The position numbers and the translations under genes are program-made. A stretch of DNA of 64,000 bases from Tetracentron sinense (taxonomy: Eukaryota; Streptophyta; Magnoliopsida; Trochodendrales; Trochodendraceae): NCBI GenBank assembly GCA_015143295.1, contig CM026560.1:8062501-8126500 (forward strand), written 5' to 3'. The notes below the pieces were generated by a model, which did not search any database, was not told where the DNA came from, and saw only the letters and a list, made by a program, of their open reading frames with translations. This document shows positions 1 through 64,000 of this stretch, piece after piece; positions within the stretch are counted from its first letter, which is position 1; every line of letters begins with the position of its first letter.

Positions 1-1
1 T

Positions 2-688
2 TCAGGCAAGGATGTTGATCAAACTTCTTACAGAAGCATGATTGGTAGTTTGCTCTACCTAACTGCTACTAGACCAGACATTGCCTTTAGTGTTGGAGCA
101 TGTGCTCGCTATCAAGCAAGCCCAAAAGAGTCTCACTTACTTGCAGTCAAGCGTATCATTAGATATGTAAGTGGAACTCCATCATTTGGCCTCTGGTATT
201 CTTTTGATACCAATGCCACAATAGTTGGATATTCCGATGCCGACTGGGCTGGAAATGCTGATGATAGGAAGAGCACCTCCAGAGGGTGTTTCTATATTGG
301 AAACTGCTTAGTTGCTTGGCTTAGCAAAAAGCAGAATTCAATTTCATTGTCCACTGCCGAAGCTGAGTACATAGCAGCTGGCAGTTGTTGTACTCAACTT
401 CTGTGGATGAAGCAGATGTTGCATGATTACGGGATTGAACAAGGCACTATGACTATGTATTGTGATAATTCAAGTGCTATCAATATTTCCAAAAATCCCA
501 TTCAACATTCTCGCACAAAACACCTTGACATTAGGCATCACTTCATTCGTGATTTAGTTGAGCAAAATGTTGTGTGTATTGAGTATGTCCAAACAGAGAA
601 ACAATATGCAGATATTCTCACAAAACCCTTAGATTCCCTTAGGTTTGAATTCCTTAGGAAATCCATTGGTTTGTGCGGAGTTGAGTGA
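2..688 (+). CDS. Ty1/copia pol, 3' end (end of RT and RNase H), partial
   Basis: The frame is open from base 2, so the protein continues upstream of the window; the first ATG at 38 is internal. The start of the visible part (YRSMIGSLLYLTATRPDIAF) is the conserved end of copia reverse transcriptase. RNase H follows, with acidic catalytic residues in SDADWAG, STAEAEY and YCDNSSAI, and the usual copia tail (HLDIRHHFIRD, then YADILTKPL). RNase H degrades the RNA strand during reverse transcription in the particle. No stop or frameshift is seen up to TGA at 686-688. An env-like ORF and a polypurine tract follow on the same strand, which fits the SIRE/Maximus lineage. The superfamily is certain and the lineage is inferred from context. 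Confidence 0.93.
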   Translation, partial: SGKDVDQTSYRSMIGSLLYLTATRPDIAFSVGACARYQASPKESHLLAVKRIIRYVSGTPSFGLWYSFDTNATIVGYSDADWAGNADDRKSTSRGCFYIGNCLVAWLSKKQNSISLSTAEAEYIAAGSCCTQLLWMKQMLHDYGIEQGTMTMYCDNSSAINISKNPIQHSRTKHLDIRHHFIRDLVEQNVVCIEYVQTEKQYADILTKPLDSLRFEFLRKSIGLCGVE

Positions 689-1824
689 TGGTGTGCTTTC
701 TTCATAGCCTATGTGTTATTCTTGTTGGATTTTAAGTCATAGAGCTATTTTTTGTTGTTTTCTTTAATTAATAAAAATCCAAAAACATTCAAAAAATTGA
801 AAAATGTTGCAAAAAATAATGTGTTTGTATAACCTTTTTTCCTATCATTATGCTTAAAGTTATTCATTTGAAATCATAATTGAATATTAATTCCAAGGGT
901 AAATTTATCATAGGATTGTGTAAATAAGGATAGTTCAACTATTAGTTCTATCTAGTGATTTAAAATGGTCATGGTCACCAATCTCAGTTAGAGTTGAGTA
1001 AACAATGATGTTATGTGTTGCACATGCACTCTAACTGATTTTTGAGATGGTATTAGTTCCTATTTATAGATTCTAATATTATATCATATGGTTCCCTAGT
1101 TTAATCAAATCTAGTATAACCAAAGTGATTAAAATTCCATAAGATGAGCCCCCTAGTTTTAAAAAATTATTGACATGGAAAGGACTACCTTTGAGTTTGT
1201 GTGATAGCTTCTAGTGAATGCAAACAGTGAGAAATGGCTACCTAGACAAACAGTAGGTATCTATATGGGTTGCTAGTGTGAAAGCCCCCACTGTCATTAG
1301 AGAGGGCTACCTTCTCACTTGAGTGAAAGTCACCAATGTCCAAAGAAAAGATAATGTGTAAAATTTGATCATAAACTGAAATAACCTTATAGATCAAATT
1401 TGGGGTAAACATTGCTCATCATAATTCTATGGATGGTTCTTGGTTTTAATTCTAGTTTTTGAACATTCTAGAGTACCTTTATGCTATAATGTCAAAATCT
1501 TGTTTTGTGGATGAAACCAATCCTCAGAGTCATGTTATGAATTTTTAATATTACACACACATTACTTCTGAGCATTTATTTACTCTAAATGTGGATTTGA
1601 TGCAAAAATCAAAATTAATCACTTATGGAAACTAAAAGTTCTTAACAGAATCCTTATTCATAACTATTCTGTAAGATACATTCTTGGTTAAATATTTTTT
1701 TTGATTTTGATGAAATAAATGTTTGCATAAGTGCATAGTTGTTAGGTGATTTTGAGGTGAAAATGAGTTTAAGTCTTGCTTTGGTTGAGGGGGAGAAAAA
1801 TGATTATAAGTAAAAATTTTCAGA
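689..1824 (+). other. Non-coding spacer between copia pol and env-like ORF
   Basis: AT-rich sequence of about 1.1 kb with no convincing ORF on either strand and no recognisable repeat. In SIRE-type elements a spacer between pol and the env-like gene is not unusual, but here it ends in a promoter-like module (see 1825-1896). Confidence 0.6.
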
Positions 1825-1896
1825 AAATTTTCCAGACCACCGATCGCTCGGTGTTAATGACCGATCGATCGGTCTTTCGTGAACAGGGTTATAAAA
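1825..1896 (+). promoter_or_regulatory. Internal promoter-like module upstream of env-like ORF
   Basis: Seen: a partial copy of the LTR box (AAAATTTTCCAGA), then two 14-bp palindromes, ACCGATCGCTCGGT at 1839-1852 and ACCGATCGATCGGT at 1860-1873 (starts 21 bp apart), then TTATAAAA at 1889-1896. The same palindromes precede the TATA box in this element's own LTR (4322-4505, TATA at 4551). Inference: a truncated U3 copy that could drive a subgenomic env-like transcript. AAAAAG/GTAATC near 2021 could be a 5' splice site in the leader, which is less sure. Confidence 0.5.
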
Positions 1897-2041
1897 CCCT
1901 CATTTCTCAGTTTCCTATTATTTTGTTCTCCGAACTCTAGAGCGATCCCTCGGTCCCTTCTTCTCCAAATCTCTCTTACGTTCATCTCTTTCTACTCCAA
2001 GGGTCTCCTAGCATCTAAAAAGGTAATCTTTAATCATTTTC

Positions 2042-3373
2042 TTGATTTTGGTTTACTTTTCACATCTAGGGCATCAAAAATTCATCATGATTTTCTCATT
2101 CTCCTTAGTTATTCTTGTATTCCTCATGTCCGGTGTCTCTAAACGCTGGAGATTGGTCCTCAATAACCAAGAGGACCCTCTTGAGGAAGAGGAACACAAT
2201 GAGCCATACTCTTTCACTCCAATAGGACATGGGATTTCAATAGGGGATCGACCAATCCGTAGAATGGTAGATTCTACTACTGAAAATCGTCAAAAGTCTT
2301 TGGCAGATAAAACCCGGAAACAAAAGGGAAAAGCTAGTTCATCTTCAAATGTTCTATTGGGTCCCTTCATTGGCCCTAGTGCTGCTCGGCTTTATAGTGA
2401 GTATTTTAGTAAAAAGGGTGTTATGGTTGAAAGGAGCATTAGAATTTCAGATTTTGGTGATTATTACTTTTCTAAGCTCATTACCGATCGTAACTGGGAA
2501 GGTCTTCTCACTTTATCCGGTCCTGCTCCTATTCAGTTAGTCCAAGAATTTTACTCAAATTTCTCTGAAATCAACTCTAAAACCTGGTCTTTTAAATCTC
2601 AATCTTTAGAACAATCAGTTTTGATAAATCCAAATGTCATTGCTAAATTTCTTGGTTGTCCTCGAGTTCCAAATGCCTATTATCCTTATAAATACAAGAA
2701 AGATGAGGATAAAGAATCTATGAACAATGTAGTCACCTTTCTTTGTGGTGCTCCTACACTTTGGGTTGGTTCCTTAATAGAAGTAACAAAACTCACTAGG
2801 GATGCAAGACTTGTAAACCTAGTAATGAGTGCCAATATCCACCCAAAGGTTCATACTGCAGACCTTAGGGAAGATAGAGCTCGATTTTTATTCAGTCTCC
2901 TTCATGGACATGATATTAACCTTGCAGCACACATAATTGATTTGATGATTCAAGCCCATCAAACTCAAACTGTGGTCGGAGCTCTTCCTTTTGGATCCCT
3001 GATTACTAAACTCCTTGGTTCTCAAGGGGTTATTGCTCCTCCTGGTGTTCCTACCCGTAATCCGAAAGGTCCAATCAACAAAAAGACCATCGCTCAGAGT
3101 TTCTCTTATGCTTCAGTTCGAGATATTGAGGAGGAAGCTGATTTTGGTACCGGATCCTCTCATCCACCTCCGGCCACGATTGAAGATCTAGCTAGAATGA
3201 TGAGAGAGATGCAGATGGATCTCTCGACGCATATTTCATCCCACCAGGAGTTCACCACAGAGATCTGTGGAAGACTTGGATCACTCGATGCAGCAGTGCT
3301 GGGAGTACAGAGAGATGTTCGTGATTATAGAGCTTATTATGAGTCTCATCTCACTTCAGATGATGAGGAGTGA
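2042..3373 (+). CDS. Env-like / plant transposon-type protein of SIRE-like copia element
   Basis: Open frame of 443 codons. The body resembles the 'putative plant transposon protein' family found as the extra (env-like) ORF of SIRE and Athila elements: a basic, Ser-rich stretch (KQKGKASSSS), a central globular region with VLINPNVIAKFLGCPR, a conserved MSANIHPKVHTADLREDRA segment, an ALPFGSLITKLL motif, and a C-terminal region rich in Met, Gln and Glu that may be coiled coil, ending in an acidic tail. The first 30 residues are hydrophobic (FSFSLVILVFLM) and could be a signal or membrane segment. However, ATG at 2126 (MSGVSKRW) would give a soluble protein, so the start is undecided. Function is unknown for the family. 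It lies 1.35 kb after pol and is preceded by its own TATA-like module. Confidence 0.7.
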   Translation: MILVYFSHLGHQKFIMIFSFSLVILVFLMSGVSKRWRLVLNNQEDPLEEEEHNEPYSFTPIGHGISIGDRPIRRMVDSTTENRQKSLADKTRKQKGKASSSSNVLLGPFIGPSAARLYSEYFSKKGVMVERSIRISDFGDYYFSKLITDRNWEGLLTLSGPAPIQLVQEFYSNFSEINSKTWSFKSQSLEQSVLINPNVIAKFLGCPRVPNAYYPYKYKKDEDKESMNNVVTFLCGAPTLWVGSLIEVTKLTRDARLVNLVMSANIHPKVHTADLREDRARFLFSLLHGHDINLAAHIIDLMIQAHQTQTVVGALPFGSLITKLLGSQGVIAPPGVPTRNPKGPINKKTIAQSFSYASVRDIEEEADFGTGSSHPPPATIEDLARMMREMQMDLSTHISSHQEFTTEICGRLGSLDAAVLGVQRDVRDYRAYYESHLTSDDEE

Positions 3374-4010
3374 TAGTTAGTTTGATGTACTAGGATACTT
3401 CTAATGTTTCACTTTTATATTTGGGAGTTTACTATAGTCCTAGTATTAGATTGAGACATTTGATGCATTTTGTATTGGTTGTACTTAGTACAAACCTCTT
3501 TTGGATGTTCTTGATTTGAATGCATTTGAGATGATGTTTGATATTTTACTCTAATTTTCTGTTATCTCGTCTCTTATACTGATTTTGCCTTAATTCTTTC
3601 ATTCCTATTCCGCCTTTGGCATTACGAGCCAAAAAGGGGGAGAGTAGATGATATTTGTGATAGATGATGGTTTATGGAATGGATATGGATAGTAGATGAT
3701 ATTTGTGATAGATGATGGTTTATGGAATGGATATGGATATGTTGCTAATGGAATGGATATGTTACTCTATAGATAAACCTGTTATGCTCGTGCTCGATGA
3801 TGCTCTATTTTTTCTTTGAATATTATTTCCCATGCTTCACAGGTTTTTGGTTGAGCTTGTGCAGGCAAACAGGTTCTCAGATTGTTGGAACATGACAAGT
3901 TGAATGTCATGAGATTTTTTAGTCATGTAAAGGTTCACTTTTCCATTTTTGAATCATTTGGGAAAATTTGAACTAGTATGTGAGTTAGTCTTGTTTTGTC
4001 CCAGAATTGC
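3374..4010 (+). other. Non-coding 3' region of SIRE-type element
   Basis: No ORF. It contains a second polypurine run (CCAAAAAGGGGGAGAG, about 3629-3644) about 380 bp upstream of the LTR-adjacent tract, and a 48-bp tandem duplication at 3643-3738. Confidence 0.6.
3643..3738 (+). repeat. 48-bp tandem duplication (2 copies)
   Basis: Two adjacent, apparently identical 48-bp units start at 3643 and 3691 (AGTAGATGATATTTGTGATA...). The first unit begins at the end of the upstream polypurine run. Confidence 0.9.
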
Positions 4011-4023
4011 CAAAGGGGGAGAT
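4011..4023 (+). other. Polypurine tract of SIRE-type element
   Basis: GCCAAAGGGGGAGAT directly precedes TGTAATTCC at 4024. This is the usual plus-strand primer site of SIRE-type copia elements, and it fixes the start of the 3' LTR. Confidence 0.85.
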
Positions 4024-4321
4024 TGTAATTCCAGAATTAGGTGTTGGCAAATTCCGTGATCTTTAGATAGGTCATAAGAGTTGTGTCTTGTTCAACTTGT
4101 CGGAAGAGTTAAAGTTTCAAGAAGACTGAAGATATTGAAAAAAATGCTTCTACTCCGGATTTAGACAGGTAATGGACTTAGAGACCCCTACCTAGGTTGG
4201 ATTTGACTTAGATAACTCTAAACATACCTAGGAGAATAGTTTTAAGCCTACCAAAGAGGTTTGATCTATTTTGAATCAAACAAAAACAAAAGAAAAATGT
4301 TTAGGCTGAAATTCTGTCTCA

Positions 4322-4505
4322 ACCGATCGCTCGGTGTTGCGACCGATCGATCGGTGGCCTACCGAGCGATCGGTGGCTATCGACTGGTCAAAAACTTTGT
4401 ATGGGGTATTTTTCCAGAGAGACTATTTTTAACCGATCTCTCGGTGAAAGTAGCGATCGATCGGTTTTGGACCGAGCGATCGGTAATAAGCACTGATCGA
4501 TCGGT
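4322..4505 (+). promoter_or_regulatory. Palindrome module (3 + box + 4) in copia U3
   Basis: Seven 14-mers start at 4322, 4342, 4361, 4432, 4452, 4471 and 4492 (e.g. ACCGATCGATCGGT). The box GTATGGGGTATTTTTCC with CAGAGAG lies at 4399-4421 in the 71-bp step. A plain TATA box follows 46 bp downstream. The start-to-start steps (20, 19, 71, 20, 19, 21) equal those in the gypsy LTR at 5014-5197. Confidence 0.85.
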
Positions 4506-4550
4506 CCTCGTAAACATAATTTTATTTTTTTTGGACTCTTTTCTAAACCC

Positions 4551-4558
4551 TATATAAA
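4551..4558 (+). promoter_or_regulatory. TATA box of SIRE-type LTR
   Basis: CCCTATATAAACAAC lies just downstream of the palindrome module, in the position expected for the U3 promoter. Confidence 0.65.
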
Positions 4559-5013
4559 CAACTTTTTGGAGACCTAATTCATATCTTTGTTTATTTTTGA
4601 AAGAGTAGAGGTCTGAGAAACCCTTCTAGGGCTTTTTCCATTGTTCTTCATAGATCTTTAGTGATCCTCCTTTTTCAATCATCCTAGAGAATGCAAGTAT
4701 AGATCTATTCGTTTGATCTTGCATTGTGTGATCTCAGATCTGTATGAGATCCCTCTAGGGTTTGAAGCTTTCTAAATTGATTCACAACCCTACACTTCGT
4801 GTGTAGAGCCCCAGACCTTTTCACATTTAATGCATGACACTTTCGTTACCATTTTGCCTTTAAAGAGGTATAATTAATAAATAAGAAAGAAATTGGAAAT
4901 TTTGAAACGTTAGAAATGTTCATTTTCGAAGTACGAACCCAATGCAAGTTGAATCGTCAAAATCGGATGAACGAGTCAAAAGTTATGGCCAAAACAGTTT
5001 GGACCTGCAGACC

Positions 5014-5197
5014 ACCGATCGCTCGGTCCATGGAGCGATCGATCGGTCCAAAACCGATCGCTCGGAGGCTATCGACTGGTCGAGATTTTACTATGGGGAA
5101 ATTTTCCAGAGAGTGAAATTTCAACCGATCGCTCGGTTATGAAACCGATCGATCGGTAGGCGACCGATCGATCGGTCATTAACACCGATCGCTCGGT
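5014..5197 (+). promoter_or_regulatory. Palindrome module (3 + box + 4), 5' LTR of A
   Basis: 14-mers start at 5014, 5034, 5053, 5124, 5144, 5163 and 5184 (ACCGATCGCTCGGT / ACCGATCGATCGGT, two with one changed end). The box CTATGGGGAAATTTTCC with AGAGAG lies at 5091-5113. Confidence 0.9.
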
Positions 5198-6214
5198 ACT
5201 CGCGTTTTTGCAGAAAATTTAGTAAGGGTGTTTGGTCTTTTGGGCGTTTTCACTCATGCCTTAAAGGCTTTGCCCGATCATTTGAGGGTTCATACACAAC
5301 CCTTAGAGCCTTTTGAGAGATAGAGAGAAAGGAGAAGGTTTTCCTAAACCTAGGGTTTCCATTTTGAAGAGAAATCAAAGGGGTTTGAGACCCTAGATCA
5401 TCCTCAAGTCTATTTTCTCCAAGTCTCGGCTCAAGCTCGTGTGGGGCACTCTCCTCAAGCTAGGGCAGCAACTCACGGTCGTTTTGGAAAGGGGGATTTC
5501 TTCCTCACTTGATCAAGGTCGGTGCTTTTTACTACCCTCCTAGTTATAGCCTCTCCTTTCCTTATTTCTTCTTGTTTTCCTTCATATATGTATATATATA
5601 TTATGAGATGGGTGGTATGTATGGTAAATGGAGATGGATGTTGGCGAATGGATGCCGTGTGGATGATGTAATGAAAGAATGGGGAAGGGCATTGTACTAA
5701 TAATAAACATACAAGTGTGATGTGAGTATAACCCACCTAGAAAAGCATGTTGTAGGGTTAATAAATAATGAATGTACCATGTTTGATGAAATGCCAAGGT
5801 GAATAAAATGAATGATAAATTAAGAAAATGCATGTTTAAGGTTTATGGAAATTGCTAGGGTTATGATAGTGTGATTGTTCGCTTTCCCTAAATGATATCA
5901 ATATTAAATTGCCCAAATCATTGATGTTATGTGTTATGAATTACTCAAATGCCATATTTAATTCCAAATGCAAGTATGCACACGACCTCACGAGCACGCA
6001 TACATGACATGATTTACCGAGGTTTTCAAGAATGGGATTTAGAGGTGGGGCATATCGTATGATATGTTTTGCCTCGCTTTTGGCAAGGACAAGACAATCA
6101 TGCATTTTCATAAGAAGGGTCTCCCTTCCCTCGCAAGTGCATACATAACATAAGGAGGGCCTCCCTCCCCTCGCAAGTACATCTCACAAGTGAAAGGACA
6201 TGACATGAGCATTT

Positions 6215-6455
6215 AGGAAGAAGGGTCTCCCTTCCCTCACAAGTAGTTTACTTTTCCAAGCAAGCACGACAAGACATGGCATGACAAGCATAATCATTCT
6301 AGGAAGAAGGGTCTCCCTTCCCTCACAAGTAGTTTACTTTTCCAAGCAAGCACGACAAGACATGGCATGACAAGCATAATCATTCTAGGAAGAAGGGTCT
6401 CCCTTCCCTCACAAGTAGTTTACTTTCCAAGCAAGCATGACATGACATGACACGC
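6215..6455 (+). repeat. 86-bp minisatellite in 5' LTR of A (about 3 units)
   Basis: Units start at 6215, 6301 and 6387 (AGGAAGAAGGGTCTCCCTTC...). They are preceded by two shorter related units with GGGTCTCCCTTCCCTCGCAA and GGGCCTCCCTCCCCTCGCAA. GAAGGGTCTCCCTTC is itself a near-palindrome. Confidence 0.9.
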
Positions 6456-6692
6456 ATGATATGACAAGATAAGACAAACATGACAAGTTTCAAGCACGGA
6501 AATGGTTTTTCCAATCAAGTCAAGTGCACGATGTTTTCAAGGGTTTTATCAGTCTTTCTGAATGCAAGCATGAATACCAATTGCCTTACTTCCTTGTTTG
6601 ATATAAATTGTTCCTGTTCTATATATGCAACTTGCTTCCTACTTTATTTATGCTATCTGTATACTATGACTGTTGGTTAGTATTTAGTACCC

Positions 6693-6713
6693 GCTGAGTA
6701 TTCCATGCTCAGC
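6693..6713 (+). promoter_or_regulatory. Conserved LTR stem-loop, element A
   Basis: CTGAGTATTCCATGCTCAG, flanked by G and C, can fold into a short hairpin. The same motif is in every gypsy LTR of this window, 10-30 nt before the PWVEEEY reading frame. Confidence 0.6.
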
Positions 6714-6723
6714 CGTACTTCTT

Positions 6724-6843
6724 ATGTCGGCAGGTTCTGAGGGAGCTGCTGCTCCATTTGATGTTTGTGCTCCTGGTCCATGGGTGGAGGAGGAGTACGT
6801 CGAGGAACCTTTGGAGGAACCTCCCGTAGAGGGTTATCAGTAG
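6724..6843 (+). CDS. Conserved short ORF in LTR (PWVEEEY peptide), 39 aa
   Basis: ATG at 6724, TAG at 6841. The peptide starts MSAGSEGAAAPFDVC, has the core PWVEEEY at residues 19-25 and an acidic Pro-rich tail (VEEPLEEPPVEGYQ). Related frames occur in LTRs B, C, D, F, H and I, where the codons differ but the core amino acids stay the same (TGGGTGGAGGAGGAGTAC here, TGGGTTGAAGAAGAATAC in I). No family is known to me. Some copies lack the ATG and keep only the stretch from GGCAG/GT, which looks like a 3' splice junction, so it may be a downstream exon rather than an independent gene. Conservation could also reflect an RNA constraint. Confidence 0.45.
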   Translation: MSAGSEGAAAPFDVCAPGPWVEEEYVEEPLEEPPVEGYQ

Positions 6844-7147
6844 GTGGTGTTAGATTTCGAGTGGATTAGTTGTGGGTGAGCATGAGTGATTATATCCATG
6901 TATTTTGGCGGGCATGTCCGCACTTTCTTTGTTTTGTTTTCTTTTGTATTAACTTGGACCATGTGTATATACTTAGAGGTTTGTTAGACTTCCGCTGTGT
7001 TTTATAGTTATGCTTCCGCTGTTATCCTCTATTGTATATGTTCCGTGGGTTTTGCAGGTTGGTTCGTCAAGCAAGTCATGTAAGTCATGATTAAGTCGTC
7101 CAAGATTCACTCTAACTCCTAGGGTGGGTTTTGGGTCGCGACAGAAG

Positions 7148-7159
7148 TGGTATCAGAGC
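7148..7159 (+). other. Primer binding site of element A (tRNA-iMet)
   Basis: TGGTATCAGAGC lies four bases after the 5' LTR end, complementary to the 3' end of plant initiator methionine tRNA. Confidence 0.95.
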
Positions 7160-7503
7160 TTAGGCTTTAGGTCTCTAGGGTCACTTAGAATCTTATACCA
7201 CGGCTTGACAAGAGCATATGTTAGGAAACAAGTTAGGAAGGAAGTAAGTCGGGAGCGAGTCTGGTTCCAAGTGTAAGACTAACTTTAGTCTTAGTCTAAA
7301 ATGGTTGCTTTAACCAAGTATGGGTCCTAGGTACGCTAGAACACTAAGGTATAAGTATAATGTGATGAATACTCTGATAACTTGATGTGATGTGTGTTAG
7401 TATTATACAACTAATACAAATTGAATTATTATGAAATGACATTGAAATAAATTGTGGTTTCAAATTAGACTCATGTGGTGTTATTGTTCTCAGGACTTTA
7501 GTC

Positions 7504-8752
7504 ATGAGACGGAACACACGGGGTCGTGGGCCACATACCAGAGCTTCCTCTTCTTCACGGGATGAGGATGAGCAGCCGGACCTCTCTCAGGTCTTAGGCT
7601 CTATTGCTGAGACACTCGCCATCCTGGCGGCTCGGCAAACTATACCGGCATCAGCGGCACCTACTCCACCGCCCGCAGCTCCAGTACATCGTACAGCTGG
7701 AGTTGAGGCATTCAGGAGATTGAGGCCTCCATCCTTCCGCGGGAGTGTGGACCCTCTTACTGCGGAGGCTTGGATCCTCCAGGTTGAGAAGATATTTGCG
7801 GTGCTCTCTCCTACAGAGGAAGAGAAAGTGGCATGGGCAGTTTTTATGCTAGAGGGCGAAGCCCACCATTGGTGGTTGTCCGCATTGAGGACACGGGACT
7901 TGACCATGCAAGGTCAACCGTGGACTTGGGAGGAGTTTAAGGACACATTCTATAAGAAGTATTTCCCGGTTGGAGCTCGGGAAAGGAAAGAAAGAGAATT
8001 CATCAACCTTGAGCAAGGTTCGATGTCTGTGGCCGCTTATGAGGCCAAGTTCTCGGAGCTATCACACTTCGCGACACATATGATTGCCACCGAGGCAATG
8101 AAGGCGAGGAGGTTTGAGCAAGGGCTCAAGGATGTCATCATGGAAAAAGTGTCGGTCTTCAGGCACGCCACTTACGCCGAAGTAGTGGATAAAGCCTTGT
8201 TGGTTGAGACCAATTCAGAGACCGTGTCCAAGAAGAGAGAATTGGCGAGAGGCCAATCTAGTGGTTCGGTACCTTTAGAGAGGCGGGCCAGGACTGGTCC
8301 TTATCAGTATACATGGCCAGCACCACAGATGAGGCCGACTTATGCGCCTCCAGCACCCCGGCAGTACGTGCCACAGGCACCTCGACCTCAGGCTCTTCCA
8401 GCCCCACGGCCAGTTACACCTCAGGCAGCGAGGTATACAACACCTTCGGTCCCTCCAGCCTACACATATGAGGTCTGCACTTCATGCGGCAAAAGGCATC
8501 AGGCAGGAGATTGCCGAAGAGCATCTGGTGGATGTTATCATTGCGGTCGCCAGGGCCACATGATCAGGGATTGCCCTAGCCGGCATTTACCAGGCCAGTC
8601 TCAGGGTAGTAGGCCCCCGACACGCCCAGCAGGATCATACCAGGCGTCATCTCAGACTACCCGGTCTACACCTCAGTCTCGCCAGGCAAACCAGGGGTGA
8701 GTTTTTGCCTTGACAGAGGGTGATGCACTTGCATCTGATGATGTGGTGCAAG
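7504..8752 (+). pseudogene. gag: gag of element A (stop at 8698)
   Basis: ATG at 7504 (MRRNTRGRG), as in C and D. The retrotransposon Gag domain runs from about residue 95 to 220 (AEAWILQVEKIF ... FYKKYFPVGARERKEREF ... AYEAKFSELSHFA). A Pro-rich linker and two Cys-His knuckles follow: CTSCGKRHQAGDC (spacing 2-3-4) and the canonical CYHCGRQGHMIRDC. The frame stops at TGA 8698-8700 where D has CGA-type Arg (NQG-R-VFA), and then reads on in frame to the conserved VVQ codons before the intron at 8753. The stop fits a single C-to-T change. TCTCAG/GA just before the ATG resembles a 3' splice site and is shared with C and D. Confidence 0.9.
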
Positions 8753-8898
8753 GTACGCAGTTAGAGTTAATTTCTTTATTCGTGATTATTATGTTATGCT
8801 CTATTCTCTGCGTACGTACTTGGCATGTTCTATATGTATATATACCTACATGTATACGCTGTTGATGCTTGGATTAACTCCACTAGTTAAAATTTCAG
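8753..8898 (+). other. GT-AG intron-like segment between gag and pol, element A (146 bp)
   Basis: Boundary GTGCAAG/GTACGCAG on the left and AAATTTCAG/GAACC on the right. Removal joins VVQ to GTLLVNE in frame (1249 + 3326 nt, a multiple of 3). The segment is AT-rich with in-frame stops. Equivalent segments in C (144 bp) and D (138 bp) have the same boundaries. Confidence 0.7.
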
Positions 8899-11800
8899 GA
8901 ACCCTACTAGTCAATGAGTATTTGGCTCGAGTGTTGATTGATACCGGGTCTACTCATTCGTTTGTCTCGCCGAGTTTTTCAGAAGGCTTTTCTGTGGAGC
9001 CTAGTCAGCTAAAACCGGAGTTAGCCATTTCGACTCCGCTCGGCAAAACAGTATTGGCAGATAAAGTGTATAGAAATAGTGCGGTCCAAGTTGGAAGCCA
9101 CGAGTTGGCAGTTGATCTCATCGTCCTTGGATTCCAAGACTTTGATGTTATATTGGGAATGGATTGGTTAGCAACACATCATGGGCATGTAGCTTGCTTT
9201 GAGAAGATGGTACTCTTCAAGCCGGTAGAAGGAAAACCATTTCACTTTTGAGGGTTGAGAAGTAGAGACATTGCCCGCTTTGCGGCGTTGAGCTTAGCTA
9301 ACCCTGAAGCAAAGGACTCATCGACTATTCCGGTTGTGAGTGAATTCCTGGATGTATTTCCAGAGGAGTTGCCGGGATTGCCTCTAGATAGGGAGATTGA
9401 GTTTGTGATCGAGCTTGCACCAGGCACAGCTCCTGTTTTCAGAGCTCCATATAGAATGGCCCCTGTTGAACTCAAGGAGTTGAAGACTCAGTTGGAGGAA
9501 CTGCAAGGCCTTGGTTTCATTCGACCAAGTGTCTCACCATGGGGTGCCCCAGTGTTGTTTGTTAAGAAGAAAGATGGCTCGATGCGGATGTGTGTCAATT
9601 ACCGGCAATTGAACAAAGTCACTATAAAGAATAGGTATCCCTTGCCTAGGATTGATGACTTGTTCGATCAGTTGAAGGGAGCGAGATTTTTCTCAAAGAT
9701 AGATCTTCGATCAGGTTATCACCAGTTGAAGATTAAGGCGGAAGATGTTCCCAAAACTGCTTTCAGGACTCGGTATGGACACTACGAGTTCTTGGTGATG
9801 CCTTTTGGACTCACGAACGCGCCGGCAGCCTTTATGGATTTGATGAACCGGGTGTTCCGGCCATATCTTGATAGGTGCGTGATTGTGTTTGTTGATGACA
9901 TTTTGGTCTATTCCCAGACACGGGAAGATCACACACGCGACCTATGCCTTGCTTTAGAAACGCTAAGAGAGCACAAGCTATACGCCAAACTTAGCAAGTG
10001 TGAGTTTTGGTTGGAAGAGGTGGCATTCCTAGGCCACGTTGTATCAGCGGAAGGCATTTCGGTGGATCCAAAGAAGATAGAGGCAGTTATGAGTTGGGCG
10101 AGGCCCAAGAGTGTCACGGAGATACGCAGCTTTCTTGGGTTGGCAGGCTACTATAGGAGATTCGTAGAGGGTTTCTCTAGCCTTGCAGCGCTGCTCACTT
10201 ACCTGACAAGGAAGAACGCCAAGTTTGTATGGAGTGATAAGTGCGAGATCAGTTTCACGGAACTGAAGAAGAGGCTTACTACAGCCCCTGTCCTTACGGT
10301 GCCATCCGGACCTTATGGGTATGAGGTGTATAGTGATGCCTCACACGTTGGACTTGGGTGTGTACTCATGCAGCACAAAAAATTCATTGCCTATGCATCA
10401 AGGCAGTTGAAGGAGCATGAGAAGAACTATCCCACGCACGACTTGGAGCTTGCGGCGGTCGTGTTTGCACTTAAGATTTGGCGTCATTACCTTTATGGGG
10501 TGGAGTTCTATGTGTTCACTGATCACAAGAGTCTCAAGTACCTCTTTTCCCAAAAGGAGCTGAATCTAAGGCAACGGCGTTGGATGGAATTTTTGAAGGA
10601 TTATGATTGTACCATTCAATACCACCCGGGTAAAGCAAATGTAGTGGCTGATGCTTTGAGTAGAAGACCTCCGGGGTTATTAGCATGCATGTTAGTGCAA
10701 GAATGGAAGCTACTTGAAGACTTGGCAAATCTGGACATTAGTGTGAATGACTCTGTCCGTAGTCCTATCTTGGCAAATGTCACGGTTCGGCCATACATTA
10801 TAGATTTGATCCAAGAATACCAAGCCACGGATGCTGAATTGTTGGCTTATCGGGACAAGGAAGTTGCTAAAGGTAGTGAGGACTTCTCTCTTACTAGCTG
10901 AGGTGCTATCACATTCAAGGGAAGGCTGTGTGTTCCAGCCAATGCAAATCTTCGGAGGGAGATTATGGATGAAGCCCACCGGGCAAAGTACACTGTGCAT
11001 CCAGGGGGTACGAAGATGTACCGGAACCTCAAGAGTCACTTTTGGTGGCGAAATATGAAGAGGGAGGTTGCGGAATATGTAGCTCGGTGCTTGGTGTGCC
11101 AACAGGTGAAAGCAGAACACATGCGGCCCGCAGGTCTATTACAGTCCCTTCCGATTCCCGAGTGGAAATGGGAGAACATATCCATGGATTTCATAGTTGG
11201 CTTGCCAAAGACGGCAAGGGGTTCAGATGCGATATGGGTAGTAGTGGATCGTTTGACGAAGTCCGCTCACTTCTTGCCTTACCGAACTACTTTCAACTCT
11301 AGTCAGTTAGCCGCTTTGTACATCAAGGAAGTGGTGAGGTTACACGGAGTGCCCGTTAGTATTGTGTCAGATCGGGATCCAAGATTCACGTCACGATTCT
11401 GGAAAAGCTTCTAGGAGGCTATGGGTTCCCGACTTGATTTCAGCACTGCTTTTCATCCACAGACGGATGGACAAACCGAGAGGGTGAACCAAGTAATAGA
11501 AGATATGCTTCGGGCTTGCATGCTGGATTTCAAAGGCAGTTGGGAAGAGCACTTGCCTTTAGTGGAGTTCGCCTACAACAATAGCTATCAGGCGAGTATC
11601 CAAATGGCTCCGTTCGAGGCTTTGTATGGGCGAAGCTGCAGGTCTCCTCTCTACTGGGATGAGGTAGGAGAAAGAAAAGTACTTGGTCCGGAGTTGATTG
11701 AGCAAACTGCTAGTATAGTCAAGATCATCCGGGATCGGTTGAAAGCCGCTCAAGATCGCCAAAAGAGCTATGCAGACACGCGCCGCAGGGACTTGGAATT

Positions 11801-12224
11801 CCAGGTAGGGGATCAAGTTTTTGTGAAAGTATCTCCTAGCAAAGGGATTATGAGATTCGGCAAGAGAGGCAAGCTTAGTCCTCGTTATGTTGGACCGTTT
11901 GAGATTATCACGCGGGTTGGTGAAGTTGCTTATCGAGTAGCTCTTCCACCTCACATGGCCGCGGTTCACAACGTTTTCCACGTGTCTATGCTTCGGAAGT
12001 ACATTGCGGACCCTTCGCATGTACTAGAATTGGAACCATTGGAAATTCGAGAAGATCTCACATTGGTTGAGAAGCCGATTCACATATTGGATCGGAGAGA
12101 TCAAGTACTTCGCAACAAGACAATCCCTTTGGTTCTTGTGCAATGGCAACACCATGCTCAGGAAGAAGCTACATGGGAGCGTGAAGCCGAAGTCAAAGCG
12201 AAGTACCCGGAATTGTTTGAATGA
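8899..12224 (+). pseudogene. pol: pol of element A: protease-RT-RNase H-integrase-chromodomain, three stops
   Basis: One reading frame holds all domains: aspartic protease ([15 protein letters not shown]), RT ([34 protein letters not shown]), RNase H ([31 protein letters not shown]), integrase with HHCC finger and D,D,E core ([30 protein letters not shown]), a GPY/F-like region, and a C-terminal chromodomain-like tail (LVQWQHHAQEEATWE). Stops interrupt at 9249 (TGA), 10899 (TGA) and 11412 (TAG), with no frameshift. By comparison with D, the first and third replace CGN/CAG-type codons and the second is compatible with that. Domain order and tail match Tekay/Del chromoviruses. It normally makes and integrates the cDNA. 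Confidence 0.95.
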
Positions 12225-12313
12225 ATTTTGTATAGGTTTTGTATATGTAGCTTGTAATATTGTTTGATTCTGTAATGCATGTCTCATCCAAATTTCGAGG
12301 ACGAAATTTTTGT

Positions 12314-12326
12314 AAGGGGGGAAGGA
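12314..12326 (+). other. Polypurine tract of element A
   Basis: AAGGGGGGAAGGA directly before the 3' LTR. The upstream GGACGAAATTTTTGT is shared with element D. Confidence 0.9.
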
Positions 12327-12538
12327 TGTAGAGCCCCGGACCTTTTCACATTTAATGCATGACACTTTCGTTGCCATTTTGCCTTTAAAGAGGTATAATT
12401 AATAAATAAGGAAGAAATTGGAACTTTTGAAACGTCAGAAATGTTCATTTTCGAAGTACGAACCCAATGCAAGTTGAATCGTCAAAATCGGATGAACGAG
12501 TCAAAAGTTATGGCCAAAACAGTTTGGACCTGCAGACC

Positions 12539-12722
12539 ACCGATCGCTCGGTCCATGGAGCGATCGATCGGTCCAAAACCGATCGCTCGGAGGCTATCGA
12601 CTGGTCGAGATTTTACTATGGGGAAATTTTCCAGAGAGTGAAATTTCAACCGATCGCTCGGTTATGAAACCGATCGATCGGTAGGCGACCGATCGATCGG
12701 TCATTAACACCGATCGCTCGGT
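12539..12722 (+). promoter_or_regulatory. Palindrome module (3 + box + 4), 3' LTR of A
   Basis: Same as 5014-5197, with no change in the seven 14-mers. Confidence 0.9.
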
Positions 12723-13739
12723 ACTCGCGTTTTTGCAGAAAATTTAGTAAGGGTGTTTGGTCTTTTGGGCGTTTTCACTCATGCCTTAAAGGCTTTGCCC
12801 GATCATTTGAGGGTTCATACACAACCCTTAGAGCCTTTTGAGAGATAGAGAGAAAGGAGAAGGTTTTCCTAAACCTAGGGTTTCCATTTTGAAGAGAAAT
12901 CAAAGGGGTTTGAGACCCTAGATCATCCTCAAGTCTATTTTCTCCAAGTCTCGGCTCAAGCTCGTGTGGGGCACTCTCCTCAAGCTAGGGCAGCAACTCA
13001 CGGTCGTTTTGGAAAGGGGGATTTCTTCCTCACTTGATCAAGGTCGGTGCTTTTTACTACCCTCCTAGTTATAGCCTCTCCTTTCCTTATTTCTTCTTGT
13101 TTTCCTTCATATATGTATATATATATTATGAGATGGGTGGTATGTATGGTAAATGGAGATGGATGTTGGCGAATGGATGCCGTGTGGATGATGTAATGAA
13201 AGAATGGGGAAGGGCATTGTACTAATAATAAACATACAAGTGTGATGTGAGTATAACCCACCTAGAAAAGCATGTTGTAGGGTTAATAAATAATGAATGT
13301 ACCATGTTTGATGAAATGCCAAGGTGAATAAAATGAATGATAAATTAAGAAAATGCATGTTTAAGGTTTATGGAAATTGCTAGGGTTATGATAGTGTGAT
13401 TGTTCGCTTTCCCTAAATGATATCAATATTAAATTGCCCAAATCATTGATGTTATGTGTTATGAATTACTCAAATGCCATATTTAATTCCAAATGCAAGT
13501 ATGCACACGACCTCACGAGCACGCATACATGACATGATTTACCGAGGTTTTCAAGAATGGGATTTAGAGGTGGGGCATATCGTATGATATGTTTTGCCTC
13601 GCTTTTGGCAAGGACAAGACAATCATGCATTTTCATAAGAAGGGTCTCCCTTCCCTCGCAAGTGCATACATAACATAAGGAGGGCCTCCCTCCCCTCGCA
13701 AGTACATCTCACAAGTGAAAGGACATGACATGAGCATTT

Positions 13740-13980
13740 AGGAAGAAGGGTCTCCCTTCCCTCACAAGTAGTTTACTTTTCCAAGCAAGCACGACAAGAC
13801 ATGGCATGACAAGCATAATCATTCTAGGAAGAAGGGTCTCCCTTCCCTCACAAGTAGTTTACTTTTCCAAGCAAGCACGACAAAACATGGCATGACAAGC
13901 ATAATCATTCTAGGAAGAAGGGTCTCCCTTCCCTCACAAGTAGTTTACTTTCCAAGCAAGCATGACATGGCATGACACGC
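13740..13980 (+). repeat. 86-bp minisatellite in 3' LTR of A
   Basis: Three units as in the 5' LTR, with two base differences (ACAAAACATGG, CATGACATGGCATG). Confidence 0.9.
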
Positions 13981-14248
13981 ATGATATGACAAGATAAGAC
14001 AAACATGACAAGTTTCAAGCACGGAAATGGTATTTCCAATCAAGTCAAGTGCACGATGTTTTCAAGGGTTTTATCAGTCTTTCTGAATGCAAGCATGAAT
14101 ACCAATTGCCTTACTTCCTTGTTTGATATAAATTGTTCCTGTTCTATATATGCAACTTGCTTCCTACTTTATTTATGCTATCTGTATACTATGACTGTTG
14201 GTTAGTATTTAGTACCCGCTGAGTATTCCATGCTCAGCCGTACTTCTT

Positions 14249-14368
14249 ATGTCGGCAGGTTCTGAGGGAGCTGCTGCTCCATTTGATGTTTGTGCTCCTG
14301 GTCCATGGGTGGAGGAGGAGTACGTCGAGGAACCTTTGGAGGAACCTCCCGTAGAGGGTTATCAGTAG
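14249..14368 (+). CDS. Conserved short ORF in 3' LTR of A (39 aa)
   Basis: Same reading frame as 6724-6843, with no difference seen in it. Confidence 0.4.
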   Translation: MSAGSEGAAAPFDVCAPGPWVEEEYVEEPLEEPPVEGYQ

Positions 14369-14673
14369 GTGGTGTTAGATTCCGAGTGGATTAGCTGTGG
14401 GTGAGCATGAGTGATTATATCCATGTATTTTGGCGGGCATGTCCGCACTTTCTTTGTTTTGTTTTCTTTTGTATTAACTTGGACCATGTGTATATACTTA
14501 GAGGTTTGTTAGACTTCCGCTGTGTTTTATAGTTATGCTTCCGCTGTTATCCTCTATTGTATATGTTCCGTGGGTTTTGCAGGTTGGTTCGTCAAGCAAG
14601 TCATGTAAGTCATGATTAAGTCGTCCAAGATTCACTCTAACTCCTAGGGTGGGTTTTGGGTCGCGACATCGTG

Positions 14674-15083
14674 TGTATGTCCGGTGTATGATCTGGAGCC
14701 TTCGTGGAAGGAGATCGATCGTGTGTGATCGTGGTATTGAAGTAGCTTGAGAAGATTTGGTCGGTTAGGAACCGAAGCTGCTACAGCGGAGATCGAACCT
14801 GCTGGTTCGTGGAAATCAAGAGTAAGATTCTGTACCTAGGAACGTCAAGTCCGGTTTGGGTAAGGTCTTGTCCTGTACTTGAATTCTTCTTATAGTGAAG
14901 TTTGTTGCTGGACGAGGTCCCGTGGTTTTTTCCCGTAAGGGTTTTCCACGTAAAAATCTGCTGTGTTTGATTTGTGTGGATTGTTTGTGTGAATGGTTCA
15001 TTGATTTCCAATCTAATTAGATAAAAAAATTAAAAATTGGTTAGAAGTTCTTAGATAGACCTATTCACCCCCCCTCTAGGTCA
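14674..15083 (+). mobile_element. SIRE-type copia 3' LTR, right part
   Basis: Continues the LTR cut at 4801. It contains the end region typical of SIRE-type LTRs (GAGGTCCCGTGGTTTTTTCC, GGGTTTTCCACG, then CTATTCACCCCCCCTCTAGG). The end at GGTCA, 15083, is an estimate because the 5' LTR is not present for comparison. Confidence 0.75.
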
Positions 15084-16639
15084 TAGAGATCATTGATCAG
15101 AGTAATTTCACTTGATTAGTAAGAAACTAATAAAATCCTTGTCTAACAAGGAATCTTTAATTAGTAACTAACTAATGAAATCCCTAACAATTAGGGAATC
15201 TTTAATTAGCAACTAACTAACTAACTAACCTTATCCAATAAGGTGTTAATTAATTAGAAACTAATTAAAATAATAACAATTATTATTCCTTCTTGAAGTG
15301 AGCGTCTCACCCTAGGTGGGTCCCACTCCATATGCCCCTAGGGTTCCAAACCCTATTAGGTCACTTTATGATTCTTTTAATAAAATCCCCAATGAGTCCT
15401 ACCCATTTGGTTTTTCACATCCAATGTGATTCCACCTTTTGGAGTTACTATACTATATAGTGATTACTTAGAGAAATTAATTAATTTAATTAATGATTAA
15501 ATTAAATACTTTAAGAAGGTCCTTGTGTGTGGGATCTAAAGGGATCTCCTACTTCCGGTTGTGGGACCAAGTACTCAACCTTTTGGTTAAAGCATTGTTA
15601 CTAGGCAACACCTTTCCTAAAACTCCATTAGGATCATAGAATGTTATCTAAGTCCCTGGACTTCCACTAATCACAATTAATGTCCATTAACACAATGTGA
15701 TTAACCTCCAGAAATTAGAGAATTGTAAGTACCATCTCACAATATATTTAGAAATAAATCCTTCCACATTCTGATATCACTTGTAAGCTTCTAGGATTGG
15801 AACAACTCCACTGTCTAGTCCCTAGCTTATGAATAGAACCCTTTCTCATGATTACTTTTTCATTGAACTGAACCTCCAAAACACTTTTGAAGAAACATTA
15901 GAAAAGAACTGACATATATATTTATATATACTTTTCCATATTATAAATATCAACTTCGATAAAGACCATTTTATCTAAAAGCACCAGTACTGGATTTAGC
16001 AGTTCAATTGAACAAGTATCACCTTGATATCATTATCTCCAATTAATGAGTTGTAAATTCCTTATTGAGTATTTACACACTTCTCCAAACATTGTATACA
16101 TGACCCAATGTACCCGGAGTTAGCCCTGTGTATTGGACATTGCCGATTGGCACATCAAAGCCATATAAACAGATGTCTAAGAAGATGTTAACCTCTCAGG
16201 TCTAAGGACAATTTGTCAAATGGATAACCCTAATACAATCTGACAGTGTATTCCATAGGGTATCCACTAGTGACCCCATTCAGTATTATGTACTTGCTAC
16301 ATATACTCACATGTTAGTCAAGAGTCACCACTCTCTGTGAATGAGATTCATCACACTATCTCATAGAACTACACATGTGTAAGCCATGATGAAGTACGGC
16401 GCCCAACCAGTACTTTAGAGGCTTCGAATAATATTAGGTTTACAAGGAACCTGAAAATCATATCTCCTCGCAACCTTTGCATGATTTTCCTATAATGTTA
16501 CCTTTGGAACTTTATGTCATCAGCAAATGAGACAGTAATTTATATAAATACCCTTTATAGTTGGTTGTGTGAATATGATGCTTGTCTAATCAACATAGAA
16601 AAGTCTCTTATTGGCTTTCAAGGGTATATATGTCCAACA
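15084..16639 (-). mobile_element. Copia LTR E1, minus strand, truncated
   Basis: Similar along its length to E2 (19748-21130) and E3 (32384-34422). Its 5' end on the minus strand is TGTTGGACATATA at 16639, an exact LTR end. The other end is cut by the SIRE-type LTR. No ORF. Confidence 0.75.
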
Positions 16640-16749
16640 ACGTCTACATGAGGCTCCTCCGTAGGTTCCTCAACGTACTCCTCCTCCACCCATTGGCCAG
16701 GAGCACAAATGTCAAATGGAGCTGCAGCTCCCTCAATACCTGTCAACAT
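16640..16749 (-). other. Short LTR ORF in F, cut by E1
   Basis: ATG at 16749 (minus). MLTGIEGAAAPFDIC is followed by QWVEEEYVEEP, closely similar to the peptide in A although the surrounding DNA has diverged. The frame is lost at the junction with E1. Confidence 0.45.
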
Positions 16750-18064
16750 AAACGTACCGCTAAGCATGGATTCCTCAGCATGTACCTAATGCTAACCAAT
16801 AGTCATAGCATAGCAACAATGGTATATAAAGCAGGAAGCAATTCATATAGTAACAGGAAAGTAAAACAGTTGATATTCATGCTTGCATCACATAAAAGCC
16901 AAGAAAACCCTTGAAATCATCGTGCACTTGACTTGACTTAAAATTCACTTTTCGTGCTTGAAAAACCTGTCATGTCTGTCTTGCTTGATCTTATCGAGTG
17001 TGTCATGTCATGCGTGTCATGCGTGCTTACTTGGAATTTAAACATGCTCATATAACTTCTGAGATGCGCTTGTGAGATGCACTTGGGAGGGAAGGGAGAC
17101 CCTTCTTTCAATTATATGTACTTGTGAGTGAGGGGAGACCCCTATTGGAAGGGAGGGAAGTGTAAACTCTCTCCTATGCAATGCTTGTTCGTGTCCTTGT
17201 CAAAAGCGAGGCAAAACATATCGTAGGTTATGTTCCACCTCTAAAACCTTATTCTTGAAAACGCCGGTAAACCATGTCATGCATGCCATGCTCGTGGAAT
17301 CTTGTACATACTTTCACTTGGAATTAAATATGACATTTGGGATTCAACAAAGTATAGCATAGCATTTATTTCAACAAGAAATCATTCATACCATTGGTAA
17401 AAGGCAATTTAACACACTATCATAAACCCTAGCAATTCCATAAGCTTTTTAAGCATGCATTTCTTGATTTACAACTCATTTTATTCACCTTGACATTTCG
17501 TCAAACATGTAGTGTGTACATTATTCGTTAAAGCCTACACCATACTTTTCTAGGTGGGTTTATGTTCACAACATACATGTGTATTCATTATTAGTACACT
17601 ACCCTTCCCCATTTCATTCATCACAATACATCCACACAGCATCCATCGCCCATCATTCTCCATTCATTCATCCCATAGCATTTATATGTTTAGATAATAG
17701 AGAAAGATCATAAAAAAGAAGAAAAGAAAGAAGAATGTGAACTAGGAGGATAGCATGAGGTACCGACCTTTAATAGAATGAGGAAAACCCTCCAAAAACG
17801 TAAGTGGAGGCGCTACTGAGCTTGGAGGAGGTGCTTATAACGAACTTTGCCTTGGATTTGAAGAATCCAAGCCTTTGGGAGTGATCTAGGTCACCCACTT
17901 GCTCAATCTCTCCTCAAAGGTGAAAACCCTCTCTTGGATATCCTCCCTCTCTCTCAATACACTTTTTAGGTTTAGAGTAAACCAAAACCCCAATGTAAGT
18001 CCCCATTTATAGGCAAAGGGTAGAAACCCTAAAAATCACGAATTAAAATTTTGGGTTCGCGATC

Positions 18065-18252
18065 TACGATCGATCGTAACACGTCTACGATCGATCGTAA
18101 TTATTCTACGATCGGTCATAAGTTTTCACGATCGATTGTAAACGTTACCGAGATTTTTTTCAATTCCTGAGATTCTACGATCGATCGTAAATTTCTACGA
18201 TCGATCATAGCTCACCTACAATCGTTCGTAGGGTCTGTATGATCGTTCATAA
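18065..18252 (-). promoter_or_regulatory. Palindrome array in LTR F, TAC..GTA type (4 + 4)
   Basis: 14-mers start at 18065, 18086, 18107, 18127, 18176, 18196, 18217 and 18239. Three are exactly TACGATCGATCGTA and the rest have one to four changes. Steps are 20-22 bp within each block of four and 49 bp between blocks. It is upstream of the minus-strand TATA box. Confidence 0.85.
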
Positions 18253-18603
18253 CTTGCAGAAAATTTCCAGATTTTCCTTCTTTCGTGATTCGGTCATAAC
18301 TTTTGACTCGTTCGTCGGATTTTGACGATTCAACTTGCGTTGGACTCATTATTCGAAAAGGAACATTTTGATGTTTTAGACTCTTCAATTTCCTCTTTAT
18401 TTATTAACCAAATTGCCCTTAAATTTAACTGATCTGCAATTGGAGTTCAGTAAACCGGATTTTTAACATATCCGACTTAGGAATCCCACTTCTTAACATT
18501 TAAGATTCTTTAAAATCTCTCATTTCATAGAAATGGAGGATTACAAAGGCCTAAAGCCTTGGCACGAGTTCCAATACATGGGCAAAAGTTGTGGGGTTCT
18601 ACA

Positions 18604-19747
18604 AGCCTTGTGCTCGAGGAAATGTATGTATAGAAACGAAAACCCAAGCTTATGAACCATGACTTAGGGATTTCCCCAATTTAGTAGTTTTAAACAAATG
18701 AAATGTATGTTCCTTCAAATCTCACATGTTTATTAATAGATTAGTAAATTGGATAAATTGTTCTACAAGTTCTCCTTAAAATCCCACGTGTCTATGGAAA
18801 TGGAAGAAATACCATATAATGCTTTATTAATGCAAGCCACTATGATATGACCAATTGTTGTGCACACGTACGCACGCACACACGCATGAATCAATCTTTT
18901 CAAAATATAAGGATACACACAAGCACACGACAAGAACAAGACAAGAACGTAGTATGTCCGTCCATTTCAAAGTTCGAGTACTAGTCAAACAAGGCAAGCA
19001 AGAATGACAAGATCCTAGTACGTCCGTCTATTTCATAGTTCGGGTACTGGCTAAATAAGATAAGCGAAATGAAGAATCTTATAAGATGTGTACGGTAACC
19101 ATGAGATACAAAAGACGTATAAGGAACTCACGAGGTAATTGAAACAAGATTGGTTAAAGCATGAACACAAGGCCATGATTTACTATATGATATTCAAGAT
19201 TTTACATTCATCGTTTTGTCTTAGCTTCCGCACTCTGATTATGTTGATATGAAGATGAAATGTACCACGCATGACTTATTATTGTTATTACTATTGTTAG
19301 CTAGTAGCTTGTACTCGCTGAGTATTCCATACTCAACAATACATATTGATATTAGCAGGTACATAGTTCGATACATATGGTTTGGATCTGGATCCTTGGA
19401 TCGAGGTAATTCATGGAGAGTAGGAGTTGCTCAGAATTTTCATCCGGATGTTAGGAGTCTTGGCATGTGGCTAATAGTTGGGCTGAGGGAGAGAGACATG
19501 TATTTTGAGTTTTTATTTTGGGGATATGTGTATCCCTTGAGTTGGTAACTCGAGTTGAGGATTTTATGTTCATGTCTTAGTTTATCTTCAGGTATTGTAA
19601 TCAATTGCACTTGGAATATAGTTAAATCATTAAAGAAATTTCCAGTTCACTATTTAGCTTTCCTTGTATACTCTTGCAGGATGGTTTGAAGGATAAGTCA
19701 CGTCGCCAAAGTATCCAAACTCCTAAGGGGTATTATGGGGAGCAACA
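18604..19747 (+). mobile_element. Gypsy LTR remnant G, plus strand (3' part)
   Basis: Diverged from A, B and H but keeps the same order: two copies of a repeat with TATGTCCGTCCATTTCA near 18950 and 19020, the stem-loop at 19317-19337, a decayed PWIE stretch, GCAGGATGGTTTGAAGG, and the terminal CTCCTAAGGGGTATTATGGGG...CAACA. The 5' part is missing at the junction with F. Confidence 0.65.
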
Positions 19748-21130
19748 TAATTAAAAATAATAGAGAATTAACATTAATGTGGGGTGTCCCACCCTAGGTG
19801 GGCCCCACATATCTCTCACGCCCCTTTTGAAGTATTACACTCCTTGTTAGTCACCTTTTGATCTTTATTAAAATCTCATATCGGTCCTACCCATTTGGTT
19901 AATCACATCTTATGTGATTTCACCTATAAGAGCTTCACTATTCCATAAAGTGAAATACATGGACAAATTAATTAATTTAATTCTAAATTAAATTAAAAGC
20001 CTTGAGAAGGCCCTAGTGTGTGGGATCTAAAGGGATCTCCTATTTCCAATTATGGGACTAGGTGCTTCATCATCTTTTAAGGTGTAGCCTTGTTTCTATG
20101 AAACACTTTCCTATAAATTCCATTAGGATCATAGAATGGTATCTAAGTTCCTGGACTTCCACTAATCATAATAATATCCATTAACACAATGTGATCAACC
20201 TCCAGAAATTAGAGAATTTCTTGTAAGTACTATCTCACAATATATTTACAAATAAGTCCTTCCACATTATCACATGTAAGCTTCCGGGATTGGAACAAGT
20301 CCACTGTCTAGTCCCTAGCTTGTAAATAGAACTCCTTTTCATGAATACCTTTTTATTGAACTGAACTTCCAAAACACTTTTGAAGAAACATTAGAAAACA
20401 ACTGACATATATATATATATTTATATATACTTTTACATATTGAAAATATCAACTTTAATAAAAACAATTTTTGCCGAAAAGCACCAGTACTGGATTTAAC
20501 AATTCAGTTCAACAAGTATCACCTTGATATCATTATCTCCAACTAAGGAGTAGTGGATTCCTTATTGAGTGTTTACACACTTCTCTAAACATTGTGTACA
20601 TGACCCAACGTACTCAGAGTTAGTCCTATGAATTGGGCATTGCCGATTGGCACATCAAAACCATATAGACAAATGTTTGAGAAGATGTTAACCTCTCAGA
20701 TCTAAGGACAATTTGTCGAATGGATAACCCTAATGCAATCTGACAGTGTATTCCATAGGTTATCCACTAGTGACCCCATTCAGTATTATGTACTTGCTAC
20801 ATATGCTCATATTTTAGTTAAGAGTCAACACTCTCTATGAATGAGATTCATCACACTATCTTATAGAACTACACATGTGCAAGCCATGATGAATTAAGGT
20901 GCCCAACCAGTTCTCTAGAGACTTCGAACAATATTAGGTTTACAAGGAACTTTAAAATCATATCTCCTTCACATCCTTTGCAAGATTTTCCTACAATGTT
21001 ACCTATGGAACTTTATGTCATCATCAAATGAGACTATAATTATTATAAATATCCTTTATTGTTGGTTGTGTGAATCAATGCTTCTCTAATCAACATAGAA
21101 ATTGGCTTTTGAGGTCATATAAGTCCAACA
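19748..21130 (-). mobile_element. Copia LTR E2, minus strand, truncated
   Basis: Homologous to E1 and E3, e.g. CACCCTAGGTGGG near 19790 and CAGTACTGGATTTA near 20490. The LTR start on the minus strand is TGTTGGACTTAT at 21130. Its 3' end is lost at the junction with G. Confidence 0.75.
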
Positions 21131-21462
21131 ATCTCCCACTTGCACTCTAAGCCAATTTGATGTAATGCCCATCTTCTCAGTGATGTTTCTCAAACACTAG
21201 CTGAGGCATAACTTAATATATATGGGTCTGTCATGTTTACTTTACCATAACTATTGTTGTAATGCAATACTACTTGCAACTCTTGCAGATTTATTATCAA
21301 TAACCACAATCTTAAAAGACTAAACAAAATGATACTATCCAACAGTCATTTTCAAAAGTAAACTTGCTTGTGTTTTACCATTGTGCAATGCTCCGGACTA
21401 ATCTGACCAATATCTTATCACATCAACATGTGATGAATATCCGGTCTAGTACAAGTATACTG
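21131..21462 (-). mobile_element. Internal end of copia E2 (polypurine tract and flank)
   Basis: Minus-strand GTGCAAGTGGGAGAT abuts the LTR and is its polypurine tract. The rest matches 34438-34755 of E3 and is non-coding. LTR B interrupts it at GTATACTG. Confidence 0.75.
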
Positions 21463-21825
21463 TGTAGAGCCCCAGAACTTTTTACCATGTATTAGGACCC
21501 GATCCAAGGCATGAAGCCTTTGTAATCTTCCATTTCTATGAAATGAGAAATTTTAAACAACTCTAAGTGTTAAGAAGTAGTATTCCTAAGTCGAATAAAT
21601 CAAAAACCCGAGTTACTGAACCCCATTTGCGGATCAGTCGACTTCAGGGGCAATTTAGTCAATAAATAAAAAAGAAATTGAAAATTCTGAAATGCCAGGA
21701 ATGTTCTCCTTCGAAAGAAGAATCCAACGCAAGTTGAATCGTCAAAATCGGGTAATCGAGTCAAAAGTTATGGCCGAATTACCAAAGTGTGAAAAAATAG
21801 GAGAAAAACAACAAAATCTGAAGGG

Positions 21826-22086
21826 TGCGATCGATCGCAAGTCAGGTGCGATCGATCGCATGCAAGCAAAATAGGTCCCAAACTCTCGAGGTCATATGCG
21901 ATAGATGGATCCCTAGGTGCGATAGATCCCAGGCATCTGCGATCGATCACAAGAATGTGCGATCGATCGCATGCAGGGGGAAATCAGACCAGAAATGTTC
22001 GGGTTCATGTGCGATAGATCGCATCTAGGTACGATCGATCGCAAGGACTTGCAATCGATCGTAGATAAGTGTGTGATCGATCGCAT
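21826..22086 (+). promoter_or_regulatory. Palindrome array in LTR B, TGC..GCA type (2 + 4 + 4)
   Basis: 14-mers start at 21826, 21847, 21897, 21918, 21938, 21958, 22010, 22030, 22050 and 22073. Three are exactly TGCGATCGATCGCA. Steps within blocks are 20-23 bp and between blocks about 50 bp. Confidence 0.85.
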
Positions 22087-23420
22087 GCGGTAGCAGATTC
22101 TGATATTGAGAGTTTTAACCCTTGATCTATTTGAGGGTTTTCATTTGGGGCTTTTGCTAACCTAGAGGAGAGGAAGAGAAGGGAGAGGAAAAAGGGAGTT
22201 TTCAAGAGGGTTTTGGATTAGAGTGAAGGATTAACTCCACTTTTCTTCCCCAAAATCTCAAGGTCTTCCTAATCCAAGCTCAAGCACCACATGGAGTTCT
22301 CCTCCAAGCTAGGCAACGCCTTCCACGAGCTACTTCAAGGGCTTTCTTCGCTCCATTGAGGTCGGTACCCTACACTACCCTCCTAGGTCATATTTTTATT
22401 CTTTCTATGTTTTCCCTAAATGTTAAACAAGATAATGAGAATGGATGAATGGGTGGAGATGTGTGGATGAGTAAGGGCGATTAGATGCCGTTGTGTATGT
22501 GTTGTGATGAATAAAATGGGAAGGGCATTGTACCAATAATGAACACACATGTATGTACGAGCTTAACCCACCTAGAAATCCAAGATTTAGGTATAAGCAT
22601 AATACACATACCAAGTGTTTGATGAAATGCCACAATGAAAAAGATGATGAATTGTTCATAGTAAATGCATGTGTGAATTCCTTTAATTTTAGAATAGCTT
22701 GTTAATAGTTTCAAAGCTCATTTATTTGATTGAATGAATTGTCAAATGCAATGCTTCCTATGCCAATGTCATCCTTAGTTGTACACGAATCCACGAGCAC
22801 GGCATATAGTCCACGAGTAAGATCTTCAAGCATTAAACACCATGTGTTGATTTCAAGGTTTTATTCCCGATTTACGAACACCACGACAATGCCAAACACA
22901 AGGTTGGTAATAGAGGTAGGGCATATCTTAAGATATGTTTTGCTTTGCTTTTGACACGAACAAGAAACCGCCACGCAAGAACACTCCATGTATGCATGTT
23001 CCATTTAATGCATTCGTTAAAGAGGGGTCTCCCCTCCCTCACAAGTTGCTTCTCATTTAGGAAGAGGGGCCTCCCCTCCCTCACAAGTAGCAAGATCATG
23101 TTTATTTTCCAAGCAAGCAATCATGATACATGACATGACACGCATGGCAAGCATGACACGCATGACAAGCATGACACGCATGATATAAGCATGGCATGAT
23201 ATGATATGATACAACAAGACAAGACACATGACAAGACAAGTTTTTAAGCACGAAAAGAGTATTTCAAATCAAGTCAAGCACATGAGTTTTTACGAGATTT
23301 CCGACTTTGATGTGATGCAAGCTTGAATTATTAACTGTTTCTTTCCTATTATGATATGAACTGCTTCCCGTTTTATGTTATTATTATTATGTTATGGCTG
23401 TTGGTTAGTGTTTAGTACCC

Positions 23421-23441
23421 GCTGAGTATTCCATACTCAGC
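23421..23441 (+). promoter_or_regulatory. Conserved LTR stem-loop, LTR B
   Basis: CTGAGTATTCCATACTCAG flanked by G and C: two 9-base arms that pair perfectly around TCC. This is the cleanest copy in the window. Confidence 0.65.
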
Positions 23442-23451
23442 CGTACTTCTT

Positions 23452-23565
23452 ATGTCAGCAGGTGATAGCAGAGCGGCTGCTCCTTTTGACGTCTGTGCTC
23501 CTGGCCCATGGGTGGAGGAGTATGTTGAGGAACCTGTGGAGGAGCCTCATGTCGATGGTTATTAG
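23452..23565 (+). CDS. Conserved short ORF in LTR B (37 aa)
   Basis: MSAGDSRAAAPFDVC, then PWVEEYVEEPVEEP and stop TAG. Same layout as in A with one fewer Glu in the core; the change is a clean codon loss, not a frameshift. Confidence 0.45.
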   Translation: MSAGDSRAAAPFDVCAPGPWVEEYVEEPVEEPHVDGY

Positions 23566-23869
23566 GTGGTAGATTCTAAGTGAAGGATTGTGGGTGAGCG
23601 TGAGAGTGATATTCATGTATTTTGGTGGGCCTGTCCACACCTTCTTTGTTTTGATTTTCCTTTTTGTATCAAACTGGGATCATGTATATATACATAGAGG
23701 TTTTGTTAGACTTCCGCTGTACCACGTTAGAGTATGCTTCCACTATTTTAGTCCTCTATTGTATATGCTTAGTATCTTTTGCAGGATGGTTTGCCAAGCA
23801 TGTCATGTAGGTCATGACAAGTCGTCCAAGATTCACTCTAACTCGTAGGGTGGGTTTTGGGTCACGACA

Positions 23870-24065
23870 CAAATGGTCGAGCAAGCCCTTATGGGTAAGG
23901 GTTTAACGCTTAAAAGACGAAAAAGCCCTTACTGAAATTTCTGCAAAAACGCAAAGACCGAGCGATCGGTGGTTATGACCGATTGATCAGTTGCCTACCG
24001 AGCGATCGGTGTTCTGACTGAGCGACCGATCAAAAGCAAGCTCTTTGGAAAAATTCCCCATACAA
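23870..24065 (-). mobile_element. LTR fragment joined to the pol of element C
   Basis: Minus-strand piece with four 14-mers (starts 23957, 23978, 23997, 24017) and the box (24041-24063). It matches the reverse complement of LTR H near 48600-48810 (e.g. ACCCTTACCCATAAGGG) better than C's own 5' LTR. RNase H sequence begins directly after the box. Confidence 0.7.
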
Positions 24066-25537
24066 CCACCTTCTTATGCTGCATAAGAACGCACCCAAGC
24101 CGACAAGTGAAGCATCACTGTATACTTTGAAGCCACCTCTCCGAGATGGAACTGTGAGAACAAGGGCAGTAGTAAGCTTCTTCTTCAACTCTAGGAAGCT
24201 TGCTTTACACTTCTCACTCCAAGTGAACTTAGCATTCTTTCGCGTGAAGTAGGTAAGCGGAGCCGCCAAGCTGAAAAATCCCTCCACAAACCTCCTGTAG
24301 TACCCTGCCAAGCCGAGAAAACTACGAATCTCGGTAACACTCTTCGGCCTCTCCCAATTCATCACTACCTCAATCTTTGCAAGATCGACTGAGATACCAT
24401 TGGCAGACACCCCATGACCAAAAAAAGACACCTTGTCCAGCCAGAACTCGTACTTGCTCAACTTACCATACAGGCTATGCTCTCGAAGAGTCTGCAATGT
24501 CAGGTGGAGATCTCTCGTGTGATCATCCCGTGTCTATGAATACACCAGGATATCATCGACGAACACAATCACACGCTGATCGAAAGACGATCTGAACACC
24601 CGGTTCATCAGATCCATGAATGCAGCCAGCGTAACCAAAAACTCATAGTGATCGTATCGGGTTCTGAATGCTATCTTCAGAATGTCTTCTTTCTTGATCT
24701 TCAACTGATGATAAGCAGATCGAAGGTCAATCTTTGAGAAAAACTTTGCACCCTTCAACTGGTCAAACAAATCGTCAATCCAAGGCAAAGGATAACGATT
24801 CTTTATAGTGACCTTGTTTAGCTGTCGATAGTCAATGCACATCTGCATCAACTCATCTTTCTTTTTCACAAAGAGTACCGGAGCTCCCCAAGGTAAGACA
24901 CTTGGTTGGACGAAGCCAAGGCCTTGCAATTCTTCCAATTGCTCCTTTAACTTTTTAAGCTAAATAGGAGCCATCCTATATGGAGCCTTAGAAATCAGAG
25001 CCATGCCTGGAGCTAGCTCAATCGTAAACTCGATTGCCCGATCAGGAGGTAATCCCAGTAAGGTCTCCGGAAAAACATCCATATACTCATACACAACCGG
25101 AATGGATGTAGAGTCTCGTACTTCTACACTCGTGAGACTGAGAGCTACAAAATGAGCAATGTCTCTCTTTTGAAGTCCCCTGAAATGAAACGGCTTCAAC
25201 CCCGCAGGTTTAAAGTTTACCACTTTCTCGAAACACGCCACCTGCCCATGGTGAGCTGAGAGCCAATCCATACCTAAGATAACATCAAAATCCCAATCTT
25301 GAAATCCTAGAATGATCATGTCGACTGGCAACTCATGCTGCATGACTTACACGCCACTGCCTAGATACACTTTATCTACCTCAACAGACTTACCCAATGG
25401 AGTCGAAATGGATAACTCCCGAGGTAGTGTACTTGGCTCAGACATAAAGCCTTCAGCAAAACTAGGCAAGACGAATGAATGATTGGATCCCGTGTCGATC
25501 AACACCAGTGCTAAACACTCATTTACTATCAATGAAC
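24066..25537 (-). pseudogene. pol: pol of element C: protease, RT, part of RNase H; broken
   Basis: Minus-strand exon 2 starts at 25537 after the intron-like segment. It has protease (VLIDTGSNHSF, GMDW), RT ([17 protein letters not shown]) and the first part of RNase H ([10 protein letters not shown]), after which a frameshift and the LTR junction end it. Stops occur near 25345, 24960 and 24535. An in-frame deletion near 24632 removes the SFGLTNAP part of RT seen in D. Integrase and chromodomain are absent. It is closely related to D at the protein level. Confidence 0.9.
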
Positions 25538-25681
25538 CTGAGAATTATAACTACCCAAGTTATAACATAACCTACATACCTAATACATGTTAATACACGC
25601 ATAGCAAACACCACATAGAATATATACATATAATACATCATGGCAACTCTAGAACTTTAACAATATCAAACTCGCATGTAC
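25538..25681 (-). other. GT-AG intron-like segment between gag and pol, element C (144 bp)
   Basis: Minus strand: GTGCAAG/GTACATGC ... AATTCTCAG/GTTCATT. The codons on each side (VVQ, G-S-L-I-V-N-E) match those at the A and D boundaries. Confidence 0.65.
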
Positions 25682-26911
25682 CTTGCACAACATCATCAGA
25701 TGCTTGTGCGTCTCGGTCAGTCATGGTAAATACCCTGCCATGATTAGCCTGACGAAGCTGCTAGGTGGGCAGCAAGGATTTGGAGGCCTGAGATGAAGAT
25801 CTCTGAAGTGAAGTCTGCCTGCCTGGAGGTCGGACTCCCTGTGGCCCAGTCTGTGATTGCTTGCATGGGCAATCCCGAATCACATGACCAACCTCACCCC
25901 AGTGGAAGCATCCACCTAATGATCTACAACAATCCCCAATCTTGTGCCAACGACCACACACGGCGCACTCCTCGAATGCCTACGATGTGGAGGAAGCTGG
26001 AGGTGTAACCCTCGTTGCCTGTGATGTCATAGGGCGTGGTGCCTGAGGCACAAAAGGAGGCCTCTGAGCCGACATCGGCTGAGAGAACTGATATGGTGCA
26101 GTCCTGGTCCTCATTTTGGACTGTGCAAACCACTAGACTGACCCCGGAACATGCTCCTGCCGAAGCCACTATCCCTTCTCCTGATAGACTCCTCTGCATT
26201 CTTTTCGGTGATCTTCGCCTTTCCCTCTATTTTCCTCCAGGATTCTACTTGGAGGATGGACACCCTATCACGGATGAACGCCTTCAGCCCCATCTCAAAT
26301 TTTCTAACCCACAGATCTTCAGTCTCGACCAGATTCGGGGAAAATCTTGACAACTCGGTGAACTTAGCCTTATACTCGGCTACGTTCATCGCTCCCTGCT
26401 CTAAGAGCATGAATTGCCTTGCCTTCTGTTCCCAGATAAACCTTGGAAAATACTGCTCACGGAAGGTTTCTAGGAACTCCGCCCATGTCCATGGTTCCCT
26501 TGCCTTCGTAATATCCCTCTACCTTTGGGCAACTCTCCACCAATGTTCGGCTTTACCTTCCATCACGAAGGAAGCCCATTCAACTCGTTGTTCCTCAGTG
26601 CATCGAAGAGCCCGAAAGGTCTTCTCCAACTGCATAATCCATGCCTCTGCCACCATTGTGTCCAGAGTCCCGTAGCATGTAGGAGGCTGTAGTCTCCAGA
26701 AAGCTTTAAGTCCCGCGATGTGATGCTCCGGCGAAGGCACAGGAGTAGTCGGTGGGGTAGGAGTAGCCACAACAGGTCTAGCCGCCAATAAAGTCGAGGT
26801 CTCTGCTATGAAATCCATAGCATTTGTGAAGTAAAGCGGCTCCTCCTCTCTCAGAACCTCACCCTTAGATCTCCGAGTATGGTAACCACGACCCCGATTG
26901 TCGCATCTCAT
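25682..26911 (-). pseudogene. gag: gag of element C, broken
   Basis: ATG at 26911 (MRCDNRGRG). The Gag domain is recognisable (AEAWIMQLEKTFRALRC, AEHWWRVAQR; then MLLEQGAMNVAEYKAKFTEL). A TAG stop at 26519 stands where D has CAG (QR-Q-R). Frameshifts separate the middle and the knuckles. The second knuckle has lost a zinc ligand (CFHWGEVGHVIRDC, Cys to Trp). Not functional. Confidence 0.9.
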
Positions 26912-27289
26912 GATGTAAAATCCTGAGATCAATTGGCAAAACATGAGTCTAACTTGGATACCAATCCTCACACAACATATAACAATTAAATAAACATGAA
27001 ATACTAATCCCCACATATAGTATACATCAAGTATACACATAATAATACCATTGTAACTTAGAGTTTTTTAGCATAACTAAGATCCTTGTGTTGGGCATCT
27101 ACCCTCTGGGATAAGACTAAGGACACAGTTTAAACACGACATCCAAACTAGGATCCTAGACCGACCTAAGGATTCGCTTGATACCGGTTATGTCATGGTA
27201 GCAAGCCTAACACAAACCAGTCCATCTGAGTTCTAAGTTCAACTCAGAGAACTCAGTTCCGCTTAGCCCAAGGAAAACCGATCCCTAGA

Positions 27290-27301
27290 GCTCTGATACC
27301 A
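27290..27301 (-). other. Primer binding site of element C (tRNA-iMet)
   Basis: Minus-strand TGGTATCAGAGC, four bases from the 5' LTR end. Confidence 0.9.
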
Positions 27302-27305
27302 AGTT

Positions 27306-29134
27306 TGTCGCGACCCAAAATACCCCTAGGAGTTAGGGATACTTTGACTCGTGACCGCCATATCATACCTCCCATATGATACATAAAGCACGCATAGCAA
27401 CTTGTCAAAGTACACAGACATACATAGCGGAAATGATTTAAACATATAGCAGAAGCAGAAAATATAATTAAACACTCCTATTCCTTGGTCCAAGTGTGAA
27501 CCAACAAAATACACCCCCATATCCATATCCAAAATGTGGAGTGGACAAGTCCCAATCTCACTTAACAAATGTCATATGTTTCTAAATGTGGTAATCAATA
27601 GAAGTCGAAGTCATGATGCCTATCTAGTGAGCCATCGTCCTGGTGGTGGTCTATAGAAGGCTCTGGGTCGAAGTATTCTTCCTCTATCCAAGGCTTCGTA
27701 CCATACAAATCAAAGGAACCCGAGAACCTGCCGATGATAACAAATATCGTCTGAGCGTGGAATACTCAGTGTATACATACTACTAGCAATGAAGTAATAA
27801 TATTATAGAGCATGCGAATCATAGAGACTAAAATCCTTAAAATACATTTAAGCGTGGAAACCGTGAAACAGTACATATAATGAAGTCCGAAACCAAAACC
27901 GTGTGAGTCATGTGATAATCATAGCCTTGTGAGTTCTTTGAGTTAAATTCATAGAGTTCCTTAGAGTCATTTATGATCCATAGAGACATAGAGCAATACC
28001 GTAGAGCATAACCATAGAGATCTTAGAGCAATTACATTTGTGATCCTTAGAGCTTGTAAACCGATCTTAGACATTATCATAGAGTTCTTATGAGTTTAAC
28101 ATGATCCTTACAGCTTGTGAACCGATCTTAGACAATATCATGGAGTTTCTTAAAAATCATCATGTGAGTCCTTTACTAAAAATCCTTTCTAGAACTTTAA
28201 GAAATCCATGGAAAAACCCCGGTTCAGGCGAGACATGAGAACATATGCGAGTAATCACATATTTAAACATCAAAAGCCCTTAGAGGCATTAAACTAAACA
28301 CATAGAGTGCATAATAGTGATAGCTTACATCCAAGTATAAAAACAACATTCACACACCATATCCAATCAAGCTTTATAGTATAGAATAATAAGAAGAACA
28401 TCATATGGTAACTGGTATCATCACAAGATTGGTAGTAGAATGTATCTACCTTGGTGAAATCAATGACTTTGATTCCAAGGGCTTGGAACAAGTGAGCACT
28501 TCGAGTTCTTTGTTAAGAAACACTAAAGAAGGGAAGATTTGATCTTCTCTTCAAGCTTGAGCAACTCCCTTAGCTTTCTCCTTCTTCTTCCTCTAAAAAC
28601 CCTCTCAAAATAAGCCTCAAGGGTTTCTGAAACCCTAAGGCACGAACTGAGCCTTTTATAGCCAAAGGGTGTTGGTTAAAGACTTAAAAACCTTAATGAA
28701 GAAAATCTGCGTAAAATCGATCAATCGGTGGTCAAGACCGAGTGATCGGTGGCTTACTGAGTGATCAGTGGTTTCGACAGAGAGATTGGTTGAAAACACC
28801 CTCTCTGACATTTTTCCCCATACAAAATAGCTAACCAGTCGACAGCTACCGAGCAACCGGTAGATGACCGGTCGATCGGTGTTTATCATCGAGCGATCGG
28901 TACTCCTCTGTTTTGCTGCAAAGCCCTATTTCCACTACATGGACCTTCTCTAATCCAATTCTAATACCTTTTATGCTTAAAACACACTCCTTTAGGCCAT
29001 ATAGACCTATCCACACATGTACACCATATATCCCAACATTTTCATTAGCATAAACCCATTAATGTACAAGACTACCTTGAACACTTTTCACTCACTATTC
29101 ACTACTTAGTGAAGTGAAAGTTCGGGGTTCTACA
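27306..29134 (-). repeat. 5' LTR of element C, minus strand
   Basis: 1829 bp, TGTAGAACCCC...GGTCGCGACA on the minus strand. It has a decayed palindrome module, a TATA box (TATAAAA, 28654-28660), the hairpin AGGGTTTCTGAAACCCT (28620-28636), a region of short GATCCTTAGAGCTTGTGAAC-type repeats, the stem-loop (27751-27769) and a PWIEEEY frame ending at 27595. Its insertion site lies in the env-like gene J. Confidence 0.9.
28716..28901 (-). promoter_or_regulatory. Palindrome module in 5' LTR of C, decayed
   Basis: 14-mers start at 28716, 28737, 28756, 28777, 28848, 28867 and 28888; box at 28801-28823. The steps, including the 71-bp one, are kept although many cytosines have changed (e.g. ACTGAGTGATCAGT). 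Confidence 0.8.
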
Positions 29135-29322
29135 ACTTTGATGTTTTTCTCATATGGTGCATTTTAACCTCCACACCCATTGATTTATCTTATATCATTG
29201 TCCATTATATGGATGATGCATTTAAAAGAAAGTTAGGGTGTCTCCCTTTTGGTCAAACCTTGTCCCAAATCTTTAGGCACTTCAATGTTCCTCTCTCTTC
29301 CCAATCTGACTTTGTCATAGCT
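29135..29322 (+). pseudogene. Env-like gene J, left fragment
   Basis: Open frame running into solo LTR I. It has a CLPFGQTLSQIFRHF stretch that matches in type the ALPFGSLITKLL motif of the SIRE env-like protein at 2042-3373. The upstream part was displaced by element C. The last five bases (TAGCT, 29318-29322) are the target duplication of I. Confidence 0.65.
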
Positions 29323-29576
29323 TGTCGTGACCCAAAATACCCCCTAAGAGTTAGGGATACTTTAGCTCGTGACTGCCGTGCCATACCATCCCATATGGCA
29401 CATAAGGCACACGTAACAACCTGTCAGAGTACACAAATTATACATAACGGAAACGATTTAAAAACAAATACTTCTATCGATTAGTTCAAGTCTGAATCAA
29501 CAAAATATATATCCAAAAGATTGAGTGGACAAGTCCCACTCACAACATAATCAAGTATCATCTCTTTCTAACATGG

Positions 29577-29717
29577 TCAAAAGAAGCCAAAGTCAGGCTG
29601 CCTATTATGCGAACCATCATCATGGTAGTGGTCCATAGAAGGCTCCGGGTCGTAGTATTCTTCTTCAACCCAAGGCTTTGAACCACACAAGTCGAAAGGA
29701 ACCCGAGCACCTGCCGA
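29577..29717 (-). other. Short LTR reading frame in I (no ATG), PWVEEEY core
   Basis: From TCG at 29717 to TGA at 29577: SAGARVPFDLCG, then PWVEEEYYDPEPSMDHY. Open throughout but lacking the ATG present in A and B. Codons for the core differ from A at most third positions. Confidence 0.4.
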
Positions 29718-30704
29718 TGATAACAAATATCAGCTGAGCGTGGAATACTCAGCGTATATATACTACTAACAACAAGCAATAATATCATGGAAGCATGCAA
29801 AACATGGAGACTGAAACCCTTAAAATAGATCGAGGCGTAGAAACCGTGAAATACCACGTATGATGAATACCGAAAACCAAAACCATGTGAGTCATGCGAT
29901 AATCATAGCCTTGTGAGTTCTTTGAGTCGTGTTAAGTTCATAGAGTTTCCTTAGAGTCATTTATGATCCATAGAGCCTTAGAGCAAGTACCGTAGAGCAA
30001 AACCATAGAGATCTTAGAACATTTACATTTTGTGATCCTTAGAGCTTGTACATCGATCTTAGACCTTATCATAGAGTTCTTGTGAGTTTAATATGATCCT
30101 TGGAGCTTGTGAACTGATCTTAGACAATATCATGGAGTTTCTTAAAATCAACATATGAGTCGCTTATTCAAAAACCCATTTTATAGCTTTGAAAAATCCA
30201 TGAAAAACCCGATTCATGCGAGACATGCGAAGCGTATGAGGATAATAGCATATTTAAACACAAAAGCCCTTAGAGGCATTAAACCAAACACATGGAGTGC
30301 TTAATAATGGTAGTTTACATCCAAGTATAAAATCAACATCATATACTACATCAATCTAAGACTCAAAGCATAGAATAAGGAGAACAATATATGGTGAACT
30401 AGCATTATCACAAGTTGGGTAGTAGAATGTATCTACCTTGGTGAAATCGAGGAATTCGATCCCAAATGCTTGGAACAAGTGAGAACTTCAAGTTCTTTGT
30501 TGAAAAATACCAAAGAAGAGAAGATTTGATCTCCTCTTCAAGCTTTTAGCAAACCCTAGCTTTTCTCCTTCTTCTCCTCTCAAACTCTCCTCAAAATTAT
30601 GCCTTAAGGGTTTCTGAAACCCTAAGGCACGAGCTGGGCCTTTTATAGGCAAAGGGGTGATGGTTAAAGACTTAAAAACTCTTAATGAAGAAAATCTGCG
30701 TATA

Positions 30705-30889
30705 ACCGATCGATCGATGGTTTGGACCGAGCGATTGGTGTTGTACCAAGTGATCAATGGTTTCAATTGAGCGATTGGTTGGAAAACACCTCTCTGGAAT
30801 TTTTCCCCATATAAAATCTTTGACCAGTCGACAGCTACCGAGCGATCGCTAGATGACCAGTCGATCGGTGTTATCACGGAGCAATCAGT
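30705..30889 (-). promoter_or_regulatory. Palindrome module in LTR I, decayed
   Basis: 14-mers start at 30705, 30726, 30745, 30766, 30837, 30856 and 30876; box at 30790-30812. Spacing is preserved, sequence partly eroded. Confidence 0.8.
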
Positions 30890-31131
30890 GCTCCCCTGTT
30901 TTTGCTGCAAAACTCTTTTCCCATTACTTGGACCTTCTCCAATCCAATTCTAACACTTTATACACTCAAAACACACTCCTTTAGGCTATATATACCCATC
31001 AACACATATACACAATATATCCAAACATTTTCATTAGCACAAACTCTCTAGTGTACAAGACTCCACTTGAACACTGTTCACACACTCTATTCACTACTTA
31101 GTGAAATGAAGATTTGGGGTTCTACATAGCT

Positions 31132-32357
31132 GATGACTCTTCTATTTATAGTAAAGCCCCCATTCAAAGAATGAGCTATATTTGGAACGAAACCCAGAAG
31201 GAGTGGACTCCCAAACCTTCCACCTCATAGTCCTCCAGTCTTCCTTCCTTTACTCCTCCTTCCATTCCTCCTCCATCTTCTGACCTCATTCCATCATCTA
31301 CTCCATCCATCCCTCCTACTTCTCCCTCAGTTCCCTCTTCTTCAGCAGTCTCAACAGTAAACTCAGCCTCAGCAGATGAGTTTCAGGCTGAGCAGCAGCC
31401 AGAGTTAGCTTCAGCTGATGAGCTTCAGGGTGAGCAGCAGCCAGAGCCAACTTCAACTGATGAGCTTCAGGCTGAGCAGCAGCCAGAGCCATCTTCTGAC
31501 CCCATGGTCTAAGTTTTTTGATGCTTGAGAGATTTTAGAGAGCTCTCATAGACAGGTATCTCCTCACCTTGAGGACCCTGGTTAGTTCTTTGAGGCTCCT
31601 AGCAGACCAGCTACATCTGAGGAGCAGATAAGTATCATGGTAGTCCAGATTGCCTCCATAGCTTCAAGTTTGGAGCAGTTCCAGCTGGAGATGAGGATGA
31701 GTTAGCTAAGATTTTAGGAGGAGATGAGAGCCTCTATGCTTTCCTTTATGGCTGAGACAAGAGCTAGCATAGCTGCCATCCAGTCAGAGACCAGGGAGTG
31801 CTTCCAGAGCCTCCTATCAGCTTCTTCGGAGAGATTTTCAATCATTGAGTCTGGGATGATCAGCATCCCTAAGGAAGTAAAGAGGTTGTCAGATTTTATA
31901 GAGCCAAGGTTGGCTGTGATTGAAGACTCCTTGGATGTATCCAAGAATATGGTAGACTTAGCTCTAGGCCTAATAGATAGAAAGTCTACAGATGCCTCTA
32001 AACAGAGTATTCAACTCAATGACCAAGATTGAAGCAACTGAGAAGCATCTTAAGTATCAAAATCCCATCATTGATAAGATGTCCTCCCACCTTGGCCAAC
32101 AGGAAAATGTTATGGTTCAAATGGCTAAGGAGGTGAATAAGGTCAATCATGAGATCTTTAAAGTAAAGCAGCAATCCTTTGGAGTCTTAAAGTCCAAACC
32201 GCCAAAATCCTCCAAACTTCACTCTATTCCTCTATCTTCAAATGAAGTCTCTAGCAGCAGCATTCCCAGTGAAGCTGAAGATGAAGATGAAAGTATGCCT
32301 CTTCTTAATTTTAGAAACACAGTTCTTGGGGGGCATACATTGAATCCCAAGATCTGA
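31132..32357 (+). pseudogene. Env-like gene J, right fragment
   Basis: Continues the frame of 29135-29322 after the TAGCT duplication. It reads on to an in-frame TAG near 31228, then a Pro/Ser-rich stretch, three copies of a 14-residue acidic Gln-rich repeat (31369-31494), and stop after SSDPMV. Further on, helical coiled-coil-like pieces in other frames (31724-32032, 31992-32357) resemble the C-terminal part of the env-like protein. Frameshifts and stops make it dead. Confidence 0.6.
31369..31494 (+). repeat. 42-bp in-frame tandem repeat in env-like gene J (3 units)
   Basis: Units at 31369, 31411 and 31453, each coding for S-A/T-D-E-F/L-Q-A/G-E-Q-Q-P-E plus two variable residues. Period 42 keeps the frame. 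Confidence 0.9.
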
Positions 32358-32383
32358 CTAAGATTCTAATTGATTTTATTTAA

Positions 32384-34422
32384 TGAAGGTTAGAATAACA
32401 TTCACCTTTGCGACTTTGAAATTGTTAAGTCAAATCCACACAAGAATAGTACTCGCAAAACTTCACAAGTGTCAAGTCTCCTGTCGATTCACACGAACCT
32501 TCTTTTTCCTTTAAAGCTTTCTCTAATGGAAGCTAATGGCCCTTCCAAATTCCCATGCTCTTTTATCTTTCTTCTTTTCTTTGATCCAAGAACCTTTCTT
32601 GATCAAACAAGATCCAATCTTGATCATCAAGATCAAAAACCAAACAAAAAGTAAGAAGGGGAAGGGTGACCATCACCCTCAAAGGGGGAGAGGGCTGGGC
32701 GTAAACTTGAGGAGAGGGAGAGAAGAAAAAATTCTGGAGAATTATTATTATTTTTCTTAAAGGGCTGGGCATCCAATCCTTTATATAAGTTACCTCTTGG
32801 TTGCTTGAATTGTAATCCAATTATAATTCATTAACCTTATCCTAATCCAATTAAGATTCCTCAATAGTTTCCTTTATTGATTATTCTCCTAATCTAATTA
32901 GGATTAATCTTAAAAGAAACTAACCTTATCCATTAGTAACTAATCTTATCCTTATCCAATAAGGAATCTTGAATTAGTAACTAACTAATGGAATCCCTAA
33001 CAATTAGGGAATCTTAAATTAGTAACTAACTAACTAACCTTATCCAATAAGGTGTTAATTAATTGGAAACTAATTAAAATAAAACTTCCTCCATAAAGTG
33101 GGCATCCCACCCTAGGTGGGTCCCACTCCACACGCCTAAAGGGTTTCCAAAACCCTCTTGGTCACTTGAATTATTCTTTTATAATAATTCTCAATGGGTC
33201 CTACCCATTTGGTTTTTCACATCTAATGTGATTCTACCTTTTACAGCTTCACTATACCATATAGTGATTACTTAGAGAAATTAATTAATAATTAAATTAA
33301 ATACTTTAAGAAGGTCCTTGTGTGTTGGATCTAAAGGGATCTCCTATTTCCGGTTGTGGGACCAAGTACTCAACCTTTTGGTTAAAGCATTGTTACTAGG
33401 AAACACCTTTCCTACACTCCATTAGGATTATAGAATTTTATCTATATCCCTAGACTTCCACCAATCACAATTAATGTCCATTAACACAATGTAATTAACC
33501 TCCAGAAATTAGAGAATTGCTTGTAAGTACCATCTCACAATATATTTACAAATAAATCCTTCCACATTCCGATATCACTTGTTAGCTTCCGGGATTGGAA
33601 AAATTCCACTTATGAATAGAACCCTTTCTCATGATTACTTTTTCATTGAACTGAACCTCCAAAACACTTTTGAAGAAACATTAGAAAAGAACTGACATAT
33701 ATATTTATATATACTTTTCCATATTAAAAATATCAACTTCGATAAAAACCATTTTACCGAAAAGCACCAGTACTGGATTTAACAATTCAGTTCAACAAAT
33801 ATCACCTTGATATCATTATCTCCAATTAAGGAGTTATGGATTCCTTATTGAGTGTTTACACACTTCTCCAAACATTGTGTACATGACCCAACGTACTCGG
33901 AGTTAGTCCTGTGTATTGGACATTGCCGATTGGCACATCAAAGCCATATAGACAGATGTCTGAGAAGATGTTAACCTCTTACGTCTAAGGATAATTTGTC
34001 AAATGGATAACCCTAATACAATCTGACAGTGTATTCCATAGGGTATCCACTAGTGACCCCGTTCAGTATTATGTATTTGCTACATATACTCACATGTTAG
34101 TCAAGAGTCACCACTCTCTGTTAATGAGATTCATCACACTATCTCATAGAACTACACATGTGCAAGCCATGATGAAGTACGGCGCCCAACCAGTACTTTA
34201 GAGGCTTCGAACAATATTAGGTTTACAAGGAACTGGAAAATCATATCTCCTCGCAACCTTTGCATGATTTTCCTACAATGTTACCTAAGGAACTTTATGT
34301 CATCATCATATGAGACAGTAATTAATATAAATACCTTTTATAGTTGGTTGTGTGAATGTGATGCTTGTTTAGTCAACATAGAAAAGTCTCTTATTGGCTT
34401 TTGAGGGCATATATGTCCAACA
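32384..34422 (-). mobile_element. Copia LTR E3, minus strand, longest copy
   Basis: The minus-strand start TGTTGGACATATATGCCC at 34422 follows the polypurine tract (34423-34437). A TATA box lies on the minus strand at 32782-32789 (TTATATAA). The far end near TGAAGG at 32384 is a guess from sequence composition. Compared with it, E1 and E2 are truncated. Confidence 0.75.
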
Positions 34423-36826
34423 ATCTCCCACTTGCACTCTAAGCCAATTAGATGTAATGCCCATCTTCTCAGTGATGTTTCTCAAACACCAGGTGAAGCA
34501 TAACTTAATATACATGAGTCTGTCATGTTTGCTTTACCACAACAATTGTAGTAATGCAATAACACTTGCAACTCTTGCAAATTTATTAACAATAACCACA
34601 ACTTAAAAGACTAAACAAAAAATAATACTGTCTAACAATCATTTTCAGAAGTTAACATGCTTGTGTTTTACCATTATACAATGATTTGGACTAATCTGAC
34701 CAATATCTTATCACATCAACATGTGATGAATATCCGGTCTAGTACAAGTATACTTTCTCATGATATCACATATCTAAGAGAAACAGATTCCATTCCATAA
34801 AGGTAGAAACTCTTTTCTTGGAATCTTACTTACACAAAAACATTATTGTTATTGGGAGAATAACAATATCATTTTTCTTTTGTCTCTAAACCATTTAGGA
34901 CTAAGAAAACATGTTGTCAAAGTTTTTGTCCTTCATTGTAAAATTGTTAGATCAAATCTAAAAGAAGAATAATATTCATACTTCATTCACAATGAAAAGA
35001 ATATTATCTTTGCATAGAGCCAAGAAAGTAATTATGCTCCCACTAACCAATTTGCACACAAAGGATACTTTCATTCTTAAATGAAAATCAAACAGTTTGA
35101 TTATTTCATCAAAATAAAAGTTAGTCCAACTACAAATTCTGGGACCTGTGGGTTCTACTGTACTATTTAGGTATAGTGAAAGTAGAGAGTTGATCTCTAT
35201 CAATTCTCATAGTTATTGGTCTATTGGGATTCCGCTTCTAGAACAATTCTAGATTCAGTTTCTCTTCTAGGAAACTTACATTCCTATTTACAAATATCTT
35301 TTGTTACCCAGGAATAGAGATTAAGTATTTCTAATGCGAATCTCAAGCTCATCTTCTATCAAATCATATCCAATATAATTTGATTTAACAACACCATCAT
35401 GCTATGGTTTATTATGGGAATTATCTGAGACAAGATGTAATGAGAGTAAATTATGAAATTTCTATTAAGAGGTACTCTTCTCAATCATGAAAGACTTACT
35501 TAGCTGTTTCTTTATTCCAATGCGGAATTCCTTGAACTTTTCAAAGAAAGTGAAATAAAGTTAGCTACCTCTTAATGGAAGATTCATATGGTTACAATCA
35601 TCCAACTTTTGTCCTATTCCCAAGTAAAAGTTTTATCTTCTTAGATTTCTTCTTCTCCTGTACAAACATGCAACTATTGCACTTATGCAAGATCATACTA
35701 AGCATTAAGAGATAGAGGTTCCAACAATTAAGTTGGACTTGATGAGTATACAAACTAGACAATCCTTCCAAAGGTTTGTCTTGTATCCAATAACCAATTG
35801 CTTTACCATGAAGCACAATCCTTATACTTTCATTTCTTCTCTGAAGAGCCCTTGTCCGTACTACCAGAATACATTTCCAATAGAAAATCTTGGATTTCTT
35901 TCATTTGCATAAATGCTCGGGATTTAGAAAAACCCAACCCTTTTGAACATCTTTGCAAGTAGCATTGAACTCTTCAAAGGTTCTTAGCCATATGTAACAT
36001 GTAGGAATTCAGACAATCTGATTTCCTATTTGTTCAACATAACCATATTAAAGGACTCCGGGAGTTTATTGAGGATCATATCCTCTAATCCCATAAATTT
36101 ATCTCAATTTATCTCAGCACCAAGAATTGGGATTTATGATTCCAATGATCTCTATCATATTCTTTGTGATTGGGTTTCCCTAGTCAACTTGGTGTCCACT
36201 TGTCTTTTTATATAGTAAACTACCTAGCAGCCCTATTGTATTCTGTAAACATCTTAAATGACATTTACCATTAGTGGTAAGAACTTGGATAATTCTTTAG
36301 ATAGTAAGCACAAACTTGAGATTCCTTTTCCATTCCAAACACTTTGAATTGGTTAAGAGATTCTCATTAAAGTCTTGGTAAGGTGGTTATAGAATGACAT
36401 GACAATTAAAACTTACATCATAATTTCACACATTATAATATCATTAGATCAGGGCTTTTGATCTTTGATGATATTGCTCATCATTCAATCAAATTTCATA
36501 GACCCCTCAATCTATAAAATTAGGAAATATGCTACTTCATATTTCTGATGAGCATTGGGTGCCTTATAATATACATGCAATCTTCCATTTTAAGATAGTA
36601 CCACACATGCACTACAAGGTGAATAGTAACTATCCATCACTGAGCATCTCATGCATAACTCCTTATGTAAATCAGTGATTCCCAATTTTCTTGCGACCTC
36701 CAAGGACAACATGACTGTCACTGTTTCAGCCGTCATGTTCCTTGGTTAAGTGAAACCCATCATTCTAGTTCATCATATGATCAAGTAGGGCTGTGCCCCC
36801 ATTTTAGTTGACACTCCCTATCAGGC
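34423..36826 (-). mobile_element. Copia E internal region, non-coding, left of element D
   Basis: Starts with the polypurine tract (minus GTGCAAGTGGGAGAT). 2.4 kb of AT-rich sequence without a recognisable gag or pol fragment on either strand, so this stretch lies downstream of pol or the element is non-autonomous. The last five bases (CAGGC) are the target duplication of D. Confidence 0.6.
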
Positions 36827-37130
36827 TGTCGCGACCCAAAATACCCCCTAGGAGTTAAGGGTAAGTTGACTCGTGACCGCCGTACCATACCTCCAGTATG
36901 ATACATAAGGCACACGTGGAAACCTGTCAGAGTACCTGAACATACATAACGGAAACGAAATACAATGCACAGCGGAAAATAAAATACTAAACATAGCGGA
37001 AGCAAAATGAATACTCCTATAACTTGGCTCAAGTAAGAACCAACAAGTATACATGTGTGAGAAACCCAAAAGTGGAGTGGACAAACCCCACACTCACATA
37101 ACAAAATGACACAAGTTCTAAGTCGGTCGA

Positions 37131-37271
37131 TCAACAGAAATCGAAGTCACGACTCCTATCTAAAGCACCATCATCATGATAGTGATCCATGGAAGGCTCC
37201 GGGTCACGGTACTCTTCCTCGACCCAAGGTTCTTCGCCACACAAATCGAATGGAACCCGAGCACCTGCCGA
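37131..37271 (-). other. Short LTR reading frame in D (3' LTR), PWVEEEY core, no ATG
   Basis: 46 codons from TCG at 37271 to TGA at 37131: SAGARVPFDLCG, then PWVEEEYRDPEPSMDHY, ending DFDFC. An extra base in ATGATCGGCAG (A has ATGTCGGCAG) takes the ATG out of frame. A copy is in the 5' LTR at 44139-44279. The total length equals that of the frame in LTR H. Confidence 0.45.
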
Positions 37272-38184
37272 TCATAACAATATCGACTGAGCATGGAATA
37301 CTCAGTGTATACAAACTAAGAACAATAAAGCGGTTAGGCATGGAGCATACAAGACATGGAGAATGAAATCCGAACAATCCTTAAAGCATGGAAACCGTGA
37401 AAACATATGTGAGATAATATTCGAAACCAAAACTGTAACCGTGTGAGTCAATCGATAATCATAGCCTTATGAGTTCTTGTGAGTTCATGGAGTTACTTAG
37501 AGTCATTATGATCCGTAGAGACATAGAGCATAGAGCAATACCGTAGAGCATTTCCATAGAGCATAACCTTAGAGATCTTAGAGCATTTCATTGTGATCCG
37601 TGGAGCTTGTGAGACGATCTTAGAGCATTATCATAGAGTTTTCTTGTGAGCATGGTATGATCCTTAGAGCTTATGAAACGATCTTAGAGAAATCATAGAG
37701 TTACTTAGAATCATTCATTATTCGTCTTTTCGTGAAAACCTTTGTTTGCACCTTAAGAAATCCATGGAAACCATCGGTTCATGCGAGACATGCGAGCATA
37801 TGCACTTAATAAGAGAAATCATCATATTTAAGCATAGAATCCCTTAGAGGTATTTTATCAAACACTTAGAGTGCATCATAATAGTAATCCTTCATCCAAG
37901 TATATAATCACACCTTTTCATACATAGAATCAATACATATAGATAGGGCATATATGAGAAGAATCATATTTATTAACTAGTAGGATTGCAAGATTGTAGT
38001 AGAGTGTATCTACCTTAGAGGAATCAATGGGTTTGACTCCCAATGGCTGGAACAAGCAAGAACAGTGAGTTCTTGGTTGGAAATCACCAAGGGAAGTGGA
38101 AGAACCTTGATCTTCCACAAGCTTGATCAACAAGTAGCTCCTCTCCTTCTTCTCTCTCTCAAAATCTCCTAAGATAGGGCACAG

Positions 38185-38203
38185 AGGGTTTCTGAAACCC
38201 TAA
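38185..38203 (-). promoter_or_regulatory. Hairpin with telo-box near expected transcription start, element D
   Basis: AGGGTTTCTGAAACCCT, a perfect inverted repeat with a one-base centre, overlapping AAACCCTAA. It begins 16 bp downstream of the TATA box on the minus strand. The same is found in C and I. Confidence 0.5.
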
Positions 38204-38218
38204 GGCACGAACTCAGCC

Positions 38219-38226
38219 TATTTATA
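38219..38226 (-). promoter_or_regulatory. TATA box of element D 3' LTR
   Basis: Minus-strand CCTATAAATAGG, just downstream of the palindrome module. The copy in the 5' LTR is at 45227-45234 and is the one expected to drive the genomic transcript. Confidence 0.75.
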
Positions 38227-38282
38227 GGCAAGGGGTGGTGTTTAAAGTCTTAAACACCCTTAATGAAGAAAAACTGCGTATG

Positions 38283-38467
38283 ACCGATCGATCGGTGCTA
38301 TGGACCGAGCGATCGGAGGCTTACCGATCGATCGGTGTTATGACCGAGAGATCGGTCAAAAACACACTCTCTGGAATTTTTCCCCATACAAAAAAGTTAA
38401 CCGTGCGATAGCCATCGAGCGATCGGTAGTGGACCGATCGATCGCAGGTAATGACCGAGCGATCGGT
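38283..38467 (-). promoter_or_regulatory. Palindrome module, 3' LTR of D
   Basis: 14-mers start at 38283, 38304, 38323, 38343, 38414, 38433 and 38454; box at 38367-38389. Read on the minus strand, it is 3 + box + 4 with steps 21, 19, 71, 20, 19, 21. Confidence 0.9.
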
Positions 38468-38690
38468 GCTCTGTTATGTCTGGACTGTTTTGACCATATC
38501 TTTTTACTCGCTCGTCGGATTTCGACGATTCAACTTGCGTTGGATCCGTCTTTCGAAAACGAACATTTCTGACGTTTCGGAATTTCCGATTTCTCCCTTA
38601 TTTATTAATTAGACTACGAAAACTATGAAAACGGCCAATTAGCTATGAAGGTGCTATTCATTAAGGATGAAAAAAATCCGGGGTGCTACA

Positions 38691-38712
38691 TTCTCCCCCC
38701 CTTACAAAAATT
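38691..38712 (-). other. Polypurine tract of element D
   Basis: Minus strand GTAAGGGGGGGAGAA adjoins the 3' LTR; the upstream GGACGAAATTTTTGT is shared with A. Confidence 0.92.
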
Positions 38713-38781
38713 TCGTCCCCGAAATTTGGACGATACATACATGTCTAAAACTATAGCAAAATACAAGGGAATGCCATGGCC

Positions 38782-41700
38782 TTAAACAAATAAATGGGGG
38801 TACTTTTCTCGTACTTCGGCTTCTCGCTCCCATGTAGCCTCTTCCTTGGAATGATGCTGCCACTTCACTAGGACTAAAGGGATAGTCTTGGTTCGCAACA
38901 CTTGATCTCGACGATCCAGAATCTGAACTGGTTGCTCAACCAACGTAAGATCCTCTCGAATCTCAACAGGATCAAGAGCGATGACGTGAGACGGATCCGA
39001 AATGTATTTTCTAAGCATAGAGACGTGAAATACATTATGGATCGCTGCCATGTGAGGCGGTAGTGCTACCCTGTAAGCAACCTCACCAACCCTTGTGACG
39101 ATCTCAAATGGTCCCACATATCTTGGACTGAGCTTCCCCTTCTTCCCGAATCGCATGATTCCCCGACTCGGCGAAATCTTCACAAAGACCCGATCTCCAA
39201 CTCGGAACTCTAAATCTCTACGGCGTATATCCGCATAGCTCTTCTGCCTATCCTGAGCACTTTTCAATCGTTCTCGGATAATTTTGACCCTTTCTGCGGT
39301 CCGCTCTATCAACTCAGGACCAAGAATCTTCCTCTCACCAACTTCATCCCAGTATAGCGGTGATCGACAACTTCGACCATACAGGGCTTCAAAAGGTGCC
39401 ATCTGGATGCTTGCCTGATAGCTATTGTTGTAGGCAAACTCAACCAACGGCAACTGTTCCTCCCAACTACCCTGAAAATCCAGCATACAAGCTCGGAGCA
39501 TATCCTCCACTACTTGATTCACCCTCTCCGTTTGTCCATCGGTCTGAGGATGGAAGGCGGTACTGAATTCTAAACGAGAACCCATAGCATCCTGGAAGGT
39601 TTTCCAAAACCTGGAAGTAAACCGAGGATCTCGATCAGACACGATAGAAACTGGCACACCGTGAAGTCGAACCACCTCCTTAACATATAGGGCTACCAAC
39701 TGATTTGCATTGAAAGTAGTTCGGTACGGAATGAAATGTGCAGACTTAGTCAACCTGTCCACAATCACCCAAATAGCATCGGAGCCCTTCACCGTTCGCG
39801 GCAAACCCACAATGAAATCCATCGAGATGTTCTCCCATTTCCACTCCGGAATAGGAAGGGACTGCAAAAGACCTGCCGGCCTTTGATGTTCGGCTTTTAC
39901 CTGCTGGCAAATCAAACATCTGGCGACGTACTCAGCGACTTCCCTCTTCATGTTTCGCCACCAGTAGTGCTTCTTGAGATTCTGGTACATCTTGGTACCT
40001 CCCGGATGTACCGTGTACTTTGATCGGTGAGCTTCATTCAAAATTTCATCCCTCAAAACTGTGTCGGCGGGGACACACAACCTGCCTTTAAATGTGATAG
40101 CACCATCATCATTTAAAGCGAACTCCTGATTGCCGTTACTCACCGACTTGTCTCGGTAAGCAAGCAACTCAACATCGGAACTCTGTAACTCCTTGATCTG
40201 GCTCAGGATCTGTGGCCTAACCACCACATTGGACATTATCGGCCCATACGTGACATGCCTGAGAGTAGTGTCCAAATGACACATATCATGTAATAACTTC
40301 CACTCTTGCACTCTCAATTGAGCCATAACTCCGTAAGGTTTTCTGCTAAGAGCATCGGCTACCACGTTAGCCTTACCCGGGTGGTACTGGATGGAACAGT
40401 CGTAGTCCTTCATGAACTCCATCCAACGACGCTGCCTCATATTCAACTCCTTCTGGAGGAAAAGATACTTCAAGCTCTTGTGGTCTGTGAACACCACGAA
40501 CTCTTCTCCGTAGAGGTAGTGACGCCAAAGTTTCAGTGCAAAGATGACTGCAGCGAGCTCTAAGTCATGTGTGGGGTAGTTTTGCTCATGCTCCTTCAGC
40601 TGACGAGAAGCATAGGCGACCACCTGTTTATGCTGCATCAAAACACATCCAAGTCCCACTAGTGAAGCATCACTATAGACTTCGAAACCACCGCTCCCAG
40701 ATGGAACTGTAAGAACAGGAGCCGAAGTAAGCTTCTTTTTCAACTCCAAGAAACTAGCCTCGCACTTATCACTCCAAGTGAACCTCGTGTTCTTCCGTGT
40801 GAGATAGGTAAGCGGAGCTGCTAAACTTGAAAATCCTTCCACAAACCTTCTGTAATACCCTGCCAACCCGAGGAAACTACGAATCTCGGTGACACTCTTC
40901 GGCCTTTCCCAATTCATCACCGCTTCAATCTTTGCAGGATCAACTGAAATACCTTCAGCAGATACCACGTGTCCAAGAAAAGACACCTTGTTCAGCCAGA
41001 ACTCGCACTTGCTCAACTTAGCATACAGACTATGCTCTCGAAGTGTCTGCAAGACCAGACGGAGATCTCTCGTGTGATCCTCCTGTGACTGTGAATACAC
41101 AAGGATATCATCTACGAACACGATCACACATTGATCGAGAGACGATCTGAACACCCGATTCATCAAACCCATGAATGCTGCCGGTGCGTTAGTCAGTCCA
41201 AAAGACATGACCAAAAACTCGTAATGACCGTATCGAGTTCGGAATGCTGTCTTCGGAATGTCCTCTTTCTTGATCTTCAACTGATGATAACCAGATCGAA
41301 GGTCAATCTTGGAGAAAAACTGCGCACCCTTCAATTGGTCAAACAAGTCGTCTATCCGAGGCAATGGATAACGATTCTTGATCGTGACCTTGTTCAATTG
41401 CCTGTAATCAATGCACAGACGCATTGATCCATCTTTCTTCTTCACGAAGAGAACCGGAGCTCCCCAAGGTGAAACACTTGGCCGGATAAAACCAAGGCCT
41501 TGCAATTCTTCTAACTGCTCTTTTAACTCCTTAAGCTCAATAGGGGCCATCCTATACGGAGCTCTCGAAATCGGAACTGTGCCTGGAGCTAGCTCAATCG
41601 CAAACTCGATTGCACGATCGGGAGGCAATCCCGGCAAGGTTTCCGGAAAAACATCCATATATTCACATACCACTGGAATGGGTGTGGAGTCTCGCACTTC

Positions 41701-42113
41701 TACACCCTCGAGACTAAGAGCTGCAAAGCGGGAAATGTCTCTCCTCTGAAGTCCCCTGAAATGAAACGGCTTTAACCCCACGGGTTTAAAATGCACCACC
41801 TTCTCGAAACACGCCACGTGTCCATGGTGAGTTGAGAGCCAATCCATACCTAGGATGACATCGAAATCCCAATCCTGAATTCCCAGAAGGATCAAGTCGA
41901 CTGGCAACTCGTGCTGCATGACTTGTACAACACTATCCGGATACACTTTATCTGTCTCAATAGATCTTCCCAGTGGAGTTGAAATGGACAACTCCCTAGG
42001 TAGCTTGCTTGGCTCGGACGTAAAGCCTTTGGCAAAGCTTGGTGAAACGAACGAGTGAGTGGATCCTGTGTCTATCAACACTCTTGCCAAACATTCATTT
42101 ACGAGCAACGAAC
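38782..42113 (-). CDS. pol: pol of element D: protease-RT-RNase H-integrase-chromodomain (exon 2)
   Basis: Open from the splice-like junction at 42113 (ATG at 42108) to the stop at 38782, about 1108 residues. Protease [11 protein letters not shown] near residue 13 and GMDW near 88; RT from about 200 to 380 with IDLRSGYHQ and FVDDILVYS near 332; RNase H with [24 protein letters not shown] and VADALSR up to about 600; integrase with HHCC finger ([11 protein letters not shown] ... [11 protein letters not shown]) near 690-740, then [18 protein letters not shown] and [12 protein letters not shown] as the D,D,E core; a GPF-containing module near 1000; and a C-terminal chromodomain-like end ([15 protein letters not shown]). 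Tekay/Del chromoviruses have this arrangement. The chromodomain is thought to steer integration to heterochromatin. RT has MSFGLTNAP where A has MPFGLTNAP. All catalytic residues I can check are present. Confidence 0.97.
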
Positions 42114-42251
42114 CTGAGAATTTGAATCATCCCAGTTATAACACAACTGTACGTATAGATACAAACATCGCAAAACACCACATAGGACATATATGGATAC
42201 GAATATATCATGGCAATATTAGAACTTTGACAAAGACTAGTTCGTACGTAC
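42114..42251 (-). other. GT-AG intron-like segment between gag and pol, element D (138 bp)
   Basis: Minus strand GTGCAAG/GTACGTAC ... AATTCTCAG/GTTCG. The donor fits the plant consensus well. Splicing joins VVQ to GSLLVNE and gives one 1515-residue Gag-Pol. Without splicing, Gag reads 14 codons further and stops at 42208-42210. Confidence 0.75.
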
Positions 42252-43467
42252 CTTGCACAACATCATCAGATGCCTGTGCGTCTCTATCAGTCATGGCAAA
42301 GACTCTGCCCTGGTTTGCCTGACGAGGCTGCTGGGTAGGCTGCAAGGATCTAGAGGCCTGAGATGAAGACCCCTGAAGTGAATTCTGCCTGCCTGGAGGC
42401 CGAACTCCCTGTGATCCAGACTGTGACTGCTTGCGCGGGCAATCTCGAATCATATGGCCCACCTCGCCACAGTGGAAGCATCCACCTGACATTCTTCGGC
42501 AATCTCCAGTCTTATGCCGACGACCACATACGGCGCACTCCTCAAATGTCTGCGATGCGGAGGAAGCCGGAGGCATAACCCTTGTAGCTTGCGATGCCGT
42601 AGGACGCGGTGCCTGAGGCGCAAAAGAAGGTCTCTGAGCCGACATCGGCTGGGAGAACTGGTACGGTGCAGTCCTAGTCCTTTTCTCTGAAGAACTACTT
42701 GTCTGACCCCGAGACATGTTCTTCCCGAAGCCACTGTCTCTTCTTCTCACGAAGTCTTCCGCATTCTTTTCGGCGATCTTTGCCTTCCCTACTATCTCTC
42801 TCCAAGACTCTACCTGGAGAATGGACACCCGATCTCGGATGAAAGCCTTCAAGCCCATCTCAAACTTCCTGACCTGTAGGTCTTCAGTAGCCACCAAGTG
42901 CGGAGCAAACCTAGACAACTCGGTGAACTTAGCCTCATACTCGGCTACGCTCATCGACCCTTGCTCCAAAAGCATAAACTCTCTCGCCTTTTGTTCCCGA
43001 ATAAACCTGGGAAAGTACTGTTCCCTGAAGGTCTCTAAGAACTCCGCCCAAGTCCAGGGCACACCTGCCTTAGCAACATCTCTCTGCCTTTGGGCAGCTC
43101 TCCACCAGTGTTCGGCTTCACCTTCCATCACGAAGGAAGCCCATTCTACCCTTTGCTCATCGGTACAACGGAGAGCCCGGAAGGTCTTCTCCAGTTGCAT
43201 AATCCAAGACTCGGCCACCATGGGGTCCAGAGTGCCATAGAATGTAGGAGGCCGCAGTCTCCTAAAAGCTTCGAGCCCCACGGTGTGATGCACCGGTGTA
43301 GGCACAGGCGTGGACGGTGGGGTAGGCATAGGCCTTGCTGCCAACAATGCCAAAGTCTCGGCTATGGAGTCCATAGCATTCGTGAAATACAACGGTTCCT
43401 CTTCTCTCGGAACTTCACTCTCGGCCCTCCGAGTATGGTAACCTCGACCCCGATTGCCACGTCTCAT
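42252..43467 (-). CDS. gag: gag of element D (exon 1)
   Basis: Start chosen at 43467 (MRRGNRGRG) because A and C start at the same point; an in-frame ATG at 43527 adds 20 residues not conserved in A. About 405 residues to the junction. Retrotransposon Gag domain about 90-215 (AESWIMQLEKTFRALRC, AEFLETFREQYFPRF, SMSVAEYEAKFTELSRFA), then a Ser/Pro/Gln-rich linker and two knuckles: CAVCGRRHKTGDC (spacing 2-3-4) and the standard CFHCGEVGHMIRDC. It forms the particle and binds element RNA. With the intron kept, translation ends at 42208. TGATCTCAG/GA 11 bases before the ATG looks like a 3' splice site for a possible leader intron. Confidence 0.95.
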
Positions 43468-43818
43468 GATATCGAATCCTGAGATCAATTTGGCAAAACA
43501 TGAGTCTAACTGGATACCAAACCTCACATATCATATAGCAATTCAATAATCATGAAATGCTATACCGCACATAGTATACATCGAGGTATATATACATCAT
43601 CATATAATTATACTTTAGAGCCTATACTAGCACCTCGCATAGGACCACATCAATCTCGGATCCTATACTGACCTAAAGATTCACTTGATACCGGTTATGT
43701 CGTGGTAACAAGCCTAAGACAACTGAGTCCTTCTGAGTTCTAAGTTCAACTCATAGGAATTACTTCCGCTTAGACCAAGCCTGAGTGACCTAACTAAGTC
43801 TGTCATTAGACATAACTA

Positions 43819-43830
43819 GCTCTGATACCA
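43819..43830 (-). other. Primer binding site of element D (tRNA-iMet)
   Basis: Minus-strand TGGTATCAGAGC, four bases inside the 5' LTR. Confidence 0.95.
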
Positions 43831-43834
43831 AGTC

Positions 43835-45698
43835 TGTCGCGACCCAAAATACCCCCTAGGAGTTAAGGGTAAGTTGACTCGTGACCGCCGTACCATACCT
43901 CCAGTATGATACATAAGGCACACGTGGAAACCTGTCAGAGTACCTGAACATACATAACGGAAACGAAATACAATGCACAGCGGAAAATAAAATACTAAAC
44001 ATAGCGGAAGCAAAATGAATACTCCTATAACTTGGCTCAAGTAAGAACCAACAAGTATACATGTGTGAGAAACCCAAAAGTGGAGTGGACAAACCCCACA
44101 CTCACATAACAAAATGACACAAGTTCTAAGTCGGTCGATCAACAGAAATCGAAGTCACGACTCCTATCTAAAGCACCATCATCATGATAGTGATCCATGG
44201 AAGGCTCCGGGTCACGGTACTCTTCCTCGACCCAAGGTTCTTCGCCACACAAATCGAATGGAACCCGAGCACCTGCCGATCATAACAATATCGACTGAGC
44301 ATGGAATACTCAGTGTATACAAACTAAGAACAATAAAGCGGTTAGGCATGGAGCATACAAGACATGGAGAATGAAATCCGAACAATCCTTAAAGCATGGA
44401 AACCGTGAAAACATATGTGAGATAATATTCGAAACCAAAACTGTAACCGTGTGAGTCAATCGATAATCATAGCCTTATGAGTTCTTGTGAGTTCATGGAG
44501 TTACTTAGAGTCATTATGATCCGTAGAGACATAGAGCATAGAGCAATACCGTAGAGCATTTCCATAGAGCATAACCTTAGAGATCTTAGAGCATTTCATT
44601 GTGATCCGTGGAGCTTGTGAGACGATCTTAGAGCATTATCATAGAGTTTTCTTGTGAGCATGGTATGATCCTTAGAGCTTATGAAACGATCTTAGAGAAA
44701 TCATAGAGTTACTTAGAATCATTCATTATTCGTCTTTTCGTGAAAACCTTTGTTTGCACCTTAAGAAATCCATGGAAACCATCGGTTCATGCGAGACATG
44801 CGAGCATATGCACTTAATAAGAGAAATCATCATATTTAAGCATAGAATCCCTTAGAGGTATTTTATCAAACACTTAGAGTGCATCATAATAGTAATCCTT
44901 CATCCAAGTATATAATCACACCTTTTCATACATAGAATCAATACATATAGATAGGGCATATATGAGAAGAATCATATTTATTAACTAGTAGGATTGCAAG
45001 ATTGTAGTAGAGTGTATCTACCTTAGAGGAATCAATGGGTTTGACTCCCAATGGCTGGAACAAGCAAGAACAGTGAGTTCTTGGTTGGAAATCACCAAGG
45101 GAAGTGGAAGAACCTTGATCTTCCACAAGCTTGATCAACAAGTAGCTCCTCTCCTTCTTCTCTCTCTCAAAATCTCCTAAGATAGGGCACAGAGGGTTTC
45201 TGAAACCCTAAGGCACGAACTCAGCCTATTTATAGGCAAGGGGTGGTGTTTAAAGTCTTAAACACCCTTAATGAAGAAAAACTGCGTATGACCGATCGAT
45301 CGGTGCTATGGACCGAGCGATCGGAGGCTTACCGATCGATCGGTGTTATGACCGAGAGATCGGTCAAAAACACACTCTCTGGAATTTTTCCCCATACAAA
45401 AAAGTTAACCGTGCGATAGCCATCGAGCGATCGGTAGTGGACCGATCGATCGCAGGTAATGACCGAGCGATCGGTGCTCTGTTATGTCTGGACTGTTTTG
45501 ACCATATCTTTTTACTCGCTCGTCGGATTTCGACGATTCAACTTGCGTTGGATCCGTCTTTCGAAAACGAACATTTCTGACGTTTCGGAATTTCCGATTT
45601 CTCCCTTATTTATTAATTAGACTACGAAAACTATGAAAACGGCCAATTAGCTATGAAGGTGCTATTCATTAAGGATGAAAAAAATCCGGGGTGCTACA
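43835..45698 (-). repeat. 5' LTR of element D
   Basis: 1864 bp, same length as the 3' LTR and identical in the stretches compared. Palindrome module 45291-45475, TATA 45227-45234, short PWVEEEY frame 44139-44279, stem-loop 44294-44314. Confidence 0.97.
45291..45475 (-). promoter_or_regulatory. Palindrome module, 5' LTR of D
   Basis: Copy of 38283-38467 at offset 7008, in the LTR expected to promote transcription of D. Confidence 0.9.
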
Positions 45699-45703
45699 CA
45701 GGC

Positions 45704-48185
45704 CATGCACAAACCTATCTATTATAGAAATAAGGCTCTAGGAGTTTAACTCAGACTGAATTATATCAATACCTTTTGGCAAGACAAGACTCAGGCTAAT
45801 TAATTCCTATTCTTATTGATAATGGAAGGTCATAGGGCAATATTATCTCGTAGGATAAATTAGCCCATTTAATTCACTTAATATTTTTCTTGAGGGAAAA
45901 TAGAATATCATGAATAAATTATATATCTAATTCATATATCAAAAGCATTCACAATATTTATTATTGTATCACATGTATAAAGCAGTATACAAACATCATC
46001 ACATGATAATAAATCAAATTTCGTTTAATTAGATCAAACTAATTCCAATGAACTCCCACTAGCCCCAGAAATCTTAATGGATCTAATCCAAGGGTACAAA
46101 TGTTATTTTTAACATCACTGGGCTTTAGATGGTTCATTCATCCATATGATGGACCATTGGTCATACCAAGCACCATGGGCCCAAAATAACAATTATAAAG
46201 TGTCCATGTGCGTCACTAAAGCCCATAAGTCAAAATGGACTATATTACCCTTTAATTCTCTACAAATTAATTTCAGCACATTAGGGTTCACCAACCCTAA
46301 GTTTAAAAGAAATTATGGGAGTCTTTAAACAACTCTCTAAGACCTCTACTAGGGTCCATAAGTGTCACTTAAGTACTTCCCATAATCATGAATATTGTTA
46401 GCTTACATCTATGCCAACTAAGGCACAATTATCTCATAATCATGCAAGTAACATATTTCATGTAAAAATTTCAACATAGACTACATGCATCACGTTCAAA
46501 AGGGCTATAATAATGTGTTTTATTTAAATACAAACTTTTTATGTTTCAACAAAACACATATTATGGGGTTTGATCCAATTATCTAAAATTTGCACAAAAA
46601 CAATAATCACATTATCTCAAGGGTTATGGACTTTTCTAAGCAACTAAAAGCTATAACAAATCATCACATGAAATACATAATATAGCCGCATAATGGGTCC
46701 ACATGATCATGCTATCCTAGAAATCCTACAACTACTCTTGTAGAACGCCTTCCAAGATTTATTCTCCATGCGATCACCATCATCTTCTATCATCATTATG
46801 ATTTCTCCATAGAGAAAAACCAGCAACTCCTAATACTAAGATTACATCATATTCAAAATAAGAAACCTTGAGCAACCACCCAAAATAGGGTGCTCAAGGG
46901 GAGTACAACTCATAAGAAGAAAGAGAAGAGAATAGAGAGAAGAAGAAGAAGGCATGATCATGTAATCCATCCACCATTCAACAAGAATATATATTAACAA
47001 TTCATTAACTATGAATAATAATATGGCATGAAAAATTACTTAGAAAGTTCATAACCTCAATAAGGGTTTTGCTAACCTTAGGGAAACTCTTTCCCATATG
47101 GTTCAGGCCTCTATTAACATTTAATAGAAAAACCCTAGAGCAAAGAAAACAAGCATGTCGAGAATGAATTCTTAGGGCTTTAGATCATCACTAAAAGAAA
47201 ACTATTTTCCTTTAATGCTTGAGAAATCATTGAGAGAAACAATTTCTCTAAAATTTAATCTAACCCTAAAATTCATCCTCATATTCCTCAATTGATAAAC
47301 AAATAGAAAACACCATATTAAATTCGGCTAGGCTAGGGATCTAATCCCTTCCATTTTATTTTGATCTAATAACTATTAAAAGACCAAAATAAAAATCAGC
47401 AAATTGCTAATTTTTATTATCACTTTATATTGATTCCAAAATAAATTCAAAATCAATAATAGGTGATTTCAAAATTTTCCATAAGGGCCAACTGCTTTAG
47501 GGATTATTTGATTTAACAATTAAATAAAATAATACCCTAAACAATAGTATTAAATGTCCATAAAATAATTGATCTCTATCAATTAAATTTCACTTGAGAT
47601 AAAACCCTGTATCTCAACCAATGGCATTTATGTAATTACTTGATTAACTATTAATCAACTAAAAACTTATAAATACTATGTAGGCAGTCACTCTGAGCAC
47701 ATGTAATTGATCTAATCAACTACAATAATTATGGTATTATTCCCATAAACTTTTTAGGGAACCATAAAAGATATCATAATTAACATTTAATTAAATGATA
47801 GCCCGTGGACTCGAAGCAGATAATTAAACAATTTAATTAAATCTCAGCCCGTGCTCTTGAATCAAATAATTAAACTATTTAATAATGAGCCCATTAAACG
47901 ATTTAATAGCACCCATGCTCTCAAATCAAAGAAGGAAGTTAGAAAAATTGAAAGCTTTTTGGAAAATTAATTTAGCAAAACTCTATTCCCACTTTAGATT
48001 TAGACTCAAGTTTTGCCCCTCAAAACGATTGATTTGGCCAAAAGTTCTTACGAAAGTTGTAGATCTGTTCGACGGCTTCGAAACGTTGTACTGTGGACAT
48101 AAATAGGACTTACGCACAAAAGTTATGGCGAAATACGAAACTATATCGCTTCCTTTTTTCCCCCCTTTTCCCCCCCCCCCTTTTA
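45704..48185. other. AT-rich unassigned region (probably copia E interior, then LTR-like DNA)
   Basis: Continues the sequence interrupted by D. No convincing ORF. Near 47800-47915 two or three imperfect units with AGCCCGTG..CTC and ATTAAACNATTTAAT occur. 47985-48150 has wording typical of plant LTR U3 regions (GAAAGTTGTAGATCTGTTCG, CTTCGAAACGTTG, CAAAAGTTATGGCGAAA). It ends in a C/T-only tract (48152-48183) beside the satellite. Confidence 0.45.
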
Positions 48186-48312
48186 ATCTTGTATTGCACT
48201 ACTCCAAATTTGGGAGTTTTTTTCGAGCGAATCCAGGCCTTACCCGATATAGGGCCCGAACTCCCGAATCCATTCTTGTATACTATCTTCCCCAACCTAC
48301 ATCGTCCTGCCA
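48186..48312 (+). repeat. Satellite array, first (edge) unit, before LTR H
   Basis: Diverged partial satellite unit (GAGTTTTTTTCGAGCGAATCC, then CCAACCTACATCGTCCTGCCA) that resumes at 50736 after LTR H. The last six bases (CTGCCA) are duplicated on the other side. Confidence 0.8.
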
Positions 48313-48515
48313 TGTAGCACCCCGGACTTTTTCCTCCTTAAATGAATAGCACTTTCGTAGCTATTGACCGTTGTTGTAGTCTAATTAATAAATAAGGGAG
48401 AAATCGGAAATTCCGAACGTCAAAATGTGCGTTTTTCGAAAGACAACCACTCAAGTGAATAGTCCAATCCGACGATCAGTCACAAGATCTGGTCAACCCG
48501 TCCAGACCTACAGAA

Positions 48516-48719
48516 ACCGATCGCTCGGTTCCAGTCAGCGATCTATCGCGTCCATCACCGAATCGATCGGTAGCTATCTGTCCGCACGTTCGAAATTTTT
48601 GTATGGGAAAATTTGCCAGAGAGTGAGTTTTTGACCGGTCTCTGATCAGGGGGATCGTCATAAACACCGATCGCTCGGTAGGCAACCGATCGATCGGTCA
48701 TAACCACCGATCGCTCGGT
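48516..48719 (+). promoter_or_regulatory. Palindrome module (3 + box + 4) in LTR H
   Basis: Copies at 48516, 48537, 48557, about 48634 (degenerate), 48666, 48685 and 48706; box at 48601-48623 (GTATGGGAAAATTTGCC). Slightly longer than in A because of small insertions. Confidence 0.8.
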
Positions 48720-49708
48720 CTTCGCGTTTTTGCAGAAATTTCAGTAAGGGCGTTTTCGTCTTTTGGGTGTTAAACCCTTACCCATAAGGGTTTGCTCGAC
48801 CCTTTGAGGCCTCACTTACAACATTTGAGGGATTTTGAGAGATAGAGAGAGAAGAGGAGAAAGTTCTAACCTAGGGTTTGGTTTTGAGAAGGAAATCAAA
48901 GGGGGTTTAAGAACCATAGCTCACCCCAACTCAAGTTGCTTCAAAATCGAGGCTCAAGCTCATGTGTGAACCGTTCTCCAAGTTAGGGCAGTAAACCAAG
49001 CACGTTTTTGAAAGGGGTTTCTTCCCTAACTTGAATCTCCTTCAAGCAAAGGTGTTCTTCTTCCAAATAGAGCTTCTATTTCAAGGTTTCTTCAAGAACA
49101 AGCCTTGATCTAAGGTTAGTACACCCTACTAACTTACCCTAGCAATAAATCTAGGTTTTTCCTTATGAAATATGATTCTTGTTAGTGTGTTTTATTCCTT
49201 ACAAAATGTGTCATCTATAATAAATATAAACAAGATAAAGAAAGAGTAGGGATGCTTGGATGGAGGTTGGATACGGCGATTGGATGCCGAATGTGTGATA
49301 TATGATGTGTGGGATGTGGATTGGAAAATGGAGGATGGGCATTGTACAAATAACAAACTTACCCTTGTATGATTGAATGGAAAATATGCATTAAAAAGAA
49401 GGAGATAAACTACTAAGGAATAACGTATGAAAGTGTTTGACAAAATGCCTAAACTATGAATAAATGATCTCAATGAAGGACATAGAAATGGGTTTTATGC
49501 ATGTGTCCTTATAAATGATAAATTGATCAAATGTTATGCAAACTACTTATGTTACTTATGTTCATATCATGAATTGAATTATAATGTCATATTTGGTTAT
49601 TTCCATTATCATGATTGTCACTATGGACACGTACACGAGCACGCATGATAACATGAACCGTGATTTCAAGAGCATGTGCATATAATAAACAACAAGAAAG
49701 CATTGCAT

Positions 49709-50022
49709 AACAAGGAGGTTGGTAGCCCAGGGACATTCGGGTGCTAGCCTCTGGCTCACAAGTGCATTTCATAACAAGGAGGTTGGTAGCCCAGGGAGGA
49801 TTCGGGTGCTAGCCTCTGGCTCACAAGTGCATTTCATAACAAGGAGGTTGGTAGCCCAGGGACATTCGGGTGCTAGCCTCTGGCTCACAAGTGCATTTCA
49901 TAACAAGGAGGTTGGTAGCCCATGGAGGATTCGGGTACTAACCTCTGGCTCACAAGTGCATTGCATATCAAGGAGGTTGGCAGCCCAGGGAGATTCGGGT
50001 GCTAGCCTCTGGCTCACAAGTT
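49709..50022 (+). repeat. 64-65 bp minisatellite in LTR H (5 units)
   Basis: Units start at 49709, 49773, 49838, 49902 and 49967 (AACAAGGAGGTTGGTAGCCC...). The period is not a multiple of three, so the long ORF across it is not a gene. Confidence 0.93.
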
Positions 50023-50310
50023 TACAAGATGGAGGTTTACAAGATGATGATCATGCATTCATGCATGCACGCATACATGATTTCTACGAGGCATACTGGG
50101 ACATGACAAGGGTTTTCAAGCATGAGTTTTATCGGCATTTTCGCATTCATGTACGCACGTCAGGATGCTTGTATTGTGTCATGCCCTATACTGTTTCTTT
50201 GTGATGTTTCTATTACTGCTTGTATGATATTACTATTATGTGTTTTTATTATTGTTATGGTCTGCTAGTAGCTTGTACTCGCTGAGTATTCCATGCTCAG
50301 CCGTACTTTC

Positions 50311-50451
50311 ATGTCGGCAGGTACTGAGGGAGCCCTCGACCCGGAGCCTTGGGTCGAGGAAGAGTATACAGAGGAGAGAGAGTCGGCTATCCCATTACAG
50401 TCTCATGCGGACCGAGACCTCGATGCGTGGCCATACCTCGACTACTGTTGA
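50311..50451 (+). CDS. Conserved short ORF in LTR H (46 aa)
   Basis: ATG at 50311, TGA at 50449. MSAGTEGALDPEPWVEEEY, then a longer acidic tail ending YLDYC. It has the ATG of A and B but the length and Cys end of the D frame, linking the two forms. The stem-loop lies 10 bases upstream. Confidence 0.45.
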   Translation: MSAGTEGALDPEPWVEEEYTEERESAIPLQSHADRDLDAWPYLDYC

Positions 50452-53400
50452 GGGGAGAGTATGAGAGGGTTTGGTGTATTTTGATATTTTGATAGGTGGG
50501 CCTGTCCACCTTAGGCTTAGACATGTCTTGTATTTATGTTAACTTGGAATACTATTTTGGATCATCAGAAGAAATGAAAATTTGTTTACGCTTCCGCATA
50601 TATGATAGCTTTCGTGCTCTGATTATCGTTATGAGTACTGTATTTTATCTTGTGCATTACAGGATGGTTTGTTAGGTTCGCAGTGTGACACCTAAAATAT
50701 CCCTAAACTCCTAGGGGGTATTTCGGGGCGTTACACTGCCATTTCCAAACCGAGGGTCGGATTTCAATCTCATTTCCTCAAAGTGTGTATTTTAGTACAT
50801 CATAAGTGTTGGAGTTGGTTTCGAGCGAATCCGATGCCGTATACTCGATATGGGCGCCGAGACGCCCGGAAGCAATACTTCGGCCTAAACCTACATCGTC
50901 CGGCATTTCCAAACAGGGCTTCGGATTAAAATCCAATTTCTTCTAACGCATGTATTTCATTACATCCTAGGTGTTAGAGTTGGTTTCAAGCGAATCCGAG
51001 GCCGTATGCCCGATATGGGCTCCGAGATGGCCAAAATCCACACTTAGATACTATACTTCGGCCTAAACCTACATCGTCCCGCCATTTCCAAACTGGGGGT
51101 CGGATTTCAATCCCGTGTCTTTTAACGTGTTTATTTTAATACATCGTAAGTGTTGGAGTTTGTTTCGAGTGAATCCGAGGCCGTATACCCGAAATGGGCG
51201 CCGAGACGCCCGGAATCAATACTTGGATACTATACTTCGGCCAAAACCTACATCGTCCCGCCATTTCCAAACCGGGGGTTAGATTTCGATCTCGTTTCTT
51301 CTAACACTGGTATTTCAGTACATCCAAAGTATTGGAGTTGATTTCGAGCGAATCTGAGGCCATATGCCTCATATGGGGGCCGAGACGACCGAAATCCAAA
51401 CGTGGATACTATACTTCGGCGTAAACCTACATAATCCCACCATTTCCAAACCGGGGTTTGGATTTCAATCTCGTTTCATCTAATGTTTGTATTTCAGTAC
51501 ATCCTAAGTGTTGGAGTTGGTTTCGAGTGAATCCGATGCCGTATGCTTGAAATCGGGGTCGAGACGGCCGGGATCCATACTTGGATACCATACTTCGGCC
51601 TAAACCTACATCGTCCCACCATTTCCAAACAGGGGGTCGGATTTCGATCCCGTTTCTTGTAATGCTTGTATTCCAGTTCATCCTAAGTTTTGAAGTTGGT
51701 TTCGAGCGAATCCGAAGCCGTATGCCCGGTATGGGCGCCAAGACGGCCGTAATCCATACTTAGATACTATACTTCGGCCTAAACCTACATCGTCCTGCCA
51801 TTTCCAAACCGAGGGTCGGATTTCGATCCCGTTTCTTTTAACGCATGTATTTCAATACATACTAATTGTTGGAGTTGGTTTGGAGTAAATCCGAGGCCGT
51901 ATGTTCGATATGGGCGTCGAGACGGTCGAAATCTATACTTGGGTACTATACTTCGTCCTAAACCTACATCGTCCCGCCATTTCGGTACATCCAAATTGTT
52001 GGAGTTGGTTTCGAGCGAATCCGAGGCCATATGCTCGATATGGGGGCCGAGACTGCCGAAATCCAATCTTGGATCCTGTACTTGGCCTAAACCAACATCA
52101 TCCTGCCATTTCCAAACTGGGGTTTGGATTTCAATCTTGTTTCATCTAACGTTTGTATTTCAGTACATCCTAAGTGTTGGAGTTTGTTTCGAGTGAATCC
52201 GAGGCCGTATGCCTGATATAAGGGTCGAGACGGCCAAAATCCGTACTTGGATACTATACTTCGGCCAAAACCTACATCGTCCCGCCATTTCCAAACTGGG
52301 GGTCGGATTTCAATCCCATTCCTTCTAATGCTTCTATTTCTATACATCCTAAGAGTTAGAGTTGGTTTCGAGCGAATCCGATGCCGTAGGCGCCGAGACG
52401 GTCGAAATCCATACTTAGATACTATACTTCGGCCTAAACCTACATCGTCCCGCCATTTCCAAACCGGTGGTCGGATTTCAATCCCATTTCTTCTAGCGCA
52501 AGTATTCCAATACATCCTAGATTTTGCAGTTGGTTTTGAGCGAATCCGAGGCCGTTTTCCCGATATGGGTGCCGAGACGCCCGGAATCCATACTTGGATA
52601 CTATACTTCGGTCTAAACCTACATCGTCCCGCCATTTCCAAACCGGGGGTTGGATTTCCATCCGGTATCTTCTAACAATTGTATTTCAGTACATCCTAAG
52701 TGTTGGAGTTGGTTTTGAGTGAATCCGAGGCCGTATGCTCGATATGGGCGTCGAAACGGTCGAAACCCATACTTGGATACTATTGTTCGGCCGAAACCAA
52801 CATGGTCACGCCATTTCCAAATTGAGGATTGGATTTCCATCTCGTTTCTTCTAACACTTGTATTTCAGTACATCCAAAGTATTGGAGTAGATTTCGAGCG
52901 AATTTGAGGCCATATGTCCGATATGGGGGCCGAGACGGCCGAATTCCAAACTTGGATACTATACTTTTGCGTAAACCTACATAATCCCACCATTTCCGAA
53001 CCGGGGATTGATTTCAATCTCGTTTCATCTAACGTTTGTATTTCAGTACATCCTAAGTGTTGGAGTGGTTTCGAGTGAATCTGAGGCCGTATGCCTGAAA
53101 TAGGGGTCGAGACGGCCGAAATCCATACTTGGATACTATACTTCGACCTAAACCTATATCGTCCCACCATTTCCAAACAGGGGTCGGATTTCGACCCTGT
53201 TTCTTCTAATGCTTGTATTCCAGTTCATCCTAAGTTTTGAAGTTGGTTTCCAGCGAATCCGAGGCCATATGCCCGGTATGGGCCCTAAGACGGCCAAAAT
53301 CCACACTTAGATAGTATACTTCGGCCAAAACCTACATCGTCCCGCCATTTCATAACTGGGGGTCGGATTTCAATCCCGTTTCTTTTAACGTAGGTATTTC

Positions 53401-56400
53401 AGTACATCCTAAGTGTTGGAGTAGGTTTTGAGTAAATCTAAGGCCGTATGCTCGATATGGGCGTCGAGACGGTCGAAATCCATACTTGGGTACTATACTT
53501 CGGCCTAAACCAACATCGTCCCGCCATTTCCAAACCGGGGGTTGGATTTCGATCTCGTTTCTTCTAATGCTTGTATTTCAGTACATCCAAAGTGTTGGAG
53601 TTGGTTTCGAGCGAATCCGAGGCCATATGCTCGATATGGGGGCCGAGACTGCCGAAATCCAAAGTTGGATCCTATACTTCGGCTTAAACCTACGTCATCC
53701 CGCCATTTCCAAACCGGGGTTTGGATTTCGATCTCGTTTCATCTAACGTTTGTATTTCAGTACATCCAAAGTGTTGGAGTTGGTTTCAAGTGAATCTGAG
53801 GCCGTATGCCTGATATAGGGGTCGAGACGGCCGAAATCCATACTTGGATACTATACTTCGGCCAAAACCTATATCGTCCCGCCATTTCATAACTGGGGGT
53901 CAAATTTTGATCCAGTTTTTTCTAATACTTGTATTTCATTTCATCCTAAGTTTTGAAGTTGGATTCGAGCGAATCTGAGGCCGTTTGCCCGATATGGGCG
54001 CCGAGACGGCCGGAATCCACACTTAGATACTATACTTCGGCCTAAACCTACATCGTCCTGGCATTTCGAAAACGGGTGTCGGATTTTAATCCAGTTTCTT
54101 CTAACACATGTATTTCAATACATCCTAAGTTTTGGTGTTTGTTTTGAGTGAATCCAGGGCCGTATGCGCGATATGGGCGCTGAGACGGCCGAAATCCATA
54201 CTTGGATACTATACTTCGGCCTAAACCTACATCGTCCCGCCATTTCCAAACCGGGGGTCGGATTTCAATCCCATTTCTTCAAATACATGTATTTTAATAC
54301 ATCATGAGTATTGGAGTTGGTTTCGAGCGAATCCGAGGTCGTATGCCCGATATGGGCCCCGAGACGGTCGAAATCCATACTTAGAAACTATACTTCGGCC
54401 TAAACTTACATCGTCCAGCCATTTCCAAACCGAGTGTTGGATTTCAATCCCATTTCTTCTAATGCATATGATTTAGTACATTGTAAGTGTTGGAGTTGGT
54501 TTTGAGCGAATCCGAGGCACGTATACTCGATATGGGCGCCGAGACGGCCAAAATTCATACTTAGATACTATACTCCGACCTAAACCTACATCGTCCCGCC
54601 ATTTCCAAACCGGGGGTCGGATTTCAATCCCATTTCATCTAACGCATGTATTTCAGTACATCCAAGGTGTTGGAGTTGGTTTCGAGCAAATCCGAGGCTG
54701 TATGCCCGAAATGGGTGCCGAAACGCCCGAAATCCAAACTTGGCTACTATACTTCGGCCTAAACCCACATCATCCCACCATTTCCAAACCGTGGGTTTGA
54801 TTTCAATCTCGTTTCTTCTAACGTGTGTATTTCAGTATATCCTAAATGTTGGAGTTGGTTTCGAGTGAATCTGAGGCCGTATGCCTGATAAAGGGGTCGA
54901 GACGGCCGTAATCCATACTTGGATACTATACTTCGGCCTAAACCTACATCGTCCCGCCATTTCCAAACTTGGGGTTGGATTTCGATCCAGTTTCTTCTAA
55001 TGCTTGTATTTCAGTTCATCCTAAGTTTTGAAGTGAATCCGAGGCCGTATGCCCGATATGGGCGCCAAGAAGGCCGAGATCCATACTTGGATACCATACT
55101 TCGGCCTAAACCAACATCGTCCTGCCATTTCCAAACCGGGGGTCATATTTGAATCCCATTTCTTCTAACGCATGTATTTCAGTACATCCTAGGTGTTGGA
55201 GTTGGATTTAAGCGAATCCGAGGCCATATGCCTGATATGGGTGCCGAGACGGCCGAAGTCCACACTTAGATACTATACTTCGTCCTAAACCTACATCGCC
55301 CTGCCATTTCCAAACCAGTGGTCGGTTTTCGAACCTGTTTCTTCTAACGCATGTATTTTAAAACATCCTAAGTGTTGGAGTTGGTTTTGAGTGAATTCGA
55401 GGTCGTATGCGCGATATGGGCGTCGAGACGGCCGAAATCCATACTTGGATACTATATTTCGGCCTAAACATACATCGTCTCGCCATTTCAAAACCGGGGG
55501 TCGGATTTTAATCCCATTTCTTTTAACGCTTCTATTTCTATACATCCTAAGTGTTGGAGTTGGTTTCGAGCGAATCCGATGCCGTATAACCGATATGGGC
55601 CCCGAGACGGTCGAAATCGATACTTAGATACTATACTTCGGCCTAAACCAACATCGTCCCGCCATTTCCAAACCGGGGGTCGGATTTCAATCCCATTTCT
55701 TCTAACGCAAGTATTTCAATACATCCTAGATTTTGCAATTGGTTTCGATCGAATCCGAGGCCGTATGCCCGATATGGGCGCCGAGACGCCCGAAATCCAT
55801 ACTTGGATACTATACTTCTTCCTTAACCTACATCGTCCCGCCATTTCCAAACCGGGGGTTGGATTTCCATCCGGTTTCTTCTCACACTTGTATTTCAATA
55901 CATCCTAAGTGTTGGAGTTGGTTTTGAGTGAATCCAAGGCCGTATGCTCAATATGGGCGTCGAAACGGTCGAAATCCATACTTGGATACTATAGTTCGGC
56001 CTAAACCAACACCGTCCCGCCAATTCCAAACCGGGGGTTGGATTTCCATCCAGTTTCTTCTAACACTTGTATTTCAAAACATCCTAAGTGTTGGAGTTAG
56101 TTTTGAGTGAATTCGAGGCCGTATGCTCGATATGGGCGTCGAAACGGTCGAAATCCATACTTGGATACTATAGTTCGGCCTAAACCAACATCGTCCCGCC
56201 CTTTCCAAACCGGGGGTTAGATTTCGATCTCATTTATTCTAACACTTGTATTTCAGTACATTCAAAGTATTGGAGTTGATTTCGAGCGAATCTGAGGCCA
56301 TATGCCCGATATGGGGGCCGAGACGGCAGAAATCCAAACTTGGATACTATACTTCTGCGTAAACATACATAATCCCACCATTTCCGAACCGGGGTTTAGA

Positions 56401-57316
56401 TTTCAATCTCGTTTCATCTAACGATTGTATTTCAGTACTTCCTAAGTGTTGGAGTTGGTTTCGAGTGAATCCGAAGCCGTATGCCTGTAATAGGGGTCGA
56501 GACGGCCAAAATCCATACTTGGATACTTTACTTCGGCCTAAACCTACATCGTTCCACCATTTCCAAACAGGGGGATGGATTTTGATCCCGTTTCTTCTAA
56601 TGCTTGTATTCCAGTTCATCCAAACTTTTGACATTGGTTTCGAGCGAATCTTAGGCCGTATGCCCGGTATAGGCGCCAAGACGGCCGAAATCCACACTTA
56701 GATACTATACTTCGGCCAAAACTTACATCGTCCCGCCCTTTCCAAACCGGGGGTCGGATTTCGATCCCGTTTCTTTTAACGTAGGTATTTCTATACATCC
56801 TATGTTTTAGAGTTGGTTTTGAATAAATCCGAGGCCGTATGCTCGATATGGGCGTTGAGACTGTCGAAATCCGTACTTGGGTACTATACTTCGGCCAAAA
56901 CCAACATCGTCCCCCCATTTCAAAACCGAGGGTCGGATTTCAATCCTGTTTTTTCTAATGCGTGTATTTTAGTACATCGTAAGCGTTGGAGATGGTTTCG
57001 AGCTAATCCGAGGCCGTATGCCCGATATGGGCGCCGAGACGCCCGTAATCCATACTTGAATAGTATACTTCGGCCAAAACCTACATCGTCCCACCATTTC
57101 CAAATCGGGGGTTGGATTTTTATCCTATTTCTTTTACTTGGATACTATACTTTTGCCTAAACCTACATCCTCCTGCCATTTTCGAACTGGGTGTCGGATT
57201 TCAATTCCGGTTCTTCTAATGCTTGTATTTCAGTTCATTCTAAGTTTTGAAGTTGGTTTCGACTGAATCCGAGGCCGTATGCCCGATATGGGCGCCGAGA
57301 AGGCCGAAATCCATAC

Positions 57317-60140
57317 TTGGATACTATACTTCGTCCTAAACCTACATCGTCCCGCCATTTCCAAACCGGGGGTTGGATATGGATCCCGTTTCTTCTAACG
57401 CTTGTATTTCAGTACATCCAAAGTGTTGGAGTTGGTTTCGACCGAATCCAAGACCATATGCCCGTTATGGGGGCCGAGACGGCCGAAATCCAAACTTGGA
57501 TACTATACCACGGCCTAAACCTACATCATCCCGCCATTTCCAAACCGGGGATTGGATTTTGATCCCGTTTCTTCTAACGCTTGTATTTCAGTACATCCAA
57601 AGTATTGGAGTTGGTTTTGAGCGAATCGAGGCTATAAGCCCGATATGGGGCCGAGACGGCCGAAATCCAAACTTGGATACTATACTTCGGCCTAAACCTG
57701 CATAATCCGACCATTTTCAAACCAGGGGTTGGATTTCAATCTAATTTCTTCTAACATGTGTGTTTTAGTAAATCCGAAATGTTGGAGTTTGTTTTGAGCG
57801 AATCGGAGGCCGTATGCCAGATATAGGGGTTGAGACGGCCGAAATCAATACTTGGATACTATACTTCGACCTAAACTTACATCGTCCAGCCATTTCCAAA
57901 CCGGGGTTTGGATTTTGATCCCGTTTCTTCTAACACTTGTATTTCTATACATCCTAAGTGTTGGAGTTGGTTTCGAGTGAATCGGAGGCCTTATGCCCGA
58001 TATGGGGGCCGAGACGGCCGAAATCCATACTTAAATCCTATACTTCGGCCTAAACTTACATCGTCCCGCCATTTCCAAACCGGGGGTCGGATTTCCATTC
58101 CTTTTCTTCTGACGTTTGTATTTCAATACATCCAAAGTGTTGGAGTTGGTTTAGAGCGAATCCGAGGCCATATGCCCGATATAGGGGTCGAGACGGCCGA
58201 AATCCAAAGTTGGATACTATACTTCGGCCTAAACCTACATCGTCCCGCCATTTCCAAACCGGGGGTCGGATTTTAATCCCATTTCTTCTAACGCGTGTAT
58301 TTCAGTATATCCTAAGTGTTTGAGTTGGTTTCGAGCGAATCCGAGGCTGTATACCCGATTTGGGCGCCGAGTCGGCCGAAATCCATACTTGGATACTATA
58401 CTTTGGCCTAAACCTACATCGTGCAGCCATTTCCAAACAGGGGTTTAGATTTCAATCCTGTTTCTTCTAACACTTGCTTTTCTATACATCCTAAGTGTTG
58501 GAGTTGGTTTCGAGCGAATCCGAGGCCGTATGCCCGATATGGGGGCCGAGACGGCCGATATCCAAACTTGTATACTATACTTCGGCCCAAACATACATCG
58601 TCCTGCCGTTTCCAAACTAGGGGTCGGATTTTAATCCCGTATCTTCTAATGTGTATATTTTAGTACATCATAAGTTTTGGAGTTGGTTTCGAGCGAATCC
58701 AAGACCGTCGACCCAATATGGGCACCGAGACGGCCGAAATCCATACTTGGATAATATACTTCGTCCTAAACCTACATCGTCCCGCCATTTCCAAACCGGG
58801 GGTTGGATATGGATCCCGTATCTTCTAACGCTTGTATTTCAGTACATCCAAAGTGTTGGAGTTGGTTTCGACCGAATCCAAGACCATACACCCGTTATGG
58901 GGGCCGAGACGGCCAAAATCCAAACTTGGATACTATACCACGGCCTAAACCTACATCATCCCGCCATTTCCAAACCGGGGATTGGATTTTGATCCCGTTT
59001 CTTATAACGCTTGTATTTCAGTACATCCAAAGTATTGGAGTTGGTTTTGAGTGAATCCAAGGCTATAAGCCCGATATGGGGCCGAGACGGCCGAAATCCA
59101 AACTTGGATACTATACTTCGGCCTAAACCTGCATAATCCGACCATTTTCAAACCAGGGGTTGGATTTCAATCTAATTTCTTCTAACATGTGTGTTTTAGT
59201 AAATCCGAAATGTTGGAGTTTGTTTTGAGCGAATCGGAGGCCGTATTCCAGATATAGGGGTTGAGACGGCCGAAATCAATACTTGGATACTATACTTCGA
59301 CCTAAACCTACATCGTCCAGCCATTTCCAAACCGGGGTTTGGATTTTGATCCCATTTCTTCTAACACTTGTATTTCTATACATCCTAAGTGTTGGAGTTG
59401 GTTTCGAGTGAATCGGAGGCCTTATACCCGATATGGGGGCCGAGACGGCCGAAATTCATACTTAAATCCTATACTTCGGCCTAAACTTACATCGTCCCGC
59501 CATTTCCAAACCGGGGGTCGGATTTCAATTCCTTTTCTTCTGACGTTTGTATTTCAATACATCCAAAGTGTTGGAGTTGGTTTCGAGCGAATCCGAGGCC
59601 ATATGCCCGATATGGGGGTCGAGATACTATACTTCGGCCTAAACCTACATCGTCCCGCCATTTCCAAACCGGGGGTCGGATTTCAATCCCATTTCTTCTA
59701 ACGCGTGTATTTCAGTATATCCTAAGTGTTTGAGTTGGTTTCGAGCGAATCCGAGGCTGTATACCCGATTTCGGCGCCGAGTCGGCCGAAATCCATACTT
59801 GGATACTATACTTTGGCCTAACCCTACATCGTGCAGCCATTTCCAAACAGGGGTTTAGATTTCAATCCTGTTTCTTCTAACACTTGCTTTTCTATACGTC
59901 CTAAGTGTTGGAGTTGGTTTCGAGCGAATCTGAGGCCGTATGCCCGATATGGGGGCCGAGACGGCCGATATCCAAACTTGTATACTATACTTCGGCCCAA
60001 ACATACATCGTCCTGCCGTTTCCAAACTAGGGGTCGGATTTTAATCCCGTATCTTCTAATGTGTATATTTTAGTACATCATAAGTTTTGGAGTTGGTTTC
60101 GAGCGAATCCATGGCCGTCGACCCAATATGGGCACCGAGA
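57317..60140 (+). repeat. Eight-unit satellite block duplicated in tandem (about 1.43 kb x 2)
   Basis: 57317-58730 and about 58745-60140 share unit-specific changes (e.g. GGTTGGATATGGATCCCG, CCGTCGACCCAATATGGGC). Offset is about 1430 bp, dropping to 1410 after a deletion of about 21 bp near 59623 in the second copy. Confidence 0.85.
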
Positions 60141-61619
60141 CGGCCGAAATCCATACTTAGATCCTATACTTCGGCCTAAACTTACATCGTCCCGCCATTT
60201 CCAAACTGAGGTTTGGATTTCAGTACAATTTCTTCTAACAACTATATTTCAATACATCGTAGGGGTTGGAGTTGGTTTCGAGCGAATCCGAGGCCGTATG
60301 CCCGATATGGGCGACGAGACACCCGAAATGCATACTTGGATACTATACTTCGGCCTCAACCTACATCGTCCCGCCATTTCCAAACCGGGGGTTGGATTTC
60401 GATTCTTCTTCTTCTAACGTGTGTATTTTAGTACATTTTAAGTGTTGGAATTGGTTTTGAGCGAATCCGATGCCGTATGCCTGATATAGGGGTCGGGACG
60501 GCCGAAATCCACACTTGGATACTACACTTCGGCCTAAACCTACATCGTCCCACCATTTCCAAACTGGGGGTCGGATTTTGATTCCGTTTCTTCTAATGCT
60601 TGTATTTCAATTCATCCTAAGTTTTGAAGTTGGTTTCGAGCGAATCCGAGGCCGTATCCCCGATATGGGGGACATGACTGCCGAAATCCACACTTAGATA
60701 CTATACTTCGGCCTAAACCTACATCGTCCCGACGTTTCCAAACCGGGGGTTGGATTTCAATCACATTTCTTCTAACGCATATATTTTAGTACATCCTAAG
60801 TGATGGACTTGGTTTCAAGCGAATCCGAGGCCGTACGCCCGATATGGGCCCGAGTCGGCCGAAATCCACACTTGGATACTATACTCCGGCCTAAACATAC
60901 ATCGTCCAGCCATTTCAAAACCGGGGTTCGGATTTCAATACCATTTCTTCTATAGATCCTCAGTGTTGGAGTTGGTTTCCAGCGATTCCAAGACCATATG
61001 CCCGATATGGGGGCCGAGACGGCCGAAATCTAAACTTGGATACTATACTTCGGCCTAAACCTATATCGTCGTGCCATTTCCAAACCAAGGGTCGGATTTC
61101 AATTCTGTTTCTTCTAATGCATGTATTTTAGTACATTGTAAGTGTTTGAGTTGGTTCCGAGCGAATCCGAGGCCGTATACCTGAAATGGCACCGAGACGG
61201 CCGAAATCCAAAGTTGGATACTATACTTCGGCCTAAACCTATATCGTCCCGCCATTTCCAAACTGTGGGTTGGATTTCAATCCCGTTTCTTGTAACACTT
61301 GTATTTCAGTACATCCTAAGTGTTTGAGTTGGGTTCGACCGAATCCGAGACCATATGCCTGTTATGGAGGCCGAGACGGGCGAAATCAAAACTTGGATAC
61401 TATACTTCGGCCTAAACCTACATCATTCTGCCATTTCCAAACCGGGGGTTGGAATTCAATCTCGTTTCATCTAACATTTGTATTTTAATACATCCTAAGT
61501 GTTGGAGTTGGTTCCGAGTGAATCAGAGACCGTATGCCTGATATAGGGGTCGAGACGGCCGAAATCCATACTTGCATACTATACTTCGGCCTAAACCTAA
61601 ATCGTTCCGCCATTTCCAA

Positions 61620-64000
61620 ACCGGGGGTTGGATTTCGATCCCGTTTCTTCTAACGCTTGTATTTTAGTACATCCAAAGTGCTGGAGTTGATTTCGACAGA
61701 ATCCAAGACCATATGCCCGTTATGGGGGCCGAGACGACCGAAATCCAAACTTGGATACTTTACTTCGGCCTAAACTTACATCAACCTGCCATTTCGAAAC
61801 CGGGGCTTGGATTGAAATCTTGTTTCATCTAACATTTGTATTTCAGTACATCCTATGTGTTGGAGTTGGTTTCGAGTGAATCAGAGGCCGTATGCCTAAT
61901 ATAGGGGTTGAGACAGCCGGAATCCATGCTTGGATACTATACTTCGGCCTAAATCGACATCATCCCGTCATTTCCAAACCGCGGGTTGGATTTAAATCTT
62001 GTTTCATCTAACGTTTGTATTTCAGTAAATCCTAGGTGTTGGGGTTGGTCTCGAGCGAATTTGAGGCCATATGCCCGATATGGGCGCCGAGACGGCCAAA
62101 ATCCACACTTAGATACTATACTTCGGCCTAAACCTGCATCGTCCCGACGTTTCCAAACCGGGGGTTGGATTTCAATCAATTTCTTCTAACACATATATTT
62201 CAGTACATCCTAAGTGATGGACTTGGTTTCAAGCGAATCCGAGGCCGTATGCCTGATATGGGCGCCGAGACGGTCGAAATCCATAATTGGATACTATATT
62301 TCGGCATAAACTTACATCGTCCAGCCATTTCTGAACCGGGGTTCGGATTTCGATCCCATTTCTTCTAACGCTTGTATTTTTATACATCCCAAGTGTTCGA
62401 GTTGGTTTCGAGCGAATCCGAGGCCATATTCCCGATATGGGGGTCGAGACGGCCGTAATCCAAAGTTGGATACTATACTTCGGCCTAAACCTACATCGTC
62501 CAGCCATTTTCAACCGAGGGTCGGATTTTAATTCTGTTTCTTCTAATGCATGTATTTTAGTACATCATAAGTGTTGGAGCTGGTTCCGAGCGAATCCGAG
62601 GCCGTATACCCGATATGGGCACCGAGACGGCCGAAATCCAAACTTAGATACTATATTTCGGCCTAAACCTGCATCGTCCCGCCATTTCCAAAACGGGGGT
62701 AGGATTTCAATCCAATTTCTTCTAACGCATGTATTTCTGTAGATCCTAGGTGTTGGAGTTGCTTTCGAGCGAATCCGAGGCCGTATGCCCGATATGAGCG
62801 CGGAGATGGCCGAAATCAACACTTAGATACTATACTTCGGCCTAAACCTACATCGTTCCGACGTTTCCAAACCGGGGGTTGGATTTCAATCCCATTTCTT
62901 CTAACGCATATATTTCAGTACATCCCAAGTGACGGAGTTGGTTTCAAGCGAATCCGAGGCCGTATGCCTGATATGGGCGCCGAGACGGCCGAAATCCATA
63001 ATTGGATACTATATTTCGGCCTAAACTTACATCGTCCAGCCATTTCTAAATCGGGGTTCGGATTTTGATCCCATTTCTTCTAACGCTTGTATTTCTATAC
63101 ATCCTAAGTGTTGGAGTTGGTTCCAAGCGAATCCGAGGCCGTATGCCCATCATGGGGGCCGAGACGGTCGAAATCTAAACTTGGATACTATACTTCGGCC
63201 TAAACCTACATCGTCCCGTCATTTCCAAACTGGGGGTTGGATTTCGATCCCATTTCTTCTAACGCTTGTATTTCAGTACATCCAAAGTGCTGGAGTTGAT
63301 TTCGACAGAATCCAAGACCATATGCCCGTTATGGGGGCCGAGACGTCTGAAATCCAAACTTGGATACTATACTTCGGCCTAAACTTACATCATCCTGCCA
63401 TTTCCAAACCGGGGCTTGGATTGAAGTCTCGTTTTATCTAACGTTTGTATTTCAGTACATCCTATGTGTTGGAGTTGGTTTCGAGTGAATCAGAGGCCGT
63501 ATGCCAAATAAAGGGGTCGAGACAGCCGGAATCCATACTTGGATACTATACTTCGGCCTTAATCGACATCATCCCGTCATTTCCAAACCGCGGGTTGGAT
63601 TTAAATTATGTTCCGTCTAACATTTGTATTTCAGTACATCCTAGGTGTTGTGGTTGGTCTCGAGCGACTTTGGGGCCGTATGCCCGATATGGGCGCCGAG
63701 ACGGCCAAAATCCACACTTAGATACTATACTTCGGCCAAAACCTGCATCGTCCCGACGTTTCCAAACCGGGGGTTGGATTTCAATCACATTTCTTCTAAC
63801 ACATATATTTCAGTACATCCTAAGTGATGGACTTGGTCTCCAGCGAATCCGAGGCCGTATGCCTGATATGGGCGCCGAGACGGCCGAAATCCATAATTGG
63901 ATACTATATTTCGGCCTAAACTTACACCGTCCAGCCATTTCCAAACTGCGGTTCGGATTTCGATCCCATTTCTTCTAACGCTTGTCTTTCTATACATCCT
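61620..64000 (+). repeat. Nine-unit satellite block duplicated (about 1.61 kb offset)
   Basis: Unit variants at about 61621 (AGTGCTGGAGTTGATTTCGA) recur at about 63230, and those at 62141 (CGTCCCGACGTTTCC) at about 63750, an offset near 1610 bp (9 x 179). The second copy runs off the window. Confidence 0.8.

Follow-up and report, generated by a model that had tools for sequence, protein, structure and literature searches.

The window, that is, the whole stretch of 64,000 nucleotides of Tetracentron sinense DNA analyzed here, lies in a genome of 1.16 Gb and begins on the left with the 3′ portion of a SIRE-type Ty1/copia element. The positions of all features are given in Table 1. The 216 amino acids of copia pol inside the window matched by themselves no Pfam model at E 0.001; the frame read in another genomic locus with 1.5 kb more of upstream sequence (L039) matched RVT_2 at 3e-71. 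The copia LTR begins with TGTAATTCC at 4024, and the purine tract AAAGGGGGAGA precedes it. From this PPT-like tract and the extra ORF, we take the element to be a putative Sirevirus.

A chromovirus, element A, is nested in the copia LTR with the target duplication TCGTG on either side. Its Pfam matches come from the ORFs at 7504-8700, 9255-10901 and 11421-12224. A second chromovirus, H, occupies about 36823-45698 on the minus strand and possesses gag-pol and a chromodomain (Pfam). C, D and the stretches 23870-24065 and 48312-49034 are further LTRs or fragments that resemble A or H; the labels A, C, D and H were assigned to the elements from their positions. The parts by which a chromovirus is recognized (gag, RVT_1/RNase H, integrase and a C-terminal chromodomain) were all present in H by Pfam, with the chromodomain at 25.4 bits (cut-off 25.1) and the integrase core at 21.6, below the cut-off of 32.6. 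The chromodomain of A scored 24.4 bits, slightly below the Pfam cut-off. A and H each match RVT_1, a capsid model of Ty3 type and a chromodomain model, and both carry the module described below. We call A Tekay-like, a label taken over from the original prediction for this DNA. All lineage statements here concern one genome, and the names SIRE and Tekay rest on structure and on that earlier label.

Table 1. Elements, modules, arrays and promoter-like sequences in the window
Feature	Position	Strand	Basis
3′ end of copia pol frame (RT/RNase H part), SIRE-type element	38..688	+	RVT_2 match via longer locus L039
Pre-ORF dyad site 1, ACCGATCGCTCGGT	1839..1852	+	site scan
Pre-ORF dyad site 2, ACCGATCGATCGGT, 21 bp past site 1	1860..1873	+	site scan
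TATA-box-like sequence inside TTATAAAACCC, past the pre-ORF sites	1890..1895	+	sequence
Third, weaker pre-ORF site, AGCGATCCCTCGGT	1941..1954	+	site scan, SIRE loci
Extra ORF of SIRE-type element, PF20167 (putative plant transposon protein)	2087..3373	+	Pfam 6.7e-29 for 2042-3373; aligned with relatives
SIRE-type 3′ LTR, first part, after PPT-like AAAGGGGGAGA; split by element A, continues at 14674	4024..4801	+	sequence; TSD TCGTG
Module in copia LTR	4322..4505	+	sites 4322, 4342, 4361, then 4432, 4452, 4471, 4492
Central 57 bp between sites 3 and 4, holding GGCTATCGACTGGTC and box	4375..4431	+	44/57 vs A
Box TATGGGGTATTTTTCCAGAGAG	4400..4421	+	window and genome counts
TATA-box-like TATATA in copia LTR, 46th base past last site	4551..4556	+	pattern search
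Chromovirus element A, 5′ LTR	4802..7143	+	99.57% to 12327-14668; TSD TCGTG
Module in 5′ LTR of A	5014..5197	+	sites 5014, 5034, 5053, 5124, 5144, 5163, 5184
Element A gag-pol in several ORFs: gag, RT, RNase H, SH3-like, chromodomain slightly below cut-off	7504..12224	+	Pfam
Element A, 3′ LTR	12327..14668	+	LTR alignment
Module in 3′ LTR of A	12539..12722	+	site scan
Array in another gypsy-type LTR: eight sites, TAC..GTA-like arms, steps 21, 21, 20, 49, 20, 21, 21	18065..18251	-	site scan
Array in another gypsy-type LTR: ten sites, mostly TGC..GCA arms	21826..22085	+	site scan
Partial module (box and following sites), truncated gypsy LTR	23957..24062	-	site scan, alignment, box
Module in gypsy LTR C	28716..28901	-	site scan, alignment
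Module in gypsy LTR D	30705..30889	-	site scan, alignment, box
Module in one LTR of chromovirus H	38283..38467	-	site scan, alignment, box
Module in other LTR of H	45291..45475	-	site scan, alignment, box
Degenerate module, gypsy LTR fragment 48312-49034; layout less regular	48516..48719	+	site scan, alignment, box

Several other repeats were observed. A satellite of 179-bp units, ~80% alike, extends from 50738 to the window end at 64000, and a satellite-like fragment (48180-48313) adjoins the gypsy LTR at 48312. A tandem repeat of 64/129 bp, in 2.5 to 5 copies with 93-95% matches, lies at 49700-50021. Another repeat, without CGATCG, is present in three copies 85-90% alike (15122-16640, 19786-21461 and 32935-34754), and the few ORF pieces tried near it gave no Pfam family above the cut-off. 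The 31-36 kb region was considered as a second SIRE element and rejected: no Pfam family was above the cut-off in the pieces tried, and no perfect CpG-containing 10-bp palindrome is present.

The module is 184 bp long and consists of seven 14-bp dyad sites, which follow each other in steps of 20, 19, 71, 20, 19 and 21 in both the copia LTR and element A. The original prediction had given these coordinates and steps for the two LTRs, and all were exact. Its claim that H, C and D have the same layout within a base or two also held for these minus-strand modules. It had further described the sites as seven 14-bp palindromes. Seven sites are present, but many depart from perfect symmetry: one position of ACCGATCGCTCGGT is asymmetric, a few sites have more changes, and some sites of gypsy D have more than three mismatches. 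The window contains 87 copies of CGATCG, where 8.0 would be expected, and 8 copies of the box with up to three mismatches, where 0.02 would be expected. The observed/expected ratio of CpG in the module is 1.82 for copia and 1.92 for A; in the flanks it is 0.34-0.35 for copia, and 1.03 before and 0.50 after the module for A.

The copia module and the A module are homologous. Their alignment gave 76% identity over 189 bp. By part, the sites are identical at 89 of 98 positions and the central 57 bp at 44 of 57; for the latter, 20,000 shuffles gave a mean of 15.4 (sd 3.3) and a maximum of 28. The short spacers are identical at 7 of 29 positions, which is chance (shuffle mean 7.1). Since the spacers match at chance only, the evidence for homology is the central 57 bp, and the idea of homology over the whole 184 bp was weakened. 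By local alignment with shuffles, the LTR flanks are also at chance level (upstream 19 against a mean of 18.7, downstream 20 against 18.2). Sites, order, spacing and the central stretch are common to both LTRs, and the small spacers are not. This pattern fits an old common origin, after which the spacers could vary in letters but not in length. Chance likeness was rejected on the CGATCG excess, the box counts, the shuffles and the genome controls. Because gypsy A and C can hardly be aligned even with each other in their LTR flanks, absent flank homology is no proof that the module moved alone. Dating of the exchange by the module edges was dropped.

In the copia LTR, TATATA starts at base 46 past the last site, and in C, D and H TATAAA starts at base 56-58. 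For A the patterns used gave CTTAAA alone, at base 63, and for the 48516 module and the 21826 array they detected no TATA. The copia element also carries a second set of sites in front of its extra ORF. Both pre-ORF sites were present in 18 of the 20 SIRE 3′ regions sampled, and in 17 of these 18 loci TTATAAAAC, which holds the TATA, was found. Across the genome, 759 copies of the core of pre-ORF site 2 plus its 3′ flank were counted (control 0), and the 100 matches listed all have GGT on the 3′ arm. Since the set of sites stands before a TATA in three settings (copia U3, gypsy U3 and copia pre-ORF), the module is best read, from its placement, as a promoter element. The extra ORF was examined as a candidate binding factor; database search gave one weak relative, and the predicted fold had a mean pLDDT of 33.6.

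To follow the module through the copia family, the genome was searched with a 291-base query from the LTR (4026-4316), and the 40 best matches among 1,674 candidates were scored. Thirty LTR loci were taken, the window included; some are LTR pairs of one element. The first site lies 296 or 297 bases past the query start in 29 of the 30. All seven sites (with up to three mismatches) were detected in 20 loci and four to six in 9. The one locus with no sites (L034) lacks them because a different sequence starts there. In a protein search with the copia RNase H end, the best 150 of 20,114 candidates were scored, all at least 92% identical, so that this sample consists of near relatives of a single query. 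From these, 20 further 3′ regions were taken from the top and the very bottom of the list. Sixteen carry the module end to end, three of them (L048, L050 and L055) minus one unit each, and two carry a partial module (L047, and L063, which is cut by an H-like gypsy LTR). The copia LTR was not found within the sampled stretch in L049 and L056.

The SIRE copies were sorted into two subfamilies by LTR similarity, and L034, L049, L056 and L063 were excluded from the comparison of conservation. In the second subfamily (10 copies), identity to the window copy was 92.7% for the sites, 89.1% for the central stretch, 78.6% for the spacers, 85.9% for the upstream LTR, 85.6% for the next 55 bp and 91.0% for the following 241 bp. 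Between the subfamilies, the sites are kept better than the nearest sequence and hardly better than the stretch farther downstream. Within the first subfamily (35 copies) there was no difference, with the sites at 97.5% and the remainder at 97.2-98.6%.

Some irregular copies were also observed. A loss of one unit, in which sites 2 and 3 are fused, recurs in L011, L014, L024, L025, L029, L048 and L055. In L066 (C16:29000900-29007900), the LTR belongs to one subfamily and the extra ORF resembles, over most of its length, that of the other; this ORF is 91% identical to the window ORF versus 78-81% for the relatives of its LTR, which suggests recombination between SIRE subfamilies. Insertions were seen at or within the rows of sites: just before site 1 in L034, after site 3 in L063 (the H-like gypsy LTR) and after the first pre-ORF site in L056 (a sequence beginning CACTACG). 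These three cases may reflect a target preference.

We also analyzed the gypsy side and the whole genome. A 13-mer of the central stretch has 6,206 exact copies (control 8), and the first 8 of these places (contig C1) are all gypsy-type LTRs. The genome-wide search proposed with the original prediction was run with the 22-base box, three positions being free, and gave 8,615 matches versus 0 for the reversed control; both totals cover all holding elements together. Two LTR copies from the family of A have a module 98.4% identical to that of A, set in LTR sequence that is 90% identical before it and 86% after it.

A maximum-likelihood tree of the module, likewise proposed earlier, was built from 28 rows: 12 copia (4 and 8 by subfamily) and 16 gypsy (5 from the window and 11 from other loci). 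Most near-identical copia copies, L007, incomplete modules and arrays with other arms were excluded. Copia and gypsy fall apart in one split, a single branch separating the 12 from the 16 with a support of 100/100. Four of the gypsy rows are nested copies within SIRE loci, and their LTR flanks are gypsy too. The split remained at 100/100 when L049, L059 and L061, whose gypsy label came initially from the module alone, were removed. One clean branch means that there was no repeated swapping within the sample, and that one transfer, or a shared third source, suffices.

Mean identity of the module is 91.1% within copia (n = 12), 80.3% within gypsy (65.9-98.4%, n = 16) and 72.9% between copia and gypsy (65.9-78.8%). 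Compared with gypsy A, the copia modules average 76.5%, and gypsy C and D are at 70.1% and 68.5%; C and D are only 68% identical to copia. The step between the superfamilies is larger than the average step among gypsy modules, yet inside the gypsy range. Thus, descent from the common ancestor of copia and gypsy is hard to reconcile with these values. They suggest a single transfer, or uptake by both lineages from one donor, roughly as deep as the older splits within the gypsy family. Diversity would favour the direction from gypsy to copia, as the gypsy modules are more varied and gypsy LTRs hold other arm types in the same slot. We do not claim this direction because the copia sample consists of near relatives of one query.

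These other arm types were found in two further gypsy-type LTRs of the window. The LTR block upstream of the 18065-18251 array is 81% identical to that of A over 123 bp; for the 21826-22085 array, whose steps are 21, 50, 21, 20, 20, 52, 20, 20 and 22, the value is 84% over 118 bp. Both arrays occupy the slot of the module and keep the CGATCGATCG core. Genome-wide, pairs of CGATCGATCG cores 19-22 bp apart number 14,177 (control 0), many with other arms. Among 50 distinct places of such pairs listed, all on contig C1 and scored for the inner arms only, GGT and ACC were found in 19; the remaining inner arms were GCC, GGC, TGC, TAC, GAC and mixed. Close CGATCGATCG core pairs with several arm types are possibly a family of related promoter arrays.

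Based on these results, we consider it likely that the module is a promoter element of U3 (an enhancer) with a single origin, which passed once between copia and chromoviruses and was kept by a shared factor; its function, the factor and the mechanism are what we infer. The enhancer would be the U3 row itself, whose dyad-symmetric sites follow each other at about two helical turns around a fixed central box, slightly upstream of the TATA. A trans-acting factor, encoded by the host or by an element, would bind the row on one face of the DNA and so lead to transcription. The copia and gypsy modules of this genome would have one origin. The module would have crossed once, in either direction, between the SIRE-type copia lineage and the Tekay-like chromovirus lineage, most likely through a template switch while retrotransposon RNA was being copied or through recombination of nested copies at the DNA level. 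Both lineages would then have kept it since one factor serves both. Counted against this explanation are the mean identity between copia and gypsy modules (72.9%), which is below that within gypsy (80.3%), the nearly equal conservation between subfamilies of the sites (92.7%) and of the copia LTR farther 3′ (91.0%), and the sites being kept no better than the flanks within one SIRE subfamily. The missing TATA, by the patterns used, of the 48516 module and the 21826 array, and A having only CTTAAA, were also counted against it.

The original prediction had argued for a common origin, and this is supported by the central homology, by the presence of the module in nearly all copia LTR copies sampled and by the one split of the tree. 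Its proposal that the module was exchanged between the superfamilies or held in place by a shared factor stands in part: the common origin is kept, direct exchange is not told apart from uptake by both lineages from a third element, which the module tree would allow equally well, and the factor is one that we infer.

In such an uptake, both lineages would have taken the module independently from a donor such as a non-autonomous element, a host promoter or a retrotransposon of another family. The clean split fits two uptakes from one donor equally well, and the 14,177 close CGATCGATCG core pairs, many with other arms, mean that other holders of related arrays exist. However, no third holder was seen among the first 8 of the 6,206 places of the 13-mer (contig C1), which are all gypsy-type LTRs, and we regard a third source as rather unlikely. 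The case named against the original prediction was an artefact, namely that a piece of gypsy had landed in this single copia LTR at 4322-4505 and that the SIRE relatives lack the module. The same LTR indeed contains element A, 296 bp farther on, and gypsy insertions into SIRE LTRs do occur (L063). Nevertheless, the module was present at the same offset in 29 of the 30 copia LTR copies, and in the tree the 12 copia modules grouped separately from the 16 gypsy ones. Thus, the inserted fragment was rejected, and its probability is practically nil.

Under convergence, the two superfamilies would have evolved their rows of sites separately, in response to a single host factor, with the helical pitch setting the spacing. 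The unlike short spacers (7/29, chance), the better conservation of sites than of spacers between SIRE subfamilies and the similar 20-22 bp steps in gypsy LTRs with other arms would all be expected then. In contrast, the central 57 bp are mostly non-palindromic and have 44 matches in the same place and orientation, for which an independent origin is very unlikely; convergence thus appears largely refuted by the central homology, and we hold it to be improbable. We find it just as improbable that the palindromes of the 3′ U3 act as RNA, with hairpins that give rise to small RNAs, a mechanism proposed for the Sireviruses of maize. The RNA of the copia module folds with z = -7.2 against dinucleotide shuffles, and the maize palindrome clusters draw small RNAs (cited in PMC10760457). 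The z value is no separate evidence because any set of mutually complementary palindromes folds well. The fixed spacing of two turns, the box and the pre-ORF copy near a TATA fit DNA binding better, and maize Ty3 elements generally have no obvious structure peak, according to PMC10760457.

Palindromic arrays of this kind can be compared with known systems. In VANDAL transposons, short repeated family-specific motifs are read by the VANC anti-silencing proteins. The likeness is that motifs vary by family there and arms vary by array type around a constant core here; VANDALs are DNA transposons with a known factor (VANC), whereas the present arrays belong to LTR elements with a postulated one. 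A 2016 study of maize Sireviruses reportedly found palindromes in the regulatory part of the LTR with strong predicted RNA structure, and the arrays described here are alike in both respects. In maize, Ty3 elements generally lack such a peak (PMC10760457). Recombination of LTRs in retrotransposon families, by exchange between copies during transposition, is described, for example, in PMC5668417; it takes place within one family there and across superfamilies here.

The closest relatives are the repeated motifs (RM) of Sireviruses. According to PMC2829016 (Bousios et al. 2010), RM are near-identical palindromes bordering CpG islands, clustered in U3 upstream of a conserved TATA and again upstream of ENV in 13 elements, with a sequence that differs by element. 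The original prediction had held that no such module was described. This was wrong for the copia half, which resembles RM in its palindrome clusters in U3 before the TATA. RM were termed Sirevirus-specific since classic retrotransposons had no motif; gypsy elements lay outside that comparison because the data set was Ty1/copia (same text). In the present genome, chromovirus LTRs carry a homologous array that agrees in order, steps and central box, and this is the new part.

When the marks of RM were compared with the copia element, it belongs to Ty1/copia by RVT_2 at 3e-71. Its sites cluster in the upper half of the LTR before the TATA, starting ~298 bp past 4024 in an LTR whose 3′ end is not fixed. 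Two sites precede the PF20167 ORF, a candidate for the ENV gene, in 18 of 20 loci. RM number at least eight per element; here, seven sites lie in the 3′ LTR, and the ORF is preceded by two more, or by three if the weak one is counted. None of the 13 RM consensus motifs in Table 3 of PMC2829016 equals ACCGATCGATCGGT; 12 have the CGG-CCG signature, and the one exception, Tnd-1, is ACAATCGATTGT. ACCGATCGATCGGT likewise departs from the CGG-CCG core, having CCG..CGG in its arms, in reverse order. Thus, the copia half fits the RM kind except for that core, its putative Sirevirus membership resting on structure. The gypsy half (A and H carry the module) is outside the RM definition because its elements are chromoviruses. 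A module shared by copia and gypsy LTRs was not found in the literature searched by titles and abstract openings, with subscription journals mostly outside, and searches of IMG/VR, little informative for plants, gave 0 matches for the box and for two site pairs.

The control regions of LTRs are usually seen as evolving inside each family, and palindromic arrays have been presented as a hallmark of Sireviruses. That homologous arrays recur thousands of times in one genome, in LTRs of both superfamilies, would mean that promoter parts can cross between superfamilies and persist. Such a crossing would explain how unrelated elements answer the same signal. Since the factor should bind two otherwise unrelated LTRs, what reads the Sirevirus palindromes becomes testable.

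A wider idea, which we put forward tentatively and rather doubt, is that the arrays form a genome-wide recognition code for retrotransposon promoters. Rows of the constant CGATCGATCG core, about two helical turns apart, would carry arms (ACC..GGT, GCC..GGC, GGC..GCC, TAC..GTA or TGC..GCA) read by a matching family of factors, and SIRE-type copia and one chromovirus branch would share one letter since one group captured the promoter row of the other. If so, one superfamily would exploit an activator that evolved with the other. Arrays with GCC arms gave 0 matches in chromovirus LTRs, in a search of one spacing range (50-80 bases) run with no positive control. Finally, the gap of 71 in the module equals 21 + 50, and GGCTATCGACTGGTC may therefore be a worn eighth site; a worn form common to copia and gypsy A would add a sign of common origin.
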